A stretch of 64,000 bases of DNA from Phycisphaerales bacterium. GTDB lineage: Bacteria; Planctomycetota; Phycisphaerae; Phycisphaerales; UBA1924. Of the stretch, positions 1 to 64,000 are shown piece after piece. The position numbers and the translations under genes were made by a program. How positions within the stretch are numbered: the stretch's first letter is position 1; each line of letters starts with the position of its first letter. Location: assembly GCA_029260435.1 (NCBI GenBank), contig JAJDDG010000019.1, positions 1 to 64,000 of the forward strand. Reading direction: 5' to 3'. The notes beneath the pieces are model-generated. The model did not search any database. It was not told the origin of the DNA and saw nothing but the letters and a program-made list of their open reading frames with translations.

Positions 1-1
1 G

Positions 2-298
2 CTTCTTCTTGGTGACAACGAAATGGTCGAGGCGAATGACCTCGTGCTCAGGTCTCCTTCACACGCGCAGAACAATGCATTCTCTCCGCAACCCGACACC
101 GGACCAACCGGCATCCCCACACTGGACGACGCCGAACGCGAACTCATCCGTCGCGCAATCGAATCATGCGAAGGAAACGTAACCCTCGCAGCATCCGTAC
201 TCGGAATCAACCGAGGCAAGCTCCGCTACCGCATGGACCGCCTCGGCATCGTGATGTCCCGCAAGGAACCGATGGTCCGGTCGGAGGACGGAGCGTGA
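2..298 (+). CDS. C-terminal end of an NtrC-type sigma-54 activator (partial)
   Basis: The reading frame is open from the window edge, so the gene begins upstream. The visible 98 residues hold an LLLGDNE stretch followed by a linker. Such stretches typically close the AAA+ domain of sigma-54 activators (compare MLLGDN-type ends). A Fis-type helix-turn-helix follows, around GNVTLAASVLGINRGKLRYR. The role inferred from family knowledge is a DNA-binding activator of sigma-54 promoters, with receiver and ATPase parts out of view. Its TGA overlaps the GTG start of the next gene (GTGA at 295-298), which suggests translational coupling to the secreted dockerin protein. A stand-alone Fis-like protein starting at the ATG at 23 is possible but less likely, because the frame stays open upstream with family-like residues. 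Confidence 0.75.
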   Translation, partial: LLLGDNEMVEANDLVLRSPSHAQNNAFSPQPDTGPTGIPTLDDAERELIRRAIESCEGNVTLAASVLGINRGKLRYRMDRLGIVMSRKEPMVRSEDGA

Positions 299-1776
299 TC
301 CTTATCCCCGCGGCGTGCATGCTTGTGTTTGCCGGTGCGCTCTACGCCACCCCGGGCGAACTCGATCTCCATGACGCAACGGGCGACGCGGTGTTCCGCC
401 GCACCGATCCGGGCAACGACGGGCCACTCCATCCGATGGCTTCCCCACTGGATCTGATCGAGATCCATCTCGCATCGTGGGCACCGAATAATCCAGGTTC
501 CGATCCGTATTCGGGCTCTGTTGTGCCCAACGGAACCGGCGACTTTCTCCGCCTTCAGTTGTTCCTCGCCGGAGTAGTCAACCCGCCCGGCCCGCTCGGA
601 CTCGGCGGCTTCCCCTACGACCCATTCCGCTTCGGCGTCACACCGATATACGGGTTTGTCGAACTCGATCTCGACAAAGACGAAAACACCGGTGGCGAAC
701 TCGACGCATCCGCATTGCACAGACCGCTCGCCAACGTCGCCCGCTTCGCCTCGGTCCCCGAAGGAGTCGTAGGCACCCGCATCGCACGATGCGCGAGCGA
801 CCTGGACTCCAACTTCTCAACCACCCCCCAATACGAACGTACCGGACAGGATTTTTCGTTGAACCTCTGTGGATGCTTCGATGTGACCACCGTCGAAACA
901 TTCGGAGACATAGACGGCTCGTTCGACGCAGGCGATACCTGGATCGTTCAAGGACGTTTTTTTCAGAGGGCGGGGGGGTTCACAGAAGCGAGCGGTATGT
1001 TCGGCGGTTCCTTCTTCGGATCATACGATCCAATGGTCAACCTCCGGTTTGAACACGACTGCCAGTCCGACGAAACCACTGTAACACTCGTCTACCCTCT
1101 CACGATGGCCGGCGCCGCAGCCCTGGCAAACGAACCAGAACAACCGATCGACCTCGATGTCTCCAATCACACAAGCGTCATCGAAGCGCTCGACGACATC
1201 ATCATCGGTGCCGGAGGCCCGCTGTTCGGCCCGACCGCCGTCCTCACCTCAGAATGGAACGGCGACGACCCCGCTGATTTTCTCAAACCGATCGATTGGC
1301 TCGTCACCGCGATCATCGGGATCCCCTACTCCACTCCACAAGCCGAACTGTATGTCTGGACGGATGTCGCCGGCGATCTGAATATCGGAGACTTCGATTC
1401 GAGTCAAATCGTCACGCACGCCGACCGCCAGGAACTCGCCCAGCAACTCGCGTCGCTCGACGGCGGCCCCACCGATGCCGATGCAATAACCAACGGCATC
1501 TTCCAGATCGCCAACCCCGGGTATGATTTCTCGTTGTTCGATATCGATGGCGACATGAATATCGATGCGGGCGACTCGCTCGCGATGAACCTCAAATGCG
1601 ATGCAGACGCCAACTCCGACGGATTCGTGAACGTGGACGATCTGTCATACGTGCTCTTCCGTCTCGGCGCGAACGGGTCGCCGGGGCTCATCGATGGTGA
1701 TGCCAACACCGATGGAATAACCGACGTCAATGACATCTCATTCGTGCTCTTCCGCCTGGGCAGTCTCTGCCAGTAA
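295..1776 (+). CDS. secreted protein with C-terminal dockerin-type calcium repeats
   Basis: This is a 493-residue exported protein of unknown main function. The GTG at 295 is chosen because a GGAGGA lies 8-12 bases upstream and it overlaps the previous stop. The frame is open further 5', but that part only mirrors the upstream gene. Residues 1-20 form a hydrophobic signal peptide (IPAACMLVFAGALYATPG). The middle has many Asp-rich loops (DLDKDENTGGELD, DIDGDMNIDAGD) that could bind calcium. The last 60 residues carry two dockerin-like loops, DADANSDGFVNVDD and DGDANTDGITDVND, each followed by an almost identical xSxVLFRLG helix and enclosed by cysteines. This matches the Cys-bracketed dockerin class common in Phycisphaerales. 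It is probably surface-attached or bound to a cohesin partner; no enzyme domain was recognised. Confidence 0.8.
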   Translation: MILIPAACMLVFAGALYATPGELDLHDATGDAVFRRTDPGNDGPLHPMASPLDLIEIHLASWAPNNPGSDPYSGSVVPNGTGDFLRLQLFLAGVVNPPGPLGLGGFPYDPFRFGVTPIYGFVELDLDKDENTGGELDASALHRPLANVARFASVPEGVVGTRIARCASDLDSNFSTTPQYERTGQDFSLNLCGCFDVTTVETFGDIDGSFDAGDTWIVQGRFFQRAGGFTEASGMFGGSFFGSYDPMVNLRFEHDCQSDETTVTLVYPLTMAGAAALANEPEQPIDLDVSNHTSVIEALDDIIIGAGGPLFGPTAVLTSEWNGDDPADFLKPIDWLVTAIIGIPYSTPQAELYVWTDVAGDLNIGDFDSSQIVTHADRQELAQQLASLDGGPTDADAITNGIFQIANPGYDFSLFDIDGDMNIDAGDSLAMNLKCDADANSDGFVNVDDLSYVLFRLGANGSPGLIDGDANTDGITDVNDISFVLFRLGSLCQ

Positions 1777-1934
1777 TTGCCGAGACAACCCCATTGCCCC
1801 CCCTCAACGCATGGCCATATGCGCATTTTTCGCACCCATGACCGTGGTTCGCCCGATATCGTGGCAAATACCTATGGTGTAACTTCGCCAATCTCAACGC
1901 CCACTTCCCGTTATTCTGTTCTTGCAGGGGATAA

Positions 1935-1952
1935 TCTGACCGATAAGTCAGA
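1935..1952. promoter_or_regulatory. perfect dyad, candidate operator of the metal-efflux operon
   Basis: TCTGAC and GTCAGA form an exact inverted repeat around the spacer CGATAA. The dyad sits directly after a GATAAT hexamer (1930-1935) and about 65 bases before the first gene of the efflux operon. No protein factor can be named, and no metal-responsive regulator gene is in the window. The symmetry is seen in the sequence; the operator role is inferred from position. Confidence 0.35.
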
Positions 1953-2003
1953 CCGGGAATACACTCGATCTCCAAGCTGTTCGAACAAGAGAACACCCCG
2001 GGG

Positions 2004-2009
2004 TATAAT
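2004..2009 (+). promoter_or_regulatory. consensus -10 box TATAAT just before the efflux operon
   Basis: A perfect TATAAT ends only 6 bases before the GTG at 2016. If used, it would give a near-leaderless mRNA for the first gene. No good -35 lies 16-18 bases upstream. The spacer region instead holds GTTCGAAC (1979-1986) and a GTTC/GAAC pair (1979-1994), so an activator-dependent promoter is possible. Alternatively the real start of the first gene is further downstream. Confidence 0.35.
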
Positions 2010-2015
2010 CTCACC

Positions 2016-2426
2016 GTGCTGATCCGCTACCTGCTCATCCTGACACTTGCCTGGCAACCGCTGGTGCTCAACGGTTTGCCCTCCGCTCCGGATTGGCTGT
2101 CGGGCTGTTCAACAACCGCATGCTGCACTGTGCTGGAAACAACTTCCTGCTGCGGCGAACAGATTGTCGAAGTGCAGTGCCACCGCTCCGCTGGCCCATG
2201 CCTCTGCGCGGATACACCAACAGATCAAGACCTCCCCAAACCTGAAGCGCCGATGCCTCGTCCCGAGCGAGACCCCGTCGCCTCTGTACAGGCACCGCCC
2301 GCCCCGGCAACACATGCGTTCGATGCAGTCGCACCCCCTCGATCCACGACAGATGTCGCGTCGAGTCTCATCGCGCTGCACTCCCACAACGAGATCCAGG
2401 CACTCCTGGGAATCTGGCGAACCTAG
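2016..2426 (+). CDS. small cysteine-rich exported protein heading the metal-efflux operon
   Basis: This 136-residue protein is of unrecognised family. Residues 1-20 form a hydrophobic export signal or membrane anchor (IRYLLILTLAWQPLVL). Residues 30-66 carry clustered cysteines in CSTTACC, SCCG, VQC and PCLC, which suit thiol-based metal binding or disulfides. The rest is Pro/Ala-rich and low in complexity, ending in a short helix (EIQALLGIW). It precedes a TolC-like gene by 91 bases and reads in the same direction as a complete efflux system, so a role in sensing or buffering metal outside the cytoplasm is inferred. The GTG start has no clear Shine-Dalgarno. Shadow frames exist, but this one has a proper signal and a natural end. 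Confidence 0.5.
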   Translation: MLIRYLLILTLAWQPLVLNGLPSAPDWLSGCSTTACCTVLETTSCCGEQIVEVQCHRSAGPCLCADTPTDQDLPKPEAPMPRPERDPVASVQAPPAPATHAFDAVAPPRSTTDVASSLIALHSHNEIQALLGIWRT

Positions 2427-2517
2427 CCAGAGGCACCCGTAGGGATACTGCGCGCCGTCAGCGTCGCGCCCCCCGGCTCCTCTGCTATTTCGTACAAACA
2501 GATCTCAGGAGATCCCA

Positions 2518-3945
2518 ATGGATTCGCGACCATTCGCGTGCGTCCTCGGCGCAGCGGTTTCCGTCTATGTTGCAGGGTGTACATCACCTTTCGATATCCC
2601 GGACCCCATCGCTGTCAACGCAATAAACCCGCCCCCGGGAGCCCGGAACCACCGCCCACCTTCCCGATACCGGGCGGATGATGTGCCCACCGAGGCGTTC
2701 CCGGCTCTGTCCGCAGACTCATCACCGGATGGGTACGTCCGGTACGCGCTGTTCCACAACCCGCGGGTCGAACAGGCATACCAGCAGTGGCTCGCCGCCG
2801 CCGACCGCCTCCCCCAAGTCCGGGCCCTCCCAGACCCGCGTCTGAACTTCGGGTTCTTTGTAAACGAAGTCGAAACACGTGTCGGTGCCCAGCAAGCCCG
2901 GATCGGCGCGCAGCAAACATTCCCCTGGCCCGGCGAACTCCAGAACAAAGAAGATGCCGCCTCTTTCGCAGCCGCCGCAGCATGGCAGCGTTTCCAATCA
3001 GCCCGCCTCGCCGTGAGCGAGCGAGTTGTCGTCTCGCTCCACGAACTGGCATACCTCGACTCAGCCCTCCAGATCACCCGGGACAATCTAGACCTCCTCC
3101 GAACCGTCGAGGAGGTCATCCGCGCCCGATACCGGGTCGCCACCGGCTCCCACCCGGAACTGATCCGTGTACAGCTTGAATACGCCCAACTCGAAGACCG
3201 TCTCGCACAACTCGCATCGATGCGTCCGTCGTACGTTGCTGATCTAAATGCAGCGCTCAATCGTGATTCCTCCGCTCCCATACGCTCACTCCCCGATCTA
3301 CCGGGTCGAGTAGCCAATCTGAGCGCGGATAACCTCGTTGAGATCGCCAGACGATCCAATCCGCAACTGCTCGCTCTCGATGATCTGATCGAACAACAGC
3401 GCATGCTCACCGAAGTTGCCCGCAAAGACGGGCTCCCCGATCTCACCGTAGGGCTCGACTACATCGTGACCGACGAAGCGCTCGACAGCTCGATACCCGA
3501 GAGCGGCGACGACCCGATCCTCCTGAGCTTCGGGATCAACCTCCCACTCTGGCGAGAAAAGTATGACGCCGCCGTGCGAGAATCCCTCGCCAACCGCCTC
3601 GCCGTGTCATACGAACGGGCCGATCAGGCAAACCGAATCTTCTCAAGTATCCATCGAGCGTGGTTCGAGCACACCGATGCCGACCGGAGAGTCCGCCTGT
3701 ACCGCCAGACGCTCATCCCCAAGGCTGAAGAATCGCTCCGCGCGTACCTCGCTTCATACCGAGCGGGCAGCGCAAGCTTCCTCGACCTCCTCGATACAGA
3801 GCGCACCCTACTCGAGTTTGCAATCGCTTCCGAACGCGCACGCGCCGACCGCGCCACAGCGCTCGCCCGCCTCAACACGCTAGCCGGTGAGATCGTCCCG
3901 ACAACCCCCGCCGACCAGCCGCATGACGTGGAGAACAACCAATGA
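2518..3945 (+). CDS. TolC/CusC-like outer-membrane efflux lipoprotein
   Basis: 475 residues. An AGGAG lies 7 bases before the ATG. The N-terminus has a lipobox, VAGC at residues 18-21, so it should be lipid-anchored. The remainder is the duplicated helical architecture of outer-membrane factors: long amphipathic helices such as GYVRYALFHNPRVEQAYQQW, QTFPWPGEL, a second copy beginning LVEIARRSNPQLLALD, and a late YRAGSASFLDLLDTER. QTFPWPG, SFLDLL and the NP motifs recur in heavy-metal OMF proteins. It is the exit duct of the tripartite pump encoded by the next two genes. Its ATGA overlap with the adaptor gene (3942-3945) argues for co-translation. Confidence 0.9.
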   Translation: MDSRPFACVLGAAVSVYVAGCTSPFDIPDPIAVNAINPPPGARNHRPPSRYRADDVPTEAFPALSADSSPDGYVRYALFHNPRVEQAYQQWLAAADRLPQVRALPDPRLNFGFFVNEVETRVGAQQARIGAQQTFPWPGELQNKEDAASFAAAAAWQRFQSARLAVSERVVVSLHELAYLDSALQITRDNLDLLRTVEEVIRARYRVATGSHPELIRVQLEYAQLEDRLAQLASMRPSYVADLNAALNRDSSAPIRSLPDLPGRVANLSADNLVEIARRSNPQLLALDDLIEQQRMLTEVARKDGLPDLTVGLDYIVTDEALDSSIPESGDDPILLSFGINLPLWREKYDAAVRESLANRLAVSYERADQANRIFSSIHRAWFEHTDADRRVRLYRQTLIPKAEESLRAYLASYRAGSASFLDLLDTERTLLEFAIASERARADRATALARLNTLAGEIVPTTPADQPHDVENNQ

Positions 3946-5969
3946 CAACTCTCATGACTCGTGTGCAATCAATAAGCGCCTGGATCTGGCGGCGCTCCGC
4001 CGCCGCAATCGCGTTGGCGCTCATCGTTCTTGCGCTGATCTTCGGATACCGGATCGGCAGCCCCGCCCACAAAGACGATGCAAACCTCGCCGATAGCGCC
4101 TCATCCACAGACAACCCCGCCGCCCCATCGATGTACACCTGCTCGATGCACCCGACCGTCCGCCTCCCCGACCCGGACGCCAAGTGCCCGATCTGCTTCA
4201 TGGACCTGATCCCCGTCACCGAAGACTCGGGCGATGGAAACGAATTTCGTATCTCTATCAGCGAATCCGCAGCCGCGATCAGCCGTGTCGAGACCGCAAA
4301 GGCTGGGCGTTTCTTCCCGACAGCAGAGATCCACCTCTACGGCATGGTGACATACGACGAAACATCTGTCGCCCGGCTCACCGCGTACTTCCCGGGCAGG
4401 ATCGACCGCCTGTTCGTCAACTACATCGGCATCCCCGTCAACGAAGGCGATCATCTCGCAGAACTGTACAGCCCGGACCTGATCGCATCCTTCGAAGAAC
4501 TCCGCCAGGCGGTCAGAGCCGCGAATACCCTGCGCTCCGACAGCGAGTTCATCCGCCAGACAACCCTCGACACACTCACCGCGTCACGCGAGAAACTCCG
4601 CCTGTTTGCTCTCACGGACGAACAAATCGCGTCGATCGAAGACGGCTCCTTCTCATCGGACAGACTCACAATCTACACCCCGATCAACGGCGTCGTTACA
4701 CACCTCGCCGTCCGCGAAGGCGATTACGTCAAGACCGGAGAACCGATCGCGACCGTTGCGGATCTGTCGCGCCTCTGGCTCGACCTCGAAGCATACGAAT
4801 CCCAGCTCTCGACACTCCGTTGGGGCCAGCGCATCTCATTCACTGTCGAATCCCATCCCGGCGAAACATTCGAAGGACGCATCTCATTCATCGAACCAAT
4901 GGTCGACCAGCGGACCAGATCCGCAGCGGTCCGCGTCGCTGTTGATAACAAAGACCTCCGCCTCAAGCCCGGCATGTTCGCTTCCGCGATCGTCCGCCCG
5001 CGCATCGCCCAGGACGGCCCTGTAGCCAGCAATGACTTCGCCGGGCACTGGGTCTGCCCGATGCACCCGACGATAGTCAAAGAAACGCCCGGGGACTGCG
5101 ATATCTGCGGGATGGATCTCCTGCCCGCAGAATCATTCGGCGTCGTCGGCGATCCAACCGACGCCGAAGCGCCGCTCGTGATACCGAGATCCGCGGTGCT
5201 CTTCACCGGCACACGATCCGTCGTGTACGTCCAGGTCCCGGACACCGATCGCCCAACATACGAGGGACGCCAAATCACGCTCGGCCCGCGCGCAGGCGAG
5301 TTCTACATCGTGCGCGACGGTCTCACAGAAGGCGAGTCCGTCGTTGTGAACGGTGCGTTCAGGATTGATAGTGCCATGCAGATCGCCGCGAAGCCCAGCA
5401 TGATGTCGCCCACAGGCGGCGCCCATACCGGACACGCTCATGGTGGCATGAACCCCACCGCACCGCCGCCCAGCCGTGGGCACGCGAGCATTCCGGATGC
5501 ATTCCTCTTCGCGCTCAAACCCATCTACGCCGCATACCTCGACGCCCAGGAGGGTCTCGCCGACGACGATCTCACCATATTCACGCAAGCATCAGTGGAC
5601 ATGCGAAACGCGCTGAGCTTTGTAGAAGAAACCGCCCTCGTCGGTGAAGCCCTCGCCATATGGCGACGTGCCGCGATGAAGCTCCGCCCGAACACCACCA
5701 TCACAACAATCAAAGAGGCCCGCGCACATTTCGAACACATGAGCAGTGCCGTGATCAACCTCCAGCGCCGATTCGGACACAAGGGCAGCGACACATGGCA
5801 TCTCGCACACTGCCCGATGGCTTTCGATAACAAGGGCGCCAACTGGCTCCAACGAGGCACACAAATCAACAACCCCTACTTCGGCGATGCGATGCTCCGC
5901 TGCGGCGAGATCCGCGAGGCATTCGAGCCGATCGATGCAGCCGCGCACGAGGGGCACAATCATGAGTGA
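3942..5969 (+). CDS. CusB-like periplasmic adaptor with two heavy-metal-binding domains and DUF3347
   Basis: 675 residues, starting in the ATGA overlap with the outer-membrane factor gene. Residues 18-38 form an N-terminal membrane anchor. A first heavy-metal-binding domain (YTCSMHP ... KCPICFMDL) lies near 65-92. The adaptor hairpin, lipoyl and beta-barrel parts follow (for example TAYFPGRIDRLFVNYIGIPV and LWLDLEAYESQLSTLRWGQR). A second metal-binding domain (WVCPMHP ... DCDICGMDL) is inserted near 370-397. The C-terminal 150 residues match DUF3347, ending in a block with CPMAF, WLQ, INNPYFG and ML-CGEI. Met/Cys/His richness points to Cu(I), Ag(I) or another soft metal. Two metal-binding domains in one adaptor is more than usual. 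It links the CusA-like pump to the outer-membrane duct. Confidence 0.92.
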   Translation: MTTLMTRVQSISAWIWRRSAAAIALALIVLALIFGYRIGSPAHKDDANLADSASSTDNPAAPSMYTCSMHPTVRLPDPDAKCPICFMDLIPVTEDSGDGNEFRISISESAAAISRVETAKAGRFFPTAEIHLYGMVTYDETSVARLTAYFPGRIDRLFVNYIGIPVNEGDHLAELYSPDLIASFEELRQAVRAANTLRSDSEFIRQTTLDTLTASREKLRLFALTDEQIASIEDGSFSSDRLTIYTPINGVVTHLAVREGDYVKTGEPIATVADLSRLWLDLEAYESQLSTLRWGQRISFTVESHPGETFEGRISFIEPMVDQRTRSAAVRVAVDNKDLRLKPGMFASAIVRPRIAQDGPVASNDFAGHWVCPMHPTIVKETPGDCDICGMDLLPAESFGVVGDPTDAEAPLVIPRSAVLFTGTRSVVYVQVPDTDRPTYEGRQITLGPRAGEFYIVRDGLTEGESVVVNGAFRIDSAMQIAAKPSMMSPTGGAHTGHAHGGMNPTAPPPSRGHASIPDAFLFALKPIYAAYLDAQEGLADDDLTIFTQASVDMRNALSFVEETALVGEALAIWRRAAMKLRPNTTITTIKEARAHFEHMSSAVINLQRRFGHKGSDTWHLAHCPMAFDNKGANWLQRGTQINNPYFGDAMLRCGEIREAFEPIDAAAHEGHNHE

Positions 5970-8900
5970 GCCAAGCCCCCAACCACCGCGAACCCCGGTC
6001 AACAAGATGATCCGTTTCTGCCTGGAGCAGAAGCTCGTCGTCGCGATCCTCCTCGCGGGAACAATCTTCTGGGGGCTACTCGTCGCCCCGTTCGACTGGG
6101 ATATCCGCGGCATGGCGCGCGATCCCGTCCCGGTCGATGCAATCCCCGACATCGGCGAAAACCAGCAGATTGTCTTTACCGAATGGCCCGGGCGCAGCCC
6201 GCAGGATATCGACGACCAGATCAGCTACCCCCTCACGATCGCCCTGCTCGGGATCCCGGGCGTCAAAGACATCCGCAGCTATTCCGTCTTCGGCTTCTCA
6301 ACGATCTACGTCGTGTTCGATGACGACATCGAGTTCTACTGGTCCCGCTCGCGCGTGCTCGAAAAACTCAACTCACTCCCCGCAGGCACCCTCCCACCCG
6401 GCATCGCGCCAGCGCTCGGCCCAGACGCCACAGCGCTCGGGCAAGTCTTCTGGTACACGCTCGAAGGGCGCGACACAGATGGCAACCCCACCGGAGGCTG
6501 GGGCGGCGACGAACTCCGATCCATCCAGGATTTCACGGTCAAATACAAACTCGCCAGCGTCCGGGGCGTCTCCGAAGTCGCCTCGATCGGCGGCTTCGTC
6601 CGCGAGTACCAGGTCGATGTCAACCCAGACGCGATGCGCGCCGCTGGCATCACCCTCCAGCAGGTCATCGGCGCGGTGCGCCAGAGCAACCTCGACGTCG
6701 GCGCACGCACCATCGAAGTCAACCGCGCCGAATACATCGTCCGCGGGATCGGATTCATCGAAAGCATCGAAGACCTCGAGCTCGCAGCAATCACATCCCG
6801 CGACAACGTGCCGATCCTTGTCGGTGACATCGCCTCGGTATCACTGGGCCCGGCGCTCCGCCGCGGCGTGCTGACCAAAGCAGGTGTAGAAGCCGTGGGC
6901 GGCGTAGTCGTCGTTCGCTACGGCGAAAACCCGATGGCAACCATACAGCGCGTAAAGGACAAGATCGCTGATATCACATCGGGCCTGCCATCGAAAGTGC
7001 TCGCCGATGGTACCGAAAGCCGTGTCACAATCGTCCCCTTCTATGATCGAACGGGGCTCATCAACGAAACACTCCAAACCCTGAACGCCGCCATCCAGCA
7101 GCAGGTGCTTGTCACGATCATCGTTGTCCTGCTGATGGTCATGCACCTCCGCAGCAGCCTGCTCATCAGCGCGATGCTCCCGATCACAGTGCTCATGACC
7201 TTCATAGGCATGAAACAATTCCGCGTGGATGCAAACATCGTCGCCCTCTCGGGCATCGCGATCGCAATCGGTACGATCGTTGATATGGGCGTGGTCATGA
7301 GCGAGAACATCCTGCGCAGACTCGACGAGTCCGACCCGGAAGAATCGCGCCTGGAGGTTGTATACAAAGCGTCCGCGGAGGTTGGCGGCGCAGTACTCAC
7401 CGCCGTCGCAACAACCATCGTCGGATTCCTGCCCGTGTTTACAATGGAAGCCGCCGAGGGCAAGCTCTTCAAGCCCCTCGCCTACACCAAGACTTTCGCG
7501 CTCATCGCTTCGATCGTCATCGCACTGACAATCCTCCCCGCCGCCGCGCACGCCCTGATGGGCTTCCGAATCCGCTCCCGCTCGCTCCGCACCATGAGCG
7601 CTTCCTTGCTGCTGTTCGCCGGACTCGCGATCGCGACAACCATCCACCCCATGCTCGGCGCAGTCGTCTCACTCTTTGGCGCGTTCTTTCTAATCCAGCC
7701 GCATATCCCGGATTCCGTTGCTCGAACATGCCGGTGGTCTGCAAACATCGCACTCGTCCTGATCGTACTCGGTGCGCTCGCCAGCTCGTGGGAACCGCTC
7801 GGCCCCGAGCCCGGTGCGTTCGGCAATGCGCTCTTCATTGGCGTCATCATCGGCATCCTGCTTCTGGTGTTCTGGCTTGTCCGTGTCGCCTTCCCGCACA
7901 TCCTCACGTGGGCGCTCCGCCACAAAGCCGTCGCGCTGTCCCCCGCCATCTTCCTTGTGCTTTTCGGAAGCACCGTCTGGCTCGGCTTCGATCGTGTCTG
8001 GGGCTGGCTCCCAGAACCCGTCCGCCGCACCGATACCGGTGTCGCAATCGCGCACGCCCTGCCCGGGCTGGGCTCCGAATTTATGCCCTCGCTCGATGAA
8101 GGCGCATTCCTCTACATGCCCACAGCCATGCCGCACGCATCTATCGGCGAAGCGACAGATATCCTCAAAGAACTCGATCTCCGCATCATGAGCGTGCCCG
8201 AAGTCGAACTCGCGGTAGGCAAGATCGGACGCGTCGAGAGCCCGCTCGACCCCGCGCCCATCTCGATGGTCGAGACCATCATCCAGTACGCCAGTGAATA
8301 CAAAACCGACGCGCAGGGCCACCGTCTCACATTCCGTGTCGATCCTAAAACGCACGAGTTCGTCTACAACGAACAAGGCAACCTCATCGAAGACGAGCAA
8401 GGCGATCCATTCAGACAGTGGCGCGACGAGATCACCTCCACGCAGGACATCTGGGACGAGATCGTCGCCGCCGCAGACATGCCGGGTGTCACCAGCGCAC
8501 CAAAGCTGCAACCCATCGAAACCCGCATCGTCATGCTCCAGTCCGGATTCCGCGCCCCGATGGGGATCAAGGTCTACGGCCCGGACCTCGAATCAATCGA
8601 ATCCTTCGCGCTCGACCTCGAACGCCTCCTCAAACAGGTGCCCTCGGTGCAGCCCGCCGCCGTGTTCGCCGACCGCGTTGTCGGCAAGCCCTACCTCGAG
8701 ATCGATATCGATCGAGAAAAAATCGCCAGGTACGGCCTCCGCATCGCAAACGTCCAGGAAGTCATCGAGGTCGCGATCGGCGGCAAACCCCTCACCATGA
8801 CCGTCGAAGGACGCGAGCGCTACCCCGTCCGTGTCCGCTACCTCCGTGAACTCCGCGACCAACCCGAAACGCTCGGCGACATCCTCGTCCCCGCTCCCTC

Positions 8901-9774
8901 CGGCGCACAAGTCCCACTGCGCGAACTCGCAACCATCAACTACCGGCGCGGCCCACAGATGATCAAGAGCGAAGACACCTTCCTCGTCGCCTATGTCCTG
9001 TTCGACAAGATGCCCGGCTTCGCCGAGGTCGCCGTCGTCAACGACGCCCGCTCGTATATCCAATCCCGGATCGACTCGGGCGATCTACTCGTCCCCGCCG
9101 GTGTCAGCTTCGACTTCGCCGGCTCATACAAAAACCAGATCCGCGCCGCAAAACGCCTCAGCATCGTGCTCCCCCTCTCGCTGGCGATCATCTTCCTGCT
9201 CCTCTACTTCCTGTTCCGAAAAGTCACCGTCACCCTCATGGTCTTCTCCGGAGTTTTCGTCGCATGGGGAGGCGGCTTCCTCATGCTCTGGCTCTACGCC
9301 CAGCCCTGGTTCCTCGACTTCAACCTCCTGGGTGTCAACCTCCGCGAGCTCTTCCAGATCCGCCCATACAACCTCTCCGTCGCCGTCTGGGTCGGGTTCC
9401 TCGCGCTATTCGGTATCGCGACAGACGACGGCGTCATCATGGCGACGCGCATCGAACAGTCCATGAAAGAAGAGAACCCGAAATCCATCAACGCCATCCG
9501 AGCCGCCGTAGTCACGGGCGGGCGGATGCGTATCCGCGCCGCTGTCATGACCAGCGCAACCACGATTCTCGCGCTCCTGCCCGTCCTTACTAGCACCGGA
9601 CGCGGCTCGGACATCATGATCCCCATGGCCATCCCGACATTCGGTGGCATGGTGGTCGCTTCGATGACCTGGTTTGTTGTGCCTATCCTGTACAGCTGGG
9701 TCCATGAATGGAAATCCCGTTTCGCCCCAGCATCCCATCCCGATGACCCCACTCCCGAAGGAGATCCCCAATGA
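5962..9774 (+). CDS. CusA-like heavy-metal RND efflux pump, enlarged
   Basis: 1270 residues. The ATG at 5962 overlaps the adaptor stop by 8 bases and has GAGGGG upstream; an earlier in-frame ATG at 5887 lies inside the adaptor gene. The start MIRFCLEQKL, PDIGENQQIV-TEWPGRSPQDID, and the second-half LFRKVTVTLMV ... WVGFLALFGIATDDGVI are typical of heavy-metal RND pumps. The acidic pair in IATDD lies where HME pumps have proton-relay residues. The family is usually 1020-1060 residues. Here residues 533-700 hold an extra Leu/Ala/Val-rich stretch that reads as about four added membrane helices, and near 770-830 there is a charged insert. Substrate is inferred from the neighbours as a monovalent soft metal. 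The Met triad of E. coli CusA could not be placed by eye. Confidence 0.92.
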   Translation: MSEPSPQPPRTPVNKMIRFCLEQKLVVAILLAGTIFWGLLVAPFDWDIRGMARDPVPVDAIPDIGENQQIVFTEWPGRSPQDIDDQISYPLTIALLGIPGVKDIRSYSVFGFSTIYVVFDDDIEFYWSRSRVLEKLNSLPAGTLPPGIAPALGPDATALGQVFWYTLEGRDTDGNPTGGWGGDELRSIQDFTVKYKLASVRGVSEVASIGGFVREYQVDVNPDAMRAAGITLQQVIGAVRQSNLDVGARTIEVNRAEYIVRGIGFIESIEDLELAAITSRDNVPILVGDIASVSLGPALRRGVLTKAGVEAVGGVVVVRYGENPMATIQRVKDKIADITSGLPSKVLADGTESRVTIVPFYDRTGLINETLQTLNAAIQQQVLVTIIVVLLMVMHLRSSLLISAMLPITVLMTFIGMKQFRVDANIVALSGIAIAIGTIVDMGVVMSENILRRLDESDPEESRLEVVYKASAEVGGAVLTAVATTIVGFLPVFTMEAAEGKLFKPLAYTKTFALIASIVIALTILPAAAHALMGFRIRSRSLRTMSASLLLFAGLAIATTIHPMLGAVVSLFGAFFLIQPHIPDSVARTCRWSANIALVLIVLGALASSWEPLGPEPGAFGNALFIGVIIGILLLVFWLVRVAFPHILTWALRHKAVALSPAIFLVLFGSTVWLGFDRVWGWLPEPVRRTDTGVAIAHALPGLGSEFMPSLDEGAFLYMPTAMPHASIGEATDILKELDLRIMSVPEVELAVGKIGRVESPLDPAPISMVETIIQYASEYKTDAQGHRLTFRVDPKTHEFVYNEQGNLIEDEQGDPFRQWRDEITSTQDIWDEIVAAADMPGVTSAPKLQPIETRIVMLQSGFRAPMGIKVYGPDLESIESFALDLERLLKQVPSVQPAAVFADRVVGKPYLEIDIDREKIARYGLRIANVQEVIEVAIGGKPLTMTVEGRERYPVRVRYLRELRDQPETLGDILVPAPSGAQVPLRELATINYRRGPQMIKSEDTFLVAYVLFDKMPGFAEVAVVNDARSYIQSRIDSGDLLVPAGVSFDFAGSYKNQIRAAKRLSIVLPLSLAIIFLLLYFLFRKVTVTLMVFSGVFVAWGGGFLMLWLYAQPWFLDFNLLGVNLRELFQIRPYNLSVAVWVGFLALFGIATDDGVIMATRIEQSMKEENPKSINAIRAAVVTGGRMRIRAAVMTSATTILALLPVLTSTGRGSDIMIPMAIPTFGGMVVASMTWFVVPILYSWVHEWKSRFAPASHPDDPTPEGDPQ

Positions 9775-10673
9775 GAGCTTTCGTATTGACCGCCGTACTC
9801 GCCTGTTCCAGTCTCGCAGCCCCCAGCGCACTCGCGCACACGGGTGACGAACACACCGCGTCCCAAATGAAAACCGTCAACACCATGTGCCCCGTCGGCA
9901 AAGAACCCATCGTCGAATCCGCCGGCACCATCGAGTACGACGGAAACACAATCGGGATCTGCTGCCCGAAATGCGGCGAGCAGTTCCTCGCGTGGGACAA
10001 AGAACGCAAGGATATGTTCGTAACACTCGCGATCGACCACAAGGAGCCGGGCACGGACAACAACGCCGAACCGAAGCCCGCACAGGCCAATGCCGATTCT
10101 CCTGCAATCCCGTACATACTCGCCACATGCCCGATCTCCGGCGAACCGCTCGGATCCATGGGTGAATCAATCTCCAAGGTGTACGACGGACGTGAAGTCA
10201 GCTTCTGCTGCTCCATGTGTATCCCCAAATTCGAGGCCGACAAGACCGCCTACTTCAAGCAGATAGACGAACAGATCATCACCGACCAGCTCCCCTACTA
10301 CCCGATCCAAACATGCGTCATCTCGGGCGAACCACTCGTCGAAGAGGGAGAGAACATCTCCAAAAACATCGTCTTCAACAACCGCCTCGTCCGCCTCTGC
10401 TGCAACATGTGCGTACGCAAGTTCAAGGCCGATCCTGCCGGGTACCTCACGCAACTCGACAAGCAAACCGCGGACGCCCAGCGTGATGACTACCCGCTCA
10501 CCACCTGCATCGTCGCCGGCGGAGCACTCGGCTCGATGGGCGAACCGAGCGAAATCGTCGTCGCCGGACGCCTGTTCCGGTTCTGCTGCGCGAACTGCGA
10601 ACCGAAGGTCAAAGCCGACCCCGCAAAATACATCAAACTCCTCGACGACGCGCGAGTCGCCAAAGGCAACTAA
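9771..10673 (+). CDS. exported four-repeat CCxxC (YHS/TRASH-like) metal-binding protein
   Basis: 300 residues, coupled to the pump gene by ATGA. Residues 1-22 form a signal peptide ending ALAHTG. Four similar modules follow, each with one early Cys and then a CCxxC about 24-28 residues later: C40/C64-C68, C120/C146-C150, C182/C210-C214 and C246/C272-C276. Modules 2-4 share ISGEPL-type starts and end KFxADPAxYxxxLD, which resembles YHS and TRASH-type metal modules. The His-poor Cys pattern suggests zinc or copper thiolate binding in the periplasm. It is inferred to work as a metal-buffering or handing-over protein for the pump. Tandem quadruplication is unusual, as most such proteins have one or two copies. 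Confidence 0.75.
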   Translation: MRAFVLTAVLACSSLAAPSALAHTGDEHTASQMKTVNTMCPVGKEPIVESAGTIEYDGNTIGICCPKCGEQFLAWDKERKDMFVTLAIDHKEPGTDNNAEPKPAQANADSPAIPYILATCPISGEPLGSMGESISKVYDGREVSFCCSMCIPKFEADKTAYFKQIDEQIITDQLPYYPIQTCVISGEPLVEEGENISKNIVFNNRLVRLCCNMCVRKFKADPAGYLTQLDKQTADAQRDDYPLTTCIVAGGALGSMGEPSEIVVAGRLFRFCCANCEPKVKADPAKYIKLLDDARVAKGN

Positions 10674-10682
10674 ACAACAACA

Positions 10683-11417
10683 ATGAAACCCCGAAAATCG
10701 ACGTACCTCCTGCACCGCTGGTTCGGGCTCGTTGTCTGCCTGCAACTCCTCGCATGGAGCGCGGGTGGCTTTATTTTTAGCGTCCTCCCGCTGGATGTGG
10801 TCCGTGGTGAACACCAGGCGTTCGCCCAACCATTCGATCCCATCACCTCCGATTCGATCGATGCGCTCCCACTCCCGCTCCGCGATGCAATCCGCTCCAT
10901 GATCAATGACGATCAGGACATCGGAAGCGTGACGCTCTGCGACAGAGGCATCGGCCCGTTCTGGGAGATCGCTCGCACGGATGGCTCCCTCATCGCACGC
11001 CTGTATCCTGCCGACGCCACACCCGCACCACCCATCTCGAGCAACGACGCGCAGCACATCGCAGCCCGAGATTTCCTGCCCTCAAACACCGTTGTCGATG
11101 TCACGCTCATCGAGGCAGACCCCCCGATCGAATACCGCAAGGGCCCACTCCCCGCCTACGCCGTCGAATTCGACCATCCCAACAACCCACATATCTACGT
11201 GCACGCGCCAACCGGCGAGATCACCGCCCGCCGAAACCGACCATGGCGCATCTTCGATTTCTTCTGGATGCTCCACACAATGGACTACACCGGACGCGAC
11301 AACTTCAACCACCCCTTGCTCACAAGCTTCTCCGTGCTCGCTCTCACAACCGCCGCCTCCGGGCTGCTGCTGTGGGGCTGGCGCATCAAACCTCGCCGAG
11401 CCACCGCCGGGATTTAA
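10683..11417 (+). CDS. PepSY-type membrane protein at the end of the efflux operon
   Basis: 244 residues. The N-terminus (LLHRWFGLVVCLQLLAWSAGGFIFS, residues 9-33) is the first membrane helix of PepSY-associated proteins. A periplasmic domain follows, with a PepSY-like stretch (AYAVEFDHPNNPHIYVHAPTGEI). The last helix is LLTSFSVLALTTAASGLLLWGW near 211-232, then a basic tail. Single-PepSY proteins of this shape are often found with metal efflux or ferric reductase genes. Only 9 bases separate it from the four-repeat protein, so it is placed in the same operon. Its exact role is unknown; possibilities are an inhibitor-like module or a metal/redox partner. No clear Shine-Dalgarno precedes the ATG. 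Confidence 0.75.
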   Translation: MKPRKSTYLLHRWFGLVVCLQLLAWSAGGFIFSVLPLDVVRGEHQAFAQPFDPITSDSIDALPLPLRDAIRSMINDDQDIGSVTLCDRGIGPFWEIARTDGSLIARLYPADATPAPPISSNDAQHIAARDFLPSNTVVDVTLIEADPPIEYRKGPLPAYAVEFDHPNNPHIYVHAPTGEITARRNRPWRIFDFFWMLHTMDYTGRDNFNHPLLTSFSVLALTTAASGLLLWGWRIKPRRATAGI

Positions 11418-11429
11418 TCACACTCCAAT

Positions 11430-13067
11430 TCACATCAGCTCGATCGACGCGATCGTCAGGTCGTCAGCCAGTGGGCCCGCGGCGTACGCCGAGATCGCGT
11501 CGGCAAGCAACGCAACCTCCGACTCGGGGGAATCACCCTCGCCGAGTTTCGCAAGCACCGCATCAACACCGAACTGCGTCCCGTCCGGGTTGCATTGTTC
11601 GACAGCGCCGTCGCTCCAAAGCACGATCCGAACACCCGCCCCCATCTCCATCGAGCGGCATGTGTAGGGCGTATCGCTCATGACCCCAAGCGGCATGCCA
11701 CCCTCGGAGCGCACCAGTTCGGGCGATCTACCCGCATGATGCACGCAGACATACCCGTGCCCCGCATCAACGATGTCGAGCACGCCCGTACCCGAGTCCC
11801 ACACCGCCCCGATGAGCGTCACAAACACATTATCTTTCGTCCGCTCGCAGAGCTGCACATTGACCTCGTTCATCGCGTCCGCCAGCGCCATCCCCTGCTG
11901 GAGCATCGCCCGCAGGTGCCCCTGCGTCGCCGCCATAATCACCCCCGCCGCCGCACCCTTGCCCGATACATCCCCAAGAAAAAACGCGGTGCGAGTGCCG
12001 GACAGATCCATAATGTCAAAGAAATCACCCGCGACATACCGCCCGGGCGATGAGTGATACGCATACCGCGCAGACGCGAGCTCACCCGAAGTGCGCGGCA
12101 TCAACAGCTCCTGAGCATCGCGCGCAGCCCGAACCTCCTGCTCCATCTCCGCTCGCCGCTGCTCCATGTCCGCCGCGATCAATCGTTCCAGCGCAAGCCC
12201 CGCGATATCCGCGAGCGACGTACAAAACGCAACCGCGTCACCACGCAGCGTCCGTTCGCCGCCGCGAGTATCCATGTACAGGAACAAATCCGGAACACCA
12301 TTCACGTTGATCGGCGCGCAGAACGCACTCCTGATCCCGAGTTCCATGATTGACTGCCCCTCCGGAGCACTCCCCTCACCGAGCAACTCAACCGCCTGCC
12401 CATTCGCAGCCCCGCGCAGCACACCTCGGCTGAGAACCACATCGCCGGGATCATCCGGCGCGAGGATCTCATAGCCATCCATCCCCGCACCCCGCACGAC
12501 AAACACCCGCCCACTCCCGGTACCCGAACACACCGTCCGATGGAGCACTTCTACCACCCGCCCGCTGTCCGCTGCGCTCGCAAACGCGCGGGTCGCACCG
12601 ATCAACGCCTGCAGGCGGTCCTGCGCGATCCCGCTCTGCCGAGACGCATCCACCGCCTCGATACGAGAGAGCGGCGCGTCCATCACCGTCTGCATCACGG
12701 TCGATTGCTGCTCGTACCGAAACGCACATTTCCATTCCCCAAACGAAAGAATGTCATCCCTGCGCAGCGCGATCGTCTCACCGGAATTCAAACGCCGCCC
12801 ATTCACACTCGTGCCATGCCTGCTGCTGAGATCCGTGAGCATCCACGCACCGTCGATCACAGCAACCCGCGCGTGCCGACGCGAGATATGCGGATCCAGA
12901 ATCTTGTAATCAGCATCGGAACTGCGACCGACCACGTGCGAGCGCCCGACCTCCAGCATGTACGTCCCCGATGTCGTGTCATCGGCTGCGGACAGCGGGA
13001 TCAGCATGGCATGTACAGCGCTCAAGACCGCATCATACCGGAGCACCCCAATCCCCTTGAGATGCAC
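11430..13067 (-). CDS. FHA-GAF-PP2C (SpoIIE/RsbU-type) serine phosphatase
   Basis: 545 residues read from the GTG at 13067. An FHA domain occupies about 38-115 (VGRSSDADY, SRRHARV, SSRHGTSVNG), so it should bind a phosphothreonine partner. A GAF-like domain lies around 145-300. The C-terminal 220 residues are a PPM/SpoIIE phosphatase with metal-binding acids in GDFFD, FLGDVSGKG and LWSDG. Such enzymes dephosphorylate STAS anti-anti-sigma factors, and a STAS gene lies 3.4 kb away (16508..16867). The GTG lies only about 10 bases after a terminator T-tract, so transcription may depend on read-through from the tRNA-Gly promoter, or the ATG at 13007 may be the true start. The GGGGAGG before the GTG is unusually close to it. 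Confidence 0.85.
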   Translation of the reverse strand: MHLKGIGVLRYDAVLSAVHAMLIPLSAADDTTSGTYMLEVGRSHVVGRSSDADYKILDPHISRRHARVAVIDGAWMLTDLSSRHGTSVNGRRLNSGETIALRRDDILSFGEWKCAFRYEQQSTVMQTVMDAPLSRIEAVDASRQSGIAQDRLQALIGATRAFASAADSGRVVEVLHRTVCSGTGSGRVFVVRGAGMDGYEILAPDDPGDVVLSRGVLRGAANGQAVELLGEGSAPEGQSIMELGIRSAFCAPINVNGVPDLFLYMDTRGGERTLRGDAVAFCTSLADIAGLALERLIAADMEQRRAEMEQEVRAARDAQELLMPRTSGELASARYAYHSSPGRYVAGDFFDIMDLSGTRTAFFLGDVSGKGAAAGVIMAATQGHLRAMLQQGMALADAMNEVNVQLCERTKDNVFVTLIGAVWDSGTGVLDIVDAGHGYVCVHHAGRSPELVRSEGGMPLGVMSDTPYTCRSMEMGAGVRIVLWSDGAVEQCNPDGTQFGVDAVLAKLGEGDSPESEVALLADAISAYAAGPLADDLTIASIELM

Positions 13068-13076
13068 CCCCTCCCC

Positions 13077-13111
13077 AAAAACAACAAAAGCCCAGCGTCA
13101 CTCGCCGGGCT
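13077..13111 (-). terminator. intrinsic terminator after tRNA-Gly
   Basis: On the minus strand AGCCCGGCG and CGCTGGGCT pair around an AGTGA loop with one mismatch. TTTTGTTGTTTTT follows. It lies 20 bases beyond the tRNA 3' end and directly against the start of the phosphatase gene. Confidence 0.85.
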
Positions 13112-13130
13112 CAATCAATTCCATCTTCAA

Positions 13131-13202
13131 AGCGGGTGAGGCGATTCGAACGCCCGACATTCACGTTGGCAACGTGACGCTCTACCACTGAGCTACACCC
13201 GC
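13131..13202 (-). tRNA. tRNA-Gly (GCC)
   Basis: A complete 72-base cloverleaf. The acceptor strands GCGGGTG and CACCCGC pair fully, and the D-arm has GCTC/GAGC. The anticodon stem TCACG/CGTGA holds a TTGCCAA loop with anticodon GCC. The T-arm has GTTCGAAT. The discriminator is T and no CCA is encoded. Confidence 0.97.
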
Positions 13203-13264
13203 AAACACCAACCCGCCGGCACTCCCCAGAAAGGGATCGAACTGGGCGGGGGGTGGACCGAAGA

Positions 13265-13293
13265 AAATATGCCCACTGCCCCCGCCTTGTCAA
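13265..13293 (-). promoter_or_regulatory. candidate sigma-70 promoter of tRNA-Gly
   Basis: On the minus strand a perfect TTGACA is followed after 17 bases by ATATTT, about 62 bases before the tRNA 5' end. The region is AT-richer than its surroundings. It could also drive the phosphatase gene by read-through. Confidence 0.45.
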
Positions 13294-13327
13294 ACACCTC
13301 TTCCCCAATCAACACCCTTCCACCCAA

Positions 13328-15325
13328 TTACCGGGCCTCCGCGAACCCCTCACCGCCCCGCGCCCGCTCCACCGCATCCACCACCTGCTTCGACGTATAC
13401 GCATTGCCCTTCCAGGGCTCATCCGTCCCCGGACCGTAGACCACTAATAAAGGGATCCCCGTCTCCCCCAGCGACCGCAGCTTCGCCCACCCCGGCGCCT
13501 TTGTGCTCGTCAGATCAACCCGCAGCATCACCACGTCGTCCGACTCCAGCAGCGGCTTCACCGGACTGCGGTTCAACACCGTCGCCTTCAGCGCCTTGCA
13601 GTTCAAACACCACTCCGCCGTGAAATCCAGCACGACCGTCTTCCCCTCGCCGATCGCCTTGTCGAGCAGCCCGGGCGAGTAGTCGATCCAGGTCGTCGTC
13701 ACGATCGCGCCATCAAGAGAGGCCTCAGATTTCGCCGCCTGCTTCTTCGCGTACTCATCCGCACCCTGCGCAGTAGTGTTCCACGCCGCCATGATGCCCC
13801 CACTACCGATCACCACACCAATGAGCACAAAGACCAACCGCCGAACCGGGCTCTTCGTGATCTGCACCGTCCGCACCGCCAGCAGCCCACCCGCGAGCAC
13901 ACCAAACAACGCAACAGCCCACCAGTGCAGCTTCTTCCCGAAATACGGATAATCACTCACCAACGCGTTCAGCCCCGAGCCCACGAAATACGCAGCGGCC
14001 GCGAGAAGCAAGAAGCCCATCACCTGCTTCACCAGCTCACTCGCCGGTCCTGTCCGGGGCACCTTCTCCACCCAACCCGGCTTCGCAGCCAGCACCAGAT
14101 ACGGCGCCGCCATCCCCACGCCCATCGCCGTGAACGCCACGATCGTCGCCCACTCTCCCAGTGATGCCGCGATCGGCAGCAACGCACCGGCAATGAACCC
14201 GAAGCACGGCAGACCCAGCACCGCCGTCATCACCCCAAACATGAAGCTCCCCGCAGGCGAGTCCGCCTCCGGATTCACCATGTACACCTTCTGCGGCAGC
14301 GTGATCGCAAACATCCCCATCAGCCCCAGCGCCATCACCCCGATGATCGCCCCGATCCCAGCGGTCACCCACCAGATCCCAAAGAGCCGCGACGGATCCG
14401 CCCACGCGCTCACAAACGCGGCAGGAATCCCGATCGCCACCCAGAACGCCACCACGCCCAATGCCATCCACATCCCCAGCACCAATCCCTTGCCAGGCGT
14501 CCCCGCATGCTGACTGAGCGTCATGATTTTGATCGGGATCACCGGCAACACGCACGGCGTCAGGTTCAATATGAACCCGCCGATGATGCCGAGTACCGCC
14601 AACACCCCATACCCCAGCGCGCCGTCCGCCCGCGGAATCGGAATCCCGAAAAACGTCCGCCTACTCCCACCGCTCTCCTCCGCTGCTCCGTCGCCGCCGC
14701 GCTCCGGCGCATCAACCGCAAAACCCCGCGCATCAAACCCACCGAAGATCTCGTTCACTGCCCCACCAACAACCGCCCCCGAGCGCACCGCTACCGACAC
14801 CCCAATCTCAACATCCTCCGGCGCAAGGCAACTCGTCGCGTCGCACGTCTGGTACCCCACCCGCACCACCAACTCATACGCCCCATCCGCGACACCCTCG
14901 CCAACCCGGATCGGCACATACATCACCGCACGACCGCTAAACGTCGCCACCCGCTCTGTCCCCTCGCCCGTGAAACTCGCCACCTCCGACAGATGCGTCT
15001 CATCCCACTGCACCGCACCGATCCACCCAACCCAATCCGCCTTCTCAACCGCGACCGTCGTCCGGATCGCAAACTCGAACCCCTCGGGCAGTTCAACCGA
15101 TTCATCCGGCCAGCTGTGCCACCCCTCCTTGTGATCCAGCACAACCGCCACCACCGTCTCCCCGCCCGGAGCTACTTCCGCATCCCGCACCGCCCCGGAG
15201 ACCACCACCTTCGCACCACCAAATCCCGTGGAGGTCGCCCCGTCACCCGAGCCACCCAGGGCCCCGCTAACGCCCAAAACCACACCCAAGCCAACGATCA
15301 GTACCAGTTTCATCAATCCGCTCAT
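13328..15325 (-). CDS. DsbD-like thiol:disulfide interchange protein
   Basis: 665 residues from the ATG at 15325, which has AAGGA about 10 bases upstream; an upstream in-frame start at 15364 lacks this. A signal segment is followed by a periplasmic N-domain of the DsbD/DUF-type immunoglobulin fold (GWHSWPD ... YQTCDATSCLAPEDV, with a CDATSC pair). About eight membrane helices follow with the two buried cysteines in TPCVLPVIPIKIM and GLPCFGFI. The C-terminal thioredoxin domain has WCLNCK and IPLLVVY. It moves electrons from cytoplasmic thioredoxin to periplasmic thiols, for disulfide isomerisation or cytochrome c maturation. It is transcribed alone, away from fliM. Placement next to metal efflux may reflect shared periplasmic thiol chemistry, but that is only inference. 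Confidence 0.93.
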   Translation of the reverse strand: MSGLMKLVLIVGLGVVLGVSGALGGSGDGATSTGFGGAKVVVSGAVRDAEVAPGGETVVAVVLDHKEGWHSWPDESVELPEGFEFAIRTTVAVEKADWVGWIGAVQWDETHLSEVASFTGEGTERVATFSGRAVMYVPIRVGEGVADGAYELVVRVGYQTCDATSCLAPEDVEIGVSVAVRSGAVVGGAVNEIFGGFDARGFAVDAPERGGDGAAEESGGSRRTFFGIPIPRADGALGYGVLAVLGIIGGFILNLTPCVLPVIPIKIMTLSQHAGTPGKGLVLGMWMALGVVAFWVAIGIPAAFVSAWADPSRLFGIWWVTAGIGAIIGVMALGLMGMFAITLPQKVYMVNPEADSPAGSFMFGVMTAVLGLPCFGFIAGALLPIAASLGEWATIVAFTAMGVGMAAPYLVLAAKPGWVEKVPRTGPASELVKQVMGFLLLAAAAYFVGSGLNALVSDYPYFGKKLHWWAVALFGVLAGGLLAVRTVQITKSPVRRLVFVLIGVVIGSGGIMAAWNTTAQGADEYAKKQAAKSEASLDGAIVTTTWIDYSPGLLDKAIGEGKTVVLDFTAEWCLNCKALKATVLNRSPVKPLLESDDVVMLRVDLTSTKAPGWAKLRSLGETGIPLLVVYGPGTDEPWKGNAYTSKQVVDAVERARGGEGFAEAR

Positions 15326-15486
15326 CTCAGCATCATCCTTATCAATCCGTGTTCGGACAACCAAAGCCCCACCACCCGCCGATTGTTCCTCAATCGCTCA
15401 ATCCTCTGTTCTCGAACCCAGTCTCAAGCCGTTCGCGGACCTTGTTCGATACACCTGATACAAATCAATCGCCCCGGAGACTCCCT

Positions 15487-16500
15487 ATGGACGTACTTGA
15501 CCAATCAGAAGTTGATGCCCTGCTCTCAGCCGTAGACGCAGGCGAGGTTGAGGACGACGCCCAGGAGCATCAGATCTTCTCCCGCACCCTCCGTCCAGCG
15601 GACGACGTCGAGATCAAACCCTACGACTTCAAACGCCCCGAGCGCGTCTCAAAAGACCAGATGCGCGCTATCGAAAACCTCCACGAAACCTTCGCTCGCA
15701 ACTTCGGAGCAGCCCTCTCGGGTTTCCTCCGCACCATCGTCGAGGTCAAGGTCGCCACATGCGACCAGATGACCTACTCCGAGTTCATCGCCTCACTCCC
15801 AAACCCAACCAGCTTCAACCTCCTCGACGCCGAGCCCCTCGAAGGCAACATGTGTCTCGAGGTCTCACCCCTCATTGTCTACCCAGTGATCGATCGACTG
15901 CTCGGCGGAACCAACCACGAACTCTTCATCCCCCAGCGAGCACTCACCGCCATCGAAAGCCGTCTGATCTCGAAGATCATCGACCGCGCCATGGACGCCC
16001 TCACCGAGTCATGGGAGAGCGTCAAAGAGCTCAAATTCAAGGTCACGGGCATGGAGTCCAACCCCCAGCTCGTCCAGATTGTCCCGCCGAACGAAGTCGT
16101 CATTGTCGTCGGCTTCGAGCTCAAAATGTCCGCCCGCGCAGGCACCATGAACCTCTGTATCCCCTACAACGTCATCGAATCAATCATGGACGATCTCGCC
16201 GCACAAAGCTGGTTCTCCACCGGCAAGGTCGCCGGCGCCGAAGATCTCACCGCCACAATCGCCGACCAGCTCGGCGGCGCCGCCCTCACCGTCTCCGGGC
16301 TCCTCGCCGAATCCACGATCACCGTCTCCGACCTCGTGCAACTCGCCGAGGGAGACATCCTCACAACGGATGTCTCCGCCTCCTCCCCCATCACCCTCTG
16401 CGTCGAAGGCGAGAAAAAGTACTACGCCCATGTCGGGCAGTACAAAGGCGCGCGGGCACTCCGCATCCAGCGCCCGATCGTCCCCGCCGACCGCGTCTGA
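15487..16500 (+). CDS. fliM: flagellar motor switch protein FliM
   Basis: 337 residues. The ATG at 15487 is preceded by CCGGAGACT. The first 13 residues (MDVLDQSEVDALL) are the CheY-phosphate-binding segment of FliM. The middle domain (KRPERVSKDQMRAIENLHE, then NPTSFNLLDAEPLEGN and IDRLLGG) is the CheC-like torque ring part. The C-terminal SPOA domain is around LGGAALTVSGLLAESTITVSD ... GDILTTD. It sets motor rotation direction at the C-ring. No other flagellar gene is in the window, so it is a separated copy between a DsbD-like gene and a STAS gene. Either the rest of the flagellar genes lie elsewhere or this is an orphan. Confidence 0.95.
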   Translation: MDVLDQSEVDALLSAVDAGEVEDDAQEHQIFSRTLRPADDVEIKPYDFKRPERVSKDQMRAIENLHETFARNFGAALSGFLRTIVEVKVATCDQMTYSEFIASLPNPTSFNLLDAEPLEGNMCLEVSPLIVYPVIDRLLGGTNHELFIPQRALTAIESRLISKIIDRAMDALTESWESVKELKFKVTGMESNPQLVQIVPPNEVVIVVGFELKMSARAGTMNLCIPYNVIESIMDDLAAQSWFSTGKVAGAEDLTATIADQLGGAALTVSGLLAESTITVSDLVQLAEGDILTTDVSASSPITLCVEGEKKYYAHVGQYKGARALRIQRPIVPADRV

Positions 16501-16507
16501 GCATCCC

Positions 16508-16867
16508 TCACTCCCCCGCCTCGATCACCGCCACCCCCTCTTCCATACCCTCCCGAGTGGTAAACCGCCCCGCAAGACCGAGCATCCGCATAAACGCCAG
16601 AAGCTCACCGCTCAGCCCACAAATCACCATCACCCCGCCGACCTCCCGGGCAGCCTCCTGTGCTTCCAGCAGCGCGGTGATCCCGATCGAACTGATCATC
16701 TCCGTGCCGCTCATATCCAACACGAGCCCCACCCCATCCACCGCCGGCATCCGCCTCCCGACCACCTCGCCCACACCCTGGGCCGTCTCGTGATTCAACT
16801 CCCGCGGCACAACCACAACCAGCACCTGCCCACCCCCCCCTTGAACGCTCCACCCGATCTCATCCAT
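16508..16867 (-). CDS. STAS-domain anti-anti-sigma factor-like protein
   Basis: 119 residues, convergent with fliM and separated by 7 bases. It is a single STAS domain with LVLDMSGTEMISSIGITALLE. The Ser pair in MISSIG is where RsbV/SpoIIAA-type proteins are phosphorylated, and the downstream FMRMLGLAGRF block is typical. It would bind an anti-sigma kinase when unphosphorylated. The SpoIIE-type phosphatase at 11430..13067 is a plausible partner that removes the phosphate. No RsbW-like kinase or sigma factor is next to it. Lying beside fliM, it could also act in motility control; this is inference. Confidence 0.85.
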   Translation of the reverse strand: MDEIGWSVQGGGGQVLVVVVPRELNHETAQGVGEVVGRRMPAVDGVGLVLDMSGTEMISSIGITALLEAQEAAREVGGVMVICGLSGELLAFMRMLGLAGRFTTREGMEEGVAVIEAGE

Positions 16868-16897
16868 CTGATCATCTCCGTGTGCCCCGCCCCGAAC

Positions 16898-16926
16898 TTG
16901 ACCCGACCGAACCCACGAGGATACCC
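16898..16926 (+). promoter_or_regulatory. candidate promoter of the nusA leader
   Basis: TTGACC is followed after 17 bases by ATACCC, giving a start near 16933. The -35 is five of six, the -10 weak. It would place a leader of about 330 bases before the nusA ATG. Confidence 0.3.
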
Positions 16927-16929
16927 TCT

Positions 16930-17187
16930 ACGCGTCTACCGAACTCGTACCAGGCCGCCGAGCGGCCGGAGCATGATGTCGATGCGTACGGTCTTCAACA
17001 ATGCTGGCTGAGCTACGTCCATCCTTGGACTTGGCCCACAGCGCTGCACACAGGGAGCGCGTCATGACCTGACGCCCCTCCCCATCTTGCAGCCGGCACG
17101 CCATCACCCCCGCGCAAGCGAGGTGATACGCGCCCCAGCACGGAGACCACGCGCGTCCAACGAACGCTCGTGGTTGCTTCTTTTTTT
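16930..17187 (+). ncRNA. candidate structured leader or small RNA upstream of nusA
   Basis: The 397-base gap before nusA has no credible gene but a series of hairpins on the plus strand. They are GGCCG/CGGCC at 16953-16967, GTCCA/TGGAC at 17017-17030 and GCGCT/AGCGC at 17041-17060, with the palindrome GTCATGAC at 17061-17068. An intrinsic terminator follows (17146-17187). ACGCGC at 17128-17133 is exactly complementary to GCGCGT at 17151-17156 inside the terminator stem, so it could act as an antiterminator. Two readings fit: an attenuator controlling the nusA operon, or a separate small RNA of about 250 bases. It does not show the SRP RNA or tmRNA core motifs. Confidence 0.45.
17146..17187 (+). 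terminator. intrinsic terminator in the nusA leader
   Basis: ACCACGCGCGT (17146-17156) pairs with ACGCTCGTGGT (17164-17174) with one mismatch across a seven-base CCAACGA loop. It is followed by TGCTTC and seven T. It stops 77 bases before the nusA ATG and has no coding gene upstream on the same strand, so it terminates either a leader transcript or a small RNA. Confidence 0.8.
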
Positions 17188-17264
17188 GCCCCCAGCCCAA
17201 ACGGGCAGACGGAAATCCCGACATCCAGACAACCAAACATCCAAACAAGACGGACAACACAACA

Positions 17265-18683
17265 ATGAACACCCAGGAAATGATCCGAGTCCTCGATTCA
17301 ATCGCGCGCGACCGCGATATCGATCGCGATCTGCTCATCGGAGACCTCGAACAGGCGATGATCTCCGCCGCACGCAAGCACTACCAGTCACTCGACACCG
17401 AGGAATTCACCTGCTCCATCGACCGCCTCTCGGGCGACATGGACATGCGCCGCCACGGCGAACCGCTCGAAATCAACCCCCAGGACCTCGGCCGCATCGC
17501 CGCGCAGACATTCAAGCAGGTCATGATCCAGCGCTTCCGCGAAGACGAACGCGACTCCCTGTACGACCGATTCTCCAAACGAGTCGGCGACATCGTCACG
17601 GGCGTCGCCCAGCGCTACGAAGGCGGCGCACTCGTCGCAACAATCGAACGCGCCGAAGGCTTCATGCCCCGCTCCGAACAGATCCCCGGCGAGCAGTTCC
17701 ACCCCCAGGACCGCGTCCGTTGCCTCCTGCTCGACTGCCGCGATGCAGGCAACCAAATCAAAATCGTCCTCTCCCGCGCCCACCCCGACTTCATCAAACG
17801 CCTCTTCGAGGTCGAAGTCCCCGAGGTCGCCGAGCGCGTCATCGAGATCAAGGCAATGGCCCGTGAAGCGGGCTACCGCACAAAGCTCGCAGTCTCATCC
17901 ATCGACTCCAAAGTCGATGCCGTCGGAGCATGCGTCGGCGTCCGAGGATCCCGCATCCGAAACATCGTGGACGAACTCAACGGTGAAAAAATCGACATCG
18001 TTCGCTGGAACGAGTCCTCCCAGATCCTCATCCAGAACGCCCTCAAACCCGCCGAAATCGCAGAGGTCTCCCTCTGCTTCGAACTCGGTCGGGCAACCGT
18101 CGTTGTGGACGAAACCCAGCTCTCCCTCGCCATCGGCAAACGCGGCCAAAACGTCCGCCTCGCCGCGCGACTAACCGGCTGGGATATCGACATCATCACC
18201 CCAGACGAGTTCAACAAGAACCTCGAGATCATGGCAGAGACACTCCGCGAGATCGACGGCGTCGAGGAAACCCAACTCGACCGCCTCCCGGCTCTCGGCA
18301 TGATCTCCGTGTTCGATATCGAAGAGGTCGGCCCCGAAGTCCTCCAAAACGAACTCGAGGTCACCCCCGAGGTCGCCGCCGCGCTCGTAAAAGCCGCCGC
18401 CGAAAAGTCAAAGATCGTCGCCGAGCAGCAGGCCAAGGACAAGGCGGAAGCGGAACAAAAACGCAAGGAAGAGGAAGAAGCAGCCCGCCAACTCCTCGCC
18501 GAAGGTGGCGATGCCTCCTCCGTCTCTCCCGATGTCGCCGCCGCCGCAATCCTCTCAGCAGCGGACCACACCCCCGCGAACCCAATCGAAGCACCCGTCG
18601 CCAAATCCGACGACGCACGTGCTGCATCAATCCTTTCTGGCGACGACGCCCCCGCAGAATCACCCACAGAAAACAACAGCTAA
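17265..18683 (+). CDS. nusA: transcription termination/antitermination factor NusA
   Basis: 472 residues. The N-terminal RNA-polymerase-binding domain (IARDRDIDRDLLIGDLEQAMISAA) is followed by an S1 domain near 130-200 (GDIVTGVAQRYEGGALVATI) and two KH domains (VGACVGVRGSRIRNIVDEL, then LAIGKRGQNVRLAARLTGW). A helix-hairpin-helix region (PALGMISVFDIEEVGPEVL) precedes an Ala/Glu-rich tail. It binds RNA polymerase and affects pausing, termination and ribosome coupling. It heads the nusA-infB-rbfA operon. No rimP gene precedes it, unlike many bacteria; the leader with its own terminator is there instead, which raises the possibility of NusA feedback on its own leader. Confidence 0.97.
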   Translation: MNTQEMIRVLDSIARDRDIDRDLLIGDLEQAMISAARKHYQSLDTEEFTCSIDRLSGDMDMRRHGEPLEINPQDLGRIAAQTFKQVMIQRFREDERDSLYDRFSKRVGDIVTGVAQRYEGGALVATIERAEGFMPRSEQIPGEQFHPQDRVRCLLLDCRDAGNQIKIVLSRAHPDFIKRLFEVEVPEVAERVIEIKAMAREAGYRTKLAVSSIDSKVDAVGACVGVRGSRIRNIVDELNGEKIDIVRWNESSQILIQNALKPAEIAEVSLCFELGRATVVVDETQLSLAIGKRGQNVRLAARLTGWDIDIITPDEFNKNLEIMAETLREIDGVEETQLDRLPALGMISVFDIEEVGPEVLQNELEVTPEVAAALVKAAAEKSKIVAEQQAKDKAEAEQKRKEEEEAARQLLAEGGDASSVSPDVAAAAILSAADHTPANPIEAPVAKSDDARAASILSGDDAPAESPTENNS

Positions 18684-18737
18684 CTACGCCACACTCCAAA
18701 CAACAAACGACCCCAACCTTCCGACCCGGAGAATCAA

Positions 18738-21431
18738 TTGTCCAAACGTGTCTTCGAAATCGCTCGCGAGCTGGATGTCAAGTCCAAAGCACTCATCGAA
18801 AAGTGTAAGGCCGAAGGTGTCCCCGGCATCACCAACCACATGTCCTCCGTCAGCGCGGGCCTCGAAGCCACGCTGCACTCGTGGTTCTCCGCCGCAGACG
18901 CCGAGGTCGGCGTTGCCGTCGAAACCGCCGAGAAGGTCGATCTCACCAAGGTCCGCGCCAAGCCCCGCAAGAAAACCGCGCGCAAAGCCGCTGCACCAAA
19001 TGCTGCCACCACCGCGACCATCGAAGCACCCCCCGAATCCGTCGAAACCGAAGCGCCACCCGCCGCGCCCGCGCCGACACCCGAACAACCGGCCCCCGTC
19101 GAACCGCCCGCCAAGGTCGCCGAAGCTCCCGCCGCTCCAACAGCAACAATGAAGGTCGGACCCGGACAGCCCGCCCCGATGAACGTCCCCACCCGACCAA
19201 CCGAGGTCAAACCCGTCGGCCCCAAACTCGACGTCCAAAAACCCGCCAAGCTCTCAGGCCCCAAGGTCATCCGTGTCGAAGCGCCGGACGTTATTGAAAA
19301 CCGCAGACGCCGCGAACCCTCAGGCCCATCCATGCCCATGTCCCGCGGCCCGCGCGGCGGCGGCGGCGTCAACATGCCCGATGCCCCCCCAAGCGACTCC
19401 GCGGATCGGCGCAACAAACGCCGCACCCCAGGCGGCACCGGCGCAGGACCCGGTGCACGTGACAAGGGCGCCAAACGCTCCGCTCGAGGCGGAGGCGCAG
19501 GCGCAGGCAGCGGCAAAACCTGGCGCCAGCAGGACCTCATCGAACGCGAAGCTCGTCTCAACCGCTCCGGTGGCTTCCTCTCACAGCGCCGACGCGACCA
19601 GAAAATCAAGTCCCGTTCTCCACACGAACGCGCCGCGACCGCCGCACAAACCGGCGGCACAGTCAAAATTGCTTCCCCCTTCTCAATCAAAGACCTCTCC
19701 GCAGCAACCGGCGTCCGTTCCGCAGAGATTGTCAAAAAGCTCTTCCTGGAAGGCACCCCCGCAACACCCACCGCAATACTCGACGACGAGAAAGCTATGG
19801 AAATCATGCTCGAGTACAACATCGAGCTCGAGATCGAAACCGAAGCGACCGCCGAAGAAATTGTCGTACAGGAATTCGAACAACGCGAAACCATTAACGA
19901 GCAACCACGCTTCCCCGTTGTCACCATCCTCGGCCACGTCGACCACGGCAAAACATCACTCCTCGACAAAATCCGCAAGGCAGACGTCGCCTCGGGCGAA
20001 GCCGGCGGCATCACTCAGGCAACAAGCGCCTTCCTTGTCCCCGTCTCCGTCGCCGAAGGCGACCGCAAGGTCTGCTTCCTCGACACCCCGGGCCACGAAG
20101 CATTCACCGAGATGCGCTCCCGCGGCGCAAATATGACAGACATCGTCGTGCTCGTCGTCGCCGCGGACGACGGCGTCATGCCCCAGACCGTCGAATCAAT
20201 CGCCCACGCCCAGGCAGCAGGCGTTCCCGTCGTCGTCGCTCTCAACAAAACCGACCTCCCCAACGCGACAGACGAAAACGTTCAGAAAATCCTCGGCCAA
20301 CTCGCCGAAAAAGGGCTCAACCCCACCGAGTGGGGCGGCGAAACCGAAGTCATCCGCACATCCGCCCAAACCGGCGCAGGCATCGATGACCTCCTCGAAA
20401 CACTCGACCTCCAGGCACAACTCCTCGAACTCACCGCAGACTTCTCCGGCAACGCCTCAGGCATGGTCATCGAATCTCGCCTCGAAGAAGGCCGCGGCGC
20501 AGTCGCAAACATCCTCATCCAGCAGGGCGAAATCAAGGTCGGCGACAACATCGCCGTCGGCCGCGCATTCGGCCGTGTCCGCGACATCACCGACGACCGC
20601 GGCAACAAAATCAAAGTCGCAACACCCTCCACGCCTATCCAGATCTCCGGCATCAACGAAATCCCCGACGCCGGCGACAAGTTCTACATCGTCAAAAACC
20701 TCAAAAAGGCGCAGGAGGCAGCCGAGCACCGCTACCAGGAAGAGCGTGAACGCAAACTGGTGCAGCCCAAAGCCACGCTGGACGCCATGTTCGCCCAGAT
20801 GAGCGAAGCAAAGGTCAAGGAACTCCTCGTCGTGCTCAAGGCAGACGTCCAAGGCTCCGTCGATGTCATCAAAAACGCTGTCGAAGATATCGCAACAGAC
20901 GAAGTCAAGATCCGCGTGCTCCACGCAGCGGTCGGCGGCGTCTCCGATTCAGACGTCACACTCGCCGCCGCTTCCGGAGCCATCATCCTCGGCTTCAACG
21001 TCATCCCCTCCTCCAAGGCCCGCAGAAACGCCGACGCAAAGGGCGTCGAAGTCCGCGCATACCGCGTCATCTACGACATCGTCGATGACATCAAAATGGC
21101 CGCCGAAGGCCTCCTCGAACCCGAAGTCCGCGAAGAAATCCTCGGCCACGCCGAGGTCCGCAAGGTCTTCAAGGTCTCCAAGATCGGCGCCATCGCCGGG
21201 TGCTACGTCACCGACGGCTCCATCGAACGCAACGCGCTCATCCGTGTCACACGAGACGACATCGTCATCGAACACGACCGCGTCCTCGAGCAACTCAAAC
21301 GATTCAAGGACGACGCAAAGGATGTCAAATCGGGCCAGGAATGCGGCATGAAAATCGTGGGCTACGACGACATCAAAGAAGGCGACATCCTCGAGTGCTA
21401 CCGCAAAACCGAGGTCAAACGCACCCTCTAA
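18738..21431 (+). CDS. infB: translation initiation factor IF-2
   Basis: 897 residues, read from a TTG start with CCGGAGAA about 8 bases before it; no ATG lies nearby in frame. An N-terminal IF2_N-type helix ([21 protein letters not shown]) is followed by a long low-complexity Ala/Pro/Lys linker to about residue 300 and a second small N-domain ([17 protein letters not shown]). The GTPase domain has GHVDHGKT near 398, DTPGHEAF and NKTD, and then domains II-IV ending in the fMet-tRNA-binding region ([15 protein letters not shown]). It loads initiator tRNA on the 30S subunit. It lies 54 bases after nusA and 12 before a DUF503 gene. Confidence 0.97.
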
Positions 21432-21443
21432 CCCCACCGACTC

Positions 21444-21794
21444 ATGCACATCGGCATCCTACAATTCGAACTCCTTGTCCACGACGCAACGTCCCTCAAA
21501 GACAAACGCCGCGTGGTCAAATCCGTCAAGGACAAACTCCACCGCGAGCACCTCGTCTCCGTCGCAGAAGTCGCTGCGCTCGACCACCACAGCCTCGCCG
21601 TCATGGGCCTCGCCATCGTCTCCAACTCAACCTCCTACATCACACAAACCCTCGACCGCATCGCCGCCAAACTCAAATCGCTCACAACCGCAGAACTCGG
21701 CTCCATCCAACGCGACATCATCTCGGGAACAGCGATCAACGACTCCTCACCCACCGCCGAGCCCCTCTGGACCTCCGATGAGGCGCGACTATGA
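21444..21794 (+). CDS. DUF503 (YlxP-like) protein
   Basis: 116 residues. It begins MHIGILQFELLVHDATSLKDKRRVVKSV, which is characteristic of DUF503 proteins, small proteins found between infB and rbfA in many bacteria. Further matching pieces are EVAALDHHSLAVMGLAIVSNS. Function is not settled; the genomic position suggests ribosome biogenesis. It starts 12 bases after infB and overlaps rbfA by ATGA, so it is firmly in the operon. The last 30 residues are not conserved in my recollection of the family. Confidence 0.88.
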   Translation: MHIGILQFELLVHDATSLKDKRRVVKSVKDKLHREHLVSVAEVAALDHHSLAVMGLAIVSNSTSYITQTLDRIAAKLKSLTTAELGSIQRDIISGTAINDSSPTAEPLWTSDEARL

Positions 21795-22204
21795 ATCACC
21801 GCACAGAACAACTCTCCTCCGTCATCCACCGCGCAGTCCAGTCCGTCATCGACGGAGGCCTCGCCGACCCACGCCTACAGGTCATGATCACGATCACCAG
21901 GGTCGAGGTCGCCCAGGACCGCCGCACCGCGACCATATTCATCTCGGTGCTGCCCGAAAAAGGCGAAAAACTCGCCATGCACGGCATCCGCGACGCCGCA
22001 AGGCACATCCGCCGCGCCGCCGCCGACAAAACCAAGATCCACCGCATGCCCCTGTTCAACTTCAAGGTAGACAAGGGCATGAAGAACCAAGCAGCCATCT
22101 ACCAGGCTCTCGCCGAAGTCAACGCCGAACGCGAGCAACGAGCCAACCAGGCCTCTAACGAATCAGACGATGCGCCGCCCGGCGCAACGGAGAACGACAC
22201 TTGA
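21791..22204 (+). CDS. rbfA: ribosome-binding factor A
   Basis: 137 residues starting in an ATGA overlap. RbfA features include RTEQLSSVIHRAVQSVI, ADPRLQVMITITRVEVAQDRRTATIFISVL, and the C-terminal KTKIHRMPLFNFKVDKGM. It is a cold-shock factor for 30S maturation that acts on 16S rRNA 5' processing. An acidic tail (SNESDDAPPGATEND) ends the protein. Its stop overlaps the TTG of the next gene (TTGA). No truB follows, the usual neighbour in many genomes. Confidence 0.93.
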   Translation: MNHRTEQLSSVIHRAVQSVIDGGLADPRLQVMITITRVEVAQDRRTATIFISVLPEKGEKLAMHGIRDAARHIRRAAADKTKIHRMPLFNFKVDKGMKNQAAIYQALAEVNAEREQRANQASNESDDAPPGATENDT

Positions 22205-22914
22205 GCCCCACACCAAACGCCAAATCCCTCGACGCACTGCTCAACGCGCTCAAGGCAGCCCACAAGCCCGAACCCGTCGAGCCCCACACACCGATCGAGG
22301 TCTTCATCCTCTCCTACCTCCTCTGGGACGGCATCACCAACCGCGCCGAACTCGCGCTCAAGCGCATCCAGTCTCATTGCATCGACTTCAACGAGTTCCG
22401 CGTCTGCGATATCCCCGAGGTCATATCACTCATCGGCAAGACCTACCCCCGCGCCGAGGAACGAGCCCACCGCCTCCTGCTCGGGCTCAACGATATCTAC
22501 CGCCGCGAACACGAAGTCTCTATCGAGAGTTGTATGAAGATGACTAAACGCGAGGCACGCAAATACCTCGAGTCCATCACCTCTATCCCCCCCTATGTCG
22601 CCGCCCGCATCGCCCTCGTCGCCGCAGACGCCCACGCCATGCCCGTCGATGACCGCACGCTTGAAAAGCTCGTCGAATACGGGGTCGTCCCCGCCGACAC
22701 CACCTGCGAGGTCGCGTCCTCCTTTATCGAACGCCACGTCAAAGCCGCCAACGCGCTCAACACACACGCCATGCTCCAGGCATGGTCCGAGGGCGACGTC
22801 AAAATAGCCGCGCCCAAGAAACCCCGCGCCGCCGCACCATCCAAACGACCGGCCAAGAAGAAGACAACAAAAAAGAAAACCACGAAGAAGACGACCAAGA
22901 AAAAAGCCCGCTAA
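22201..22914 (+). CDS. HhH-GPD-like (endonuclease III-related) protein with Lys-rich tail
   Basis: 237 residues from a TTG that overlaps the rbfA stop. The core resembles DNA glycosylases of the endonuclease III fold: ITSIPPYVAARIALVA stands where the helix-hairpin-helix is, and D150 in VDDRT matches the catalytic Asp region. The Lys found at the end of that hairpin in bifunctional enzymes appears to be Ala, and the C-terminal iron-sulfur cysteines are absent. Residues 205-237 are almost only Lys, Ala and Thr, resembling histone-H1-like or non-specific nucleic-acid tails. It is either a monofunctional glycosylase or a nucleic-acid binder. Being coupled to rbfA, a role with rRNA is possible but unsupported otherwise. 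Confidence 0.7.
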   Translation: MSPTPNAKSLDALLNALKAAHKPEPVEPHTPIEVFILSYLLWDGITNRAELALKRIQSHCIDFNEFRVCDIPEVISLIGKTYPRAEERAHRLLLGLNDIYRREHEVSIESCMKMTKREARKYLESITSIPPYVAARIALVAADAHAMPVDDRTLEKLVEYGVVPADTTCEVASSFIERHVKAANALNTHAMLQAWSEGDVKIAAPKKPRAAAPSKRPAKKKTTKKKTTKKTTKKKAR

Positions 22915-22952
22915 TACCCTCCCCCCAAACGACACATGAGCGCGCAACAGAC

Positions 22953-25900
22953 GTGAGCACGAACCGACGCCAACCCACCGCCGCACTCCCCCTCGCCGTG
23001 CTCACAATCCTGCTCGCCGCCTGCTCGTCCACACCCGACCGAACCGCGAGCACCACCCCAACCCAACAACACAAACTCTTCAGCGCGCAGATCAAACACC
23101 AGCTGCGCAGGCCCGATACCCGCGCCATCCAGGCGCCCCCGCCCCCAGCCTTCCCGCATCATCTCACAACAACCCTCCCCGACCAGGACAACGAGCACGC
23201 CGCCCGCACCCTGGCGAGCATCCTCACCGAGATCGACGCGCCAACCCCGCCCGCCGCATCAAGTGACCAATCCCTTCCCGATCTGGAAGGTGACGCACTC
23301 GCAGCCCTGCACGCCTACGTCCAGGGCCGCACCCTCCTGCTCACCGACGGCGCCGTCGCCGCAGAACCGCATCTCCGCGCCGCCGCCCGCCTCGACCCCG
23401 ATGCACCCGAACCATGGCACGCGCTCGCAGACGCCCAGACCGAACTCGCCTCCGCCGCGAACGCCACTGCTTCCTATAAACGCGTCCTCGATCGTGACCC
23501 CGCGAACATCGCCGCCCTCGAAAGACTCTCCAACGACGCACTCGACCGCCACGACTACAACAAATCCCTCATCTACCTCGCCCGCCTGCACACCCAGAAC
23601 CTCGCCGCGATCGACCCCGCGCTGCCCAACATCATCGATATGCGACTGGGACACACCCTCCTCGCACTCGGGCACACCGCCGCCGCCGCCGAGGCCTTCA
23701 TCAACGCCGCAACCCTCCCCGACCAGTTCAACGAACCGACCGACTACATCGAAGAACTCTCCCGCCTCTACCGCCAGCGCCCACTGCTCCTGCTCCGCGC
23801 AGGAGACGCCAACCTGCGCCTCGCCCGCTTCAATGATGCCGCAGCCGCCTATGCCCTCGCCGACTCGGTTCCCTCATCCGATGATCTCCACCAGATCCTC
23901 ACCCGCCGCATCTATGCGCTCATGAAGGGTGGGCACTCCGCATCCGCCGCCGGGGTGCTAATCACCACTCTGGACACGCAACAAGGGCTCGTTGACGCTG
24001 CACTTCTCGACCTTTTCCGACACGTCGCGCACCATTCCAAAGCCCAGCCACTCCTCGCGAGCGCACTGCGCGAGCGACTCGGCGCCGCGATAGCCGCCGA
24101 CAACCCGGTTCGGGGCGCACACCTCGCTCTGGCGCGCGCCGAGTGCCTCCTTCCGGACAGCGCACCCGCTGCACTTCGCCACACGCTGAGCACCTACCCC
24201 GCCCACACCGCTGCACTCCGTGCGCTGCTTGCCGCCTCACCATCCGACGCCGAGCGCACAACCGAGACGCTCGCCCTCATCGATGCGCACCCCGAGCACA
24301 CTTCCATCTATGTGGACGCACTGCTGGGCGCACAACCCGCGTCCCTCTTCCTCGATTTCCTCCCCGCTGACCCGCTCTCACCCGCCCCCGCCCTCCTCCG
24401 AGCCCACCTCCTGCTGGACGCCGCAGCCCCGACACCCGCCCTCGATGCGCTCACCCCCATCACCCCCGCGCACGGACCCATCCACTCCCATGCGGTTGTC
24501 CTGCGTGCATCCGTCCTCCGCATGCTCGCACGCAACGACGCGATCCCCGCGCTGCGCACCACCCTCCCCCCCGAGGCCCACCTCGCCCGTGCGCAGATCT
24601 ACCTGCTCCTCGGGCAAACCACACGCGCCTCCGACGCGCTCACCGAGCACCTGCCCTCTTCCGTCCAGCACCTGACCACCGGGGGATACACCGCGCAGGT
24701 GCGCGGCGATGTCGAAACCGCGCGCACGCTCTACGAACGTGCGATCGCCCTCGCCACCATGGACGACACCCCCTACCGGCGCCTGCTCGCCCTCCTCCGC
24801 CCCGGCGGTGCAGCCGCCGACCCACAAGGTTTCGCCGACACATACCGCGAGCTGCGCGCACACATCCCGTGGAGCGCCGCCGTTCCGTTCGAACACGCTC
24901 TCTCCGACGTGCGGAGCGGGCATCGTTCCCGCGCCGAACAGGCGCTCAGCAAATTGCTTATCGACCACCCGCGCGAGCACAGCGCCGCGAACCTGCTGAG
25001 CGAGCTGATGTACCAGCGCGCCGAATACGGTGCGCTCGATACCATGCTCCGCGAACGCCTCGAACAGGTTCCCATCCAAACTGCGGTGCTCACGCGGCTC
25101 GCGCAAGTCCTTTCAGCCACGGGGGATCACGAGGGGGCCGCGGAACTGCTCGCCCAGCGCCTCGAATCGATCCCGGGCGACGCCGATGCATCTCGTGTGC
25201 TCGAGCGGCTGCTGCGTGACAAGCTCGGCAGGCGAAAAGAGGCGGATGATCTTGCCTTTGCAAGGTTGGCGCGCCAAGCACAATCAGCGGAAAGCCTGCT
25301 GGAGTTGTTCGAGTTGTATCTCGAGCATGACCGCGAGCAGGATGCCTATGCCTCGCTCACGAAATACTTCTCGCTGGATGAAACGCGCGGTGCGCCGTTC
25401 CCTGCCCGCCTGATCCCCGTGCTTGCGCGGGTGACGATGCAGCGGGATAGGCAACAGGAAAACACACTGGACGGGGCGGTTTCGCTGTTGGACCTTGTGC
25501 TGACGCATCGCCCGGGTGCGCCCGAGAGCGTGCATCTGCTGCGGCTCGATGCGTTGATCTCACTGACAGCACCCGCGGATAGGTTGGTGCGTGCATTGGA
25601 AACATTAACGGGGCAGTATCCGGCTCATTACCCGAAGATCTACGACCTAGTAACGCGGAACCTGCTTGACAAGGCGGTGACTGCGTGGCAAGCGGGGGAT
25701 TGGGAAGCGCGCAGTTCGAATGCCGATCTGTCGCTTGAGCTGAACGTCCGACTGCTTGAGAAACTGGATGCCCCCCGTATCGAGACGATAGGGTATATCG
25801 CCGCGAGTGCGCATAATCTCGCGCACGATCCAAAGGATCGCGAACGGGCCGCGGACCATATCGCGGCGATGCTCCGGCTTGCTGATCTAGAGCCTGATTT

Positions 25901-26708
25901 TGATCGCGATGCGCTTGCTGGCGCGTACGGGCTCATATTTAATCCCAAGCCGGGCGATCGGTTGATTGCTCAGGTGTTTTCCTGGTTCGGAGATGCGCTC
26001 AACTCGACATCGCACGACAATCTAAGCGAGTCGATGTACCGCTCGGCGATTCGCCATGATCCGCAACATGTCATGAGCCTCAACAATCTGGGGTACAGGC
26101 TCGTTGAGCGCGGCGAAGACCTGGAGGAAGCGCACCGCCTGCTGGCACGATCGCATGTGCATGTCTTTGAGAATGACGATTATCCCGTTGAAGCCGTCAT
26201 CGATTCACTCGGGTGGGTGCGGTACAAATTGGGGATGATCGAGGACGGCGCCGACGACAACGGGCGGCGTATCCCGGGGGCGCTCACGCTGCTTGAGAAC
26301 GCGCTGATGCTCGCGAAGAAAGCAGCGAGAGCAGCAGCCGCTCTACCGAACAATGCAGATGCCGGCGTCTCGAGTGAAGAAATGACAATCGCGATTGTTT
26401 CCTCCCATTACGGCGACGCGCTTTGGAGTGGAGGGCACACGGAGCACGCCATCAAGGTCTGGCGCGAAGCGTATGAGAAGGCATCATCGATGCTTTCTGG
26501 CGCGGACGAGAGCGAACTCAACGCGGAGACTCTCCGGGAATTGGAACTGACCCGCTCGTCGTGCGGCGAGAAGATGCGTGCGGCGAGCGAGGACCGTGAG
26601 CCGGCGGTGGAGATGATCGTGCATGCGCTGCGCCCGGCGGAGCAGCCGGCGGATATCAATGCGGAGGCGATCGGGGCGGATGAAGCACAGGACAAGGACG
26701 CCTTTTAA
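22953..26708 (+). CDS. giant TPR-repeat lipoprotein
   Basis: 1251 residues from the GTG at 22953; the frame is open further 5', but only as shadow of the preceding gene. The signal ends in a lipobox, LLAAC, so it should be lipid-anchored. TPR-like helices start near residue 125 (AEPHLRAAARLDPDAPEPWHALADAQ) and recur throughout. The end has a classic TPR passage, SLNNLGYRLVERGEDLEEAHRLL and DSLGWVRYKLG. It is likely a scaffold facing the periplasm; no enzyme domain was seen. Codon use changes within the gene: C-ending codons dominate up to about codon 720, then G- and T-ending codons (TTG, CTG, GCG, GAT) take over. Most members of this class are shorter. Confidence 0.85.
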   Translation: MSTNRRQPTAALPLAVLTILLAACSSTPDRTASTTPTQQHKLFSAQIKHQLRRPDTRAIQAPPPPAFPHHLTTTLPDQDNEHAARTLASILTEIDAPTPPAASSDQSLPDLEGDALAALHAYVQGRTLLLTDGAVAAEPHLRAAARLDPDAPEPWHALADAQTELASAANATASYKRVLDRDPANIAALERLSNDALDRHDYNKSLIYLARLHTQNLAAIDPALPNIIDMRLGHTLLALGHTAAAAEAFINAATLPDQFNEPTDYIEELSRLYRQRPLLLLRAGDANLRLARFNDAAAAYALADSVPSSDDLHQILTRRIYALMKGGHSASAAGVLITTLDTQQGLVDAALLDLFRHVAHHSKAQPLLASALRERLGAAIAADNPVRGAHLALARAECLLPDSAPAALRHTLSTYPAHTAALRALLAASPSDAERTTETLALIDAHPEHTSIYVDALLGAQPASLFLDFLPADPLSPAPALLRAHLLLDAAAPTPALDALTPITPAHGPIHSHAVVLRASVLRMLARNDAIPALRTTLPPEAHLARAQIYLLLGQTTRASDALTEHLPSSVQHLTTGGYTAQVRGDVETARTLYERAIALATMDDTPYRRLLALLRPGGAAADPQGFADTYRELRAHIPWSAAVPFEHALSDVRSGHRSRAEQALSKLLIDHPREHSAANLLSELMYQRAEYGALDTMLRERLEQVPIQTAVLTRLAQVLSATGDHEGAAELLAQRLESIPGDADASRVLERLLRDKLGRRKEADDLAFARLARQAQSAESLLELFELYLEHDREQDAYASLTKYFSLDETRGAPFPARLIPVLARVTMQRDRQQENTLDGAVSLLDLVLTHRPGAPESVHLLRLDALISLTAPADRLVRALETLTGQYPAHYPKIYDLVTRNLLDKAVTAWQAGDWEARSSNADLSLELNVRLLEKLDAPRIETIGYIAASAHNLAHDPKDRERAADHIAAMLRLADLEPDFDRDALAGAYGLIFNPKPGDRLIAQVFSWFGDALNSTSHDNLSESMYRSAIRHDPQHVMSLNNLGYRLVERGEDLEEAHRLLARSHVHVFENDDYPVEAVIDSLGWVRYKLGMIEDGADDNGRRIPGALTLLENALMLAKKAARAAAALPNNADAGVSSEEMTIAIVSSHYGDALWSGGHTEHAIKVWREAYEKASSMLSGADESELNAETLRELELTRSSCGEKMRAASEDREPAVEMIVHALRPAEQPADINAEAIGADEAQDKDAF

Positions 26709-26734
26709 CGGCGCAGAGGAAGCAGGAGCGAGAG

Positions 26735-27484
26735 ATGGCTGGTCATAGCAAGTGGGCGAATATCAAGCACAAGAAGGCGCGCACGGACGCGAAACGCGGC
26801 AAGGCGTGGAGCAAGTGCTCGAAGGCGATCATGGTCGCGGCGAAGGAGGGTGGCGGCGATGTGAGCGCCAACCTTTCTCTGCGGTACGCGGTTGAAGAAG
26901 CCAAGGGCGTGAACATGCCCAAAGACACGATCGAGCGGGCGATCAAGAAAGGCGCCGGCGAAACGGGCGGCGCGGATTACGTTTCGGTGCGGTACGAGGG
27001 GTACGGGCCGGCGGGCGTGGCGGTGATCGTTGACACGCTCACGGACAACCGCAACCGCACGGCGCCGGAGATGCGGACGCTGTTTACCAAGTCCGGCGGG
27101 AACCTCGGCGCGACGGGTTGCGTGGGGTATATGTTCGAGCCCAAGGGGATCTTGCTCGTTGAGGAGGACAAGACGAGCGAGGAGCAGATCATGGAACTCG
27201 CGATCGAGGCGGGCGCGGAGGATGTCGAGCTCGAAGATGGGATCTGGACGGTGACGACCGAGGTGAACGAGTTCATCGCGGTGAAAGAAGCGATCGACGG
27301 CGCGGGGATCGAGACGACGAGCGCCGAACGCACGATGATCCCGAACATGAGCGTGGAAGCCAAGGGTGCAGACGTCGGGAAGGTGATCCGCCTGATCGAC
27401 AACCTCGAAGATCACGACGATGTGCAAAAGGTGTACACGAACCTGGATGCTTCGGCGGAGGATCTTGCTGCGGCAACCGAATAG
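26735..27484 (+). CDS. YebC/PmpR-family protein
   Basis: 249 residues, the usual family length. It starts MAGHSKWANIKHKKARTDAKR, then RYAVEEAKGVNMPKDTIERAI and YEGYGPAGVAVIVD. The C-terminal EVELDDG-like block is VELEDGIWTV. An AGGAGCGAGAG lies before the ATG. The family contains regulators binding near target genes, and newer work links some members to relief of ribosome stalling at proline runs. It follows the lipoprotein by 26 bases. Confidence 0.96.
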   Translation: MAGHSKWANIKHKKARTDAKRGKAWSKCSKAIMVAAKEGGGDVSANLSLRYAVEEAKGVNMPKDTIERAIKKGAGETGGADYVSVRYEGYGPAGVAVIVDTLTDNRNRTAPEMRTLFTKSGGNLGATGCVGYMFEPKGILLVEEDKTSEEQIMELAIEAGAEDVELEDGIWTVTTEVNEFIAVKEAIDGAGIETTSAERTMIPNMSVEAKGADVGKVIRLIDNLEDHDDVQKVYTNLDASAEDLAAATE

Positions 27485-27528
27485 CTCCCCCACCCCGTTC
27501 CGCTCAGGTTGCTCGCCGGCACCTCGCG

Positions 27529-29322
27529 TTACTTGATCCAGAAGACCTTGGGTGCGGCGAGGAGGATCGGATCGCGCTGGAGTTGGAGCGATGTTGTCAC
27601 GCCCTGGCGGACGGCGTTCCACCCGTTCTCTCCGATAGCGGCGCGGATGAGCTCGACTGTCTCGCTCACGAGCGGCGATCGGACCGACGCACTCGCCCCG
27701 AGTATCTGGTTGAGCATCTCTTCGAGTGTGGGCCGGGGTGGGTACTGGAGGATGTCGTAGCGCCCTTCGACGAGGCTGAGCTCGCTCGCGAGATCGGTGA
27801 TTGCGTCTTCGATGCCGCCGATTTCGTCGGCCATGTTGAGCGTGATCGCACGGCGCCCTTCGAAGAGGCGCCCCTCGGCGGTCCTGGAGATATCGATGCC
27901 CTTGCGCCCTTGCGAGACGCGTTTGGTGAAGAGGTCGTACACCTCGGTCATGCGCGCGCGGATGGTGTCGCGTTGTTCGGGTGTCCAAGATTGTGTCATG
28001 GAGAACATGTCGCCGCCCTTGCCGCGAGAGCGGGAGACGACGTTCAGGTGGATTTTGTCGAAGAGGCCCTTCATGGAGAGCTTGCCGGAGATGACACCGA
28101 TGGAGCCGACGATGGAGGAGGGGTTGACGTACACCTTGTCGCCGGCGACGGCGATGTAGTAGCCGCCGGACGCGGCCATGGAGCCGACGGAGACCCAGAC
28201 GGGTTTGTGCTCGGCGACGCGGCGCAGCCCGAGCCAGATGGATTCGCTCGCGATGGCGCTGCCGCCGGGCGAATCGATGCGGACGACGACACCCTTGATG
28301 CGGTTGTCGGACTCGATGTCGAGCAGGGCTTTGCGGATGGTAGTGGAGCCCACGGAACTGGAGGACATGAGCCCGCCGGATGATGATTCGCCGTCCACGA
28401 TTGCGCCATCGATATACACCACGGCGATGGAGTCGCGGACCGGACCGAGGACGGGCGGGGCGAAGGCTTCCATCATCGATGCGAACGCCTCGAAGAAGCT
28501 CATCTGGGAGTAGTCCACTTCGTTCTCGGCTTTGGAGGGCGAGAGGTCGTTGTCCCAGACAAAATCATCGCCGTACTCGTCTTCGAGGTAGGACTCGAGA
28601 TCCGGGCGGTCGAGTTCGCGGTCGATGAGCTTGAGGCGCATGGCGGTGTCGGCGTTTGCGATGAAGCTCTCGCTCATGGCGTATTCGAGTTCGGCGCGGG
28701 AGAGGTTGCGTCCTTCGGCGAGGGTGTTGGCGTATTCCTCGTAGAGCCCGTCGAGGAGGGCGGAGAAGTTTGCGTCCCACTCGGGGGAGGGCCCGGAGTT
28801 GGCGATGGTTTCCATCGCGCCCTTGAAATCGCCGATCTGGACGAACTCGGCGTGGATGCCGACGGCGTGCAGGGCGTCGGCGAGGTACATCTCTTCGGTG
28901 TGGAAGCCAGCGAGCATGGCGCCGCCGCCGGACTGGATGATGACGTCATCGGCGTGCGCCGCGATGAGGAATGACGCGGGTGTGTAGATCTCGGTGAAGA
29001 CGTGGACGGTGCGGTCCTGCTCGCGGACGCGCTCGATCGCGACACCGATCTCTTCGATCTGGGTGCGGGACGCGGCGAAATCCGAGATGCGGATGACGAG
29101 GGCGTCGATGTTTTCGCTCGGATCGGCGGCGAGGGCGAGTTCGCCCATGATGTCCGCGAGGGTCTTGTCCTTCTCGATGGAGGCGAAGGGGATGATCGGG
29201 GTGGTGTCGCGCTCGATGACGGGGCCGTCGAGCTTGATGTAGGCGATGGTGGAAGCTGCGGACGCGGCGGTGGTGATCGCGGCGGAGAGCCCGAGCGTTG
29301 CGGCGAGGCGGGGGATGGTCAT
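27529..29322 (-). CDS. sppA: SppA-type signal peptide peptidase, long (67K) form
   Basis: 597 residues. The N-terminal signal MTIPRLAATLGLSAAITTAASA is followed by two S49 domains. The expected Lys of the catalytic dyad is K167 in IGDFKGAMET of the first domain. The Ser is S385 in SMAASGGYYIA of the second, preceded by RIDSPGGSAIASE. It degrades released signal peptides in the membrane or periplasm. A second, shorter SppA lipoprotein lies at 43624..44640, so the window holds both architectures. It is convergent with yebC. Confidence 0.93.
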   Translation of the reverse strand: MTIPRLAATLGLSAAITTAASAASTIAYIKLDGPVIERDTTPIIPFASIEKDKTLADIMGELALAADPSENIDALVIRISDFAASRTQIEEIGVAIERVREQDRTVHVFTEIYTPASFLIAAHADDVIIQSGGGAMLAGFHTEEMYLADALHAVGIHAEFVQIGDFKGAMETIANSGPSPEWDANFSALLDGLYEEYANTLAEGRNLSRAELEYAMSESFIANADTAMRLKLIDRELDRPDLESYLEDEYGDDFVWDNDLSPSKAENEVDYSQMSFFEAFASMMEAFAPPVLGPVRDSIAVVYIDGAIVDGESSSGGLMSSSSVGSTTIRKALLDIESDNRIKGVVVRIDSPGGSAIASESIWLGLRRVAEHKPVWVSVGSMAASGGYYIAVAGDKVYVNPSSIVGSIGVISGKLSMKGLFDKIHLNVVSRSRGKGGDMFSMTQSWTPEQRDTIRARMTEVYDLFTKRVSQGRKGIDISRTAEGRLFEGRRAITLNMADEIGGIEDAITDLASELSLVEGRYDILQYPPRPTLEEMLNQILGASASVRSPLVSETVELIRAAIGENGWNAVRQGVTTSLQLQRDPILLAAPKVFWIK

Positions 29323-29399
29323 GCGTGTTTCCCTCTGGTGGTCGATATGGATTGGTGTATCTGATTATTCGGCAGGACGTGGATCGGGTTTCGGATCGT

Positions 29400-29828
29400 T
29401 TAGTTGTAGCCCAACTCTTCGAGATCGTCCTCCTCGAGCCCAAAATGGTGCCCGATCTCGTGGAGGAGGGTAACAGCGATTTCTTCGAAAATGACATCCT
29501 CGGCGTCGGGGATGGTCCAACCACCCGCCTGCTCGATAATGCCGAGGCGGAACAGATGGATGTGCTCGGGGAGATCGGAGGCATCTTCGACGGATCGCTC
29601 GGTGAGCATTCTCCCTGTGTGCAGCCCGCAGAAATCGAGGCGAAAATCGGAGTCTGGGACGCTCTGATCAATCTGCCAGAGCTCGCGGAGATGAGCGAGC
29701 AGATCGGGCGACGGGGCGTCGTCCACGATGACGGGGACTTCACGCAATAGCACAGCAAGATCATCGGGCAGCGCTGCGATCACCTGCTCCATAAGATTGT
29801 CGAACCGGTCTCGCTCTTGATCCGTCAC
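29400..29828 (-). CDS. HExxH metallopeptidase-like protein (zincin family)
   Basis: 142 residues. The C-terminus has the zinc-protease motif HEIGHH at 123-128 in TLLHEIGHHFGLEEDDLEELGY, the pattern of the small PF06262 (Zincin_1) family. The N-terminal part (DRFDNLMEQVIAALPDDLAVLLREVPVIVDD) also fits that family. A substrate is not known. The third ligand is probably in EEDDLEEL. It lies 77 bases upstream of the SppA gene on the same strand, so the two may share a transcript. Confidence 0.85.
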   Translation of the reverse strand: MTDQERDRFDNLMEQVIAALPDDLAVLLREVPVIVDDAPSPDLLAHLRELWQIDQSVPDSDFRLDFCGLHTGRMLTERSVEDASDLPEHIHLFRLGIIEQAGGWTIPDAEDVIFEEIAVTLLHEIGHHFGLEEDDLEELGYN

Positions 29829-29924
29829 CCCCCTATCCTACCCCCCCGTCACCCCCCCCTCACCCCATTCACCCCCTGCCCATCAACCGGCTGGTAGGTC
29901 ATGGCAATCGATTCGAGGAAGATC

Positions 29925-30557
29925 ATGGACGACAACGACCGCATCGCACAATTTGAGAACATGGCTCAGGCGGACCCCTCGAACGAGATGGCGCATTTCT
30001 CGCTCGGCGGGGCGTACGCCAAAGCGGAGCGGCACGCGGAGGCAGCGGGTGCGTACGCGAAGTGCATCGAGGCCAACCCCGACATGAGCAAGGCGTACGA
30101 GCTTGGTAGCAAGGCGCTGGATTCGGCGGGTGAGAAGGACCAAGCGATCGAGCTGGCGACCAGGGGGTACGAGATCGCGGCGGGGCTCGGGGATCTGATG
30201 CCACGGAACGCGATGGGCGAGTTGCTTGAGCGCCTCGGGGCTCCGGTGCCCGAACTCGAAGGCGGAGCGGCGGATGCCGAAATGCCCGAGGGATCGTTTC
30301 TATGCCAGCAGTCGGGACGACCCGGCACGGAGATGGAGCACCCGCCCTTCAAGGGGACGGTCGGAGCGTGGATCCAGTCGAATATCTCGCAGGAGACTTG
30401 GGGGCAATGGCTCGCACAAGGCACGAAGGTGATCAACGAGCTGCGGCTCGATCTGTCGCGCGACGAGGACAGCGAGACCTACGACCGGTACATGCACGAG
30501 TATCTCGGGCTGGACGACGAAAAACTCGCAGAACTGCGCACTGCTGCGGCGTCATAA
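29925..30557 (+). CDS. TPR domain fused to a YggX-like Fe(II)-trafficking domain
   Basis: 210 residues from the ATG at 29925, preceded by GAGGA at 6-10 bases; an ATG at 29901 in frame lacks good spacing. Residues 1-90 are two to three TPR helices pairs (DPSNEMAHFSLGGAYAKAERHAEAAGAYAKCIEANPDMSKAYELG). Residues from about 120 match YggX: FLCQQSGRPGTEM, then QETWGQWLAQGTKVINELRLDL and YDRYMHEYL. YggX protects iron-sulfur clusters from oxidative damage and carries an N-terminal Cys, here in FLCQ. YggX is normally a 90-residue stand-alone protein, so the TPR fusion is notable and suggests tethering to a partner. Confidence 0.75.
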   Translation: MDDNDRIAQFENMAQADPSNEMAHFSLGGAYAKAERHAEAAGAYAKCIEANPDMSKAYELGSKALDSAGEKDQAIELATRGYEIAAGLGDLMPRNAMGELLERLGAPVPELEGGAADAEMPEGSFLCQQSGRPGTEMEHPPFKGTVGAWIQSNISQETWGQWLAQGTKVINELRLDLSRDEDSETYDRYMHEYLGLDDEKLAELRTAAAS

Positions 30558-30589
30558 AAAAACCGCATCGTGGAAAACAACGATGCGGT
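30556..30589 (-). terminator. intrinsic terminator of the sorting-tail gene
   Basis: On the minus strand ACCGCATCG and CGATGCGGT pair perfectly around TTGTTTTCCA. Seven T follow. It sits 30 bases after the stop of 30620..31381 and partly overlaps the stop codon of the plus-strand YggX gene; it is oriented to end the minus-strand transcript. Confidence 0.9.
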
Positions 30590-30619
30590 GTGACGGGAGC
30601 TTTGTGGCTGTCGCGGGTG

Positions 30620-31381
30620 CTAACGCCTGCGGCGGGTGGCAAGCAGGCTCATCGGCGCGAAGGCGGCGATGGTGGAGGGGGCGGGGATGGACAGGGTGAA
30701 TTGCCACTGGGCGCCGTAGGAGCCGAAGAAATCATTGGACAAGGCGTCTGCACCGGCTTCGGTGTGCCCGGAAGCGCCGATGGAGAAGGTGTAGGAGTTG
30801 CCGGGCGTGAGTTGGAACGACTCGGGCGCGATCGAGGCCTGGCTCCATGTCGCGGGGCTATCGGTGCTCGCGATGATGGTCGAACCGATATCGCCGCCGT
30901 TTACCTGGAGCAGCCATCTGAGGGAGAACTCGGTGTCGTCGCCGACTCCGTTTGCACGGAGCACCCAATCGAGTTCGAGCTTCGTTGGGGCATCGACTTC
31001 GAATACGTAGACAAAGTCCGAGATCGATTCGGCGGCGGAGCCCTCGGGGAAGAATGCGATCGCGTCACCCATGGCCGATCCCGATCCTGTGATGAAGTCG
31101 GGGGTCGTTTGGGTGATGCTCTGTCCCGCGTACGAAGACCCCGAGGAAAAGACGGTGCTTACCTCGGAATCGACCTGATCGAAGAAGAGGATATCCCCTG
31201 GATCGTCGAACGCGGAGAAGGGGCTGCTTGTCGCATCGACGGATGCGTCCGACTCGACAGTGTTCTCACCGCTTATGTTGATAAACGCGGCGTGCGTGGA
31301 AGTTGCGACGAAAAGCGCAGCAACTGTGGTGGTTAGAAAACCCCGGAAAGGGTTTGTGTCAATCATCATAAGTGCTTCCAT
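30620..31381 (-). CDS. exported protein with PAP-type C-terminal sorting signal
   Basis: 253 residues. The ATG at 31381 has GAGAGAGA about 9 bases upstream. A signal peptide near the start (FLTTTVAALFVATSTHA) precedes a beta-rich, Asp/Ser-rich body (NISGENTVESDASVDATSS, WVLRANGVGDDTEFSLRWLL) that looks like a beta-sandwich. The end has IPAPSTIAAFAPMSLLATRRRR: Pro-Ala-Pro, hydrophobic helix, Arg cluster, the PEP-CTERM type of sorting tail. It would be held in the membrane, cleaved by an exosortase-like enzyme (none in the window) and displayed or secreted. A terminator follows at 30556-30589. The next upstream gene encodes a similar protein. Confidence 0.8.
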   Translation of the reverse strand: MEALMMIDTNPFRGFLTTTVAALFVATSTHAAFINISGENTVESDASVDATSSPFSAFDDPGDILFFDQVDSEVSTVFSSGSSYAGQSITQTTPDFITGSGSAMGDAIAFFPEGSAAESISDFVYVFEVDAPTKLELDWVLRANGVGDDTEFSLRWLLQVNGGDIGSTIIASTDSPATWSQASIAPESFQLTPGNSYTFSIGASGHTEAGADALSNDFFGSYGAQWQFTLSIPAPSTIAAFAPMSLLATRRRR

Positions 31382-31508
31382 TTGAATCTCTCTCTCAACG
31401 CCCACGGGTTACGGATGTGCAGACGCCCAATCCTTTGGTGGGGCGGTTCACGATGAAACGGCGTATGGATCGGAGCGCCCCGCTCCGGTCCGCCGATGAC
31501 ACATTTCG

Positions 31509-32252
31509 TTAACGTCTCGTTCTTCTGGATGAGAAGCACAAGGCGATTGCGAACAAGGAAGATGCGGCGGGGGCCGGGACGACCGTGAGTGAAAACGCGA
31601 AGCCGGCTTCTGCCTTGATGTGATCCCGATCGAGCAGGTCCGTGTTTGCGACGGCGACGGCTTTAGCGGTGAGGCGGTACGAACCCGGCTCGAGTTCGCC
31701 GGAGAACGTGCCCTCGTCCGAACCATTGGTCCGGCGGAGGATGGCGCCCGAGATGGGCTTCTCCTTGGAGAGGCTTTCGAGCATGACCTCGGCGGCCTCG
31801 ACCTGGATGAGTTGGTCCAGCCCGATCCAGATCAACCAGTCGAACTCGATGATCAGCGGCTCGTCCGTCACCCTGAACGACATGGAGAAGGTGGTCACCG
31901 CGGCGGCGAAACCGAATTCCTCGTCCACGACCGTCGCTTCAGAGATCACGGTTGCGCGGGCTTCGATGAGCCCGGAGCCGTCGAAGCCGTTGGAGATCAG
32001 CATCGCGGCGCTGCTGGCGTCGGCGGCTTTGCTTGTGTTGGTTGTGAGCCCTATTTCGAACGCGGAGCGGTCGAACATGTCGAGTTCCCGCGATTCGATT
32101 GTCGCGGGAGCGTCGTTGAGGATGGCGGATGTACTCAACACGGTGCGCGAGCGATCGAAGGGGATGAACCCTGCGCTGGCGGTGTTGGCGAGCGTGAGCG
32201 CGCACAACGACACCGTGAAAACAGCACACCCTGACCACGCTGTGCGTGCCAT
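31509..32252 (-). CDS. second exported protein with PAP-type sorting tail
   Basis: 247 residues. The signal peptide is CAVFTVSLCALTLANTASA (about 9-27). The body is again beta-rich with acidic and Ser residues (LDMFDRSAFEIG, EFDWLIWIGLDQ, GELEPGSYRLTAKAV). It ends VVPAPAASSLFAIALCFSSRRTRR, the sorting tail. Sequence similarity to the neighbouring tail protein is limited to architecture (WLxRxNG-like, GSYxLTAxA versus GNSYTFSIGA), so they are probably related, diverged copies. Function unknown; display or secretion is inferred. An upstream stretch (32253-32570) holds the likely promoter. Confidence 0.78.
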   Translation of the reverse strand: MARTAWSGCAVFTVSLCALTLANTASAGFIPFDRSRTVLSTSAILNDAPATIESRELDMFDRSAFEIGLTTNTSKAADASSAAMLISNGFDGSGLIEARATVISEATVVDEEFGFAAAVTTFSMSFRVTDEPLIIEFDWLIWIGLDQLIQVEAAEVMLESLSKEKPISGAILRRTNGSDEGTFSGELEPGSYRLTAKAVAVANTDLLDRDHIKAEAGFAFSLTVVPAPAASSLFAIALCFSSRRTRR

Positions 32253-32570
32253 GGTGAAATACCTTTCTCTCTACCGCGTCGCGGGCTGTGCTTCCCGTCG
32301 GCGGTTATTCCTCCCGGCGCTACCTGTGCGTACAGCTACCGAGACTGACTCCTCGCAGGCAACGCCCGCGCACGACGCTTGCGGTGTAAACACAACAACA
32401 GCGCCGAGGCTTCGTGCCAATTCCTTCGTGATGTTGTCCGACCTGTGCTGGCGGACGATAGTAAATTACCAAGAACAGGGGGGCGTGCCAAGCGCAAAGT
32501 GTGAAGTGTTTTTATTTTTTGCGTGCGACTGGCTCGCTGTATCTCTGCGACAGCGTGTTTTACAGTATTT
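32253..32570. other. AT-rich intergenic region before the sorting-tail gene
   Basis: The 318 bases hold no credible gene. On the minus strand TTGGCA and TAATTT are 17 bases apart (32463-32491) and make a weak sigma-70 promoter for the gene at 31509..32252, giving a leader of about 200 bases. A CGCTGT/ACAGCG inverted repeat lies at 32535-32555. On the plus strand it is followed by T-rich bases, though no plus-strand gene reaches it. Confidence 0.4.
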
Positions 32571-33590
32571 TTACGCCACTATGCCGGTTCTGCGGAGCGA
32601 ATCGAGGACGATCGATTCGATGCTTTGATCGGTTCGCACGAGAAGATGCGACATGCCGCGTGCGGTGCAGAACTCGTTAAGGGTGCTTGTAAAACTCTCG
32701 AATCGCGCTCGATATGCGCGGACGAGGTCCGGGGCGAGCGTGATCTCCGCGGCGTGGGCTGTCTCGATGTCTGTCAGGCGGACATCGCCGCTCAATCCGC
32801 GTTCGAGCAGGCGGGCGGGGTCTATTTCCTCCGGCGTGAGGATCTGCAGACAATGGAGATCGTATCCCCCTTTGCCCCCCCCGCTCCCGCGTGCGCTCGA
32901 GCCCGATGCTGCGGAGAGGGAACGGAGCCCCTGTTCGTACCCGTCGGGGATCAGCATATCCGAGAGCAGCACCATGACACCCTTGCCTACCCGGAGTCGG
33001 GCGATCGTGTTGAGTGCGGCATCGAACGAGGCTCGTGCTCCTGAGGGACCGGATGGTGCGAGTGTGCCTGTGTCGTCCTGCCAGATGCTGTTGATGATGA
33101 ATTCTGTGAGGCGGCGGGTGTGGCGTCTGCCCCGCATGTCCGGGAGTCGGGCGATGCGCTGCGCGCCGGGGGCACCGAAGACGGAGAGTGTGACGCGGTT
33201 GTTGTTCACCAGCCCGATGTACCCCAATGCGAGCGCGATTCGCGCTGCGGCGAGGGCCTTGGAGGGCGAGCCGGCGTGCATGCTTGCCGAGGCGTCGATA
33301 ATAAGATGCAGCGCGAGGTCTTCCTCTTCGAGGAAGAGCTTGATGAAGAGGCGGTCGAGGCGGGCGTAGACGTTCCAGTCGATGAATCGGAGGTCGTCGC
33401 CCGGGACATAGTTCCGGTAGTCATCGAACTCGACGGACTGCCCCCGTTTCTTGGAGCGGCGTTCGCCCTGGAGCTTGCCGGGGAACATTTTATTCGATCG
33501 GATGTCCACCCGTTCCAAGCGGGCGAGCAGGCGCGGATCGAGAAGAGCCTCGGGCTTTGCGGGTCGATCGGATGCTGAGCCGACAAGCAT
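32571..33590 (-). CDS. DUF58/von Willebrand-like protein
   Basis: 339 residues from the ATG at 33590; a further in-frame ATG at 33617 lacks a ribosome-binding site. The DUF58 signature is DYRNYVPGDDLRFIDWNVYARLDRLFIK, in pieces. A MIDAS-like metal motif, DASASM, follows inside LALHLIIDASASMH. DUF58 proteins usually sit beside MoxR-type AAA+ ATPases, but none is visible here. The late RAYRARFESFTSTLNEFC fits the family. The role is presumed to be chaperone-like, in protein complex assembly. Confidence 0.85.
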   Translation of the reverse strand: MLVGSASDRPAKPEALLDPRLLARLERVDIRSNKMFPGKLQGERRSKKRGQSVEFDDYRNYVPGDDLRFIDWNVYARLDRLFIKLFLEEEDLALHLIIDASASMHAGSPSKALAAARIALALGYIGLVNNNRVTLSVFGAPGAQRIARLPDMRGRRHTRRLTEFIINSIWQDDTGTLAPSGPSGARASFDAALNTIARLRVGKGVMVLLSDMLIPDGYEQGLRSLSAASGSSARGSGGGKGGYDLHCLQILTPEEIDPARLLERGLSGDVRLTDIETAHAAEITLAPDLVRAYRARFESFTSTLNEFCTARGMSHLLVRTDQSIESIVLDSLRRTGIVA

Positions 33591-33704
33591 GGTTGAGTAT
33601 CCGTTCTGCGAGAACATGCACCCGGAGCGGGTTTCGGGCGTATCCTAGGCTGAAGGTGAGGGGGAGGTTTATTCCGGGTCGGCGCAACAGGCAGGAGATC
33701 GAAT

Positions 33705-34496
33705 ATGCGGCTTGATTTGAGCGGATTGGTACGGGTTGGATTGGTCGGTTTGGTACTGTGTGTCGGGACGACTGGTGTGTGTCAGACCGCGATCGCGCAG
33801 ACGGACACCACCGCTGTGGATCTCCAGCGGGAAAACGACCAGCTGCGTCAGCGGATCGCACGTCTCGAAGCGCAGCTCCGCGAGGCGAAGAAGCGGATCA
33901 AGGTGCTTGAAGCACAGCTCAAATCGGGTTCGGGTGAGGATAAAGACGACAAACCCGGCGGTGGGGGATCGGATTCGGACGGGGAAGCGGGGTTCGCCCA
34001 GACACCGACAGATCCGCTCGCTTGCCCGACGTCGATGCGAGCGGCGCTGATTGCCAATTACGACGAACAGGTGTTTACAAACCTGCCTTACGAGAACCGC
34101 GCAGACAAGGTGCGGTATATCCGTGGCGTGCAGCAGTGGGTGCGGAAGATGGGGCGCGAGTTTTCGGGAGAAGTGGAGTGGACGGTTCGTCTGCTCGAGG
34201 TGCAAGAGGACGACTCACGCACCGTGACACTTCGGTTCGAGGTGCTGGATCCGACAAGCGGGCTTGCATACGGCGCGCCAACAACAGCCTCCGTTGCCAA
34301 GCGAATGGTCACCGAACTGATCGGTGCCCCGGCGAAAAGTATCTGGCTTCTTTCGGGGAAAGTGAATGCAGACCCGCAGGTGAATCCTGATCGAGCGGAG
34401 TCCGACGCATTCGATGTGCCAGCGCTGATCGGGGCGTTCGTCGAAGACGGGTACGAACTGTTTGTGAAGAAAGTGCGTGAGACGACGTTGCCGTAG
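33705..34496 (+). CDS. exported coiled-coil protein of unknown function
   Basis: 263 residues with a strong CAGGAGATCG before the ATG. A signal peptide at 1-31 (VRVGLVGLVLCVGTTGVCQTAIA) is followed by a heptad-rich coiled coil near 38-72 (LQRENDQLRQRIARLEAQLREAKKR, in pieces). Then there is a Gly/Asp linker, and a globular domain (ALIANYDEQVFTNLPYENRADKVRYIRGV) with no family I recognise. The C-terminal half is mixed alpha/beta (TVTLRFEVLDP, IWLLSGKVNADP). It stands alone between DUF58 and a convergent 3D-domain gene. Confidence 0.75.
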   Translation: MRLDLSGLVRVGLVGLVLCVGTTGVCQTAIAQTDTTAVDLQRENDQLRQRIARLEAQLREAKKRIKVLEAQLKSGSGEDKDDKPGGGGSDSDGEAGFAQTPTDPLACPTSMRAALIANYDEQVFTNLPYENRADKVRYIRGVQQWVRKMGREFSGEVEWTVRLLEVQEDDSRTVTLRFEVLDPTSGLAYGAPTTASVAKRMVTELIGAPAKSIWLLSGKVNADPQVNPDRAESDAFDVPALIGAFVEDGYELFVKKVRETTLP

Positions 34497-34509
34497 GCGA
34501 GCGGGGTGC

Positions 34510-35139
34510 TCAGCGATCGGTGTCGGGATCGTCTGTGTATCCCCAGACGATGACAGGCAGCTTCTGCACGCCCCACTGGCGGGCCCGCGAGTGGGTGGCG
34601 TAGAGCACGTCCAGGCGGGCACCCTTGATCGCGCCGCCGCGGTCGAGGATGGGGACGATCTCGTTGTCCGCGTAGCCGGGGACGGTGATCATCGAGCCGA
34701 ACGGGAGGATGCGGGTGTCGGCGGCGACGAGTTGCATCGCGTTGGTCCAGACCGAGTCGTTGGTGGCGGTCTTGCCGTCCGCCCACGAGCCGCACGAGCG
34801 GTGGTCGGGGGAGTAGGCGGTGACGGTCATCCAGATGGTCTTGATGGGTTTGACGGGGCGGCCGTCGAAGAAGCGGACATCCGAGGGGACCACCTGCGCG
34901 GGCTCCTGGAGAGCTTCGATCATCGCCATGGGTTCCATGATCGGCATGATCTGCTCGACTGGCGCGGGGGTGGTTGTGGATACAACGGTGTCGATCGCGA
35001 CCAGCGCGGGGCCGATGGCCGCCTGCTTGGCGATGACGGCTGATGCGGCGACGGTGAGCGCGACGAAAGCGAACACACACACCTCTGCCGTGGTGCGGGC
35101 AACCTTCAGTCTCCGCTGATGGTCGAGATGGATGGTCAT
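34510..35139 (-). CDS. 3D-domain protein, possible cell-wall lytic transglycosylase-like
   Basis: 209 residues. One N-terminal membrane segment (CVFAFVALTVAASAVIA) is followed by a linker and a 3D-type domain in the second half: MTVTAYSPDHRSCGSWADGKT, then LPFGSMITVPGY and DRGGAIKGARLDVLY. These three Asp-bearing blocks define the 3D fold of the double-psi barrel family seen in Rpf, YabE and MltA-like proteins. It likely binds or cuts peptidoglycan outside the membrane. It is transcribed alone, convergent with the coiled-coil protein gene. Confidence 0.85.
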   Translation of the reverse strand: MTIHLDHQRRLKVARTTAEVCVFAFVALTVAASAVIAKQAAIGPALVAIDTVVSTTTPAPVEQIMPIMEPMAMIEALQEPAQVVPSDVRFFDGRPVKPIKTIWMTVTAYSPDHRSCGSWADGKTATNDSVWTNAMQLVAADTRILPFGSMITVPGYADNEIVPILDRGGAIKGARLDVLYATHSRARQWGVQKLPVIVWGYTDDPDTDR

Positions 35140-35381
35140 CGAGAGTGTTCGCCTCTTTGGTTATTCCGGGCTCCGCCCGGGGGTCGGCTGGATTGCCGAT
35201 TCCGGGGGGATCTTATCCGATCCTACCTCCACAGAGAAGTCAATCCAATGGATCGTTCCACAGAGGTGGGACAGGTAGGGATCGTCCGGATTGGGTGTTC
35301 GCTTTGGAGTGGATGCGTAGATCTGGAGGGGAAAAAACTGCTAAGTGTTAGTTCAGCAAAGCTTTACGGATATTAAGGGGT

Positions 35382-36347
35382 TCAGATCCGCTCGAATGAG
35401 GTGGCATCCGAGAATTCTTCGACATCTGATAAAACCACTCTCCCCGCTTCGCGGGTGGTCGCGTTAGCGGTCGCTGTGGCGACACCTTTTTTCAGAGCCT
35501 TCTCCCAGTTCTTCGTGAGCACCCACTCGTAGAGGAGCCCCGCGAGCAGGGCATCGCCCGAGCCGACGGTGGAGGCAATCCGCCCGGGGTGGACGAAGAC
35601 GCGAGCGAGCAGCGAGACACCGGGGCCGACGAGGATCGCCCCCTCGGCGCCGCGGGTCGCGAGGACGTAATCGATGTTGCCGCCCTGCTCACGGGTGAGG
35701 GCGCGGGCGGCGATGATCGCCTCGTCGGTGGAATCCGATGGCAGCTCGGAGAGCGCGGCGAGTTCGGGAGCGTTGACCTTGACCATCCACATCGGTTCGT
35801 CGCGCAGCGCGGGCAGGACGCTCTCGCTTGTATCGACAATCACCCGCGCGCCCTGCTCGTTGGCCCGGTGGAGTATTGAGCGGAAGTCGCCGATCCCGAA
35901 GCCGGGGGGGAGGGAACCGCACATCGCCAGGAGTGTTTCGCGTCTTGCGAGCAGGGCGATTTTGCTCGCGATGCGTTTGGTATCTTCGCGTTTGACAGTC
36001 ATGCCCTCGTCGCGGACGTGCGTCTCGGTGTCCATGATCGGATCGACGATCGTCGTGTTATCGCGGGTGCGCCCGCGGACGACGAGCAGCTGCGTGACAA
36101 TCCGTCCTTCGCCCTCTCGCTCCAGATAGTCCTCGAAGATGCCCAGTTCGCCCTTGCCGACGAACCCGGTCGCGATGGAACGGGTGCCGAGCGCGGCGAG
36201 AACGCGGGAGACGTTCACCCCTTTGCCGGCGGGATACCATGCGACGCGTTTGGAGCGGACGTGCGCCCCCACCTTGAACCCCGGCGCTTCGAGCACGCGG
36301 TCGATCGCGGGGTTGAGGGTCACAGTGACAATCCTGGCTTCGGGCAT
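35382..36347 (-). CDS. PfkB-family 1-phosphofructokinase-like sugar kinase
   Basis: 321 residues, standard length for the FruK/LacC branch of the PfkB family. MPEARIVTVTLNPAIDRVLEAPGFKVG is the classic start, and the substrate-binding GKGVNVSRVLAALG is intact. MCGSLPPG and the catalytic TVGSGDALLAG (Asp as base) are present. It phosphorylates a sugar phosphate such as fructose 1-phosphate or tagatose 6-phosphate; which one is not decided by these motifs. No PTS genes lie nearby. It is divergent from the TauE-type exporter gene. Confidence 0.9.
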   Translation of the reverse strand: MPEARIVTVTLNPAIDRVLEAPGFKVGAHVRSKRVAWYPAGKGVNVSRVLAALGTRSIATGFVGKGELGIFEDYLEREGEGRIVTQLLVVRGRTRDNTTIVDPIMDTETHVRDEGMTVKREDTKRIASKIALLARRETLLAMCGSLPPGFGIGDFRSILHRANEQGARVIVDTSESVLPALRDEPMWMVKVNAPELAALSELPSDSTDEAIIAARALTREQGGNIDYVLATRGAEGAILVGPGVSLLARVFVHPGRIASTVGSGDALLAGLLYEWVLTKNWEKALKKGVATATANATTREAGRVVLSDVEEFSDATSFERI

Positions 36348-36423
36348 GGGCAGGCATCATTCCGCGCCGCGGGGTGTGCGCCAAGTTGGGGCAGGCCGTG
36401 TGGATGGGCGATAGGGTGGGTGC

Positions 36424-37221
36424 ATGTCGCTCGAGGTACTGGAAATTCTGCTGCTGGTTGTCACGGGGCTCGTCGCGGGGACCGCCGGCGGGCTGCTCGG
36501 GATCGGTGGATCTGTGATCATGATCCCGATCCTCGCGCTGACATTCAGCGGGCGGGAGTGGGGTTCCCAGCACCTGTATCAGGCGGCGGCGATGGTGGTG
36601 AATATCGCGGTGGCGATCCCGGCGGCGGTGCGCCACAGGCGGGCTGGGGCGCTGCGGGTGCGCGTGTTCCGGGCGATGCTCCCGGCGACGGGGCTGGCGA
36701 TTGTGGGCGGTGTGATCCTGTCAAACTCGCTTGATGGACAGCAGCTGCGCCAGCTGTTCGCGATATTCCTGCTGTATGTCGTGACCATGAACACGATCAA
36801 ACTGGTGCGGAAGGACCACGATGACGCTGTGGACAACTCAAACGAATCGGCGGTGCGATCGGGGTTCGTGGGCGGGGTGATGGGGTTCGCTGCGGGGCTG
36901 CTCGGGATCGGGGGGGGCGGGATCGCGGTCCCCCTGTTGCAGGTGGTGTGCCGCCTGCCACTGCGCTCGTGCATCGCGGTGAGCGCGAATGTGATGTGCA
37001 TCACCGCGGTGGTGGGTGCGGCGCTGAAGGTGAGCACGCTGGAGAGTGTGGGTCGCTCGCCCGTCGAAGCGCTGGTCCTTGCGCTGGTGCTCGCGCCGGG
37101 GGCGCTGATCGGATCCTATCTGGGCGCGGGGCTGACACACCGCTTGCCGCTGCGCGTGGTCCGGGGTGTGTTCAGCGCGGTGATGCTGGTGGTCGCGCTG
37201 CGGATGGGCGGGCTGATCTGA
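36424..37221 (+). CDS. TauE/SafE-family sulfite/anion exporter
   Basis: 265 residues, the typical size with about seven to eight membrane helices. Both family repeats are visible: GTAGGLLGIGGSVIMIPIL in the first half and GFAAGLLGIGGGGIAVPLLQ in the second. Members move sulfite or organosulfonates across the inner membrane or act in taurine use. The substrate cannot be told from the sequence. The stop lies 91 bases before the histidine kinase start, so co-transcription with the sensor-regulator pair is possible. A link between exporter and two-component pair would be inference. Confidence 0.9.
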   Translation: MSLEVLEILLLVVTGLVAGTAGGLLGIGGSVIMIPILALTFSGREWGSQHLYQAAAMVVNIAVAIPAAVRHRRAGALRVRVFRAMLPATGLAIVGGVILSNSLDGQQLRQLFAIFLLYVVTMNTIKLVRKDHDDAVDNSNESAVRSGFVGGVMGFAAGLLGIGGGGIAVPLLQVVCRLPLRSCIAVSANVMCITAVVGAALKVSTLESVGRSPVEALVLALVLAPGALIGSYLGAGLTHRLPLRVVRGVFSAVMLVVALRMGGLI

Positions 37222-37312
37222 GTTGCCCGGAGGCAACACGGCGGCTGGAGATGTTGTTTTATTTCAACGTCGGGCTTCATTTAGCTTCTCGGACCGACGA
37301 CGTAAAAGGGGT

Positions 37313-38083
37313 ATGCCCCACGATCTACCCACTCATCGGTCCAGCGGGAGCGACCCGGCTCGCGCTGGTCTCGCCGCGGACTGCTCATCGAGCAGCCTCC
37401 GGGCTGTCGTACACGAGCTTTCAAACCTGCTCGACGGCGCGACCCGGATGCTGAGTGTGGCGAAGCGGAGCAACGAAACAATCGAGGGGCCATCGCTCGA
37501 AGCGGTCTCCGCCGCGCTGGAGAGCGCCTGCATGCTGTTGCGGTCGTTGCCCGGGCTGGCCAGGGAGATCAACATTGATACCGCGACGCTCGCACATCTG
37601 CCGGATCAGATCCGCCAGGCGGTTGAGCTGCTGCGCCCGATGGCGAACGAACGCGGCATCGAGTTAGTCGAATACGCGGAGAGTGCGCTGAGCGACGTGC
37701 CCCCGAGCCCGCTGCACGCGGTGCTGGTGAACGCGGTGCGTAATGCGATCGAGGCTGTGGAAGATGGTGGTCGGATCGAGGTGCGTGCTATGCACGAAGC
37801 CGAGCATGCCCCCGAACGCGCGAAGGTTCGGATCGAGGTGATCGACGACGGGCCGGGCCCGCCCGATTCGCTCAACGATCGCGTGTTTGAAGCGGGTGTC
37901 ACAACGAAACAGGGCGGAGCCGGGATCGGGCTTGCGTTGGTGCGGGACACCATCCGCTCGCTCGGCGGAACAGTGTCGCTCGAAAAGGCGAGCGATACGG
38001 GCGGAGCGAAGCTGGTGATTGTGTACCCGGTACCGCTGTCACCCGTCCACTGCCCGGTGCGGGGCAAGAGCGACACGCCATGA
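37313..38083 (+). CDS. soluble NtrB-like sensor histidine kinase
   Basis: 256 residues from the ATG at 37313 with AAAAGGGG before it; the frame is open upstream, but that part has no family features. The H-box is VVHELSNLLDGATRML. The ATP-binding boxes are N (NAVRNAIEAV), G1 (DDGPGPP) and G2 (GGAGIGLALVRDT). No membrane helix or obvious sensor domain is present, which leaves only the dimerisation and ATPase core. Its stop overlaps the regulator gene by ATGA, so the two form a cognate pair. How it gets its signal is not visible; a partner protein or the exporter gene just upstream is possible. Confidence 0.85.
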   Translation: MPHDLPTHRSSGSDPARAGLAADCSSSSLRAVVHELSNLLDGATRMLSVAKRSNETIEGPSLEAVSAALESACMLLRSLPGLAREINIDTATLAHLPDQIRQAVELLRPMANERGIELVEYAESALSDVPPSPLHAVLVNAVRNAIEAVEDGGRIEVRAMHEAEHAPERAKVRIEVIDDGPGPPDSLNDRVFEAGVTTKQGGAGIGLALVRDTIRSLGGTVSLEKASDTGGAKLVIVYPVPLSPVHCPVRGKSDTP

Positions 38084-39486
38084 GCTGCAACGACGAGCAC
38101 CCGCGCGTGCTGATCGTCGATGACGACGAAGTGGTCGCGGCATCCATCGCATCATTTCTTGGCTTAGAAGGGTTCGATTGCGCGACATGCCTGCGAGCGT
38201 GTGATGTCGAATCGATGATCGAACGCGACGGGTACGGGGTCATTGTGTGCGATATTGCGCTGGGCAACGCGAACGGGATGGACGTGCTCCGCGGGGTGCT
38301 GAAGAACCATCCGGCGGTCGCGATGGTGATGATCACCGGATACGGCTCGATCGAGTCGGCCGTGGAGGCGATCCGCGAGGGCGCGGTGGACTACCTCGCC
38401 AAGCCGATCGTCGACAGCGAGCTGCGCGTCGCGATCCGGCGTGCGGCCCGTCACCACGGGCTGTGCAAGGAGAATCAGCATCTGCGCCGTAAGGTGGAAC
38501 TGCACCGGGGCGATACTCGGGTCATCGGGAACAACCACCTGATGGTGCGGGCGATGGAAGTCGTTGATGCGGTCGCGCAGTCGAACGCAACTGTGCTGCT
38601 GTCGGGCGAGTCCGGCACGGGCAAATCGATGATCGCGCGCGAGATCCACGCGCGGTCCGGGCGTCGGGAGAAGCCGTTTGTCGAAGTGCACTGCGGCTCG
38701 ATCCCGGAGACGCTCCTGGAGTCGGAGCTGTTCGGGCATGTGCGGGGGGCATTTACCGGCGCCCACGCAGACAAGCTGGGGCGGTTTGCACTCGCGGACA
38801 CCGGGACGATATTCCTTGATGAAATCAATACCGCGTCTCCATCGATGCAGTTGCGCCTGCTGCGGGTGCTGCAGGAGCGTGTGTTCGAGGCGGTCGGCTC
38901 GACCGAGACGTGCGCGGTGGATGTGCGGATCATAATCGCGAGCAACGAGCCGCTGGACGCGATGGTCCAGCGGGGTGCGTTCCGCGAGGATCTGTACTAC
39001 CGGATCAATGTTGTGAACATCGAACTGCCCGCCCTGCGCGATCGGAGCGGAGATATCCCGGCTCTTGCGGCGCATTTCCTTGAGCGGTATCGGCAGGAGT
39101 ACTCGGCGGTCGCGGAACGATTTGATGAGGATGCGATGCACGCGCTCATGCGGTACGCCATGCCCGGCAATGTGCGAGAGCTATCCAACATCATCGAGCG
39201 GGCGGCGGTGCTGTGCCGGAGCGAGATGATCGGTGTGGATGACCTGCCGGTGGAGGTGGTGGAGCAAAGCGCTCCGGGGCACTCTGGACACGCGCTCAAC
39301 GATTGTGGAGCATGGGCACACTGTTCGCTGAGTGATGCGATGGCAGAACCGGAACGCAGGATCCTGCTTGCGGCGCTCAAGGCGAACAGCTGGAACCGCC
39401 AGACGACCGCGGATCAGTTGTCGATCAACCGCACGACCCTGTACAAAAAGATGAAGATCCACGGGCTCGACAAGATCGCGAGCTAG
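38080..39486 (+). CDS. NtrC-family sigma-54-dependent response regulator
   Basis: 468 residues in ATGA overlap with its kinase. The receiver domain has the acidic pocket VDDDE and the phospho-acceptor D58 in VCDIALGN, with K108. The AAA+ domain has Walker A GESGTGKS (176-183), the sigma-54 contact loop GAFTGA (223-228) and DEINTASPSMQLRLLRVLQ. A Fis-type helix-turn-helix lies at the end (ADQLSINRTTLYKKM). All key residues are intact, so it should activate sigma-54 promoters when phosphorylated by the kinase encoded just upstream. The TAG at the end is shared with the opposite stop of ftsI (CTAG at 39483-39486). Confidence 0.96.
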   Translation: MSCNDEHPRVLIVDDDEVVAASIASFLGLEGFDCATCLRACDVESMIERDGYGVIVCDIALGNANGMDVLRGVLKNHPAVAMVMITGYGSIESAVEAIREGAVDYLAKPIVDSELRVAIRRAARHHGLCKENQHLRRKVELHRGDTRVIGNNHLMVRAMEVVDAVAQSNATVLLSGESGTGKSMIAREIHARSGRREKPFVEVHCGSIPETLLESELFGHVRGAFTGAHADKLGRFALADTGTIFLDEINTASPSMQLRLLRVLQERVFEAVGSTETCAVDVRIIIASNEPLDAMVQRGAFREDLYYRINVVNIELPALRDRSGDIPALAAHFLERYRQEYSAVAERFDEDAMHALMRYAMPGNVRELSNIIERAAVLCRSEMIGVDDLPVEVVEQSAPGHSGHALNDCGAWAHCSLSDAMAEPERRILLAALKANSWNRQTTADQLSINRTTLYKKMKIHGLDKIAS

Positions 39487-41354
39487 TTGGGTTCATTCGA
39501 CTCGGCGGGCGGCGCGGGGATGCCCCAGTACTCGAATGTCCGCCGGAGCACGCGCCGGACAACCGGGCCCGCTACAGCTGAACCGAAGTGGCGACGTTCC
39601 TCGACCAGTTCGGGGGCCGGGTCATCGATGACCACGATGATGACAACGCGCGGATGATCCGCAGGGGCTGCGGCGAGGAAGCTGGAGTGGTGCTGGTCGT
39701 CGAGGTAGCCCGGCGCGTTGGGGTTGGCGATCTCGGAGGTGCCGGACTTACCGAAAAGCCCGTGCTCGTAGGGTGGCTCATTGGGGAAGTTGGCGCGGGC
39801 TTTTTCTTCCATGCGCCGCCCCACTTCCAACAACGCGCTTCGGACCTCAAACGCAACCCACTGCGGGAGGACGCGGACCTGCACATCGCTCGGCGCGACA
39901 TCGTCCGCGAGGAGAGTCAGGCGGGGGAGCGTACCGGCGAGGTCGTCTTCCCGGGCGAATGCGCAGAGCGCGCGAGCCATTTGCACCGGGGTGACGGAGA
40001 TCTCATACCCGGAGGAAACTGAGGTCTGCGTCCAGTGCGACCAATTCTTCTCGCTCGTCATGATCCCACCCGACTCACCGGGGATCCCAAGCCCGGTGGC
40101 GCGACCGAATCCGAATCGGCGGAGGTCCGAGCGGAGTTCGTTGCTCGTGAGGCGGAGGGCGCCTTGCGCCATGCCGACGTTCGAGGAATGGACGAGGACA
40201 CCCGTCCAGGTGCGTTCGGATTTGGGGAAGACATCCCTGATGGTTCTTCCGAAATCGGTGCGCCACACGCCATGGTGCAGGTCGAATGTCTCGGTTGGCA
40301 CCGCGGCGCGGCGTTCGGTGATCGACGCCCAGACGAATGGTTTCATCGTCGAACCGGGCTCGTAGACCGCTTGCAGGCAGAGGTTTCGCCCGAGCGCGGG
40401 GTGGATCGCTCGCCCGGGGTCGTCCGGGATGATCCTGATCCGCTCGAACTCGGAATCGATCGCGAGATGGCGGAGCGATCCCGGGTCGGCGACGTGATCG
40501 ATCAGCACGAGTACCTCGCCGCTCGACGGGTCCACCATGATGAGGCGCCCGGCGGCGGCGTTGGTTTCTTCGATGCCTCGGACGAGTTCTTCGTGGGCGA
40601 TGCGTTGGAGCGCCGAGTCGATGGTGAGGCGCACGGTTCGCCCGTGCGCCGCGTGCTGGTACCCCTCGGGCTCGACCCACATGCCTCGCCCCGATGCATC
40701 GCGGACGGTTTCGAGGTGCCCGCGTGTCGAGAGAAGCTGGTCGTTGAACCAGCGCTCGGCGCCGAGCTTCCCGGTTGGTTGCCCGGTGTCGCTCGGGCCG
40801 ACCTTGCCGACGATCGCGGCAATTGAATCGATAGGTGAAGCGATCTCGCGGATCGGGGTCGGTTCGAGATGGACGCCGGGCAGGACTGCGGCGAGGACGT
40901 CGTCCGCCTGCTGGTCGGTGAGCACGCCGCCGAACGCGAGATAGCGAGAGAGCCGCCCCCCCGCTGCTGCGGCATCTCTGTTGCGGATGATGCGGGCGAC
41001 AAGGCGCTCGCCGATCACGTCTTCGTCTTCGTCGAGCAGATCAGCGAGAAACAGGATTGTTTGTCCGTACGGCTCATGAACCCGCTCGGGGTCCACGAAG
41101 ACGCGTGCGCCCATCCGCGATGCCGCGAGAGGCCGCCCGAGACGGTCCACGAGATCGCCGCGGTGGGCGCTCAGGTGTTGGGTGCGGGTGCGAGAGGGGG
41201 TGTGCGAAGCGAGGGCTTCACCCGGAGAAAACTGGAGCTGGATCACACGCGCGAAGACGACAACAAGGATCGCGGTGATCATGAATGAGACGACACGGGC
41301 GGTTCGTTCTGCCCGATCGGGTGCGGTTGAATTGTCCGGCTCGTTCTCGGGCAC
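39483..41354 (-). CDS. ftsI: FtsI/PBP2-like class B penicillin-binding protein
   Basis: 623 residues from the GTG at 41354, whose first base is the last base of the upstream stop (TAGTG). A single anchor helix (VVSFMITAILVVVFARVIQL) precedes a PBP dimer domain (HRGDLVDRLGRPLAASRM). The transpeptidase has the nucleophile S335-T-M-K338, HSSNVGM (SxN) and K536-SGT. It crosslinks septal peptidoglycan during division. The gene follows an FtsL-like gene as expected in a dcw cluster. Because planctomycetes often lack some division genes, an intact ftsI with rsmH is a useful marker. Family length is about 580-650. Confidence 0.93.
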   Translation of the reverse strand: MPENEPDNSTAPDRAERTARVVSFMITAILVVVFARVIQLQFSPGEALASHTPSRTRTQHLSAHRGDLVDRLGRPLAASRMGARVFVDPERVHEPYGQTILFLADLLDEDEDVIGERLVARIIRNRDAAAAGGRLSRYLAFGGVLTDQQADDVLAAVLPGVHLEPTPIREIASPIDSIAAIVGKVGPSDTGQPTGKLGAERWFNDQLLSTRGHLETVRDASGRGMWVEPEGYQHAAHGRTVRLTIDSALQRIAHEELVRGIEETNAAAGRLIMVDPSSGEVLVLIDHVADPGSLRHLAIDSEFERIRIIPDDPGRAIHPALGRNLCLQAVYEPGSTMKPFVWASITERRAAVPTETFDLHHGVWRTDFGRTIRDVFPKSERTWTGVLVHSSNVGMAQGALRLTSNELRSDLRRFGFGRATGLGIPGESGGIMTSEKNWSHWTQTSVSSGYEISVTPVQMARALCAFAREDDLAGTLPRLTLLADDVAPSDVQVRVLPQWVAFEVRSALLEVGRRMEEKARANFPNEPPYEHGLFGKSGTSEIANPNAPGYLDDQHHSSFLAAAPADHPRVVIIVVIDDPAPELVEERRHFGSAVAGPVVRRVLRRTFEYWGIPAPPAESNEPN

Positions 41355-41680
41355 TAATCGATCCCCGCCGACATCTCTCGCGCAGGCTCGGGCAGGGGCC
41401 AACCGCTCGCGAGGACATAGACATGCTCCGGCGCATCCCACCGGGGGACGAAAGCGGGGTGCGTGTCGCCCATCGCGGCGTGCAGTTCCCACGCGCGATC
41501 AAGGCTCGTCAGGTGGAGGATCTCGGTGCGCACGCGCCGGGTTTGCAGATCATCGGTGTGCGCTTCTTTGAGCGCGCCGGTCATCTCGGCGACGGCTTGC
41601 AGACGAGCCTGACGCACAGCGACGAGGGAAGCCGCTGTCGCGGTGCCCGAGATAATGAGCAGGGCAAGCTTCGCGATCAT
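41354..41680 (-). CDS. FtsL-like small division protein
   Basis: 108 residues with GGAG about 8 bases before the ATG. A short N-terminal cytoplasmic piece precedes one membrane helix (LALLIISGTATAASLVAV) and a periplasmic helix with coiled-coil potential (RQARLQAVAEMTGALKEAH, RRVRTEILHLTS). Sequence similarity to FtsL is always low; topology, size and position between rsmH and ftsI are what argue for it. It would recruit FtsI with FtsB-like partners. The stop and the ftsI start share one base. Confidence 0.65.
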   Translation of the reverse strand: MIAKLALLIISGTATAASLVAVRQARLQAVAEMTGALKEAHTDDLQTRRVRTEILHLTSLDRAWELHAAMGDTHPAFVPRWDAPEHVYVLASGWPLPEPAREMSAGID

Positions 41681-41699
41681 GACGCTGCTCCGGTATCGC

Positions 41700-42524
41700 T
41701 TAGTCGGCGGGCAGACGGAGTGTCATGCCTACGCGGAGCATGAAGTCTTCGGGGTCGATGGTCTTCCCCTGGGCGTCGCGGATGTCGTACATCCGGGAGA
41801 CCGCCCCGAGCTCGCGGTGGGCGATCTCCGAGAGGGTGTCTCCGGATTGAACGGTATAAAGCCTGTTGCCCTCGGCTGTCTTGGGCAAGGGAGTGTTCCG
41901 GGGGGCCTGCTTCGGAGCGGGCGAGCCAAGGCGGGCACGCTCGGGGATGCGCAGCTGCATGCCGATGGTCAGTGCCTCGTTTGGCGAGAGCCCGTTGTAC
42001 TTGCGGATATCCGAGTGGAGCAGCCCGGAGTTGTAGTACCGCGAGGCGATGCCCCAGAGGGTGTCAGCCTCGGCGACAACATGCACGCGATCGGGGCGGG
42101 TCGATTCTGGCAGCTCAGTGGTGTCTTTCGCAGCGGGGAGCAGGGCGGGCTCGCCCATCTTGAGAGAGGGGACGGTCACCGTCTCGGCAGCGGGGGTGAG
42201 CCCGTTCTCGCGGAGCAGGGCGTATTCCTGCTGGAGGTTCTCGGCGAGCTGGCTGAAGGTGGACTGCCCGGGCTCGCTCCGCTCGTTGGTCGCGGCGACC
42301 TGATCGAGGGGCACAAACCGCCCGTTCTCGTCCTGCACGATGACCGACGGCGAGGGTTTCTCGAAAGATTCGACAGCGAGAGACGGCTCGATGACGGATG
42401 TCGCTGTTTCGACACTCCCGAGCTGTGCCTCGCTCGCGGCGGAGAAATGGTCGGAGATCAGGATGGCGACGACCAGCACAAGGCTGACGCCGATCAGGAT
42501 CGAGAGCTTGGTTTCTCGGGTCAT
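41700..42524 (-). CDS. membrane-anchored LysM protein in the division cluster
   Basis: 274 residues from the ATG at 42524, with AGGGA about 10 bases before it; in-frame starts at 42593 and 42629 (TTG overlapping the rsmH stop) are alternatives. One membrane helix (LSILIGVSLVLVVAILISDHF) is followed by a Ser/Thr/Glu linker. Two LysM domains follow: VVAEADTLWGIASRYYNSG and YTVQSGDTLSEIAHRELG, each ending in an LRIPE/LRLPA block. It should bind peptidoglycan. Such a gene between rsmH and ftsL is not part of the standard dcw order, so it may be a lineage-specific division component. Confidence 0.85.
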   Translation of the reverse strand: MTRETKLSILIGVSLVLVVAILISDHFSAASEAQLGSVETATSVIEPSLAVESFEKPSPSVIVQDENGRFVPLDQVAATNERSEPGQSTFSQLAENLQQEYALLRENGLTPAAETVTVPSLKMGEPALLPAAKDTTELPESTRPDRVHVVAEADTLWGIASRYYNSGLLHSDIRKYNGLSPNEALTIGMQLRIPERARLGSPAPKQAPRNTPLPKTAEGNRLYTVQSGDTLSEIAHRELGAVSRMYDIRDAQGKTIDPEDFMLRVGMTLRLPAD

Positions 42525-42625
42525 GTGCTTCGCGTCCCTGCGTTGCTGCGGCGTTCTGGAATAGGCCGCTTGTTTGTCCGTTCCTTCGGGCATGGTCGTA
42601 CTGTCGCAGGCCCGGTGATGCTGCG

Positions 42626-43570
42626 TCAAGTTGGTGGAGCAAGTCGGATGGCTCGGAGTTTGGCCGAGCGGGCCCGCGGGTTACTCTGGGCTTCGTCCTC
42701 CTCTGCGGTGAGGGGAGAGCGCGTCAGGACTTTCGCGATATCGCGCTTGCCCAACTCCGCGAAGGAGCGTTTGACGAGCCTGTCCTCGAGCGAGTGGAAG
42801 GAGATGATGGCAATCCTTGCTCCGGGAGCGAGCCACGAGCCGCGCCCATTTGTTGCGCCCGCTGCTCGTTCGACGGTCTCGAGCAGGAGACGCAGGTGTC
42901 CGAGTTCGTCGTTCACCGCGATCCGGAGCGCTTGGAATGTCCGCGTGGCGGGGTCGATCCTTGACCCCGGGGTACGCGGCACCACCGAGCGCACAATCTC
43001 GGCTAACCGACCAGTCGTGGTTATCGGCTCCCGTTCCCGCTCGACGACAAGTTTTCGAGCAATCCCACGGGAGCGACGCTCCTCCCCGAAGGTATAGATC
43101 AGATCCGCGAGTTCTTCCTCCGCTCTGGAAGCGATGAGATCGGCAGCAGATGCCCCGGATGCGGGGTCGTACCGCATATCGAGGGGACCGTCACGCCTGA
43201 ACGAGAACCCCCGTGACGCGTCATCCACCTGGGTCGAACTGAAGCCCAGATCGCCCAATACGCAGTCCGCACGGAGCCCCTGCTCGATGAGACGCTGCGG
43301 GACGCGGGCGTAACTCCCGGCGGATTCGACGACCTGCCCCGAGAAGCCGCTCGCGAGAACGTTGGCCCTTGCCCGCGCGAGGTTTGCCGGGTCGAGATCG
43401 CAGAGGACAAGGGTGCCCGAATCGCCGATCGCACGCCCCAGTTCGATGGCGTGCCCGCCCATCCCCGCGGTGAGATCGACAGCCGTCTCACCCGCGAGAG
43501 GCGCGAGAGTGCTGCGTACCGCCCCCATCAGGACGGGGACGTGCTCGGATGGGGGATCGCTCGGCGTCAC
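42626..43570 (-). CDS. rsmH: 16S rRNA m4C1402 methyltransferase RsmH (MraW)
   Basis: 314 residues from a GTG. The AdoMet loop is DLTAGMGGHAIELGRAIG, followed by CDLDPANLARA and the RsmH signature block GDLGFSSTQVDDASRGFSFRRDGPLDMR, in pieces. The late FQALRIAVNDEL and ISFHSLEDRLVKRSF are family hallmarks. It methylates N4 of C1402 in the 16S decoding centre. It heads the division block; mraZ is not upstream, where a divergent lipoprotein gene begins after 53 bases. Confidence 0.96.
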   Translation of the reverse strand: MTPSDPPSEHVPVLMGAVRSTLAPLAGETAVDLTAGMGGHAIELGRAIGDSGTLVLCDLDPANLARARANVLASGFSGQVVESAGSYARVPQRLIEQGLRADCVLGDLGFSSTQVDDASRGFSFRRDGPLDMRYDPASGASAADLIASRAEEELADLIYTFGEERRSRGIARKLVVEREREPITTTGRLAEIVRSVVPRTPGSRIDPATRTFQALRIAVNDELGHLRLLLETVERAAGATNGRGSWLAPGARIAIISFHSLEDRLVKRSFAELGKRDIAKVLTRSPLTAEEDEAQSNPRARSAKLRAIRLAPPT

Positions 43571-43623
43571 AAGCGGAGGCTAACCGTGATGCCCGAGCGT
43601 TGCTTGATCCGATTGCAGACCAC

Positions 43624-44640
43624 ATGCTCACACCCCCCACTCTTCGACGCCTGCCCCTCGCACCGCTGGTCCTGCTGATCTCCTGCGGGGTGCTCGCGGG
43701 GTGCCTGCCCAACCGTTTGGTCCTGGACCTCGCGCCGGGGCAGAAAGAGTTGCAGGAGACGACGGTCATCTACGACGTGCGTTCGGACCGGGGTGCGAAG
43801 GTGGTCATGATCGACGTGAGCGGCGTGCTGTCGCAGACACCATCGCCCGGGTTGCTCGCCTCGAGAGCGAACTCGGTGGACTCGCTGGTGGCCCGTCTCG
43901 ACAAAGCCGAGCGGGATCCGAGCGTGGTTGGGGTTGTGCTGCGGATCAATTCGCCGGGCGGGACAGTCGCGGCGAGCGAGAGCATGTACCGCGAGGTGAT
44001 GCGGTTCCGCGAGAAGACCGCCCGTCCGGTGGTTGTCTCGATGGCCGAGATCGCGGCGAGCGGCGGGTACTACCTGTCGCTAAGCGCGGATCATATCGTC
44101 GCGCAGGAGACAACGATCACCGGGTCGATCGGCGTGATCATCCAGACGTTCAACTTCTCGTCCGGGCTTACGATGCTCGGGATCGACGCGCGGGCGCTGA
44201 CATCGGGCGAGAACAAGGATCTCGTAAACCCGTTCGAGCGCCAGCGTGAGCCGCACTACAAGATTATGCAGGGGCTGGTGGACGAGTTCTACGCCTCGTT
44301 TCGGGCGCTGGTGCTGGAGCATCGCAGCGGCGTGCCCACAGAGCGGGTGGACGAGTTGACGGACGGGCGCGTCTTCACCGGCAAACAGGCGCTCGCGCTC
44401 GGGCTTGTGGATGAGAACGGCGGGCTGCGTGAGGCGTTCGCAGCGGCGAAGCGCCTCGCGGGTGTGCCCCATGCTCGGTTGGTGAAGTACCACATCAAAG
44501 GGCGGGATCCGGGCTCCGCATACGCGAACTCGCGGTCACCCGTCGGGAACGATGGTGGCGGCATGCAGATGAGCGTGCGGGTGCAGTCGCCGAGCATCCC
44601 GGACTCGGGGTTCTACTACCTCTGGCTCGCGGGGCTCTAG
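43624..44640 (+). CDS. SppA-type peptidase, short form, lipoprotein
   Basis: 338 residues. The ATG at 43624 begins a lipoprotein signal with lipobox LAGC (C27). A single S49 domain follows. INSPGGTVAASESM, the Ser in EIAASGGYYLS (S146) and the Lys in LTSGENKDLVNPF (K198) form the expected Ser-Lys dyad of the 36K type. It should cut peptides in or near the membrane, and the lipid anchor is unusual for SppA. Its CTAG end is shared with the opposite sulfotransferase stop. The other, longer SppA is at 27529..29322. Confidence 0.9.
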   Translation: MLTPPTLRRLPLAPLVLLISCGVLAGCLPNRLVLDLAPGQKELQETTVIYDVRSDRGAKVVMIDVSGVLSQTPSPGLLASRANSVDSLVARLDKAERDPSVVGVVLRINSPGGTVAASESMYREVMRFREKTARPVVVSMAEIAASGGYYLSLSADHIVAQETTITGSIGVIIQTFNFSSGLTMLGIDARALTSGENKDLVNPFERQREPHYKIMQGLVDEFYASFRALVLEHRSGVPTERVDELTDGRVFTGKQALALGLVDENGGLREAFAAAKRLAGVPHARLVKYHIKGRDPGSAYANSRSPVGNDGGGMQMSVRVQSPSIPDSGFYYLWLAGL

Positions 44641-46184
44641 CGATCGGCGTACTTGTCGATCGCGGCGCGGAGCGGGGCGAGGTGCTCGCCGAATTTGTCA
44701 GCGCGGGAGACAGAAGTGGTATAGATCGGCTTGCGGACCTGGTCGGCGCTCGCGGTCATCGCGATGCGCTCGTGCTGGTGGAACGCGAGGCAGTCGTCCT
44801 CCCACTGGAGCCCGGCGAACTCGATGATCTTTCGGATGCCCGGCTCGGGATCCGCGACGAGCTGTTCGTACTGCACCTGCAGGATGGGCAGGTCGAGCAC
44901 CTCCATCCAGTGACGCATGATCTTCTCGGAAGCGTGGTGCACCGCGGCGAGGTGATCGAGATCGTAGGAGTAGGTCATCGCGCCGACGAACTGCGTGAAA
45001 TAGCTAGAGAGGCAGGAATTCATCGGATCGCGCTGACAGTGGATCACATGCGCATCGGGAAAGACCGCGCTGATGAAGCCGAGGTGCAGGAAGTTGTGCA
45101 GATCTTTGTCGGTGACGACCGGATGCCCGCTGGCTTTTTCGCGGAGCGCCTGCTGGTACTTACGCCGGAATGTGGCGAGCTTGCCCTTGGCGAAGGGCTC
45201 GACGGACATAACGAAGTGGAACGGCGACGCCACATGGAGCCCGGGCAGGTCGCGGAACATCTGCGGCAGGGCATCTGTCTCTCCGCCCGGCGAGACAGTC
45301 GAGTGCGAGGCGAGGATCTGCTCGACGAGCGTGGTCCCCGAGCGGGGCATGCCGACGACAAAGACCGGACGGACACCCGAGAGCGAAAACTTCGGGATCG
45401 CCTCCACCGCCTCACGCGGCCACGCGTCGATGAGTTGATCGATCGAGCGGAGAAACCCAGCAGGATCGAATGGGCGACGGGTCGCCTCGTTGGCGATCTT
45501 CGCATGCTCGAAGGCTTCGTCGTATCGCCCCTGCTTCTCGCAGACCCGGGCGAGCTTGAACCGCGCCATCCACTGCTCGTGCGCCGGACAAGCACCCTCG
45601 GGCATCAGTTTTTCGAGAACCGCCGCGGCCTCATCGATCCGTCCTGTCTTCTCGCACGCCTCGGCGTACACCACCGCGCCCTCCCCACCGGCCATCGCGC
45701 CATCGGAAAGGCGGCAAGCCGTATCGAACGCCGCCTGGGCATCGTCTTCGAGGAGCGATGCCCGGGCCTTGGAGACGAGCGAAGGGTCGTGGTGGGGATC
45801 GATGCTGAGCGCCTTGTTGAGCAGCTCATGAGCGCGGGCGGTCTTGCTCTCGTAGAGGTATGTCAGCGCGAGTTCACGGAGGATGACCGGGTCACGCGGC
45901 GTGCGTTTGTCCGCCTCAACGAGGTGACGCCGCGCCTCCGGGAAGAGCCACATCCGCACGCAGCACATGCCCAACGCACGGTGCAGCGCAGGATTCTTGG
46001 GATCCTGCGCGAGAAGCGGGCGGAGCAATTCAGCGGCGGCGCGGAACCGGCCAACTGAAATGTGCTGCTGCGCCTGCGCGAGCATCGCCTGTTGCTTCTG
46101 GGACATCTGGGTGGGGCGCAAAGTCTTCTCCGATCGCGGCTCGCCCGTCCTGGACGACTCTCGGAGGATACCGGATCGGCTCAC
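44637..46184 (-). CDS. TPR-sulfotransferase (tyrosylprotein sulfotransferase-like)
   Basis: 515 residues. TPR repeats fill the first 220 residues (AQQHISVGRFRAAAELLRPLL, ALGMCCVRMWLFPEARRHL, ELALTYLYESKTARAHELL). The second half is a sulfotransferase: the PAPS 5'-phosphosulfate loop VGMPRSGTTLVEQILASH, ETDALPQMF, and the 3'-phosphate block HCQRDPMNSCLSSY. It is read from a GTG overlapping the upstream stop (GTGA). Such TPR-ST proteins are numerous in planctomycetes; the acceptor is unknown, possibly protein or polysaccharide. It is coupled to a homologous gene, so the two arose by duplication. Confidence 0.92.
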   Translation of the reverse strand: MSRSGILRESSRTGEPRSEKTLRPTQMSQKQQAMLAQAQQHISVGRFRAAAELLRPLLAQDPKNPALHRALGMCCVRMWLFPEARRHLVEADKRTPRDPVILRELALTYLYESKTARAHELLNKALSIDPHHDPSLVSKARASLLEDDAQAAFDTACRLSDGAMAGGEGAVVYAEACEKTGRIDEAAAVLEKLMPEGACPAHEQWMARFKLARVCEKQGRYDEAFEHAKIANEATRRPFDPAGFLRSIDQLIDAWPREAVEAIPKFSLSGVRPVFVVGMPRSGTTLVEQILASHSTVSPGGETDALPQMFRDLPGLHVASPFHFVMSVEPFAKGKLATFRRKYQQALREKASGHPVVTDKDLHNFLHLGFISAVFPDAHVIHCQRDPMNSCLSSYFTQFVGAMTYSYDLDHLAAVHHASEKIMRHWMEVLDLPILQVQYEQLVADPEPGIRKIIEFAGLQWEDDCLAFHQHERIAMTASADQVRKPIYTTSVSRADKFGEHLAPLRAAIDKYADR

Positions 46185-47731
46185 CCACGCCGGCGTGCAT
46201 TAGCAAGCGCCGGGAGTTGGGCGATCCACCCGGATTCGCTCGGGATCGAGGCACGCTCGGCGGGCGCCGCGGGCTCGTCCGCATCAAGACAGGCACGCAG
46301 ATTGTCCAGCGCGCCGCCGAACCGCTCGGCCCGGGCAACAGATGAGGTGTAGATCGGCTTGCGGGTTTGGTGGGTGGAAGCCGTGACGGACGCCGGAGCG
46401 TGGCGGTGCGGCTCGGCGCAGTTGGCGTGCCAGTCCAGCCCCACGAAGCGGACGATCTCGTGCTCTATGCGATCGGGTTCTCGCACCAGCTGCTCGTAAG
46501 TCACTTCCAGCATGGGCATATCGAGCGTGTTCGACCAGTGCTCCCAGACCCGCTGTTCGATCTTCGAGAAAGCAGCGAGGTCCTCGAATTGCTGGGCGTA
46601 GGGCATGCCGCTCAAGAAATGGTGCGAGTAGCAGGAGAAACAGGTGTCTACCGGGTTGCGAACGCACCGGATAATCCGCGCCTCGGGCAAAATGCGGGAG
46701 AGGACGCCCAAGTGCAGGAAATTGTGCAGATCTTTGTCGGTGATGATGTCGGCGCGGGTGGTGCGATGGAAATATTTGTCCCGGATCGAATCGATCGACT
46801 GGGTCGTCAGCTTGTGCGGGTGCGTCGGGACGACAAAGTCCTGCCCGACCTTGGTAATAGCTTCGTTGTTGTACAGCAAGCGGTGGAGTAGCCCGGTCTC
46901 GCCGCGGGATTCTGCGGCGGGGTGCGCGCCGATGATGCGTTCCACGAGCGTACTCCCGGTGCGGGGCATGCCGACGATCAACACCGGTTTCACTCCATCA
47001 TTTTTGTTCGATGGCAAGGCCTCGGGCAGCTCGGCGTGCAGCATCCGATCGACAGCGCCGCGGAGCTGGTTGATATCGAAGGGCGTGCGGACGAGCGCGT
47101 TCGCCTCGTGCAGCGCGGCGATTGATTTGTTGTACTCGCCCTGGGCTTCGAGCAGGCGGGCGAGTTGGAATAGCACCAGGGCGCGGGTCCGACCCGCTAG
47201 CGAGAGCGCTGCTGCGAACGGCTGAATAGCGCCGATCCCCTCGTTTATGTATTTGGATGAGCCGATCTGCTCGCAGGCATGTGCGAGAGCAATCGCAGCA
47301 TCCGCTCGGTGAGCATTCGAACGCCGGACCGTGATCGCGAGCGAGCGTGCCAGCTCCGGTTTGCCCGAGAGTGTCGCCCACCGAGCGCGGGTGAGCAGGA
47401 GTTCGGGGTTGGAAGGCGTGCGTTTGAGCGCCTTTTCGAGCAACCGCCCGGCGGCATCAAGTCGCCCGCAGTGCATCGATGCGATGGCGAGTTCTCTGGC
47501 GATATTCGGATCCCGGGGAGTTTCTTTGAACACCCGGTTGAGATGGGGGAGTGCTTCCTCGGGCCGCCCGGCGCGGGTGAACGCAGCGCCGAGCATCGCG
47601 CGGACATCGAGCAGATGCGGCTCCACGGCAAGCGCACGCGAGCACGCGCGGATCGCTTCGGGGTAGCGGCCGGACTGGATGCACTGTTGGATAGACGCCG
47701 AGGCGTCCTGCGCGCGTGGGGTGAAGATCAC
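46181..47731 (-). CDS. second TPR-sulfotransferase
   Basis: 516 residues, upstream of and overlapping its paralogue by GTGA. Residues 10-260 are TPR-like helices (SIQQCIQSGRYPEAIRACSRAL, DVRAMLGAAFTRAGRPEEALP). The sulfotransferase half has VGMPRTGSTLVERIIGAHP, ETGLLHRLL, DKDLHNFLHLG and RCVRNPVDTCFSCYSHHF. DKDLHNFLHLG is identical in both copies, and the tail RKPIYTSSVARAERFG differs little from RKPIYTTSVSRADKFG. It transfers sulfate from PAPS. The shared acceptor-site pieces suggest the same reaction on different partners. It starts with a GTG without a clear Shine-Dalgarno. Confidence 0.92.
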   Translation of the reverse strand: MIFTPRAQDASASIQQCIQSGRYPEAIRACSRALAVEPHLLDVRAMLGAAFTRAGRPEEALPHLNRVFKETPRDPNIARELAIASMHCGRLDAAGRLLEKALKRTPSNPELLLTRARWATLSGKPELARSLAITVRRSNAHRADAAIALAHACEQIGSSKYINEGIGAIQPFAAALSLAGRTRALVLFQLARLLEAQGEYNKSIAALHEANALVRTPFDINQLRGAVDRMLHAELPEALPSNKNDGVKPVLIVGMPRTGSTLVERIIGAHPAAESRGETGLLHRLLYNNEAITKVGQDFVVPTHPHKLTTQSIDSIRDKYFHRTTRADIITDKDLHNFLHLGVLSRILPEARIIRCVRNPVDTCFSCYSHHFLSGMPYAQQFEDLAAFSKIEQRVWEHWSNTLDMPMLEVTYEQLVREPDRIEHEIVRFVGLDWHANCAEPHRHAPASVTASTHQTRKPIYTSSVARAERFGGALDNLRACLDADEPAAPAERASIPSESGWIAQLPALANARRRG

Positions 47732-48049
47732 GACTCACTACTCCGGTTCAGTTCCTTGAACCAACGGACTGCCGAAGCCCCACGCTTCTCGGTCAGCACA
47801 CCTCGATTTCACCAATCTCCAGCAGGGATTGGCATGACCCGGCTATCCGGATCGCCCGTCATACGGACACCGGCTCATTCGGATGCAGACATTCGGGGTT
47901 ATGGATTTGATGCCCCACTCGCGGGTGCGGAAATACACGCCTTCACGGCGATAAAACCGGGCTCTGACGAAAGCTCTGCGAGGATCACGCACAGGGACTA
48001 CGCTTTGGGACTCGGGCGAGCCCGCCCGCAGCACCAAAGGAATCGAAAC
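47732..48049. other. intergenic region between divergent genes
   Basis: The 318 bases separate the divergent sulfotransferase pair and the Skp-like gene. A plus frame stays open through it, but it has no ribosome-binding site or family-like residues. I see no -35/-10 pair worth naming. AAAGGA at its end serves the next gene. Confidence 0.5.
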
Positions 48050-48652
48050 ATGCGCACCGCACAACGTACCCTCGCCCTGCTGATGGCTGTCGCTGTCGGC
48101 GGGTTCATCACCCAGCAATTCACCGCCAGCAGCGCCCTCGCCAACGCTGCGGAGAGCGGCGGCTCGATCGCGACCTGCGCCGTGCCGCAGCTCGTGAATG
48201 AACTGATGGCATCAGACCGCTTCGCGCCGCCGCGGGAAGAATTCACCCAACAACTCCGCGAGGAGATCGAGCCGCTCATGGAAGCAGGGCAGGCATTGAT
48301 CAATGAACTACAGGGCATGACGCCCGAGGACGAGGGAGCGCAGGAGAAGGTCCGCCAGATGCAGGAACTCCGCGAGCAGGTTGGGCGGATGGAACAGCAG
48401 GCGGCGGCGAGGCTCGGGAAGTTCACAGCCAAGCAGATCGCAGAGTGTTTCGAGTTGGCACGATCATCCGCAGGCGCAGTCGCGGATGATCTGGGGTACG
48501 ACTACGTGATCTCGACAGTGGGCGAGGACGAGGAACTGAACACCGAATCGGTCGAGACCGTCCTGCGTCAGATGCTGGCCCGCCCGGTGCTGTACGCCCC
48601 GGAAGACGCCGATATCACAGACGATGTCCGAGACGATCTGAACCTGGAATAA
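48050..48652 (+). CDS. Skp/OmpH-like periplasmic protein
   Basis: 200 residues from the ATG at 48050 with AAAGGA 7-8 bases before it. A signal peptide covers 1-32 (LALLMAVAVGGFITQQFTASSALA). The body is highly charged and helical (REEFTQQLREEIEPLMEAGQALINEL, EKVRQMQELREQVGRMEQQAAARLG), the long hairpin arms of Skp. The core (CAVPQLVNELMASD, then GYDYVISTVGEDEELN) corresponds to the OmpH beta body. It would carry unfolded outer-membrane proteins. The call is by architecture; residue identity to Skp is low. Its last 38 bases overlap the end of lipB on the other strand. Confidence 0.65.
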   Translation: MRTAQRTLALLMAVAVGGFITQQFTASSALANAAESGGSIATCAVPQLVNELMASDRFAPPREEFTQQLREEIEPLMEAGQALINELQGMTPEDEGAQEKVRQMQELREQVGRMEQQAAARLGKFTAKQIAECFELARSSAGAVADDLGYDYVISTVGEDEELNTESVETVLRQMLARPVLYAPEDADITDDVRDDLNLE

Positions 48653-49388
48653 GGTCGAGCCCGAGCGCAAAGGCGAACCGCTCAGCGAGATCGCGTTTGA
48701 CGACATCCATCGACGGGGTGTGCTCCGCGCCGAGCTCGCCCGCGAGGGTCGTCACGGAGCGACCGGCGAGCCCGCAGGGAACAATCAGATCGAAGTGGTC
48801 AAGGTTCGTCGTGATATTGAGCGCGAGCCCGTGCATGCTCACCCACCTGCGCACCCGGATGCCAATCGCGCACACTTTTTTCCCGTTCTCGACTCCCGAA
48901 TCCCCATCGGTCAACCAGACGCCGGTCGCGGATGGATCACGCGCCGGGTGCAGCCCGAGATCGGTGCAGAGATCCACAACGACCTGTTCGAGCAGGCGCA
49001 TGTAGGCGTGCAGGTTGAGCTTGAGACGTGCGAGATCGATGATCGGGTACACAACGAGCTGCCCGGGCCCGTGATACGTGATATCCCCGCCGCGGTCGGT
49101 CTCGTGCAGTTCGACACCCTGCGTGCGCAGCTGGTCTTGTGTCACGAGCAGGTGCGCCCCGCCCTGCGCGCGCCTGGAGAGCGTAATCACGGGGGGATCA
49201 TGTTCGAGCAGATACAGCACCCCACCAACGCTGCTCCCGCCCTCCCGGTCATCGAGGATTCGATCGAGCGTTTTCCGCTGGATCCCGAGAGCATCGGCGT
49301 ACGCGATCCGCCCGAGATCGACGACTTGAAGCGTTGTCGGCTGTTCACCCTCAGCGCGGGGCATGAGCACACATCTGGGAAAGGTCAT
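48615..49388 (-). CDS. lipB: octanoyltransferase LipB
   Basis: 257 residues. The family core is clear: DRGGDITYHGPGQLVVYPIIDL, KVCAIGIRVRRWVSMHGLALNI and IVPCGLAGRSVTTL. The Cys in PCGL is the acyl-thioester nucleophile and the Lys in KVCAIG the second catalytic residue. It moves octanoate from acyl carrier protein to lipoyl domains. The first possible ATG overlaps the glycosyltransferase gene by 38 bases; an ATG at 49364 overlaps by 14 and is an alternative. No lipA gene lies nearby. Confidence 0.95.
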   Translation of the reverse strand: MTFPRCVLMPRAEGEQPTTLQVVDLGRIAYADALGIQRKTLDRILDDREGGSSVGGVLYLLEHDPPVITLSRRAQGGAHLLVTQDQLRTQGVELHETDRGGDITYHGPGQLVVYPIIDLARLKLNLHAYMRLLEQVVVDLCTDLGLHPARDPSATGVWLTDGDSGVENGKKVCAIGIRVRRWVSMHGLALNITTNLDHFDLIVPCGLAGRSVTTLAGELGAEHTPSMDVVKRDLAERFAFALGLDLIPGSDRLGHRL

Positions 49389-50856
49389 CCACCGCGCCGC
49401 CGTACACCTTCAGGCACTTCTCGGCGGCACCCTCCCAGGTGAGGCGCCGGATCTCGAATGAGCCGTGCTCGCGCAGCGTCTGCGAGAGTGGGGGGTGGCG
49501 CAGCACCGCGACAATCTTGTTGGCCATCTCGTCGGTGTCCCAGAAATCAACCTTCAGCGCATGCGTCAGCACCTCAGACACGCCCGATTGCTTGGAGATG
49601 ATCACCGGGGTGTCCTGGCACATCGCCTCAAGCGGCGCAATCCCAAACGGCTCACTCACCGAGGGCATGACATAGCAATCAGCCATGCGAAAGACGCGCG
49701 AGACATCCTTGCCGCGGAGGAACCCTGTGAACAGCACCTTCTGCCCGATGCCGAGTTCCGCGGCGTGCTCGATCATGCGGCGCGCCATATCGCCGTCGCC
49801 CGCAACGAGGAATTTCACGTTGTCCACCTTCTCCAGCACCCGCTTGGCGGCGCGGACAAAGTATTCCGGCCCCTTCTGCATCGTGATCCGCCCGAGGAAG
49901 AGGACGATCTTGTCGCGCCGACGAACACGGAGCCCGTCGATGGGCTGCTCCTCGGACGCCTCGATGCCGTTGTAGACCACCTGGATCTTGTCCGGATTCA
50001 CCCCGTAGCGCGCCACGCAGAGGTTCCGCGTATACATCGAGACCGCGATCACACGTATCGCGGCGTGCAGCCCCCGACGCTCGATGTCGTAGAGCTGCTG
50101 GTTGACATGCTCACCCGAGCGGTCGAACTCCGTGGAGTGGATATGCACCACGAGCGGACGCCCCGTGATCCGCGCCAGCGCAAGCCCGGCGGGGTAGGTC
50201 ATCCAGTCGTGCGCGTGGATCACATCGAAGTCCAGCTTGCGGCACATCCGAACAACCATCCGCGCGTAGCGTTGGGCGGTGCCCACGACATCGCCGTCAT
50301 AATCTGCCTTGTTCGCGACATCTTCGGGCCCGAGCGCTTCGTCGATATCTTCCACGTCGGCTTCCGGAAGATCTGGCAACACGACACCCGCAGCACGCAG
50401 CGCCTGGACTTCCGCGATATCCAGCGGACGCGATGGATCAGCAGCCTTTTCAATCAGCACACGGATCGGATCCGTCTCGGATTGCTCGACATAGGGCGAG
50501 ATAATCGGATTGGGCAAACCCATGAAAACCGCGTGCCTGAAATGCTCAGGATCGGCCCACGCGATCGGCTTGCCCTGATAGGTGCCGGGTTGCGGATTGG
50601 TCGGTTCCTGCCCCGCAGCGGCACGAAGCGCCGAGATGATCTGGGTGTATTCGCTCGCATCAGTAGCGCCCTGCCCCGGTGCGTCGGGTGAGAGCAGCTC
50701 AACATGCGCAGCGTTGGCGTGATCGACCGACTTGGGCAAGACAAACATCACCCGGTGCCCGAGGTGATCGAGCGCACGCGTCAGCCCGTAGCACGCCGTG
50801 CCCAGACCGCCCGAGATGAAGGGTGGGAACTCCCACCCCAGCATGAGGATCCGCAT
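49351..50856 (-). CDS. glycogen-synthase-like glycosyltransferase (GT4/GT5)
   Basis: 501 residues from the ATG at 50856, preceded by AGGTG. It starts MRILMLGWEFPPFISGGLGTA, the ADP-glucose-binding start of starch and glycogen synthase-like enzymes (usually KxGGL; here SGGLG). The second Rossmann half has VVYNGIEA, FLGRITMQKGPEYFVRAAKRVL and the donor-binding PSVSEPFGIAPLEAMCQDTPVI, with its E-x7-E. A long insert near 75-180 separates the first strands. It builds a glucan or another glycoside. It is upstream of and overlapping lipB. Confidence 0.88.
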   Translation of the reverse strand: MRILMLGWEFPPFISGGLGTACYGLTRALDHLGHRVMFVLPKSVDHANAAHVELLSPDAPGQGATDASEYTQIISALRAAAGQEPTNPQPGTYQGKPIAWADPEHFRHAVFMGLPNPIISPYVEQSETDPIRVLIEKAADPSRPLDIAEVQALRAAGVVLPDLPEADVEDIDEALGPEDVANKADYDGDVVGTAQRYARMVVRMCRKLDFDVIHAHDWMTYPAGLALARITGRPLVVHIHSTEFDRSGEHVNQQLYDIERRGLHAAIRVIAVSMYTRNLCVARYGVNPDKIQVVYNGIEASEEQPIDGLRVRRRDKIVLFLGRITMQKGPEYFVRAAKRVLEKVDNVKFLVAGDGDMARRMIEHAAELGIGQKVLFTGFLRGKDVSRVFRMADCYVMPSVSEPFGIAPLEAMCQDTPVIISKQSGVSEVLTHALKVDFWDTDEMANKIVAVLRHPPLSQTLREHGSFEIRRLTWEGAAEKCLKVYGGAVDDLSQMCAHAPR

Positions 50857-50942
50857 GCTGCACCTGTATCCGCCGCGCCTTTGTTGAAGCACGACTCAAA
50901 CCAAAGGAGAAGTACCGAATCGCGCCCTCGCCGCCGGGATGA

Positions 50943-51428
50943 TCAGTCATCATCTCCGGACATGTCGCCGAGTTCGCGGAAAGTCGCCTCGAAAGCGAGC
51001 AGGCATTGTACGAAACGCCGTGCTTCCTTGTCGAGATCAGGCGCTCCCGTTTCGGACGGAATCGACGAGCGGAAGACATACCGCATCTGCTCGTCCCTGA
51101 AATGCTCCACCCCGCCGAGCGACCCGCCCGTCCACCCCTGATCGACAAGTTCCTCGTCGATGCAGTCGTCCAGATCATCGCCGGTCCACATCAGGTCCGC
51201 CTCGATGGACTGCGAGAGATACCGATCAGGGGAAGCCCAGAGCACGAACACCCGCCCGTCGAGCAGCTCGATCCGGTACTCCGCATCACCCTCGCACCCG
51301 ATGGGTTTGCAGATCAGGGCTGTCTCGGTGCTCGCGACTTCGCAGAAGACCTCCGCCTGCTGAGCGAGTGCCGCGGCGGTCTGGAAATTCTTGTTCTGGC
51401 TCATCGTGATCGCGTCCGGGTGGCTCAT
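50943..51428 (-). CDS. conserved-looking hypothetical protein (no family recognised)
   Basis: 161 residues with GAGGA 8 bases before the ATG at 51428. It is acidic and has no membrane segment. The middle, YRIELLDGRVFVLWASPDRYLSQSIEADLMW, reads as alternating strands, and the acidic GDDLDDCIDEELVDQGW looks like a loop. RRFVQCLLAFEATFREL ends it as a helix. The fold might be of YbjN or another secretion-chaperone-like type, but I cannot support that. It is close upstream of the glycosyltransferase gene on the same strand, with an 86-base gap. Confidence 0.65.
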   Translation of the reverse strand: MSHPDAITMSQNKNFQTAAALAQQAEVFCEVASTETALICKPIGCEGDAEYRIELLDGRVFVLWASPDRYLSQSIEADLMWTGDDLDDCIDEELVDQGWTGGSLGGVEHFRDEQMRYVFRSSIPSETGAPDLDKEARRFVQCLLAFEATFRELGDMSGDDD

Positions 51429-51513
51429 CTTTTGGTCCTCACATCTCGTAGAAGGGCATCATAGCCGCACAATCCGCCGGGCCCGCCGCCTTCCTGCCCT
51501 AGACTGTCATCCG

Positions 51514-52428
51514 ATGTCAACAAGCGAACGGACAACCAAGGGCGGGGCCTGGACCTCCAAACGCCTGCTCGCGTGGATCGCCGAGCGGTTCAAACACTCC
51601 GATCTCGAATCCCCACGTCTGCTCGCCGAATTACTCCTCGCCCATGTGCTGGGGTGCGAACGGATGCGTTTGTACATGGAGGCCGACCGCCCGGCGACCC
51701 CGATCGAATTGGACATGCTCCGCTCTCTCGTCCAACGCGCTCTCGACGGCGAACCCGTCCAGTATCTCACAGGCGAGGCGTGGTTCTTCTCGCAGCCGTT
51801 CCATGTTGATAAGCGCGTCCTGATCCCGAGGCCCAGCACCGAAACTATTGTCGAGCACGTCCTCCAGCACGCCCGGGCCGAGCCCGGATTTGAGGCCGCG
51901 ACCCTTGCCGATGTCTGTACCGGGTCGGGGTGCATCGCGGTATCGATCCTCAGACAACTCCGCGACGCGCGGGTGATCGCAACGGACCTCAGCACGGATG
52001 CGCTTGATGTCGCCCGCCTGAACGCCGAACGACATGATGTCCTGGATCGCCTCGACCTCGTCCCGGGGAACCTGCTCGAACCGATCCGAGAGCACCCCGC
52101 CGCCGGGTCGCTGCACTACCTCGTCTCTAACCCGCCGTATATCCCCGACTCGGAATGGCAAGACCCGAAGTTGGTCCAAGCGAGCGTGCGAGACCACGAA
52201 CCGACAATCGCCCTGCGGGGTGGATCCGATGGTCTGGATTGCATCCGTCCGCTCATCGAGGGAGCACCTGGGCTGCTCCGCGCGGGGGGCATACTCGCAA
52301 TCGAAACGGCCGCCGCGACCGGCGAGATGGTCCGGGAGCTGGCAGCAGAACAGCCGGGACTGGAAGAAGCCCGTCTGTTGGAGGACTTTGAAGGATTCCC
52401 ACGGGTGGTGATCGCTCGACGCGCATAG
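51514..52428 (+). CDS. prmC: peptide-release-factor glutamine methyltransferase PrmC (HemK)
   Basis: 304 residues from the ATG at 51514; the frame is open further upstream as a shadow. The N-terminal helical domain contains SPRLLAELLLAHVLG, and GEPVQYLTG is the expected motif after it. The AdoMet motif is DVCTGSGCIAVSI, and the catalytic NPPY lies in VSNPPYIPDSEW. It methylates the Gln of the GGQ motif in release factors. prfA, its common neighbour, is not in the window. Confidence 0.95.
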   Translation: MSTSERTTKGGAWTSKRLLAWIAERFKHSDLESPRLLAELLLAHVLGCERMRLYMEADRPATPIELDMLRSLVQRALDGEPVQYLTGEAWFFSQPFHVDKRVLIPRPSTETIVEHVLQHARAEPGFEAATLADVCTGSGCIAVSILRQLRDARVIATDLSTDALDVARLNAERHDVLDRLDLVPGNLLEPIREHPAAGSLHYLVSNPPYIPDSEWQDPKLVQASVRDHEPTIALRGGSDGLDCIRPLIEGAPGLLRAGGILAIETAAATGEMVRELAAEQPGLEEARLLEDFEGFPRVVIARRA

Positions 52429-52441
52429 TCTCAAGCTGGCT

Positions 52442-54172
52442 TCAGCCGGAAACTTCGCCCTCGACCGCCTTCTTCGCCTCGGTGATCATCGCCTCCGCTT
52501 GGAACGGCTTGAACAGCACACACTGGAGCCCTTCCTGCGAGGCCCGGACGATCGAGTGGTGCGGGTCGTACCCGAAGCCCGTCATTAGAATCACCGGGAT
52601 GTCCGCGCTCGCCCGCTTGGCGGCAGCGAAGACGTCGTACCCCGTCCGATCGCCCAGGTTGATATCCGAGATGACCAGATCGAAAGACTCGTCCGCGTCA
52701 AACGACACCGCCCATTGGTCGAGCATCTGGATCGCGGATTCGCCGTCGTTGCACAAGACAACCCGAGCCCCCCGCGCGCGGAGCAACTCGCTGACAGTCT
52801 CACGGATATGCGATTCGTTGTCCGCGACGAGCACCCTGCGCCCCGCGAGCACGGGATCCACGCTCCGCTTACGGATCGCGTCCTCGATCCCAAGCAATGA
52901 AGCCGGCCCATCCGACACATTCTTCAGGCGGCGCTGGATGGATTCCACATCCTCAAAGATCCGATCGATAGCCGCGGCCGACTCGGAATCTCCACTCGAA
53001 CGCTCACGCAATAACATCGCCTCTTGAAGCAGATCCCTGAGCGGTTCGGCGATCTCGTCTTCGACAACATCCGTCGCGGATTGACGCGTGGTGAACCGTT
53101 CCACCACCAGCAGATTCAGGATGTGCAGCGCCATCGTGAGATACCGCCCGAAGATCTCCGCAAACTGCCTGTCCTCCTCGTTGAACGCACCCGGGCTCTC
53201 GCTCTCGACATCGAAGATGCCCATCACCTTGCCGAACAGCATCAGCGGCACCGTCAGCGACGAACCCGCCTGATCCAGCCCGAAAACATACCGCTCGTCC
53301 CGCGACGCATCGGCGCAGATATACGCCTCGCCCGTCGCCGCGACATACCCGGAGATACCGTTGCCCTCCCGCTCGGCGTACAGCGTGATCTCCGTCGCCT
53401 CCGCCGGGAGCCCGGCGGACATCACCAGTTCAAGCTCGTTCGTATTGGGATTGAGCAGACGCACCGCAAAGTGATCGAACTGGAGCAGCTCGTGGGACGC
53501 CCTCGCGACCCGTTCCTCCAGCACACCCAGACGGGCTGCGGCGTGCATCTCCTTCACCTGGTCCGGCGAGATGCAGACCAGCTCCCGCCCAACCCGATCG
53601 ATCGCGTTGATCTTGTCCTGCATCCGACGCCGGTTCGTCACATCGCGCACGATCGCGGCAACCAGCATCGGCGGCTCGTTGTTGCGGCGTGCAGCTCGCT
53701 CGTTCTCGATGACCGGCGAGACCGCGATCTCCAGATTCCGGTTCCCGTCCCGCACCGTGACCGAATACCGGCTCGAACGCACGCCACGCCGACCCTCGGT
53801 GCTCATCTTCGCCAGGCGCGTGAACGCGTGGCGACACACCGCCGCGATCCGGCGCTGCACCGATTGGTGGTACGAGCGGAACCGCTTGTTGCACCAGACA
53901 ACCGACCCGGTGTCGTCTGCCATGCAGATCCCCTCGGAGATCGCGTTGAGCAGGAGCGAAGATTGGCGTGCGACAAGATCGGGCTCGATCGCCCCGAACG
54001 AACTCGCCTCCGCGAACACCGCCTCGTACTCCCCCGAACCGATCGCGCCGATCGACTGCCCGGGACCAGCCGACACGATGTCGTACGTTTCGCCCAGCGA
54101 GTGGGCGATCGCATCCGCATCGATGTGCGGGCCGTAGAAGACAAGTAACTTGGGACGGTCTTGAGCAGGCAT
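52442..54172 (-). CDS. PAS-GAF-receiver signalling protein without a kinase domain
   Basis: 576 residues. The first 60 (LLVFYGPHIDADAIAHSLGE) look like a degraded receiver. Then come a PAS domain (NAISEGICMADDTGSVVWCNKRF), a GAF domain (LEERVARASHELLQFDHFAVRLL ... GNGISGYVAATGEAYICADA), and a helical linker. The end is a full receiver: VADNESHIRE, the acceptor Asp in VISDINLGDRTGYDV and the Lys in LFKPF. No HisKA, ATPase or output domain is present. It probably relays or integrates signals with a separate kinase. It is convergent with prmC. Confidence 0.88.
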   Translation of the reverse strand: MPAQDRPKLLVFYGPHIDADAIAHSLGETYDIVSAGPGQSIGAIGSGEYEAVFAEASSFGAIEPDLVARQSSLLLNAISEGICMADDTGSVVWCNKRFRSYHQSVQRRIAAVCRHAFTRLAKMSTEGRRGVRSSRYSVTVRDGNRNLEIAVSPVIENERAARRNNEPPMLVAAIVRDVTNRRRMQDKINAIDRVGRELVCISPDQVKEMHAAARLGVLEERVARASHELLQFDHFAVRLLNPNTNELELVMSAGLPAEATEITLYAEREGNGISGYVAATGEAYICADASRDERYVFGLDQAGSSLTVPLMLFGKVMGIFDVESESPGAFNEEDRQFAEIFGRYLTMALHILNLLVVERFTTRQSATDVVEDEIAEPLRDLLQEAMLLRERSSGDSESAAAIDRIFEDVESIQRRLKNVSDGPASLLGIEDAIRKRSVDPVLAGRRVLVADNESHIRETVSELLRARGARVVLCNDGESAIQMLDQWAVSFDADESFDLVISDINLGDRTGYDVFAAAKRASADIPVILMTGFGYDPHHSIVRASQEGLQCVLFKPFQAEAMITEAKKAVEGEVSG

Positions 54173-54263
54173 GAACCGGACACGTGGTTCCTAATTTTCG
54201 CCGTGGAGCAAACGCACCGCAGAGTGTATGGCGAGTGATCGACGGATGTTGTTGATATCCATC

Positions 54264-54278
54264 GGATCGACCCGATCC
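54264..54278. repeat. inverted repeat in the divergent promoter region
   Basis: GGATCG and CGATCC form an exact six-base inverted repeat around ACC. It lies midway between the divergent PAS-GAF-receiver gene and the ABC operon. It may be an operator for either; no protein factor can be named. Confidence 0.35.
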
Positions 54279-54371
54279 ACCCCCCGAGCGTGATAACCAG
54301 CAACGCCGCCGAATATCTGAGTTCACTATCCCCCCACCACCCCACACGAGCGGTCATACTGGATACTTCTC

Positions 54372-55325
54372 ATGCTCAGGCTTGACCAGATTCACAAGAA
54401 CTATGGGGCGGTGCGAGCCGTGCGGGGCATCTCGCTGGAGGTGCCGCGTGGTCAAATCGTCGGCATCCTGGGCCCGAACGGTGCCGGCAAAACCACCACC
54501 GTCCGCATGATCGCGGGCACGCTGCCCCCGAGCCGAGGCACCGTCGCGGTGGACGGCTTCGACACCCTCGCCCAGACCCGTCAGGCCCGCCAGCGGATCG
54601 GGTACCTGCCAGAGGGCACCCCGCTGTACCCCGAAATGCGTGTCGCGAGCTACCTCCGGTACCGCACCAAACTCTTCGGGCTCCCCCGTGGTGTTCAACG
54701 AACCGCCACCGAGCGAGCGATCGAGCGGTGCTGGCTCACCGAAATGCGCACCCGCCGGATCGGGACACTCTCCAAGGGCTACAAGCAGCGCGTCGGGCTC
54801 GCATCCGCCCTGCTGCATTCGCCCCCCCTGCTCATCCTCGATGAACCAACCTCCGGGCTCGACCCCGCCCAGATCGCCCAGACCAGAAAACTCATGCGCG
54901 AACTCGCGGGCGACCACACCATGCTCGTGATCTCCCACATCCTGCCCGAGGTCGAGCGAGCCTGCGACCGAATCGTGATCATCTCGGCAGGCACCATCCG
55001 AGCCGATGGCTCCCCCGCAGATCTCATCCGCCACGCCGCGGGCTCGGGCACGGTCCTCGCTGTGTGCAAGGCAAACCCGGACACCCTCGCGCAGATACCG
55101 GGACTCAACATCAAAAAGACAAACAAGATGGACGACGGCTGGACAGCCTTCGAATGCGAAGGCGAGTCAGTCCCCGCCGAAACACTCCGCGAGCGCATCG
55201 GTGCGGCATGTGCAGCACAAGGCACCGCGATCCGCGAGCTGCGCACCGTGGGTGGCTCGCTCGAAGAGGTCTACATCGGGCTCATCGAACAGAGCAACCG
55301 GGACGATGCGGAGGGCGCACCATGA
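54372..55325 (+). CDS. GldA-like ABC transporter ATPase
   Basis: 317 residues. Walker A is GPNGAGKTT (34-42), the signature is LSKGYKQRVGLASALL, and Walker B is LLILDEPTSGLDP; the H-loop is in VISHILPEVE. After the ATPase, 90 residues of C-terminal extension are as in the GldA/NatA class. It powers the membrane partner encoded next, coupled by ATGA. In Bacteroidetes GldA works with GldF and GldG in gliding; in planctomycetes and others the same set is present without gliding and of uncertain use. Confidence 0.93.
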   Translation: MLRLDQIHKNYGAVRAVRGISLEVPRGQIVGILGPNGAGKTTTVRMIAGTLPPSRGTVAVDGFDTLAQTRQARQRIGYLPEGTPLYPEMRVASYLRYRTKLFGLPRGVQRTATERAIERCWLTEMRTRRIGTLSKGYKQRVGLASALLHSPPLLILDEPTSGLDPAQIAQTRKLMRELAGDHTMLVISHILPEVERACDRIVIISAGTIRADGSPADLIRHAAGSGTVLAVCKANPDTLAQIPGLNIKKTNKMDDGWTAFECEGESVPAETLRERIGAACAAQGTAIRELRTVGGSLEEVYIGLIEQSNRDDAEGAP

Positions 55326-56038
55326 GCACGAGCATCGTGCCGATCGCGATCCGGGAATGGGCGGCGATGCTCCGCACCCCCAGCGGATGGATCGTCATCG
55401 CGCTGTACCTGCTGCTGTCGGGGATCGCTGTCGCGGTATCCATCCAACCAGGGTTGCCCGCGTCGCTCCGCCAGTTTTTCGGCGCGTCTCACCTGATCTT
55501 GCTGGTCGTCGCGCCAGCCATCGCGATGCGCCTCATGTCCGAAGAGTTCCGCGCGGGCACCATCGAGCCGCTCATGGCAGCACCGATCTCCGATTGGTCG
55601 ATCATCCTCGGCAAATATCTCGGCGGCGTGCTCTTCCTGCTCACGCTCCTCGCGCCCACACTCGTGTACGTCGCCCTCCTCGAGTGGCTCTCGGCTCCCG
55701 ACTACGGCCCCATCCTCGCCGGGTACCTCGGGCTCACCCTCCTCGGCATGCTCTACATCGCTGTCGGCTTGCTGATCTCCTCACTCACCCGAAGCACGGT
55801 CGTCGCCCTGCTCGGCACCCTCTTCGCCCTCATGCTCATCGAGCTCGCCGCCGGGCAGGGCTCGGCGCATGTCGCCGACCCGTACGACAGGATCCTGATG
55901 GCACTCTCCGTGCGGACGCGCCTCGCGGATTTCGCCAAGGGCGTCATCGATACGGCGCATATCGCCTTCTTCCTGCTCACCTCGGCGTGGTTTATCTGCC
56001 TCGCCACCGTCGCAACCGAAACCCGGAGGTGGCGATGA
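55322..56038 (+). CDS. GldF-like ABC permease
   Basis: 238 residues with six predicted helices. It starts IVPIAIREWAAMLRTPSGWIVIALYLLLSG, then RLMSEEFRAGTIEPLMAAPISDWSIILGKYLGG, the ABC-2 cytoplasmic loop. GMLYIAVGLLISSLTRSTVVA and VIDTAHIAFFLLTSAWFICLATV end it. It is coupled on both sides by ATGA. It forms the channel with the ATPase encoded upstream. The residues SEEFRxGTIEPLMAAPI recur in GldF-type permeases. Confidence 0.93.
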   Translation: MSTSIVPIAIREWAAMLRTPSGWIVIALYLLLSGIAVAVSIQPGLPASLRQFFGASHLILLVVAPAIAMRLMSEEFRAGTIEPLMAAPISDWSIILGKYLGGVLFLLTLLAPTLVYVALLEWLSAPDYGPILAGYLGLTLLGMLYIAVGLLISSLTRSTVVALLGTLFALMLIELAAGQGSAHVADPYDRILMALSVRTRLADFAKGVIDTAHIAFFLLTSAWFICLATVATETRRWR

Positions 56039-58212
56039 GCACCGCCGGAGATCCGATCGCCAGGCGTACGCGCTACAGCGTAATGAGCGCCGTGATCCTC
56101 ACCGCGATCACGGTGAGCGTTTTCGTGCTCGTCGTGCTGAGCGGGCGCACGCACAAACGGTTCGATGTCACCGCGACGCGACAGTACGCGCTCTCGGAGA
56201 GTTCCAACCAGCTGATCGGCTCGCTCGCCGGTGACTACGAGATCGTCGTCAGCGCACGGTTGCCCGAGCTGGACCCCCGCGCCCGTCAGCGCATCGCGGA
56301 CGTGCTCGAAGAGTTCGCCCTCGCCTCCGAGCGAATCAGCGTCCGGTGGATCGATACAACATCCGCCACGGGGCAAGCCTCCTTTGCCGACCTTGTCGCA
56401 TCGCAACTCGAACGCCAGAGCGATCAAGTCGCCGCACACACCGCCGCGATCGAGCAGGCAGCGCAAGCCTGCGAAACCATCGCCTCGCGCACCGACACGC
56501 TCTCCTCGATGATCAAAGCAATCGCGAACGCGCTGGATCAGTTCGACAACCGCCGCGAACAAATCGAGATGGTCGCCGCCGAGGTCCGCTCGCTGTCAGA
56601 CAGATCCACCGCCTCCGCCGCCACGACGCGGGGCGCGCTCGCCAACCAAACCGCGGGCGTCCCGATCCCGGATCTGAACGCCGCCCGCGAGTCCGCATCG
56701 CCAACCCTCAACGCCCTTGCCTCGTACTACCAGCAGCTCGCCAGCGACCTGGATCAACTCGCCGGGCTCGTCCCCCAAGCCGCCGCCGCCTCGTGCGATG
56801 TCGCGATCAGAGAAGCGGGCGCCCAGCGCGATCTCGCCGCCGGAGCCGCGGACGCCCTCGAGCGTCTCGCCCCGCTGCACATCCTCTCGATCGCGCGCGT
56901 TGTCGAGCAGCAGGACACCGTGATCGTGGTCGCGGACACCGGGCTCACCGCGATCGACTTCGCCACCCTCTTCCCGCCATCGCTCCAGATCGATGCCAAC
57001 TCCGTCTCACAAGCGGAACTCCGATTCGCCGGTGAACAGCTCATCGCCACCGCCATCGGTTCACTCGAAGACCCCGTCCGTCCGATCGTGTGCTTTGTCC
57101 ACGCAGAAGACGCCACGCTCTTCGAAGATTCGGGCAGGCCTTCACCCGTCGCGCGCAACGCATTCGGACGCCTGCTCAACCGATTCTCTCTCCGACAAAT
57201 CGACGGCGCAGAGTGGGCTGTCGCCCGATCGATGGATATGCCGACCTTCGCATCGCTCGACCCGAATCGCGACCGCCCGGTTGTCTGGTTCGTGCTAGGC
57301 CCGCCCCCCGCGCAGCTCTTCGATGGCTCGCCCGGCAGATCTCAAGCCGATCGCGTGCGCATCGTCGAACGCCTCGCCGAAGCAACCCAGCGCCTCGCAA
57401 CCACCGGGCAGAATGTCCTGCTCTGCGTCGATCCCTCCGATCGCCCCGCGTTCGGTGAAAAAGATCCGATCGTCGGATGCCTCGAACAATTCGGTGTCCG
57501 ATCGATGAACGGCGCCGTCGTGCTCCGCTCGCAGACCAGCCCATACGGCCCTCTCATCTACACCGCACACCTGCTCGACACCGCAGACACCACTTCGCCC
57601 ATCGGCAGCGCGATCGACGCACTCCGCACCGCGATTCCCTGGGCCACGGCGTTCACCCTCGAAAACGACGCGCCCGTGGGCACCGAGGTGCTGCTGCTGC
57701 TCACCATCGAGAGCGCCGCGGATACATGGAGCGAGTCACAGTGGATCCCGTTCCGCTATGCGCAGCCCGCCAACCCGCTCCAGCCCATGCTCCTCGCCAA
57801 TCCGCCCGCGCCCAACCCCAAGCGAGAGAACACCGAGGGCCCGTGGCATGTCGCCCTGACAATCGAGCGACCGCTCCCCGATGCAGCAACGAATACCCGA
57901 GGCGCAGCAACCCAGCGGATCCTCGCCGTCGGCTCCCCCAACTGGTTCACCGATGCATACGTCGAAGCCGCCGAACGGATCAACGGCCGCCGAGCTTGGC
58001 TCTTCCCGGGCAACGCCGAATTGCTCGATTCCGGGCTCCTCTGGCTCACCCACCGCGATCATCTCATCGCCGCAAGCCCGCGGACGCGAGATATCGCCCG
58101 AATCCGACCGCTGACGGGCGGGCAACTCTCCGCCATCCGCTGGGGGCTGATCCTGGGGCTGCCCGCATCGCTGCTCGCGATCGCCGGCGCCCTCCGCCTG
58201 ATAAGGGGTTGA
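56035..58212 (+). CDS. GldG-like exported protein with coiled-coil insert
   Basis: 725 residues with GGAGGT before an overlapping ATG. An N-terminal helix (VILTAITVSVFVLVVLSG) is followed by FDVTATRQYALSESSNQLI, a GldG start. An extra region near 130-300 is rich in Ala/Gln and coiled-coil (QAAQACETIASRTDTLSSMIKAI, NALASYYQQLASDLDQLA). The GldG core returns around DTVIVVADTGLTAIDFATLFP and VLLCVDPSD, and the last helix is GLILGLPASLLAIAGALRLI. It is the periplasmic substrate or scaffold unit of the ABC set. It is longer than standard GldG, about 550 residues. Confidence 0.85.
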   Translation: MSTAGDPIARRTRYSVMSAVILTAITVSVFVLVVLSGRTHKRFDVTATRQYALSESSNQLIGSLAGDYEIVVSARLPELDPRARQRIADVLEEFALASERISVRWIDTTSATGQASFADLVASQLERQSDQVAAHTAAIEQAAQACETIASRTDTLSSMIKAIANALDQFDNRREQIEMVAAEVRSLSDRSTASAATTRGALANQTAGVPIPDLNAARESASPTLNALASYYQQLASDLDQLAGLVPQAAAASCDVAIREAGAQRDLAAGAADALERLAPLHILSIARVVEQQDTVIVVADTGLTAIDFATLFPPSLQIDANSVSQAELRFAGEQLIATAIGSLEDPVRPIVCFVHAEDATLFEDSGRPSPVARNAFGRLLNRFSLRQIDGAEWAVARSMDMPTFASLDPNRDRPVVWFVLGPPPAQLFDGSPGRSQADRVRIVERLAEATQRLATTGQNVLLCVDPSDRPAFGEKDPIVGCLEQFGVRSMNGAVVLRSQTSPYGPLIYTAHLLDTADTTSPIGSAIDALRTAIPWATAFTLENDAPVGTEVLLLLTIESAADTWSESQWIPFRYAQPANPLQPMLLANPPAPNPKRENTEGPWHVALTIERPLPDAATNTRGAATQRILAVGSPNWFTDAYVEAAERINGRRAWLFPGNAELLDSGLLWLTHRDHLIAASPRTRDIARIRPLTGGQLSAIRWGLILGLPASLLAIAGALRLIRG

Positions 58213-58288
58213 TCAGCAACCGCGCGACCCCGCAGGCCAATACTGTGGTAGACAAGTAGATTCGTGGGCGACTGAAAGGAACCATGTC

Positions 58289-59650
58289 ATGTCGAGCCGA
58301 GCGGTCATCGTTGCTGTGGTTATTGCCCTCGGGGTGCTCATCCTCGCGCTGTTCTTCGGGCAAAGCTCGAACAACCAGAGCAAGCAAACCTGCGTCCTCG
58401 GGTTCGACCCCGTCAACCTCACCGCGATCGAGGTCCACAACGGGGACGCCAGGAACCGCATCCAACGCACACCCGAAGGCGGCTGGGCTTGGGCGGACCC
58501 GCAAGACCGCTCCATCACCTGGCCCGCGATCTATCCGGGCAACGCGCAGACCGCGATCGGTGCCCTCTCTTCTCTCGAATCCGAATCCATGCGCGACGTG
58601 GATCCGCTCACAAGTGATACATGGCTCCTCCGCTTCGAAACCGGTGAATCTGCGCAAGAACTCCGCGTCGAAAAGACCCAACTGGGCGGGCTCTCCCGAG
58701 CGGAGAATGGCAATGGTGATCGCTTCCTCGTTGAAGCTTCACTCATCCGCCCACTCGTCGAACCCGGGCTCGCATCATGGCGCATCGCGCGCGCCATCCC
58801 CGGGCTGTACGACGCCTCACGAATCTGGATCGATTCTGGCGGGCAAACCCTCGCCCTCGCGCGGGTGAACGCCCAGTGGAGCATCATCCAGCCCGTCGCC
58901 GCCCGCGCGGATGCCGCGTCCGTTTCATTGCTCATCGACACGATCGCACAGCTCGGCGTCGAGCGGTTCGAAACGCGCGCCGAACGTTCAAACTCTGATC
59001 TCGGATTCGATAACCCAGCAACCACGCTCCGCCTGCAACGCGACTCGCGACACGCCGACTCCTCGGGCAACATCTCTACCGAAACTGCGGAATCCACGCT
59101 GTTCGTCGGCTCCCCCGCCGACCCGCAGGGCACACTCCTCTACGCCGCGAGCGCGCCGGATGCAAAGCTCGTCCTGCTCGTCGCGAGCGCAAACCTTGCC
59201 GCAATCCCAACCGAAGCAAAGACACTGCTCGCCAAAGCCGCCTCGGCGGTACAACCAAACGACGTCTTCGGGATCAATATCCGCACGCTCGATGCAGAGA
59301 TCACCGCGAAACGCTCGATGGGCGAATGGACCGGTTCGAGCGCCGAGCAAGCGGAAGAACTGCTGTCGTTTCTCTGCACCATGCCCGCCGAACCGAGCAT
59401 CATCAGCGCGGACGACGAGATCATCGCCCTGTCTCGCGTCGAACTCACCGCCCTCGATTCTTCTCGCCTCGACCTGATCTCGATCGGCTACACCGCCGAC
59501 GCCGTGCTTGTCGCACGCGCGGGCAACATCATCTGGCTCTACCCGAATACCGAACCACCCGCCCTCCTCGCGATACCGCCGTTCGACGAGATCCCCGCAC
59601 GAGAAACCACCCGGGTGCCCACACCAGGCTCCGCCACCTACTCCAAATAG
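58289..59650 (+). CDS. DUF4340-domain membrane protein
   Basis: 453 residues with AAAGGA before the ATG at 58289. One N-terminal helix (AVIVAVVIALGVLILALFF) is followed by a beta-rich region. DUF4340-like blocks are FDPVNLTAIEVHNGD and RNRIQRTPEGGWAWADP, then WRIARAIPGLYDASRIWIDS, and TIAQLGVERFETR. DUF4340 genes very commonly follow GldA-GldF-GldG sets, which supports this as the fourth member of the system. Function is not known; it is probably a periplasmic part. Confidence 0.88.
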   Translation: MSSRAVIVAVVIALGVLILALFFGQSSNNQSKQTCVLGFDPVNLTAIEVHNGDARNRIQRTPEGGWAWADPQDRSITWPAIYPGNAQTAIGALSSLESESMRDVDPLTSDTWLLRFETGESAQELRVEKTQLGGLSRAENGNGDRFLVEASLIRPLVEPGLASWRIARAIPGLYDASRIWIDSGGQTLALARVNAQWSIIQPVAARADAASVSLLIDTIAQLGVERFETRAERSNSDLGFDNPATTLRLQRDSRHADSSGNISTETAESTLFVGSPADPQGTLLYAASAPDAKLVLLVASANLAAIPTEAKTLLAKAASAVQPNDVFGINIRTLDAEITAKRSMGEWTGSSAEQAEELLSFLCTMPAEPSIISADDEIIALSRVELTALDSSRLDLISIGYTADAVLVARAGNIIWLYPNTEPPALLAIPPFDEIPARETTRVPTPGSATYSK

Positions 59651-59654
59651 CACC

Positions 59655-60785
59655 CTACGGCTCGCCCGCCAATCGGCTCCGCCGATAGCGCGTCAACACA
59701 TCGTCGCCGATCCGCTTCACGTTCCAGAGCTCCATGCGCTCGGGATGCGCGATCTTGAGAACCCCCGTGCCCCGCACCGGATCCATCGCTTCGGTATCCC
59801 CAAGAACAAACGGCGCGGTGAACACGACCAGTTCATCGATCAGATCCTGACCATGCAGCGCCCCGATCAGCCCCGCACCCGCCTCGACCAGCACATTCGT
59901 CGCGTCGAACCATTCGCTCAGCGAACACATCATCGCCCGCAAATCAATCCGCCCATCCACCATCGACGCGCACCGTATCTGCACACCCAGGCGCTCCAAC
60001 GCATCCGCACGCCCGCGTCCGCTGCCCTCCAACGACGCCGGGTCAACAACAAGCACAACGCTTCCATCCGACGCGCTCGCCGCGAGCGCACTCCCCACCG
60101 CCGTCTCCAGACCCGGGTCCACGACCACCCGTTTCGCGTTGCGCCGCACACGCACGTCCCTCGCCGTCAACAGCGGATCATCCGCAAGAACAGTCCCAAC
60201 ACCCGTCAGGATCACATCCGCCCGCCCCCGCATCCGATGCACCACCCGGCGCGAGCACGCATTGGAGATCCACTGCGAATCACCGCTCCGTGTGGCAACC
60301 TTGCCGTCGATCGACTGCGCCCACTTCACCGTCACCCACGCCCGCCCCCGCGCCGCCCGCATCACGAACGGATCGCTCAGCGCGATCGCCGCCCGGCTCG
60401 CCTCGCTCATCCGCACCTCGATACCAGCCTCCCGCAGCACACCCTGCCCACCGCCGCTCGGATCCCGACGCGAGTAGACAACACGAGCAATGCCAGCCTC
60501 GATCAGCGCATCCGTGCAAGGCGGCGTCCGCCCGTGACGCCGGCACGGTTCGAGCGTGACCCACGCGGTTGCGCCGCTCACACTCTCTCCATTCGCTCGG
60601 CATGCGCGCAGCGCGTTGATCTCGGCGTGCGCCCCACCCAGCTTTTCATGATGCCCCATCCCGAGCACACGCCCGTCCGGCGCCGTGATCGCGCACCCGA
60701 CCAGCGGGTTGGGCTCAACGTACCCCCTCGCGCAAACCGCCACCCATGCGCACCGATCCAAGATGTCCTTCTCGAATGGATCCAT
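59655..60785 (-). CDS. ribD: riboflavin biosynthesis deaminase/reductase RibD
   Basis: 376 residues from the ATG at 60785. The N-terminal deaminase has the zinc ligands HAEINAL and EPCRRHGRTPPC. The C-terminal reductase has VTVKWAQSIDGKVATRSGDSQWIS and DVILTGVGTVLADDPLLT, with a late LVEAGAGLIGALH. It performs the second and third steps of riboflavin synthesis from GTP. The usual SHHG in the zinc motif is RRHG here. No other rib genes are in the window. It converges with the DUF4340 gene with a 4-base gap. Confidence 0.96.
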   Translation of the reverse strand: MDPFEKDILDRCAWVAVCARGYVEPNPLVGCAITAPDGRVLGMGHHEKLGGAHAEINALRACRANGESVSGATAWVTLEPCRRHGRTPPCTDALIEAGIARVVYSRRDPSGGGQGVLREAGIEVRMSEASRAAIALSDPFVMRAARGRAWVTVKWAQSIDGKVATRSGDSQWISNACSRRVVHRMRGRADVILTGVGTVLADDPLLTARDVRVRRNAKRVVVDPGLETAVGSALAASASDGSVVLVVDPASLEGSGRGRADALERLGVQIRCASMVDGRIDLRAMMCSLSEWFDATNVLVEAGAGLIGALHGQDLIDELVVFTAPFVLGDTEAMDPVRGTGVLKIAHPERMELWNVKRIGDDVLTRYRRSRLAGEP

Positions 60786-60813
60786 GTCTCTCACCAAAGC
60801 CTACCCCGAGCAA

Positions 60814-61815
60814 CTACCGCCGGCGCACGATGGCCCGCCGCTCCTCCGGGTCGAGAATCCCCGCAGCATCCTTCAACCAACGAGCCGCGTCCGTCGCGTA
60901 CCCGGCGGTCGGCTTCAACTCCGCCATCCGCGAGCCGAAATACGTGTTGAATCGTGCCATCGCCAGTTCACGCACATACTTCGCCGTCATCGAGGCAACC
61001 GCAACCGGCAGATGTGTCTCCTCGGCCTCGCGTACAAACCGAATCTCTGCAAAGACAGCTCCCCCATTTCCCGTTGACAGCTCGTAGACGCTCTCCTCCG
61101 CCCCTTGGCGCACAACCCGAAGCGATGCCCCGGGAAACACATCGAGTAGCTCCCGCCCATAGCTGATCCGCCCCCCCTGACGATCCACCACCGCCCGCAC
61201 CAGACACCCTTGCTCTACCCCACCAAACCGATCAACCAGCGCACGCAGCATCCGCCCGATCACACAGAACGACACAGCCGCCTTCGATCCAAGCCGCTCC
61301 CCATGCTCGTTCAACTCGCTCGCGGACAATGCAGCGCACGACAACGCGACACACTCCAACCCCTCCCGAGTCATCCCGCTTTGCAGGCGCGCCGACATAA
61401 GCCCGATGTGCTCTGTGGTTGTCGATACCGGAAGTGTTGCGCCCTGCCCCGCGTACCAGGCTTGTCGAGCGAATCGGATCCCAAGGCGATCAAACAATGC
61501 CCCGTCCGATGAAGGATGCTCACAGCGTTGTGCGAGAAACGCGAGCACGCCCGGTTCCAGCATCGTCAGCGGGTGGCGTTTGCCCGAATTTGGAAGCTTC
61601 AGTTTCTTGGAATCTGCAACAGGGATCAAGCCCTTGCGATACCCACGCGCCCCGCGATCAACGATCCCGGAGAGCACCCGCCACAGATCCGGCAACCCCT
61701 CACCAACGCCCTGGAGCGGTGCGTCAAAACGAATCGCGCACAACCCCATGCACAACGGTCCGAGACGGGGGCCGTACCCCGCCTCGTCAATACCCGCATA
61801 GATGATTTGAGACAC
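60814..61815 (-). CDS. large divergent RNase HII-like protein
   Basis: 333 residues, against about 200 for standard RNase HII. The start YAGIDEAGYGPRLGPL gives D10 and E11 of the DEDD centre, and VADSKKLKL is the next signature. The third acid is D211 in AVVDRQGGR. The fourth site is in MTAKYVRELAM, where most RNases HII have Asp and this has Glu (E283). About 100 extra residues lie between DSKKL and D211. It probably cuts RNA in RNA:DNA hybrids, but the last-site change means activity is not assured. Closest to a planctomycete variant class. Confidence 0.82.
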   Translation of the reverse strand: MSQIIYAGIDEAGYGPRLGPLCMGLCAIRFDAPLQGVGEGLPDLWRVLSGIVDRGARGYRKGLIPVADSKKLKLPNSGKRHPLTMLEPGVLAFLAQRCEHPSSDGALFDRLGIRFARQAWYAGQGATLPVSTTTEHIGLMSARLQSGMTREGLECVALSCAALSASELNEHGERLGSKAAVSFCVIGRMLRALVDRFGGVEQGCLVRAVVDRQGGRISYGRELLDVFPGASLRVVRQGAEESVYELSTGNGGAVFAEIRFVREAEETHLPVAVASMTAKYVRELAMARFNTYFGSRMAELKPTAGYATDAARWLKDAAGILDPEERRAIVRRR

Positions 61816-61855
61816 GCGACTGGATCCATGTCGCTAGCAAGCGACAGTGAGTGAC

Positions 61856-61999
61856 CTACTCAGGAACACCGGGTGTGGCCGGAAGACCGGGCCCGTTACC
61901 CGAACCACCCGAACCGCCGCCCATCGTCTTGTAGATCAGCACGCCAGCAACAACCAGCAGGATAATTGCGATGATGACTTTGATGCCACTCTTGTTCAC
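61856..61999 (-). CDS. tiny single-span membrane protein with Gly-rich tail
   Basis: 47 residues from the GTG at 61999, preceded by AAGAGGTGG. Basic start VNKSGIK, one membrane helix (VIIAIILLVVAGVLIYKT), then GGGSGGSGNGPGLPATPGVPE. Architecture resembles small planctomycete membrane peptides of unknown role. An extension back to 62095 is possible in frame but lacks a start signal. It lies 41 bases upstream of the RNase HII-like gene on the same strand, with which it may be co-transcribed. Confidence 0.65.
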   Translation of the reverse strand: MNKSGIKVIIAIILLVVAGVLIYKTMGGGSGGSGNGPGLPATPGVPE

Positions 62000-62183
62000 G
62001 ATAACCACCTCTTGCCAAAGCTCGAATGTCTGCCCGCTCGCTCGGCGGGTGCGTCGAACATTGTACCAAGTCGGCAAGATAACCGGCCCCGCCATGGATC
62101 AGGAAATCCCTGAGTCACGACGAAGCCGGTTGAATAATGACACGAGCAAGAGACGCCGAAAAAAATCCAGCGTTACGAGCCGA

Positions 62184-63242
62184 TTAACGCACGTCTCGAC
62201 CCTTCACGCCGCCACGAGTTGCATAGAACGGCCATGATCCACCAAGGGGGATATTCGGGACAGGACCAGACATCTCGACACCACCCGCCCCGAGCGCATC
62301 GGACGCTATCCGGATCACGCGTGCGCTGCCATCAGCAAACGCGGTCGGGATCGTTGGATTGGGAACCTGAGAACTTCCAGGCCAGAACGCCAGATCCTTG
62401 TCGTGATACGTCAGGAACAGATGGAACATCGCCTTGCGGTCAGGATACGACACAGCGGAGGACGGGTTGTACTTGATGAATGAAGCATCAATCGATACGG
62501 AAGGATTCGCAAGGTCTGACTGGTTGACAAACTGCCCGCGATTATCGATCGCGAACAAACTCGGTGAAACCAACGCGCTCAGGTTATACCGGTACGATCC
62601 GACATCGACAGTATCTTCATCCTGGTACGAAGAGCTGTCGATGTTCTCGAGCAGTCCATTATTGTCTTCAACCGTCTGACGCCAAATGGCCCATGTTCTC
62701 TTGATGCGGGTATCCGCGGGTGAGTAGAAAACCTCCTGCAGCATCTCCATGCCTTCCCCACCAACCATGTACGGACCGAGCACGGGAATATAAAAATCCC
62801 AGAGCGTCGAATCACAAATATCACCCGCGATCACATTCTGACCGTACACATCGTGATCCTGACAACCGTTCGGTCGCCCGCCACTCTGCAGCGTGTTGAA
62901 CGAGGCATAACCACCAGCGATATTGGTCCCGAACTTCCACCCGTTCGTCTCGAAAAACTGCATTGCGATTTTTCTGCCCGGTGTGCCCGCGGGACCGAGG
63001 ATCTGCGACAACTGCCCCCCGGGGCTCTGCGGAGCATGCGGGAGCCGATCCTTGTTCTGAGACGAATAGTTCGCCGCACCGACCGCGTGCTGCTTCATGT
63101 TGTTGTTGCAATTGCTCAGGCGGGCCTTGCGTCGGACCTCCCCTACCGCAGGCAGCAGGATAGAAATCAGCAGCGCGATGATGCTCACCACCACGAGCAG
63201 TTCGATGAGTGTAAAACCTTGGCGACGAGCGACGTTCTTCAT
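62184..63242 (-). CDS. type IV pilin-like/pseudopilin protein
   Basis: 352 residues from the ATG at 63242 with GGAG about 10 bases before it. The N-terminus is a classic prepilin leader: [28 protein letters not shown], in pieces, cut after the Gly. After the helix there are REKA/RKAR-like and NCNNNMKQ residues of the DUF1559 kind, then a beta-rich body, ending [15 protein letters not shown]. These are abundant in planctomycetes, with the DGSxR motif near the end. It is exported by a type II or type IV-like system (none in the window). Confidence 0.9.
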
Positions 63243-63367
63243 TTTCGAATTCTCCACAGTTCGGAACCGGGCAACGTCTTGCGCCCGACTCTTATCTCCC
63301 ACATTCAGTCAATCTGTGTGGGTAGTGTACGGCACCACCCCGGTCTGTACTTAGGCTTTCCGGATCG

Positions 63368-63381
63368 ACCCCCGCGGGGGT
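63368..63381. repeat. GC palindrome between tRNA-Leu and the prepilin gene
   Basis: ACCCCCGCGGGGGT is a perfect 14-base palindrome, 34 bases beyond the tRNA 3' end on the minus strand. No T-tract follows, so it is not a standard terminator; it might slow polymerase or bind a protein. Confidence 0.4.
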
Positions 63382-63414
63382 ACACCCATGCCGCCACAAA
63401 ATGTCCTAATCCAA

Positions 63415-63500
63415 TGCGGTTGAGAGGAATCGAACCTCCACGGGATTTTACTCCCACTAGGACCTGAACCTAGCGCGTCTGCCAATTCCGCCACAACCGC
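63415..63500 (-). tRNA. tRNA-Leu (CAG)
   Basis: An 86-base class II tRNA. Acceptor strands GCGGTTG and CAACCGC pair fully. The anticodon stem CTAGG/CCTAG holds TTCAGGT with anticodon CAG. The variable arm GTGGGAGTAAAATCCCGT is long, as in leucine tRNAs. The T-arm is GTTCGATT, the discriminator is A, and no CCA is encoded. Confidence 0.97.
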
Positions 63501-63512
63501 AGGTGAGCGAAC

Positions 63513-63540
63513 AGGATACTCACGCCTGCCAGCGAAACAA
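63513..63540 (-). promoter_or_regulatory. candidate promoter of tRNA-Leu
   Basis: On the minus strand TTGTTT and TATCCT are 16 bases apart; the -10 lies 12 bases before the tRNA. Both boxes are imperfect, but the distance to the gene fits well. Confidence 0.3.
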
Positions 63541-63659
63541 GTCTACCGATCACAGCCTGTGGACGGTACACAACGCTCTACGTACCCAGCCATTCGCTCA
63601 TGACAAGCCGCTGGTTCCAGAGATCTGACTGATTCCGGATTATTCGGACTACAAATCGC

Positions 63660-64000
63660 CTATTTCGCTTTCTCCTGAGCGGGCTTCTTGCCAGAAACAG
63701 GCTTGGGCTCGATATCGCCCGCGCCCACATCCTGGGTCTCCGGAGTGGGCAACAGGTTTTTCGCCCGGAGCACTTCTCGCCGGATCTCCTCGAAGAGATC
63801 GGGGTTGTCCTTGATGAACGCCTTGGCATTCTCGCGCCCCTGCCCGAGGCGGACCTCGCCGTAGCTGAACCACGACCCGGACTTCTGGACAATGTTGTCC
63901 TCCAGCGCCAGATCGACCAGGTCACCCGTCGCCGAGATCCCCTCGTTGAACATGATGTCGAACTCTGCACTCCGGAAAGGCGGCGCCATCTTGTTCTTCA
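63660..64000 (-). CDS. recA: recombinase A, C-terminal part (cut by window edge)
   Basis: The reading frame enters from the right edge; 113 codons are visible. The residues [18 protein letters not shown] ... [32 protein letters not shown] belong to the RecA C-terminal lobe. The ending [27 protein letters not shown] is the acidic-then-basic tail. RecA drives homologous recombination and SOS. It lies about 160 bases from the tRNA-Leu gene on the same strand. The ATPase core is out of view. Confidence 0.95.

What the first reader, a model, noticed from the sequence alone, without database searches (positions are those of the whole stretch)
25000..25300. GC-skew and codon-use reversal inside one intact reading frame
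Plus-strand composition is C-rich before about 25.1 kb and G-rich after it, irrespective of gene direction. Sample 60-base lines: 20221 has G12/C24, 27181 has G26/C12, both in plus-strand genes. The switch falls near codon 720-740 of the 1251-residue TPR lipoprotein, where Leu CTC gives way to TTG/CTG and Ala GCC to GCG. Because the frame is uninterrupted, a recent inversion endpoint is not the simple answer. A replication-strand boundary, gene conversion, or fusion of two TPR proteins are options.
Basis: partly seen in the sequence, partly recalled or inferred. Interest (0 to 1): 0.65.

Follow-up and report, generated by a model that had tools for sequence, protein, structure and literature searches.

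The report
Many replication-origin-like skew switches in bacterium
The reversal seen inside one gene is one of at least eleven sharp strand-composition switches scattered through a Phycisphaerales-like bacterial genome, each followed by a gradual decline, the pattern left in eukaryotes by many replication start sites and not the single-origin pattern expected of bacteria.

Summary
Third-position GC and TA skew reverse at 25,079 (95% interval 24,894-25,124) inside an intact TPR gene, equally in plus and minus genes. Skew then declines linearly to zero near 48.5 kb and turns negative again, so this is no ordinary oriC/replichore boundary. In 1.26 Mb of the same 3.12-Mb draft genome (33 contigs) I found 11 sharp up-steps and no sharp down-steps at the same threshold. 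Nearly all declines fit a line better than a step, and all seven rises tested fit a step better than a line. This is the 'N-shaped' skew that marks multi-origin replication in eukaryotes. Simulated multi-origin replication reproduces it; single origin plus inversions does not. Gene order across the switch (nusA-infB-DUF503-rbfA-TPR-yebC) is conserved in nine related genera, which rejects inversion, fusion and misassembly. Up-steps lack DnaA boxes, AT-rich dips or a shared motif and are not at dnaA. The trait is patchy within the family. Best explanation: dozens of fixed, bidirectional replication start sites with stochastic termination between them (inferred; about 0.7). Known multi-origin cyanobacteria have irregular skew instead. 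No reads were available, so initiation itself is untested.

The parts
24894..25124 (.). Sharp upward step of GC and TA skew: predicted fixed bidirectional replication start site
   Evidence: ML change point 25,079 with 95% interval 24,894-25,124; step fits better than a line by 139 lnL units over 13-37 kb
1..25078 (.). Left arm: plus strand C/A-rich (lagging-type), fourfold GC skew reaching about -0.79 at 17.5-22.5 kb
   Evidence: fourfold-site profile, both gene directions
25079..48500 (.). Right arm: plus strand G/T-rich (leading-type), skew falling about 0.21 per 10 kb to zero
   Evidence: linear beats step by 23 lnL units over 25.5-60 kb
46000..51000 (.). Gradual zero-crossing: predicted middle of a diffuse fork-convergence (termination) zone
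   Evidence: fourfold GC skew +0.09 (45.0-47.5 kb), 0.00 (47.5-50 kb), -0.14 (50-52.5 kb)
51001..62000 (.). Plus strand C/A-rich again, predicted to be replicated mainly by forks from a start site beyond the contig end
   Evidence: fourfold GC skew -0.3 to -0.6
22782..26708 (+). TPR-repeat lipoprotein ORF (1308 aa from ATG; 1251 aa from a downstream GTG), uninterrupted across the step
   Evidence: translation, Pfam TPR hits, orthologues across the family
17265..18683 (+). nusA, first gene of the conserved cluster that spans the step
   Evidence: PF08529/PF13184; colinear in relatives
18738..21431 (+). infB (IF-2)
   Evidence: PF11987
21444..21794 (+). DUF503 gene
   Evidence: PF04456
21791..22204 (+). 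rbfA
   Evidence: PF02033
26735..27484 (+). yebC/TACO1 gene, on the other side of the step and colinear in relatives
   Evidence: PF01709

Best explanation
This is one of dozens of fixed replication start sites on the chromosome of a Phycisphaerales-like planctomycete. Two forks leave about 25.1 kb, so the plus strand is lagging on the left (C/A-rich) and leading on the right (G/T-rich). Long-term replication-associated mutation has written that polarity into third positions. Neighbouring sites fire at variable times and not in every cycle, so forks meet at variable places and average fork polarity, hence skew, falls linearly between sites. SHOWN: the sawtooth shape, its genome-wide recurrence, independence from gene direction, conserved gene order across the step. 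INFERRED: that skew reports fork direction here, that up-steps are initiation sites, firing efficiencies of about 0.4-0.75, and roughly 27 sites extrapolated to 3.12 Mb. UNKNOWN: what marks the sites; they do not look like DnaA-oriC.
For: 11 up-steps of at least 0.4 and 0 down-steps in 1.256 Mb over 33 contigs. Linear beats step in 12 of 13 declines (best +242 lnL) and step beats linear in 7 of 7 rises. Both GC and TA skew switch and both gene strands agree. Simulated fixed stochastic origins give 21-26 up-steps and 0 down-steps; single origin plus 60 inversions gives equal numbers. Weaker steps sit beside stronger ones with the zero-crossing shifted towards the weak one (C5: steps at 4.7 and 47 kb, crossing near 12 kb). 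Sign check: the large ribosomal-protein cluster (C10 70-84.5 kb), the 16S gene (C20) and 14 of 18 tRNAs (p=0.03) lie on the G/T-rich strand, as expected if it is the leading strand. Up-steps also occur in relatives G011, G010, G014, G009 and in the single-contig G035. PMC3320577 ties N-shaped skew to fork polarity in human cells.
Against: No read depth, nascent-strand or Okazaki data. No shared k-mer, gapped motif, AT-rich dip, G4 excess or DnaA-box cluster at the steps. The two dnaA genes are not at steps. Related genera G021, G023, G002, G005 lack the pattern, so either origins or the mutational asymmetry come and go. Protein genes slightly prefer the C-rich strand where skew is strong (168 vs 113), the reverse of usual bacterial co-orientation, though my codon-based gene caller may be biased. 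G035 also has three down-steps at 0.35, one of them abrupt, at 2,846 kb.
Confidence: 0.7

Rival explanations
1. Mirror image: the up-steps are fixed fork-termination barriers and initiation is dispersed in between, in a lineage whose leading strand is C/A-rich.
For: Fixed terminators with dispersed initiation would give the same shape with opposite sign; initiation in multi-origin cyanobacteria appears dispersed (PMC7198777); protein genes slightly favour the C-rich strand.
Against: Leading strands are generally G-rich in bacteria (stated in PMC3269012); ribosomal-protein cluster, 16S and most tRNAs lie on the G/T-rich strand; no motif shared at the steps.
Confidence: 0.08
2. Strand-asymmetric damage or repair spreading outwards from fixed points (break hot spots, recombination-dependent synthesis) in a chromosome still replicated from one origin.
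For: Steps lack origin features, and the signal decays over tens of kb.
Against: Skews interact between neighbouring steps (zero-crossing shifts towards the weaker one), no overriding single-origin trend is visible across contigs, and third-position skew saturates near 0.6 genome-wide, which needs a dominant process.
Confidence: 0.1
3. Single-origin chromosome scrambled by many inversions.
For: Multiple polarity changes can arise this way (cautions in PMC3269012 and PMC4403523).
Against: Would give equal numbers of sharp up- and down-steps (simulation); observed 11 vs 0. Gene order across the window step is conserved in nine other genera.
Confidence: 0.03
4. Transcription-associated skew from long divergent transcripts starting at each step.
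For: Non-template strands can become G/T-rich (own knowledge; not tested here).
Against: + and - genes show identical skew; genes around steps are not divergently oriented; it would need uninterrupted transcripts of 20-50 kb through genes of both directions.
Confidence: 0.03
5. Fusion of two TPR proteins, gene conversion or an assembly join at 25.1 kb.
For: Switch lies inside one long repeat-containing ORF.
Against: Orthologues of similar length with the same flanking genes; the skew extends over many unrelated genes on both sides; the same pattern recurs at 10 other loci.
Confidence: 0.01

Closest known systems
Skew N-domains of the human genome (replication N/U-domains; PMC3320577)
   Same: Abrupt upward skew jumps bordering segments in which skew falls linearly and changes sign near the middle; interpreted as fixed initiation zones with a gradient of fork polarity.
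   Different: Human domains are megabase-sized; here about 50-100 kb in a dense bacterial genome, with steps resolved to a few hundred bases inside coding sequence.
DnaA-independent multi-origin replication in cyanobacteria (Synechocystis 6803, Nostoc 7120, Cyanobacterium aponinum; PMC7198777)
   Same: Bacteria reported to replicate from multiple origins, in at least some cases without DnaA-oriC.
   Different: Those chromosomes have irregular GC skew and flat read depth (dispersed, asynchronous initiation); here skew is strong, regular and tied to discrete sites.
Multi-origin archaeal chromosomes (Haloferax, Haloarcula, Sulfolobus; PMC4595724, PMC3936714, PMC3269012)
   Same: Several fixed origins on one chromosome, visible as several skew minima.
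   Different: Few origins, usually beside orc1/cdc6 initiator genes (own knowledge); here many sites, within unrelated housekeeping genes, in a bacterium with DnaA and DnaB.
Ordinary bacterial DnaA-oriC skew boundary
   Same: Negative-to-positive GC skew switch on the plus strand.
   Different: Should occur once per chromosome with flat replichores; here at least 11 times with linear declines and no oriC hallmarks.

Membership tests
Classical single DnaA-oriC | one skew minimum per chromosome with flat replichore arms | tested here: not met
   11 up-steps in 1.256 Mb; declines are linear
Classical single DnaA-oriC | cluster of DnaA boxes at the switch | tested here: not met
   0-2 boxes with at most one mismatch within 1 kb of each step; 0 at the window step
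Classical single DnaA-oriC | AT-rich unwinding region at the switch | tested here: not met
   GC within 150 bp of steps 0.59-0.72 against random mean 0.616; minimum GC slightly low but not distinctive (z -1.9)
Classical single DnaA-oriC | dnaA (or other replication genes) next to the switch | tested here: not met
   no sharp upward switch within about 1.5 kb of either dnaA in G000 and five relatives; step genes are housekeeping genes; dnaN, gyrB and others not mapped
Skew N-domain (multi-origin) pattern | sharp upward jumps without matching sharp downward jumps | tested here: met
   11 vs 0 at threshold 0.4
Skew N-domain (multi-origin) pattern | linear decline between jumps | tested here: met
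   linear beats step in 12 of 13 stretches
Skew N-domain (multi-origin) pattern | independent of gene direction | tested here: met
   fourfold GC skew -0.55/-0.55 and +0.40/+0.42 for +/- genes in the two main window arms
Skew N-domain (multi-origin) pattern | jumps coincide with measured initiation or early replication | not testable with these tools
   no reads or nascent-DNA data
Cyanobacterial multi-origin replication | irregular GC skew without discrete switch sites | tested here: not met
   regular sawtooth
Cyanobacterial multi-origin replication | dnaA dispensable for replication | not testable with these tools
   two dnaA paralogues present here and generally in the class; dispensability needs a knockout
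Archaeal or eukaryotic-type initiation machinery | MCM helicase | tested here: inconclusive
   only weak hits (at most 33 bits), present also in relatives without the sawtooth, and the family rings in all 14 control genomes including E. coli; a DnaB with an E-value of 1.7e-103 is present
Archaeal or eukaryotic-type initiation machinery | Orc1/Cdc6 initiator genes beside the origins | not tested
   no dedicated search; genes at ten steps examined have other functions

The most novel reading that the evidence does not exclude
A bacterial chromosome replicated from dozens of discrete, long-lived start sites that lack DnaA boxes, AT-rich unwinding elements and any shared sequence, lie inside ordinary genes and shift between genera: a eukaryote-like replication programme evolved within Bacteria with an initiation mechanism not yet described.
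Probability: 0.5. Interest if true: 0.95.

Novelty: new variant of a known kind. Interest (0 to 1): 0.85.

Why it matters
'One chromosome, one origin' is the working rule for bacteria; a 2015 review stated there was no evidence for two functional origins used on one bacterial chromosome (PMC4403523), with dispersed initiation in some cyanobacteria since reported as the exception (PMC7198777). A bacterium with dozens of fixed start sites would break that rule, give a small-genome model for fork-polarity gradients, and invalidate origin finders and growth-rate indices (PTR, iRep) for this group. It makes testable whether non-DnaA, non-motif origins exist in bacteria. I found no paper in the searchable open-access library describing this in Planctomycetota; preprints and most subscription journals were not searchable.

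Tried and rejected
Shared k-mers (6-10) and gapped 4+4 patterns at the steps: nothing beyond random region sets. DnaA boxes, AT-rich dips, G-quadruplexes, local folding: no clear signal. Two dnaA genes as the cause: found generally across the class, 101 of 101 genomes with DnaA and all but one with at least two hits. Missing uracil-DNA glycosylase or extra DnaB as the cause: no consistent difference between sawtooth and non-sawtooth genomes. MCM: only low-level hits, also in controls. Step position conserved relative to the TPR gene: no; the nearest step is about 6-7 kb away in G011, G010 and G035, and 20-40 kb away in G009 and G014. Relatives of the TPR protein in named genomes: none found. 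Coding-strand skew as the cause: strand coefficient only -0.07 against positional SD 0.32.

Full report
CHECK OF THE OBSERVATION. Raw GC skew on the plus strand is -0.12 to -0.35 from 1 to 25 kb and mostly +0.07 to +0.19 from 25 to 42 kb. Using third codon positions of called genes, the maximum-likelihood change point is 25,079 (95% interval 24,894-25,124; lnLR 314), inside the 1308-aa TPR ORF 22782-26708 (Pfam TPR hits). At fourfold degenerate sites the skew is identical in genes of both directions: -0.55/-0.55 left, +0.40/+0.42 right. Synonymous codon use within the gene flips as described. Intergenic sequence follows with weaker values.

After the switch the skew does not stay positive: it declines steadily, crosses zero near 48-50 kb and reaches -0.3 to -0.6 by 52-62 kb. 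A replichore boundary on a 3.12-Mb chromosome should not reverse again after 24 kb. The window is contig C19 (64,072 bp) of a 172-contig draft genome, 92% complete with 0.2% contamination. Its nearest named relatives by DnaA are Phycisphaerales MAGs, Planctomycetota.

GENOME-WIDE PATTERN. I took 1.256 Mb of this genome (33 contigs). Most longer contigs show the same sawtooth in both GC3 and TA3 skew; C142 (100 kb read) runs from 0 down to -0.6, jumps at 39.6 kb to +0.5, and falls gradually to -0.4 at 100 kb. Comparing 5-kb halves, 11 up-steps of at least 0.4 were found and no down-steps of that size (12 vs 0 at 0.35; 14 vs 6 at 0.3). A gene-based version corrected for coding strand gives 10 vs 1. 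A straight line fits 12 of 13 declining stretches better than a step (by 4 to 242 lnL units; the exception, C113, is a plateau then a fall), whereas all seven rises tested fit a step better than a line (by 13 to 175 units). Extrapolation gives about 27 up-steps for 3.12 Mb at that threshold; contig ends hide some.

NOT A REARRANGEMENT, FUSION OR MISASSEMBLY. nusA-infB-DUF503-rbfA-TPR-yebC lies across the step in the same order in G010, G009, G006, G008, G005 and G021 and in G035, G014 and G023, with and without the sawtooth; in G011 only rbfA-TPR-yebC was found. Orthologous open frames of comparable length matching both ends of the TPR protein exist across the family. A simulation of one origin plus 60 inversions gives equal numbers of sharp up- and down-steps; fixed stochastic origins give 21-26 up and 0 down.

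MECHANISM. In human cells, sharp upward skew jumps joined by linear declines (N-domains) are explained by fixed initiation zones and a gradient of fork polarity, skew being proportional to fork polarity (PMC3320577). A review contrasts this N-shape with the prokaryotic pattern (PMC3269016). Read the same way, up-steps here are bidirectional start sites, step height reflects firing efficiency (about 0.38-0.75 under the model), and zero-crossings are mean fork-meeting points. On contig C5 the weak site at 4.7 kb lies next to the strong site at 47 kb and the crossing is shifted towards the weak one, as expected. The sign agrees with the usual G-rich leading strand: the ribosomal-protein cluster on C10 (70-84.5 kb, all minus genes in a negative-skew region), the 16S gene on C20 and 14 of 18 tRNAs in clearly skewed regions (p=0.03) lie on the G/T-rich strand. 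Protein genes as a whole lean the other way (113 vs 168 where skew is strong), which I cannot explain and which may partly reflect my gene caller. The mirror-image model (fixed terminators, dispersed starts, C-rich leading strand) therefore keeps a small probability.

WHAT MARKS THE SITES. Nothing found: no shared k-mer or gapped motif, no DnaA-box cluster, no AT-rich dip, no G4 excess. All 11 steps have their best position inside a called gene (86% coding expected), and the genes examined are unrelated: TPR, aminotransferase, PilZ, DEAD helicase, mannosyltransferase-like, amine oxidase, UvrC, TatC, T2SS ATPase. Neither dnaA lies at an up-step. Two dnaA paralogues are general in the class, so they do not explain the trait.

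DISTRIBUTION. Up-steps of at least 0.4 are present in same-family genera G011, G010, G014 and G009, and on the single-contig 3.6-Mb G035 (2,855.9, 2,911.1 and 3,000.5 kb), but absent in the sampled parts of G021, G023, G002, G005, G006, G008 and of G056 from another family of the order. G035 is not clean: it has flat stretches and three down-steps, one of them abrupt. A two-gene DnaA tree (paralogues assigned by score, so rough) places sawtooth genomes in more than one place. Either start sites or the mutational asymmetry that makes them visible come and go.

COMPARISON WITH THE KNOWN. Multiple origins are established in archaea and eukaryotes. In bacteria, Synechocystis, Nostoc and some dnaA-less cyanobacteria are reported to replicate from multiple origins, with irregular skew and flat depth (PMC7198777). 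Skew-based suggestions exist for Wigglesworthia, Wolbachia and Mycoplasma pulmonis (PMC3269012), with warnings that rearrangement can mimic them (PMC4403523). The sawtooth with conserved gene order across a step goes beyond those cases. I therefore call it a new variant of multi-origin replication, not a proven one.

LIMITS.

Noticed in passing
window 61000-64000: GC content drops to about 0.57 next to a tRNA-Leu (63414-63501) near the contig end; may be the edge of a recently acquired island.
   Followed up: no
L061 (C82:17690-21178), L062 (C99:1-3190): Two dnaA paralogues on different contigs; at least two PF08299 hits in all but one of 101 class genomes searched.
   Followed up: partly
L050 (G035 C1, about 2,846,300): Abrupt down-step (+0.09 to -0.61) in the single-contig relative, unlike the gradual declines elsewhere; possibly a recent insertion or rearrangement.
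   Followed up: no
L170-L171 (G010 C122:11000-20500) against window 27529-34496: The block downstream of yebC is inverted in G010, the sister of this genome in the rough DnaA tree, and G010's own up-step (about 16.2 kb) lies inside it.
   Followed up: partly
33 contigs of G000: Protein-coding genes are slightly more often on the C/A-rich strand where skew is strong (168 vs 113), while tRNAs, 16S and the ribosomal-protein cluster are mostly on the G/T-rich strand.
   Followed up: partly
G056 and other non-sawtooth relatives: These show a mild coding-strand-linked GC3 skew (coefficient about -0.05 to -0.16) and little positional skew.
   Followed up: partly
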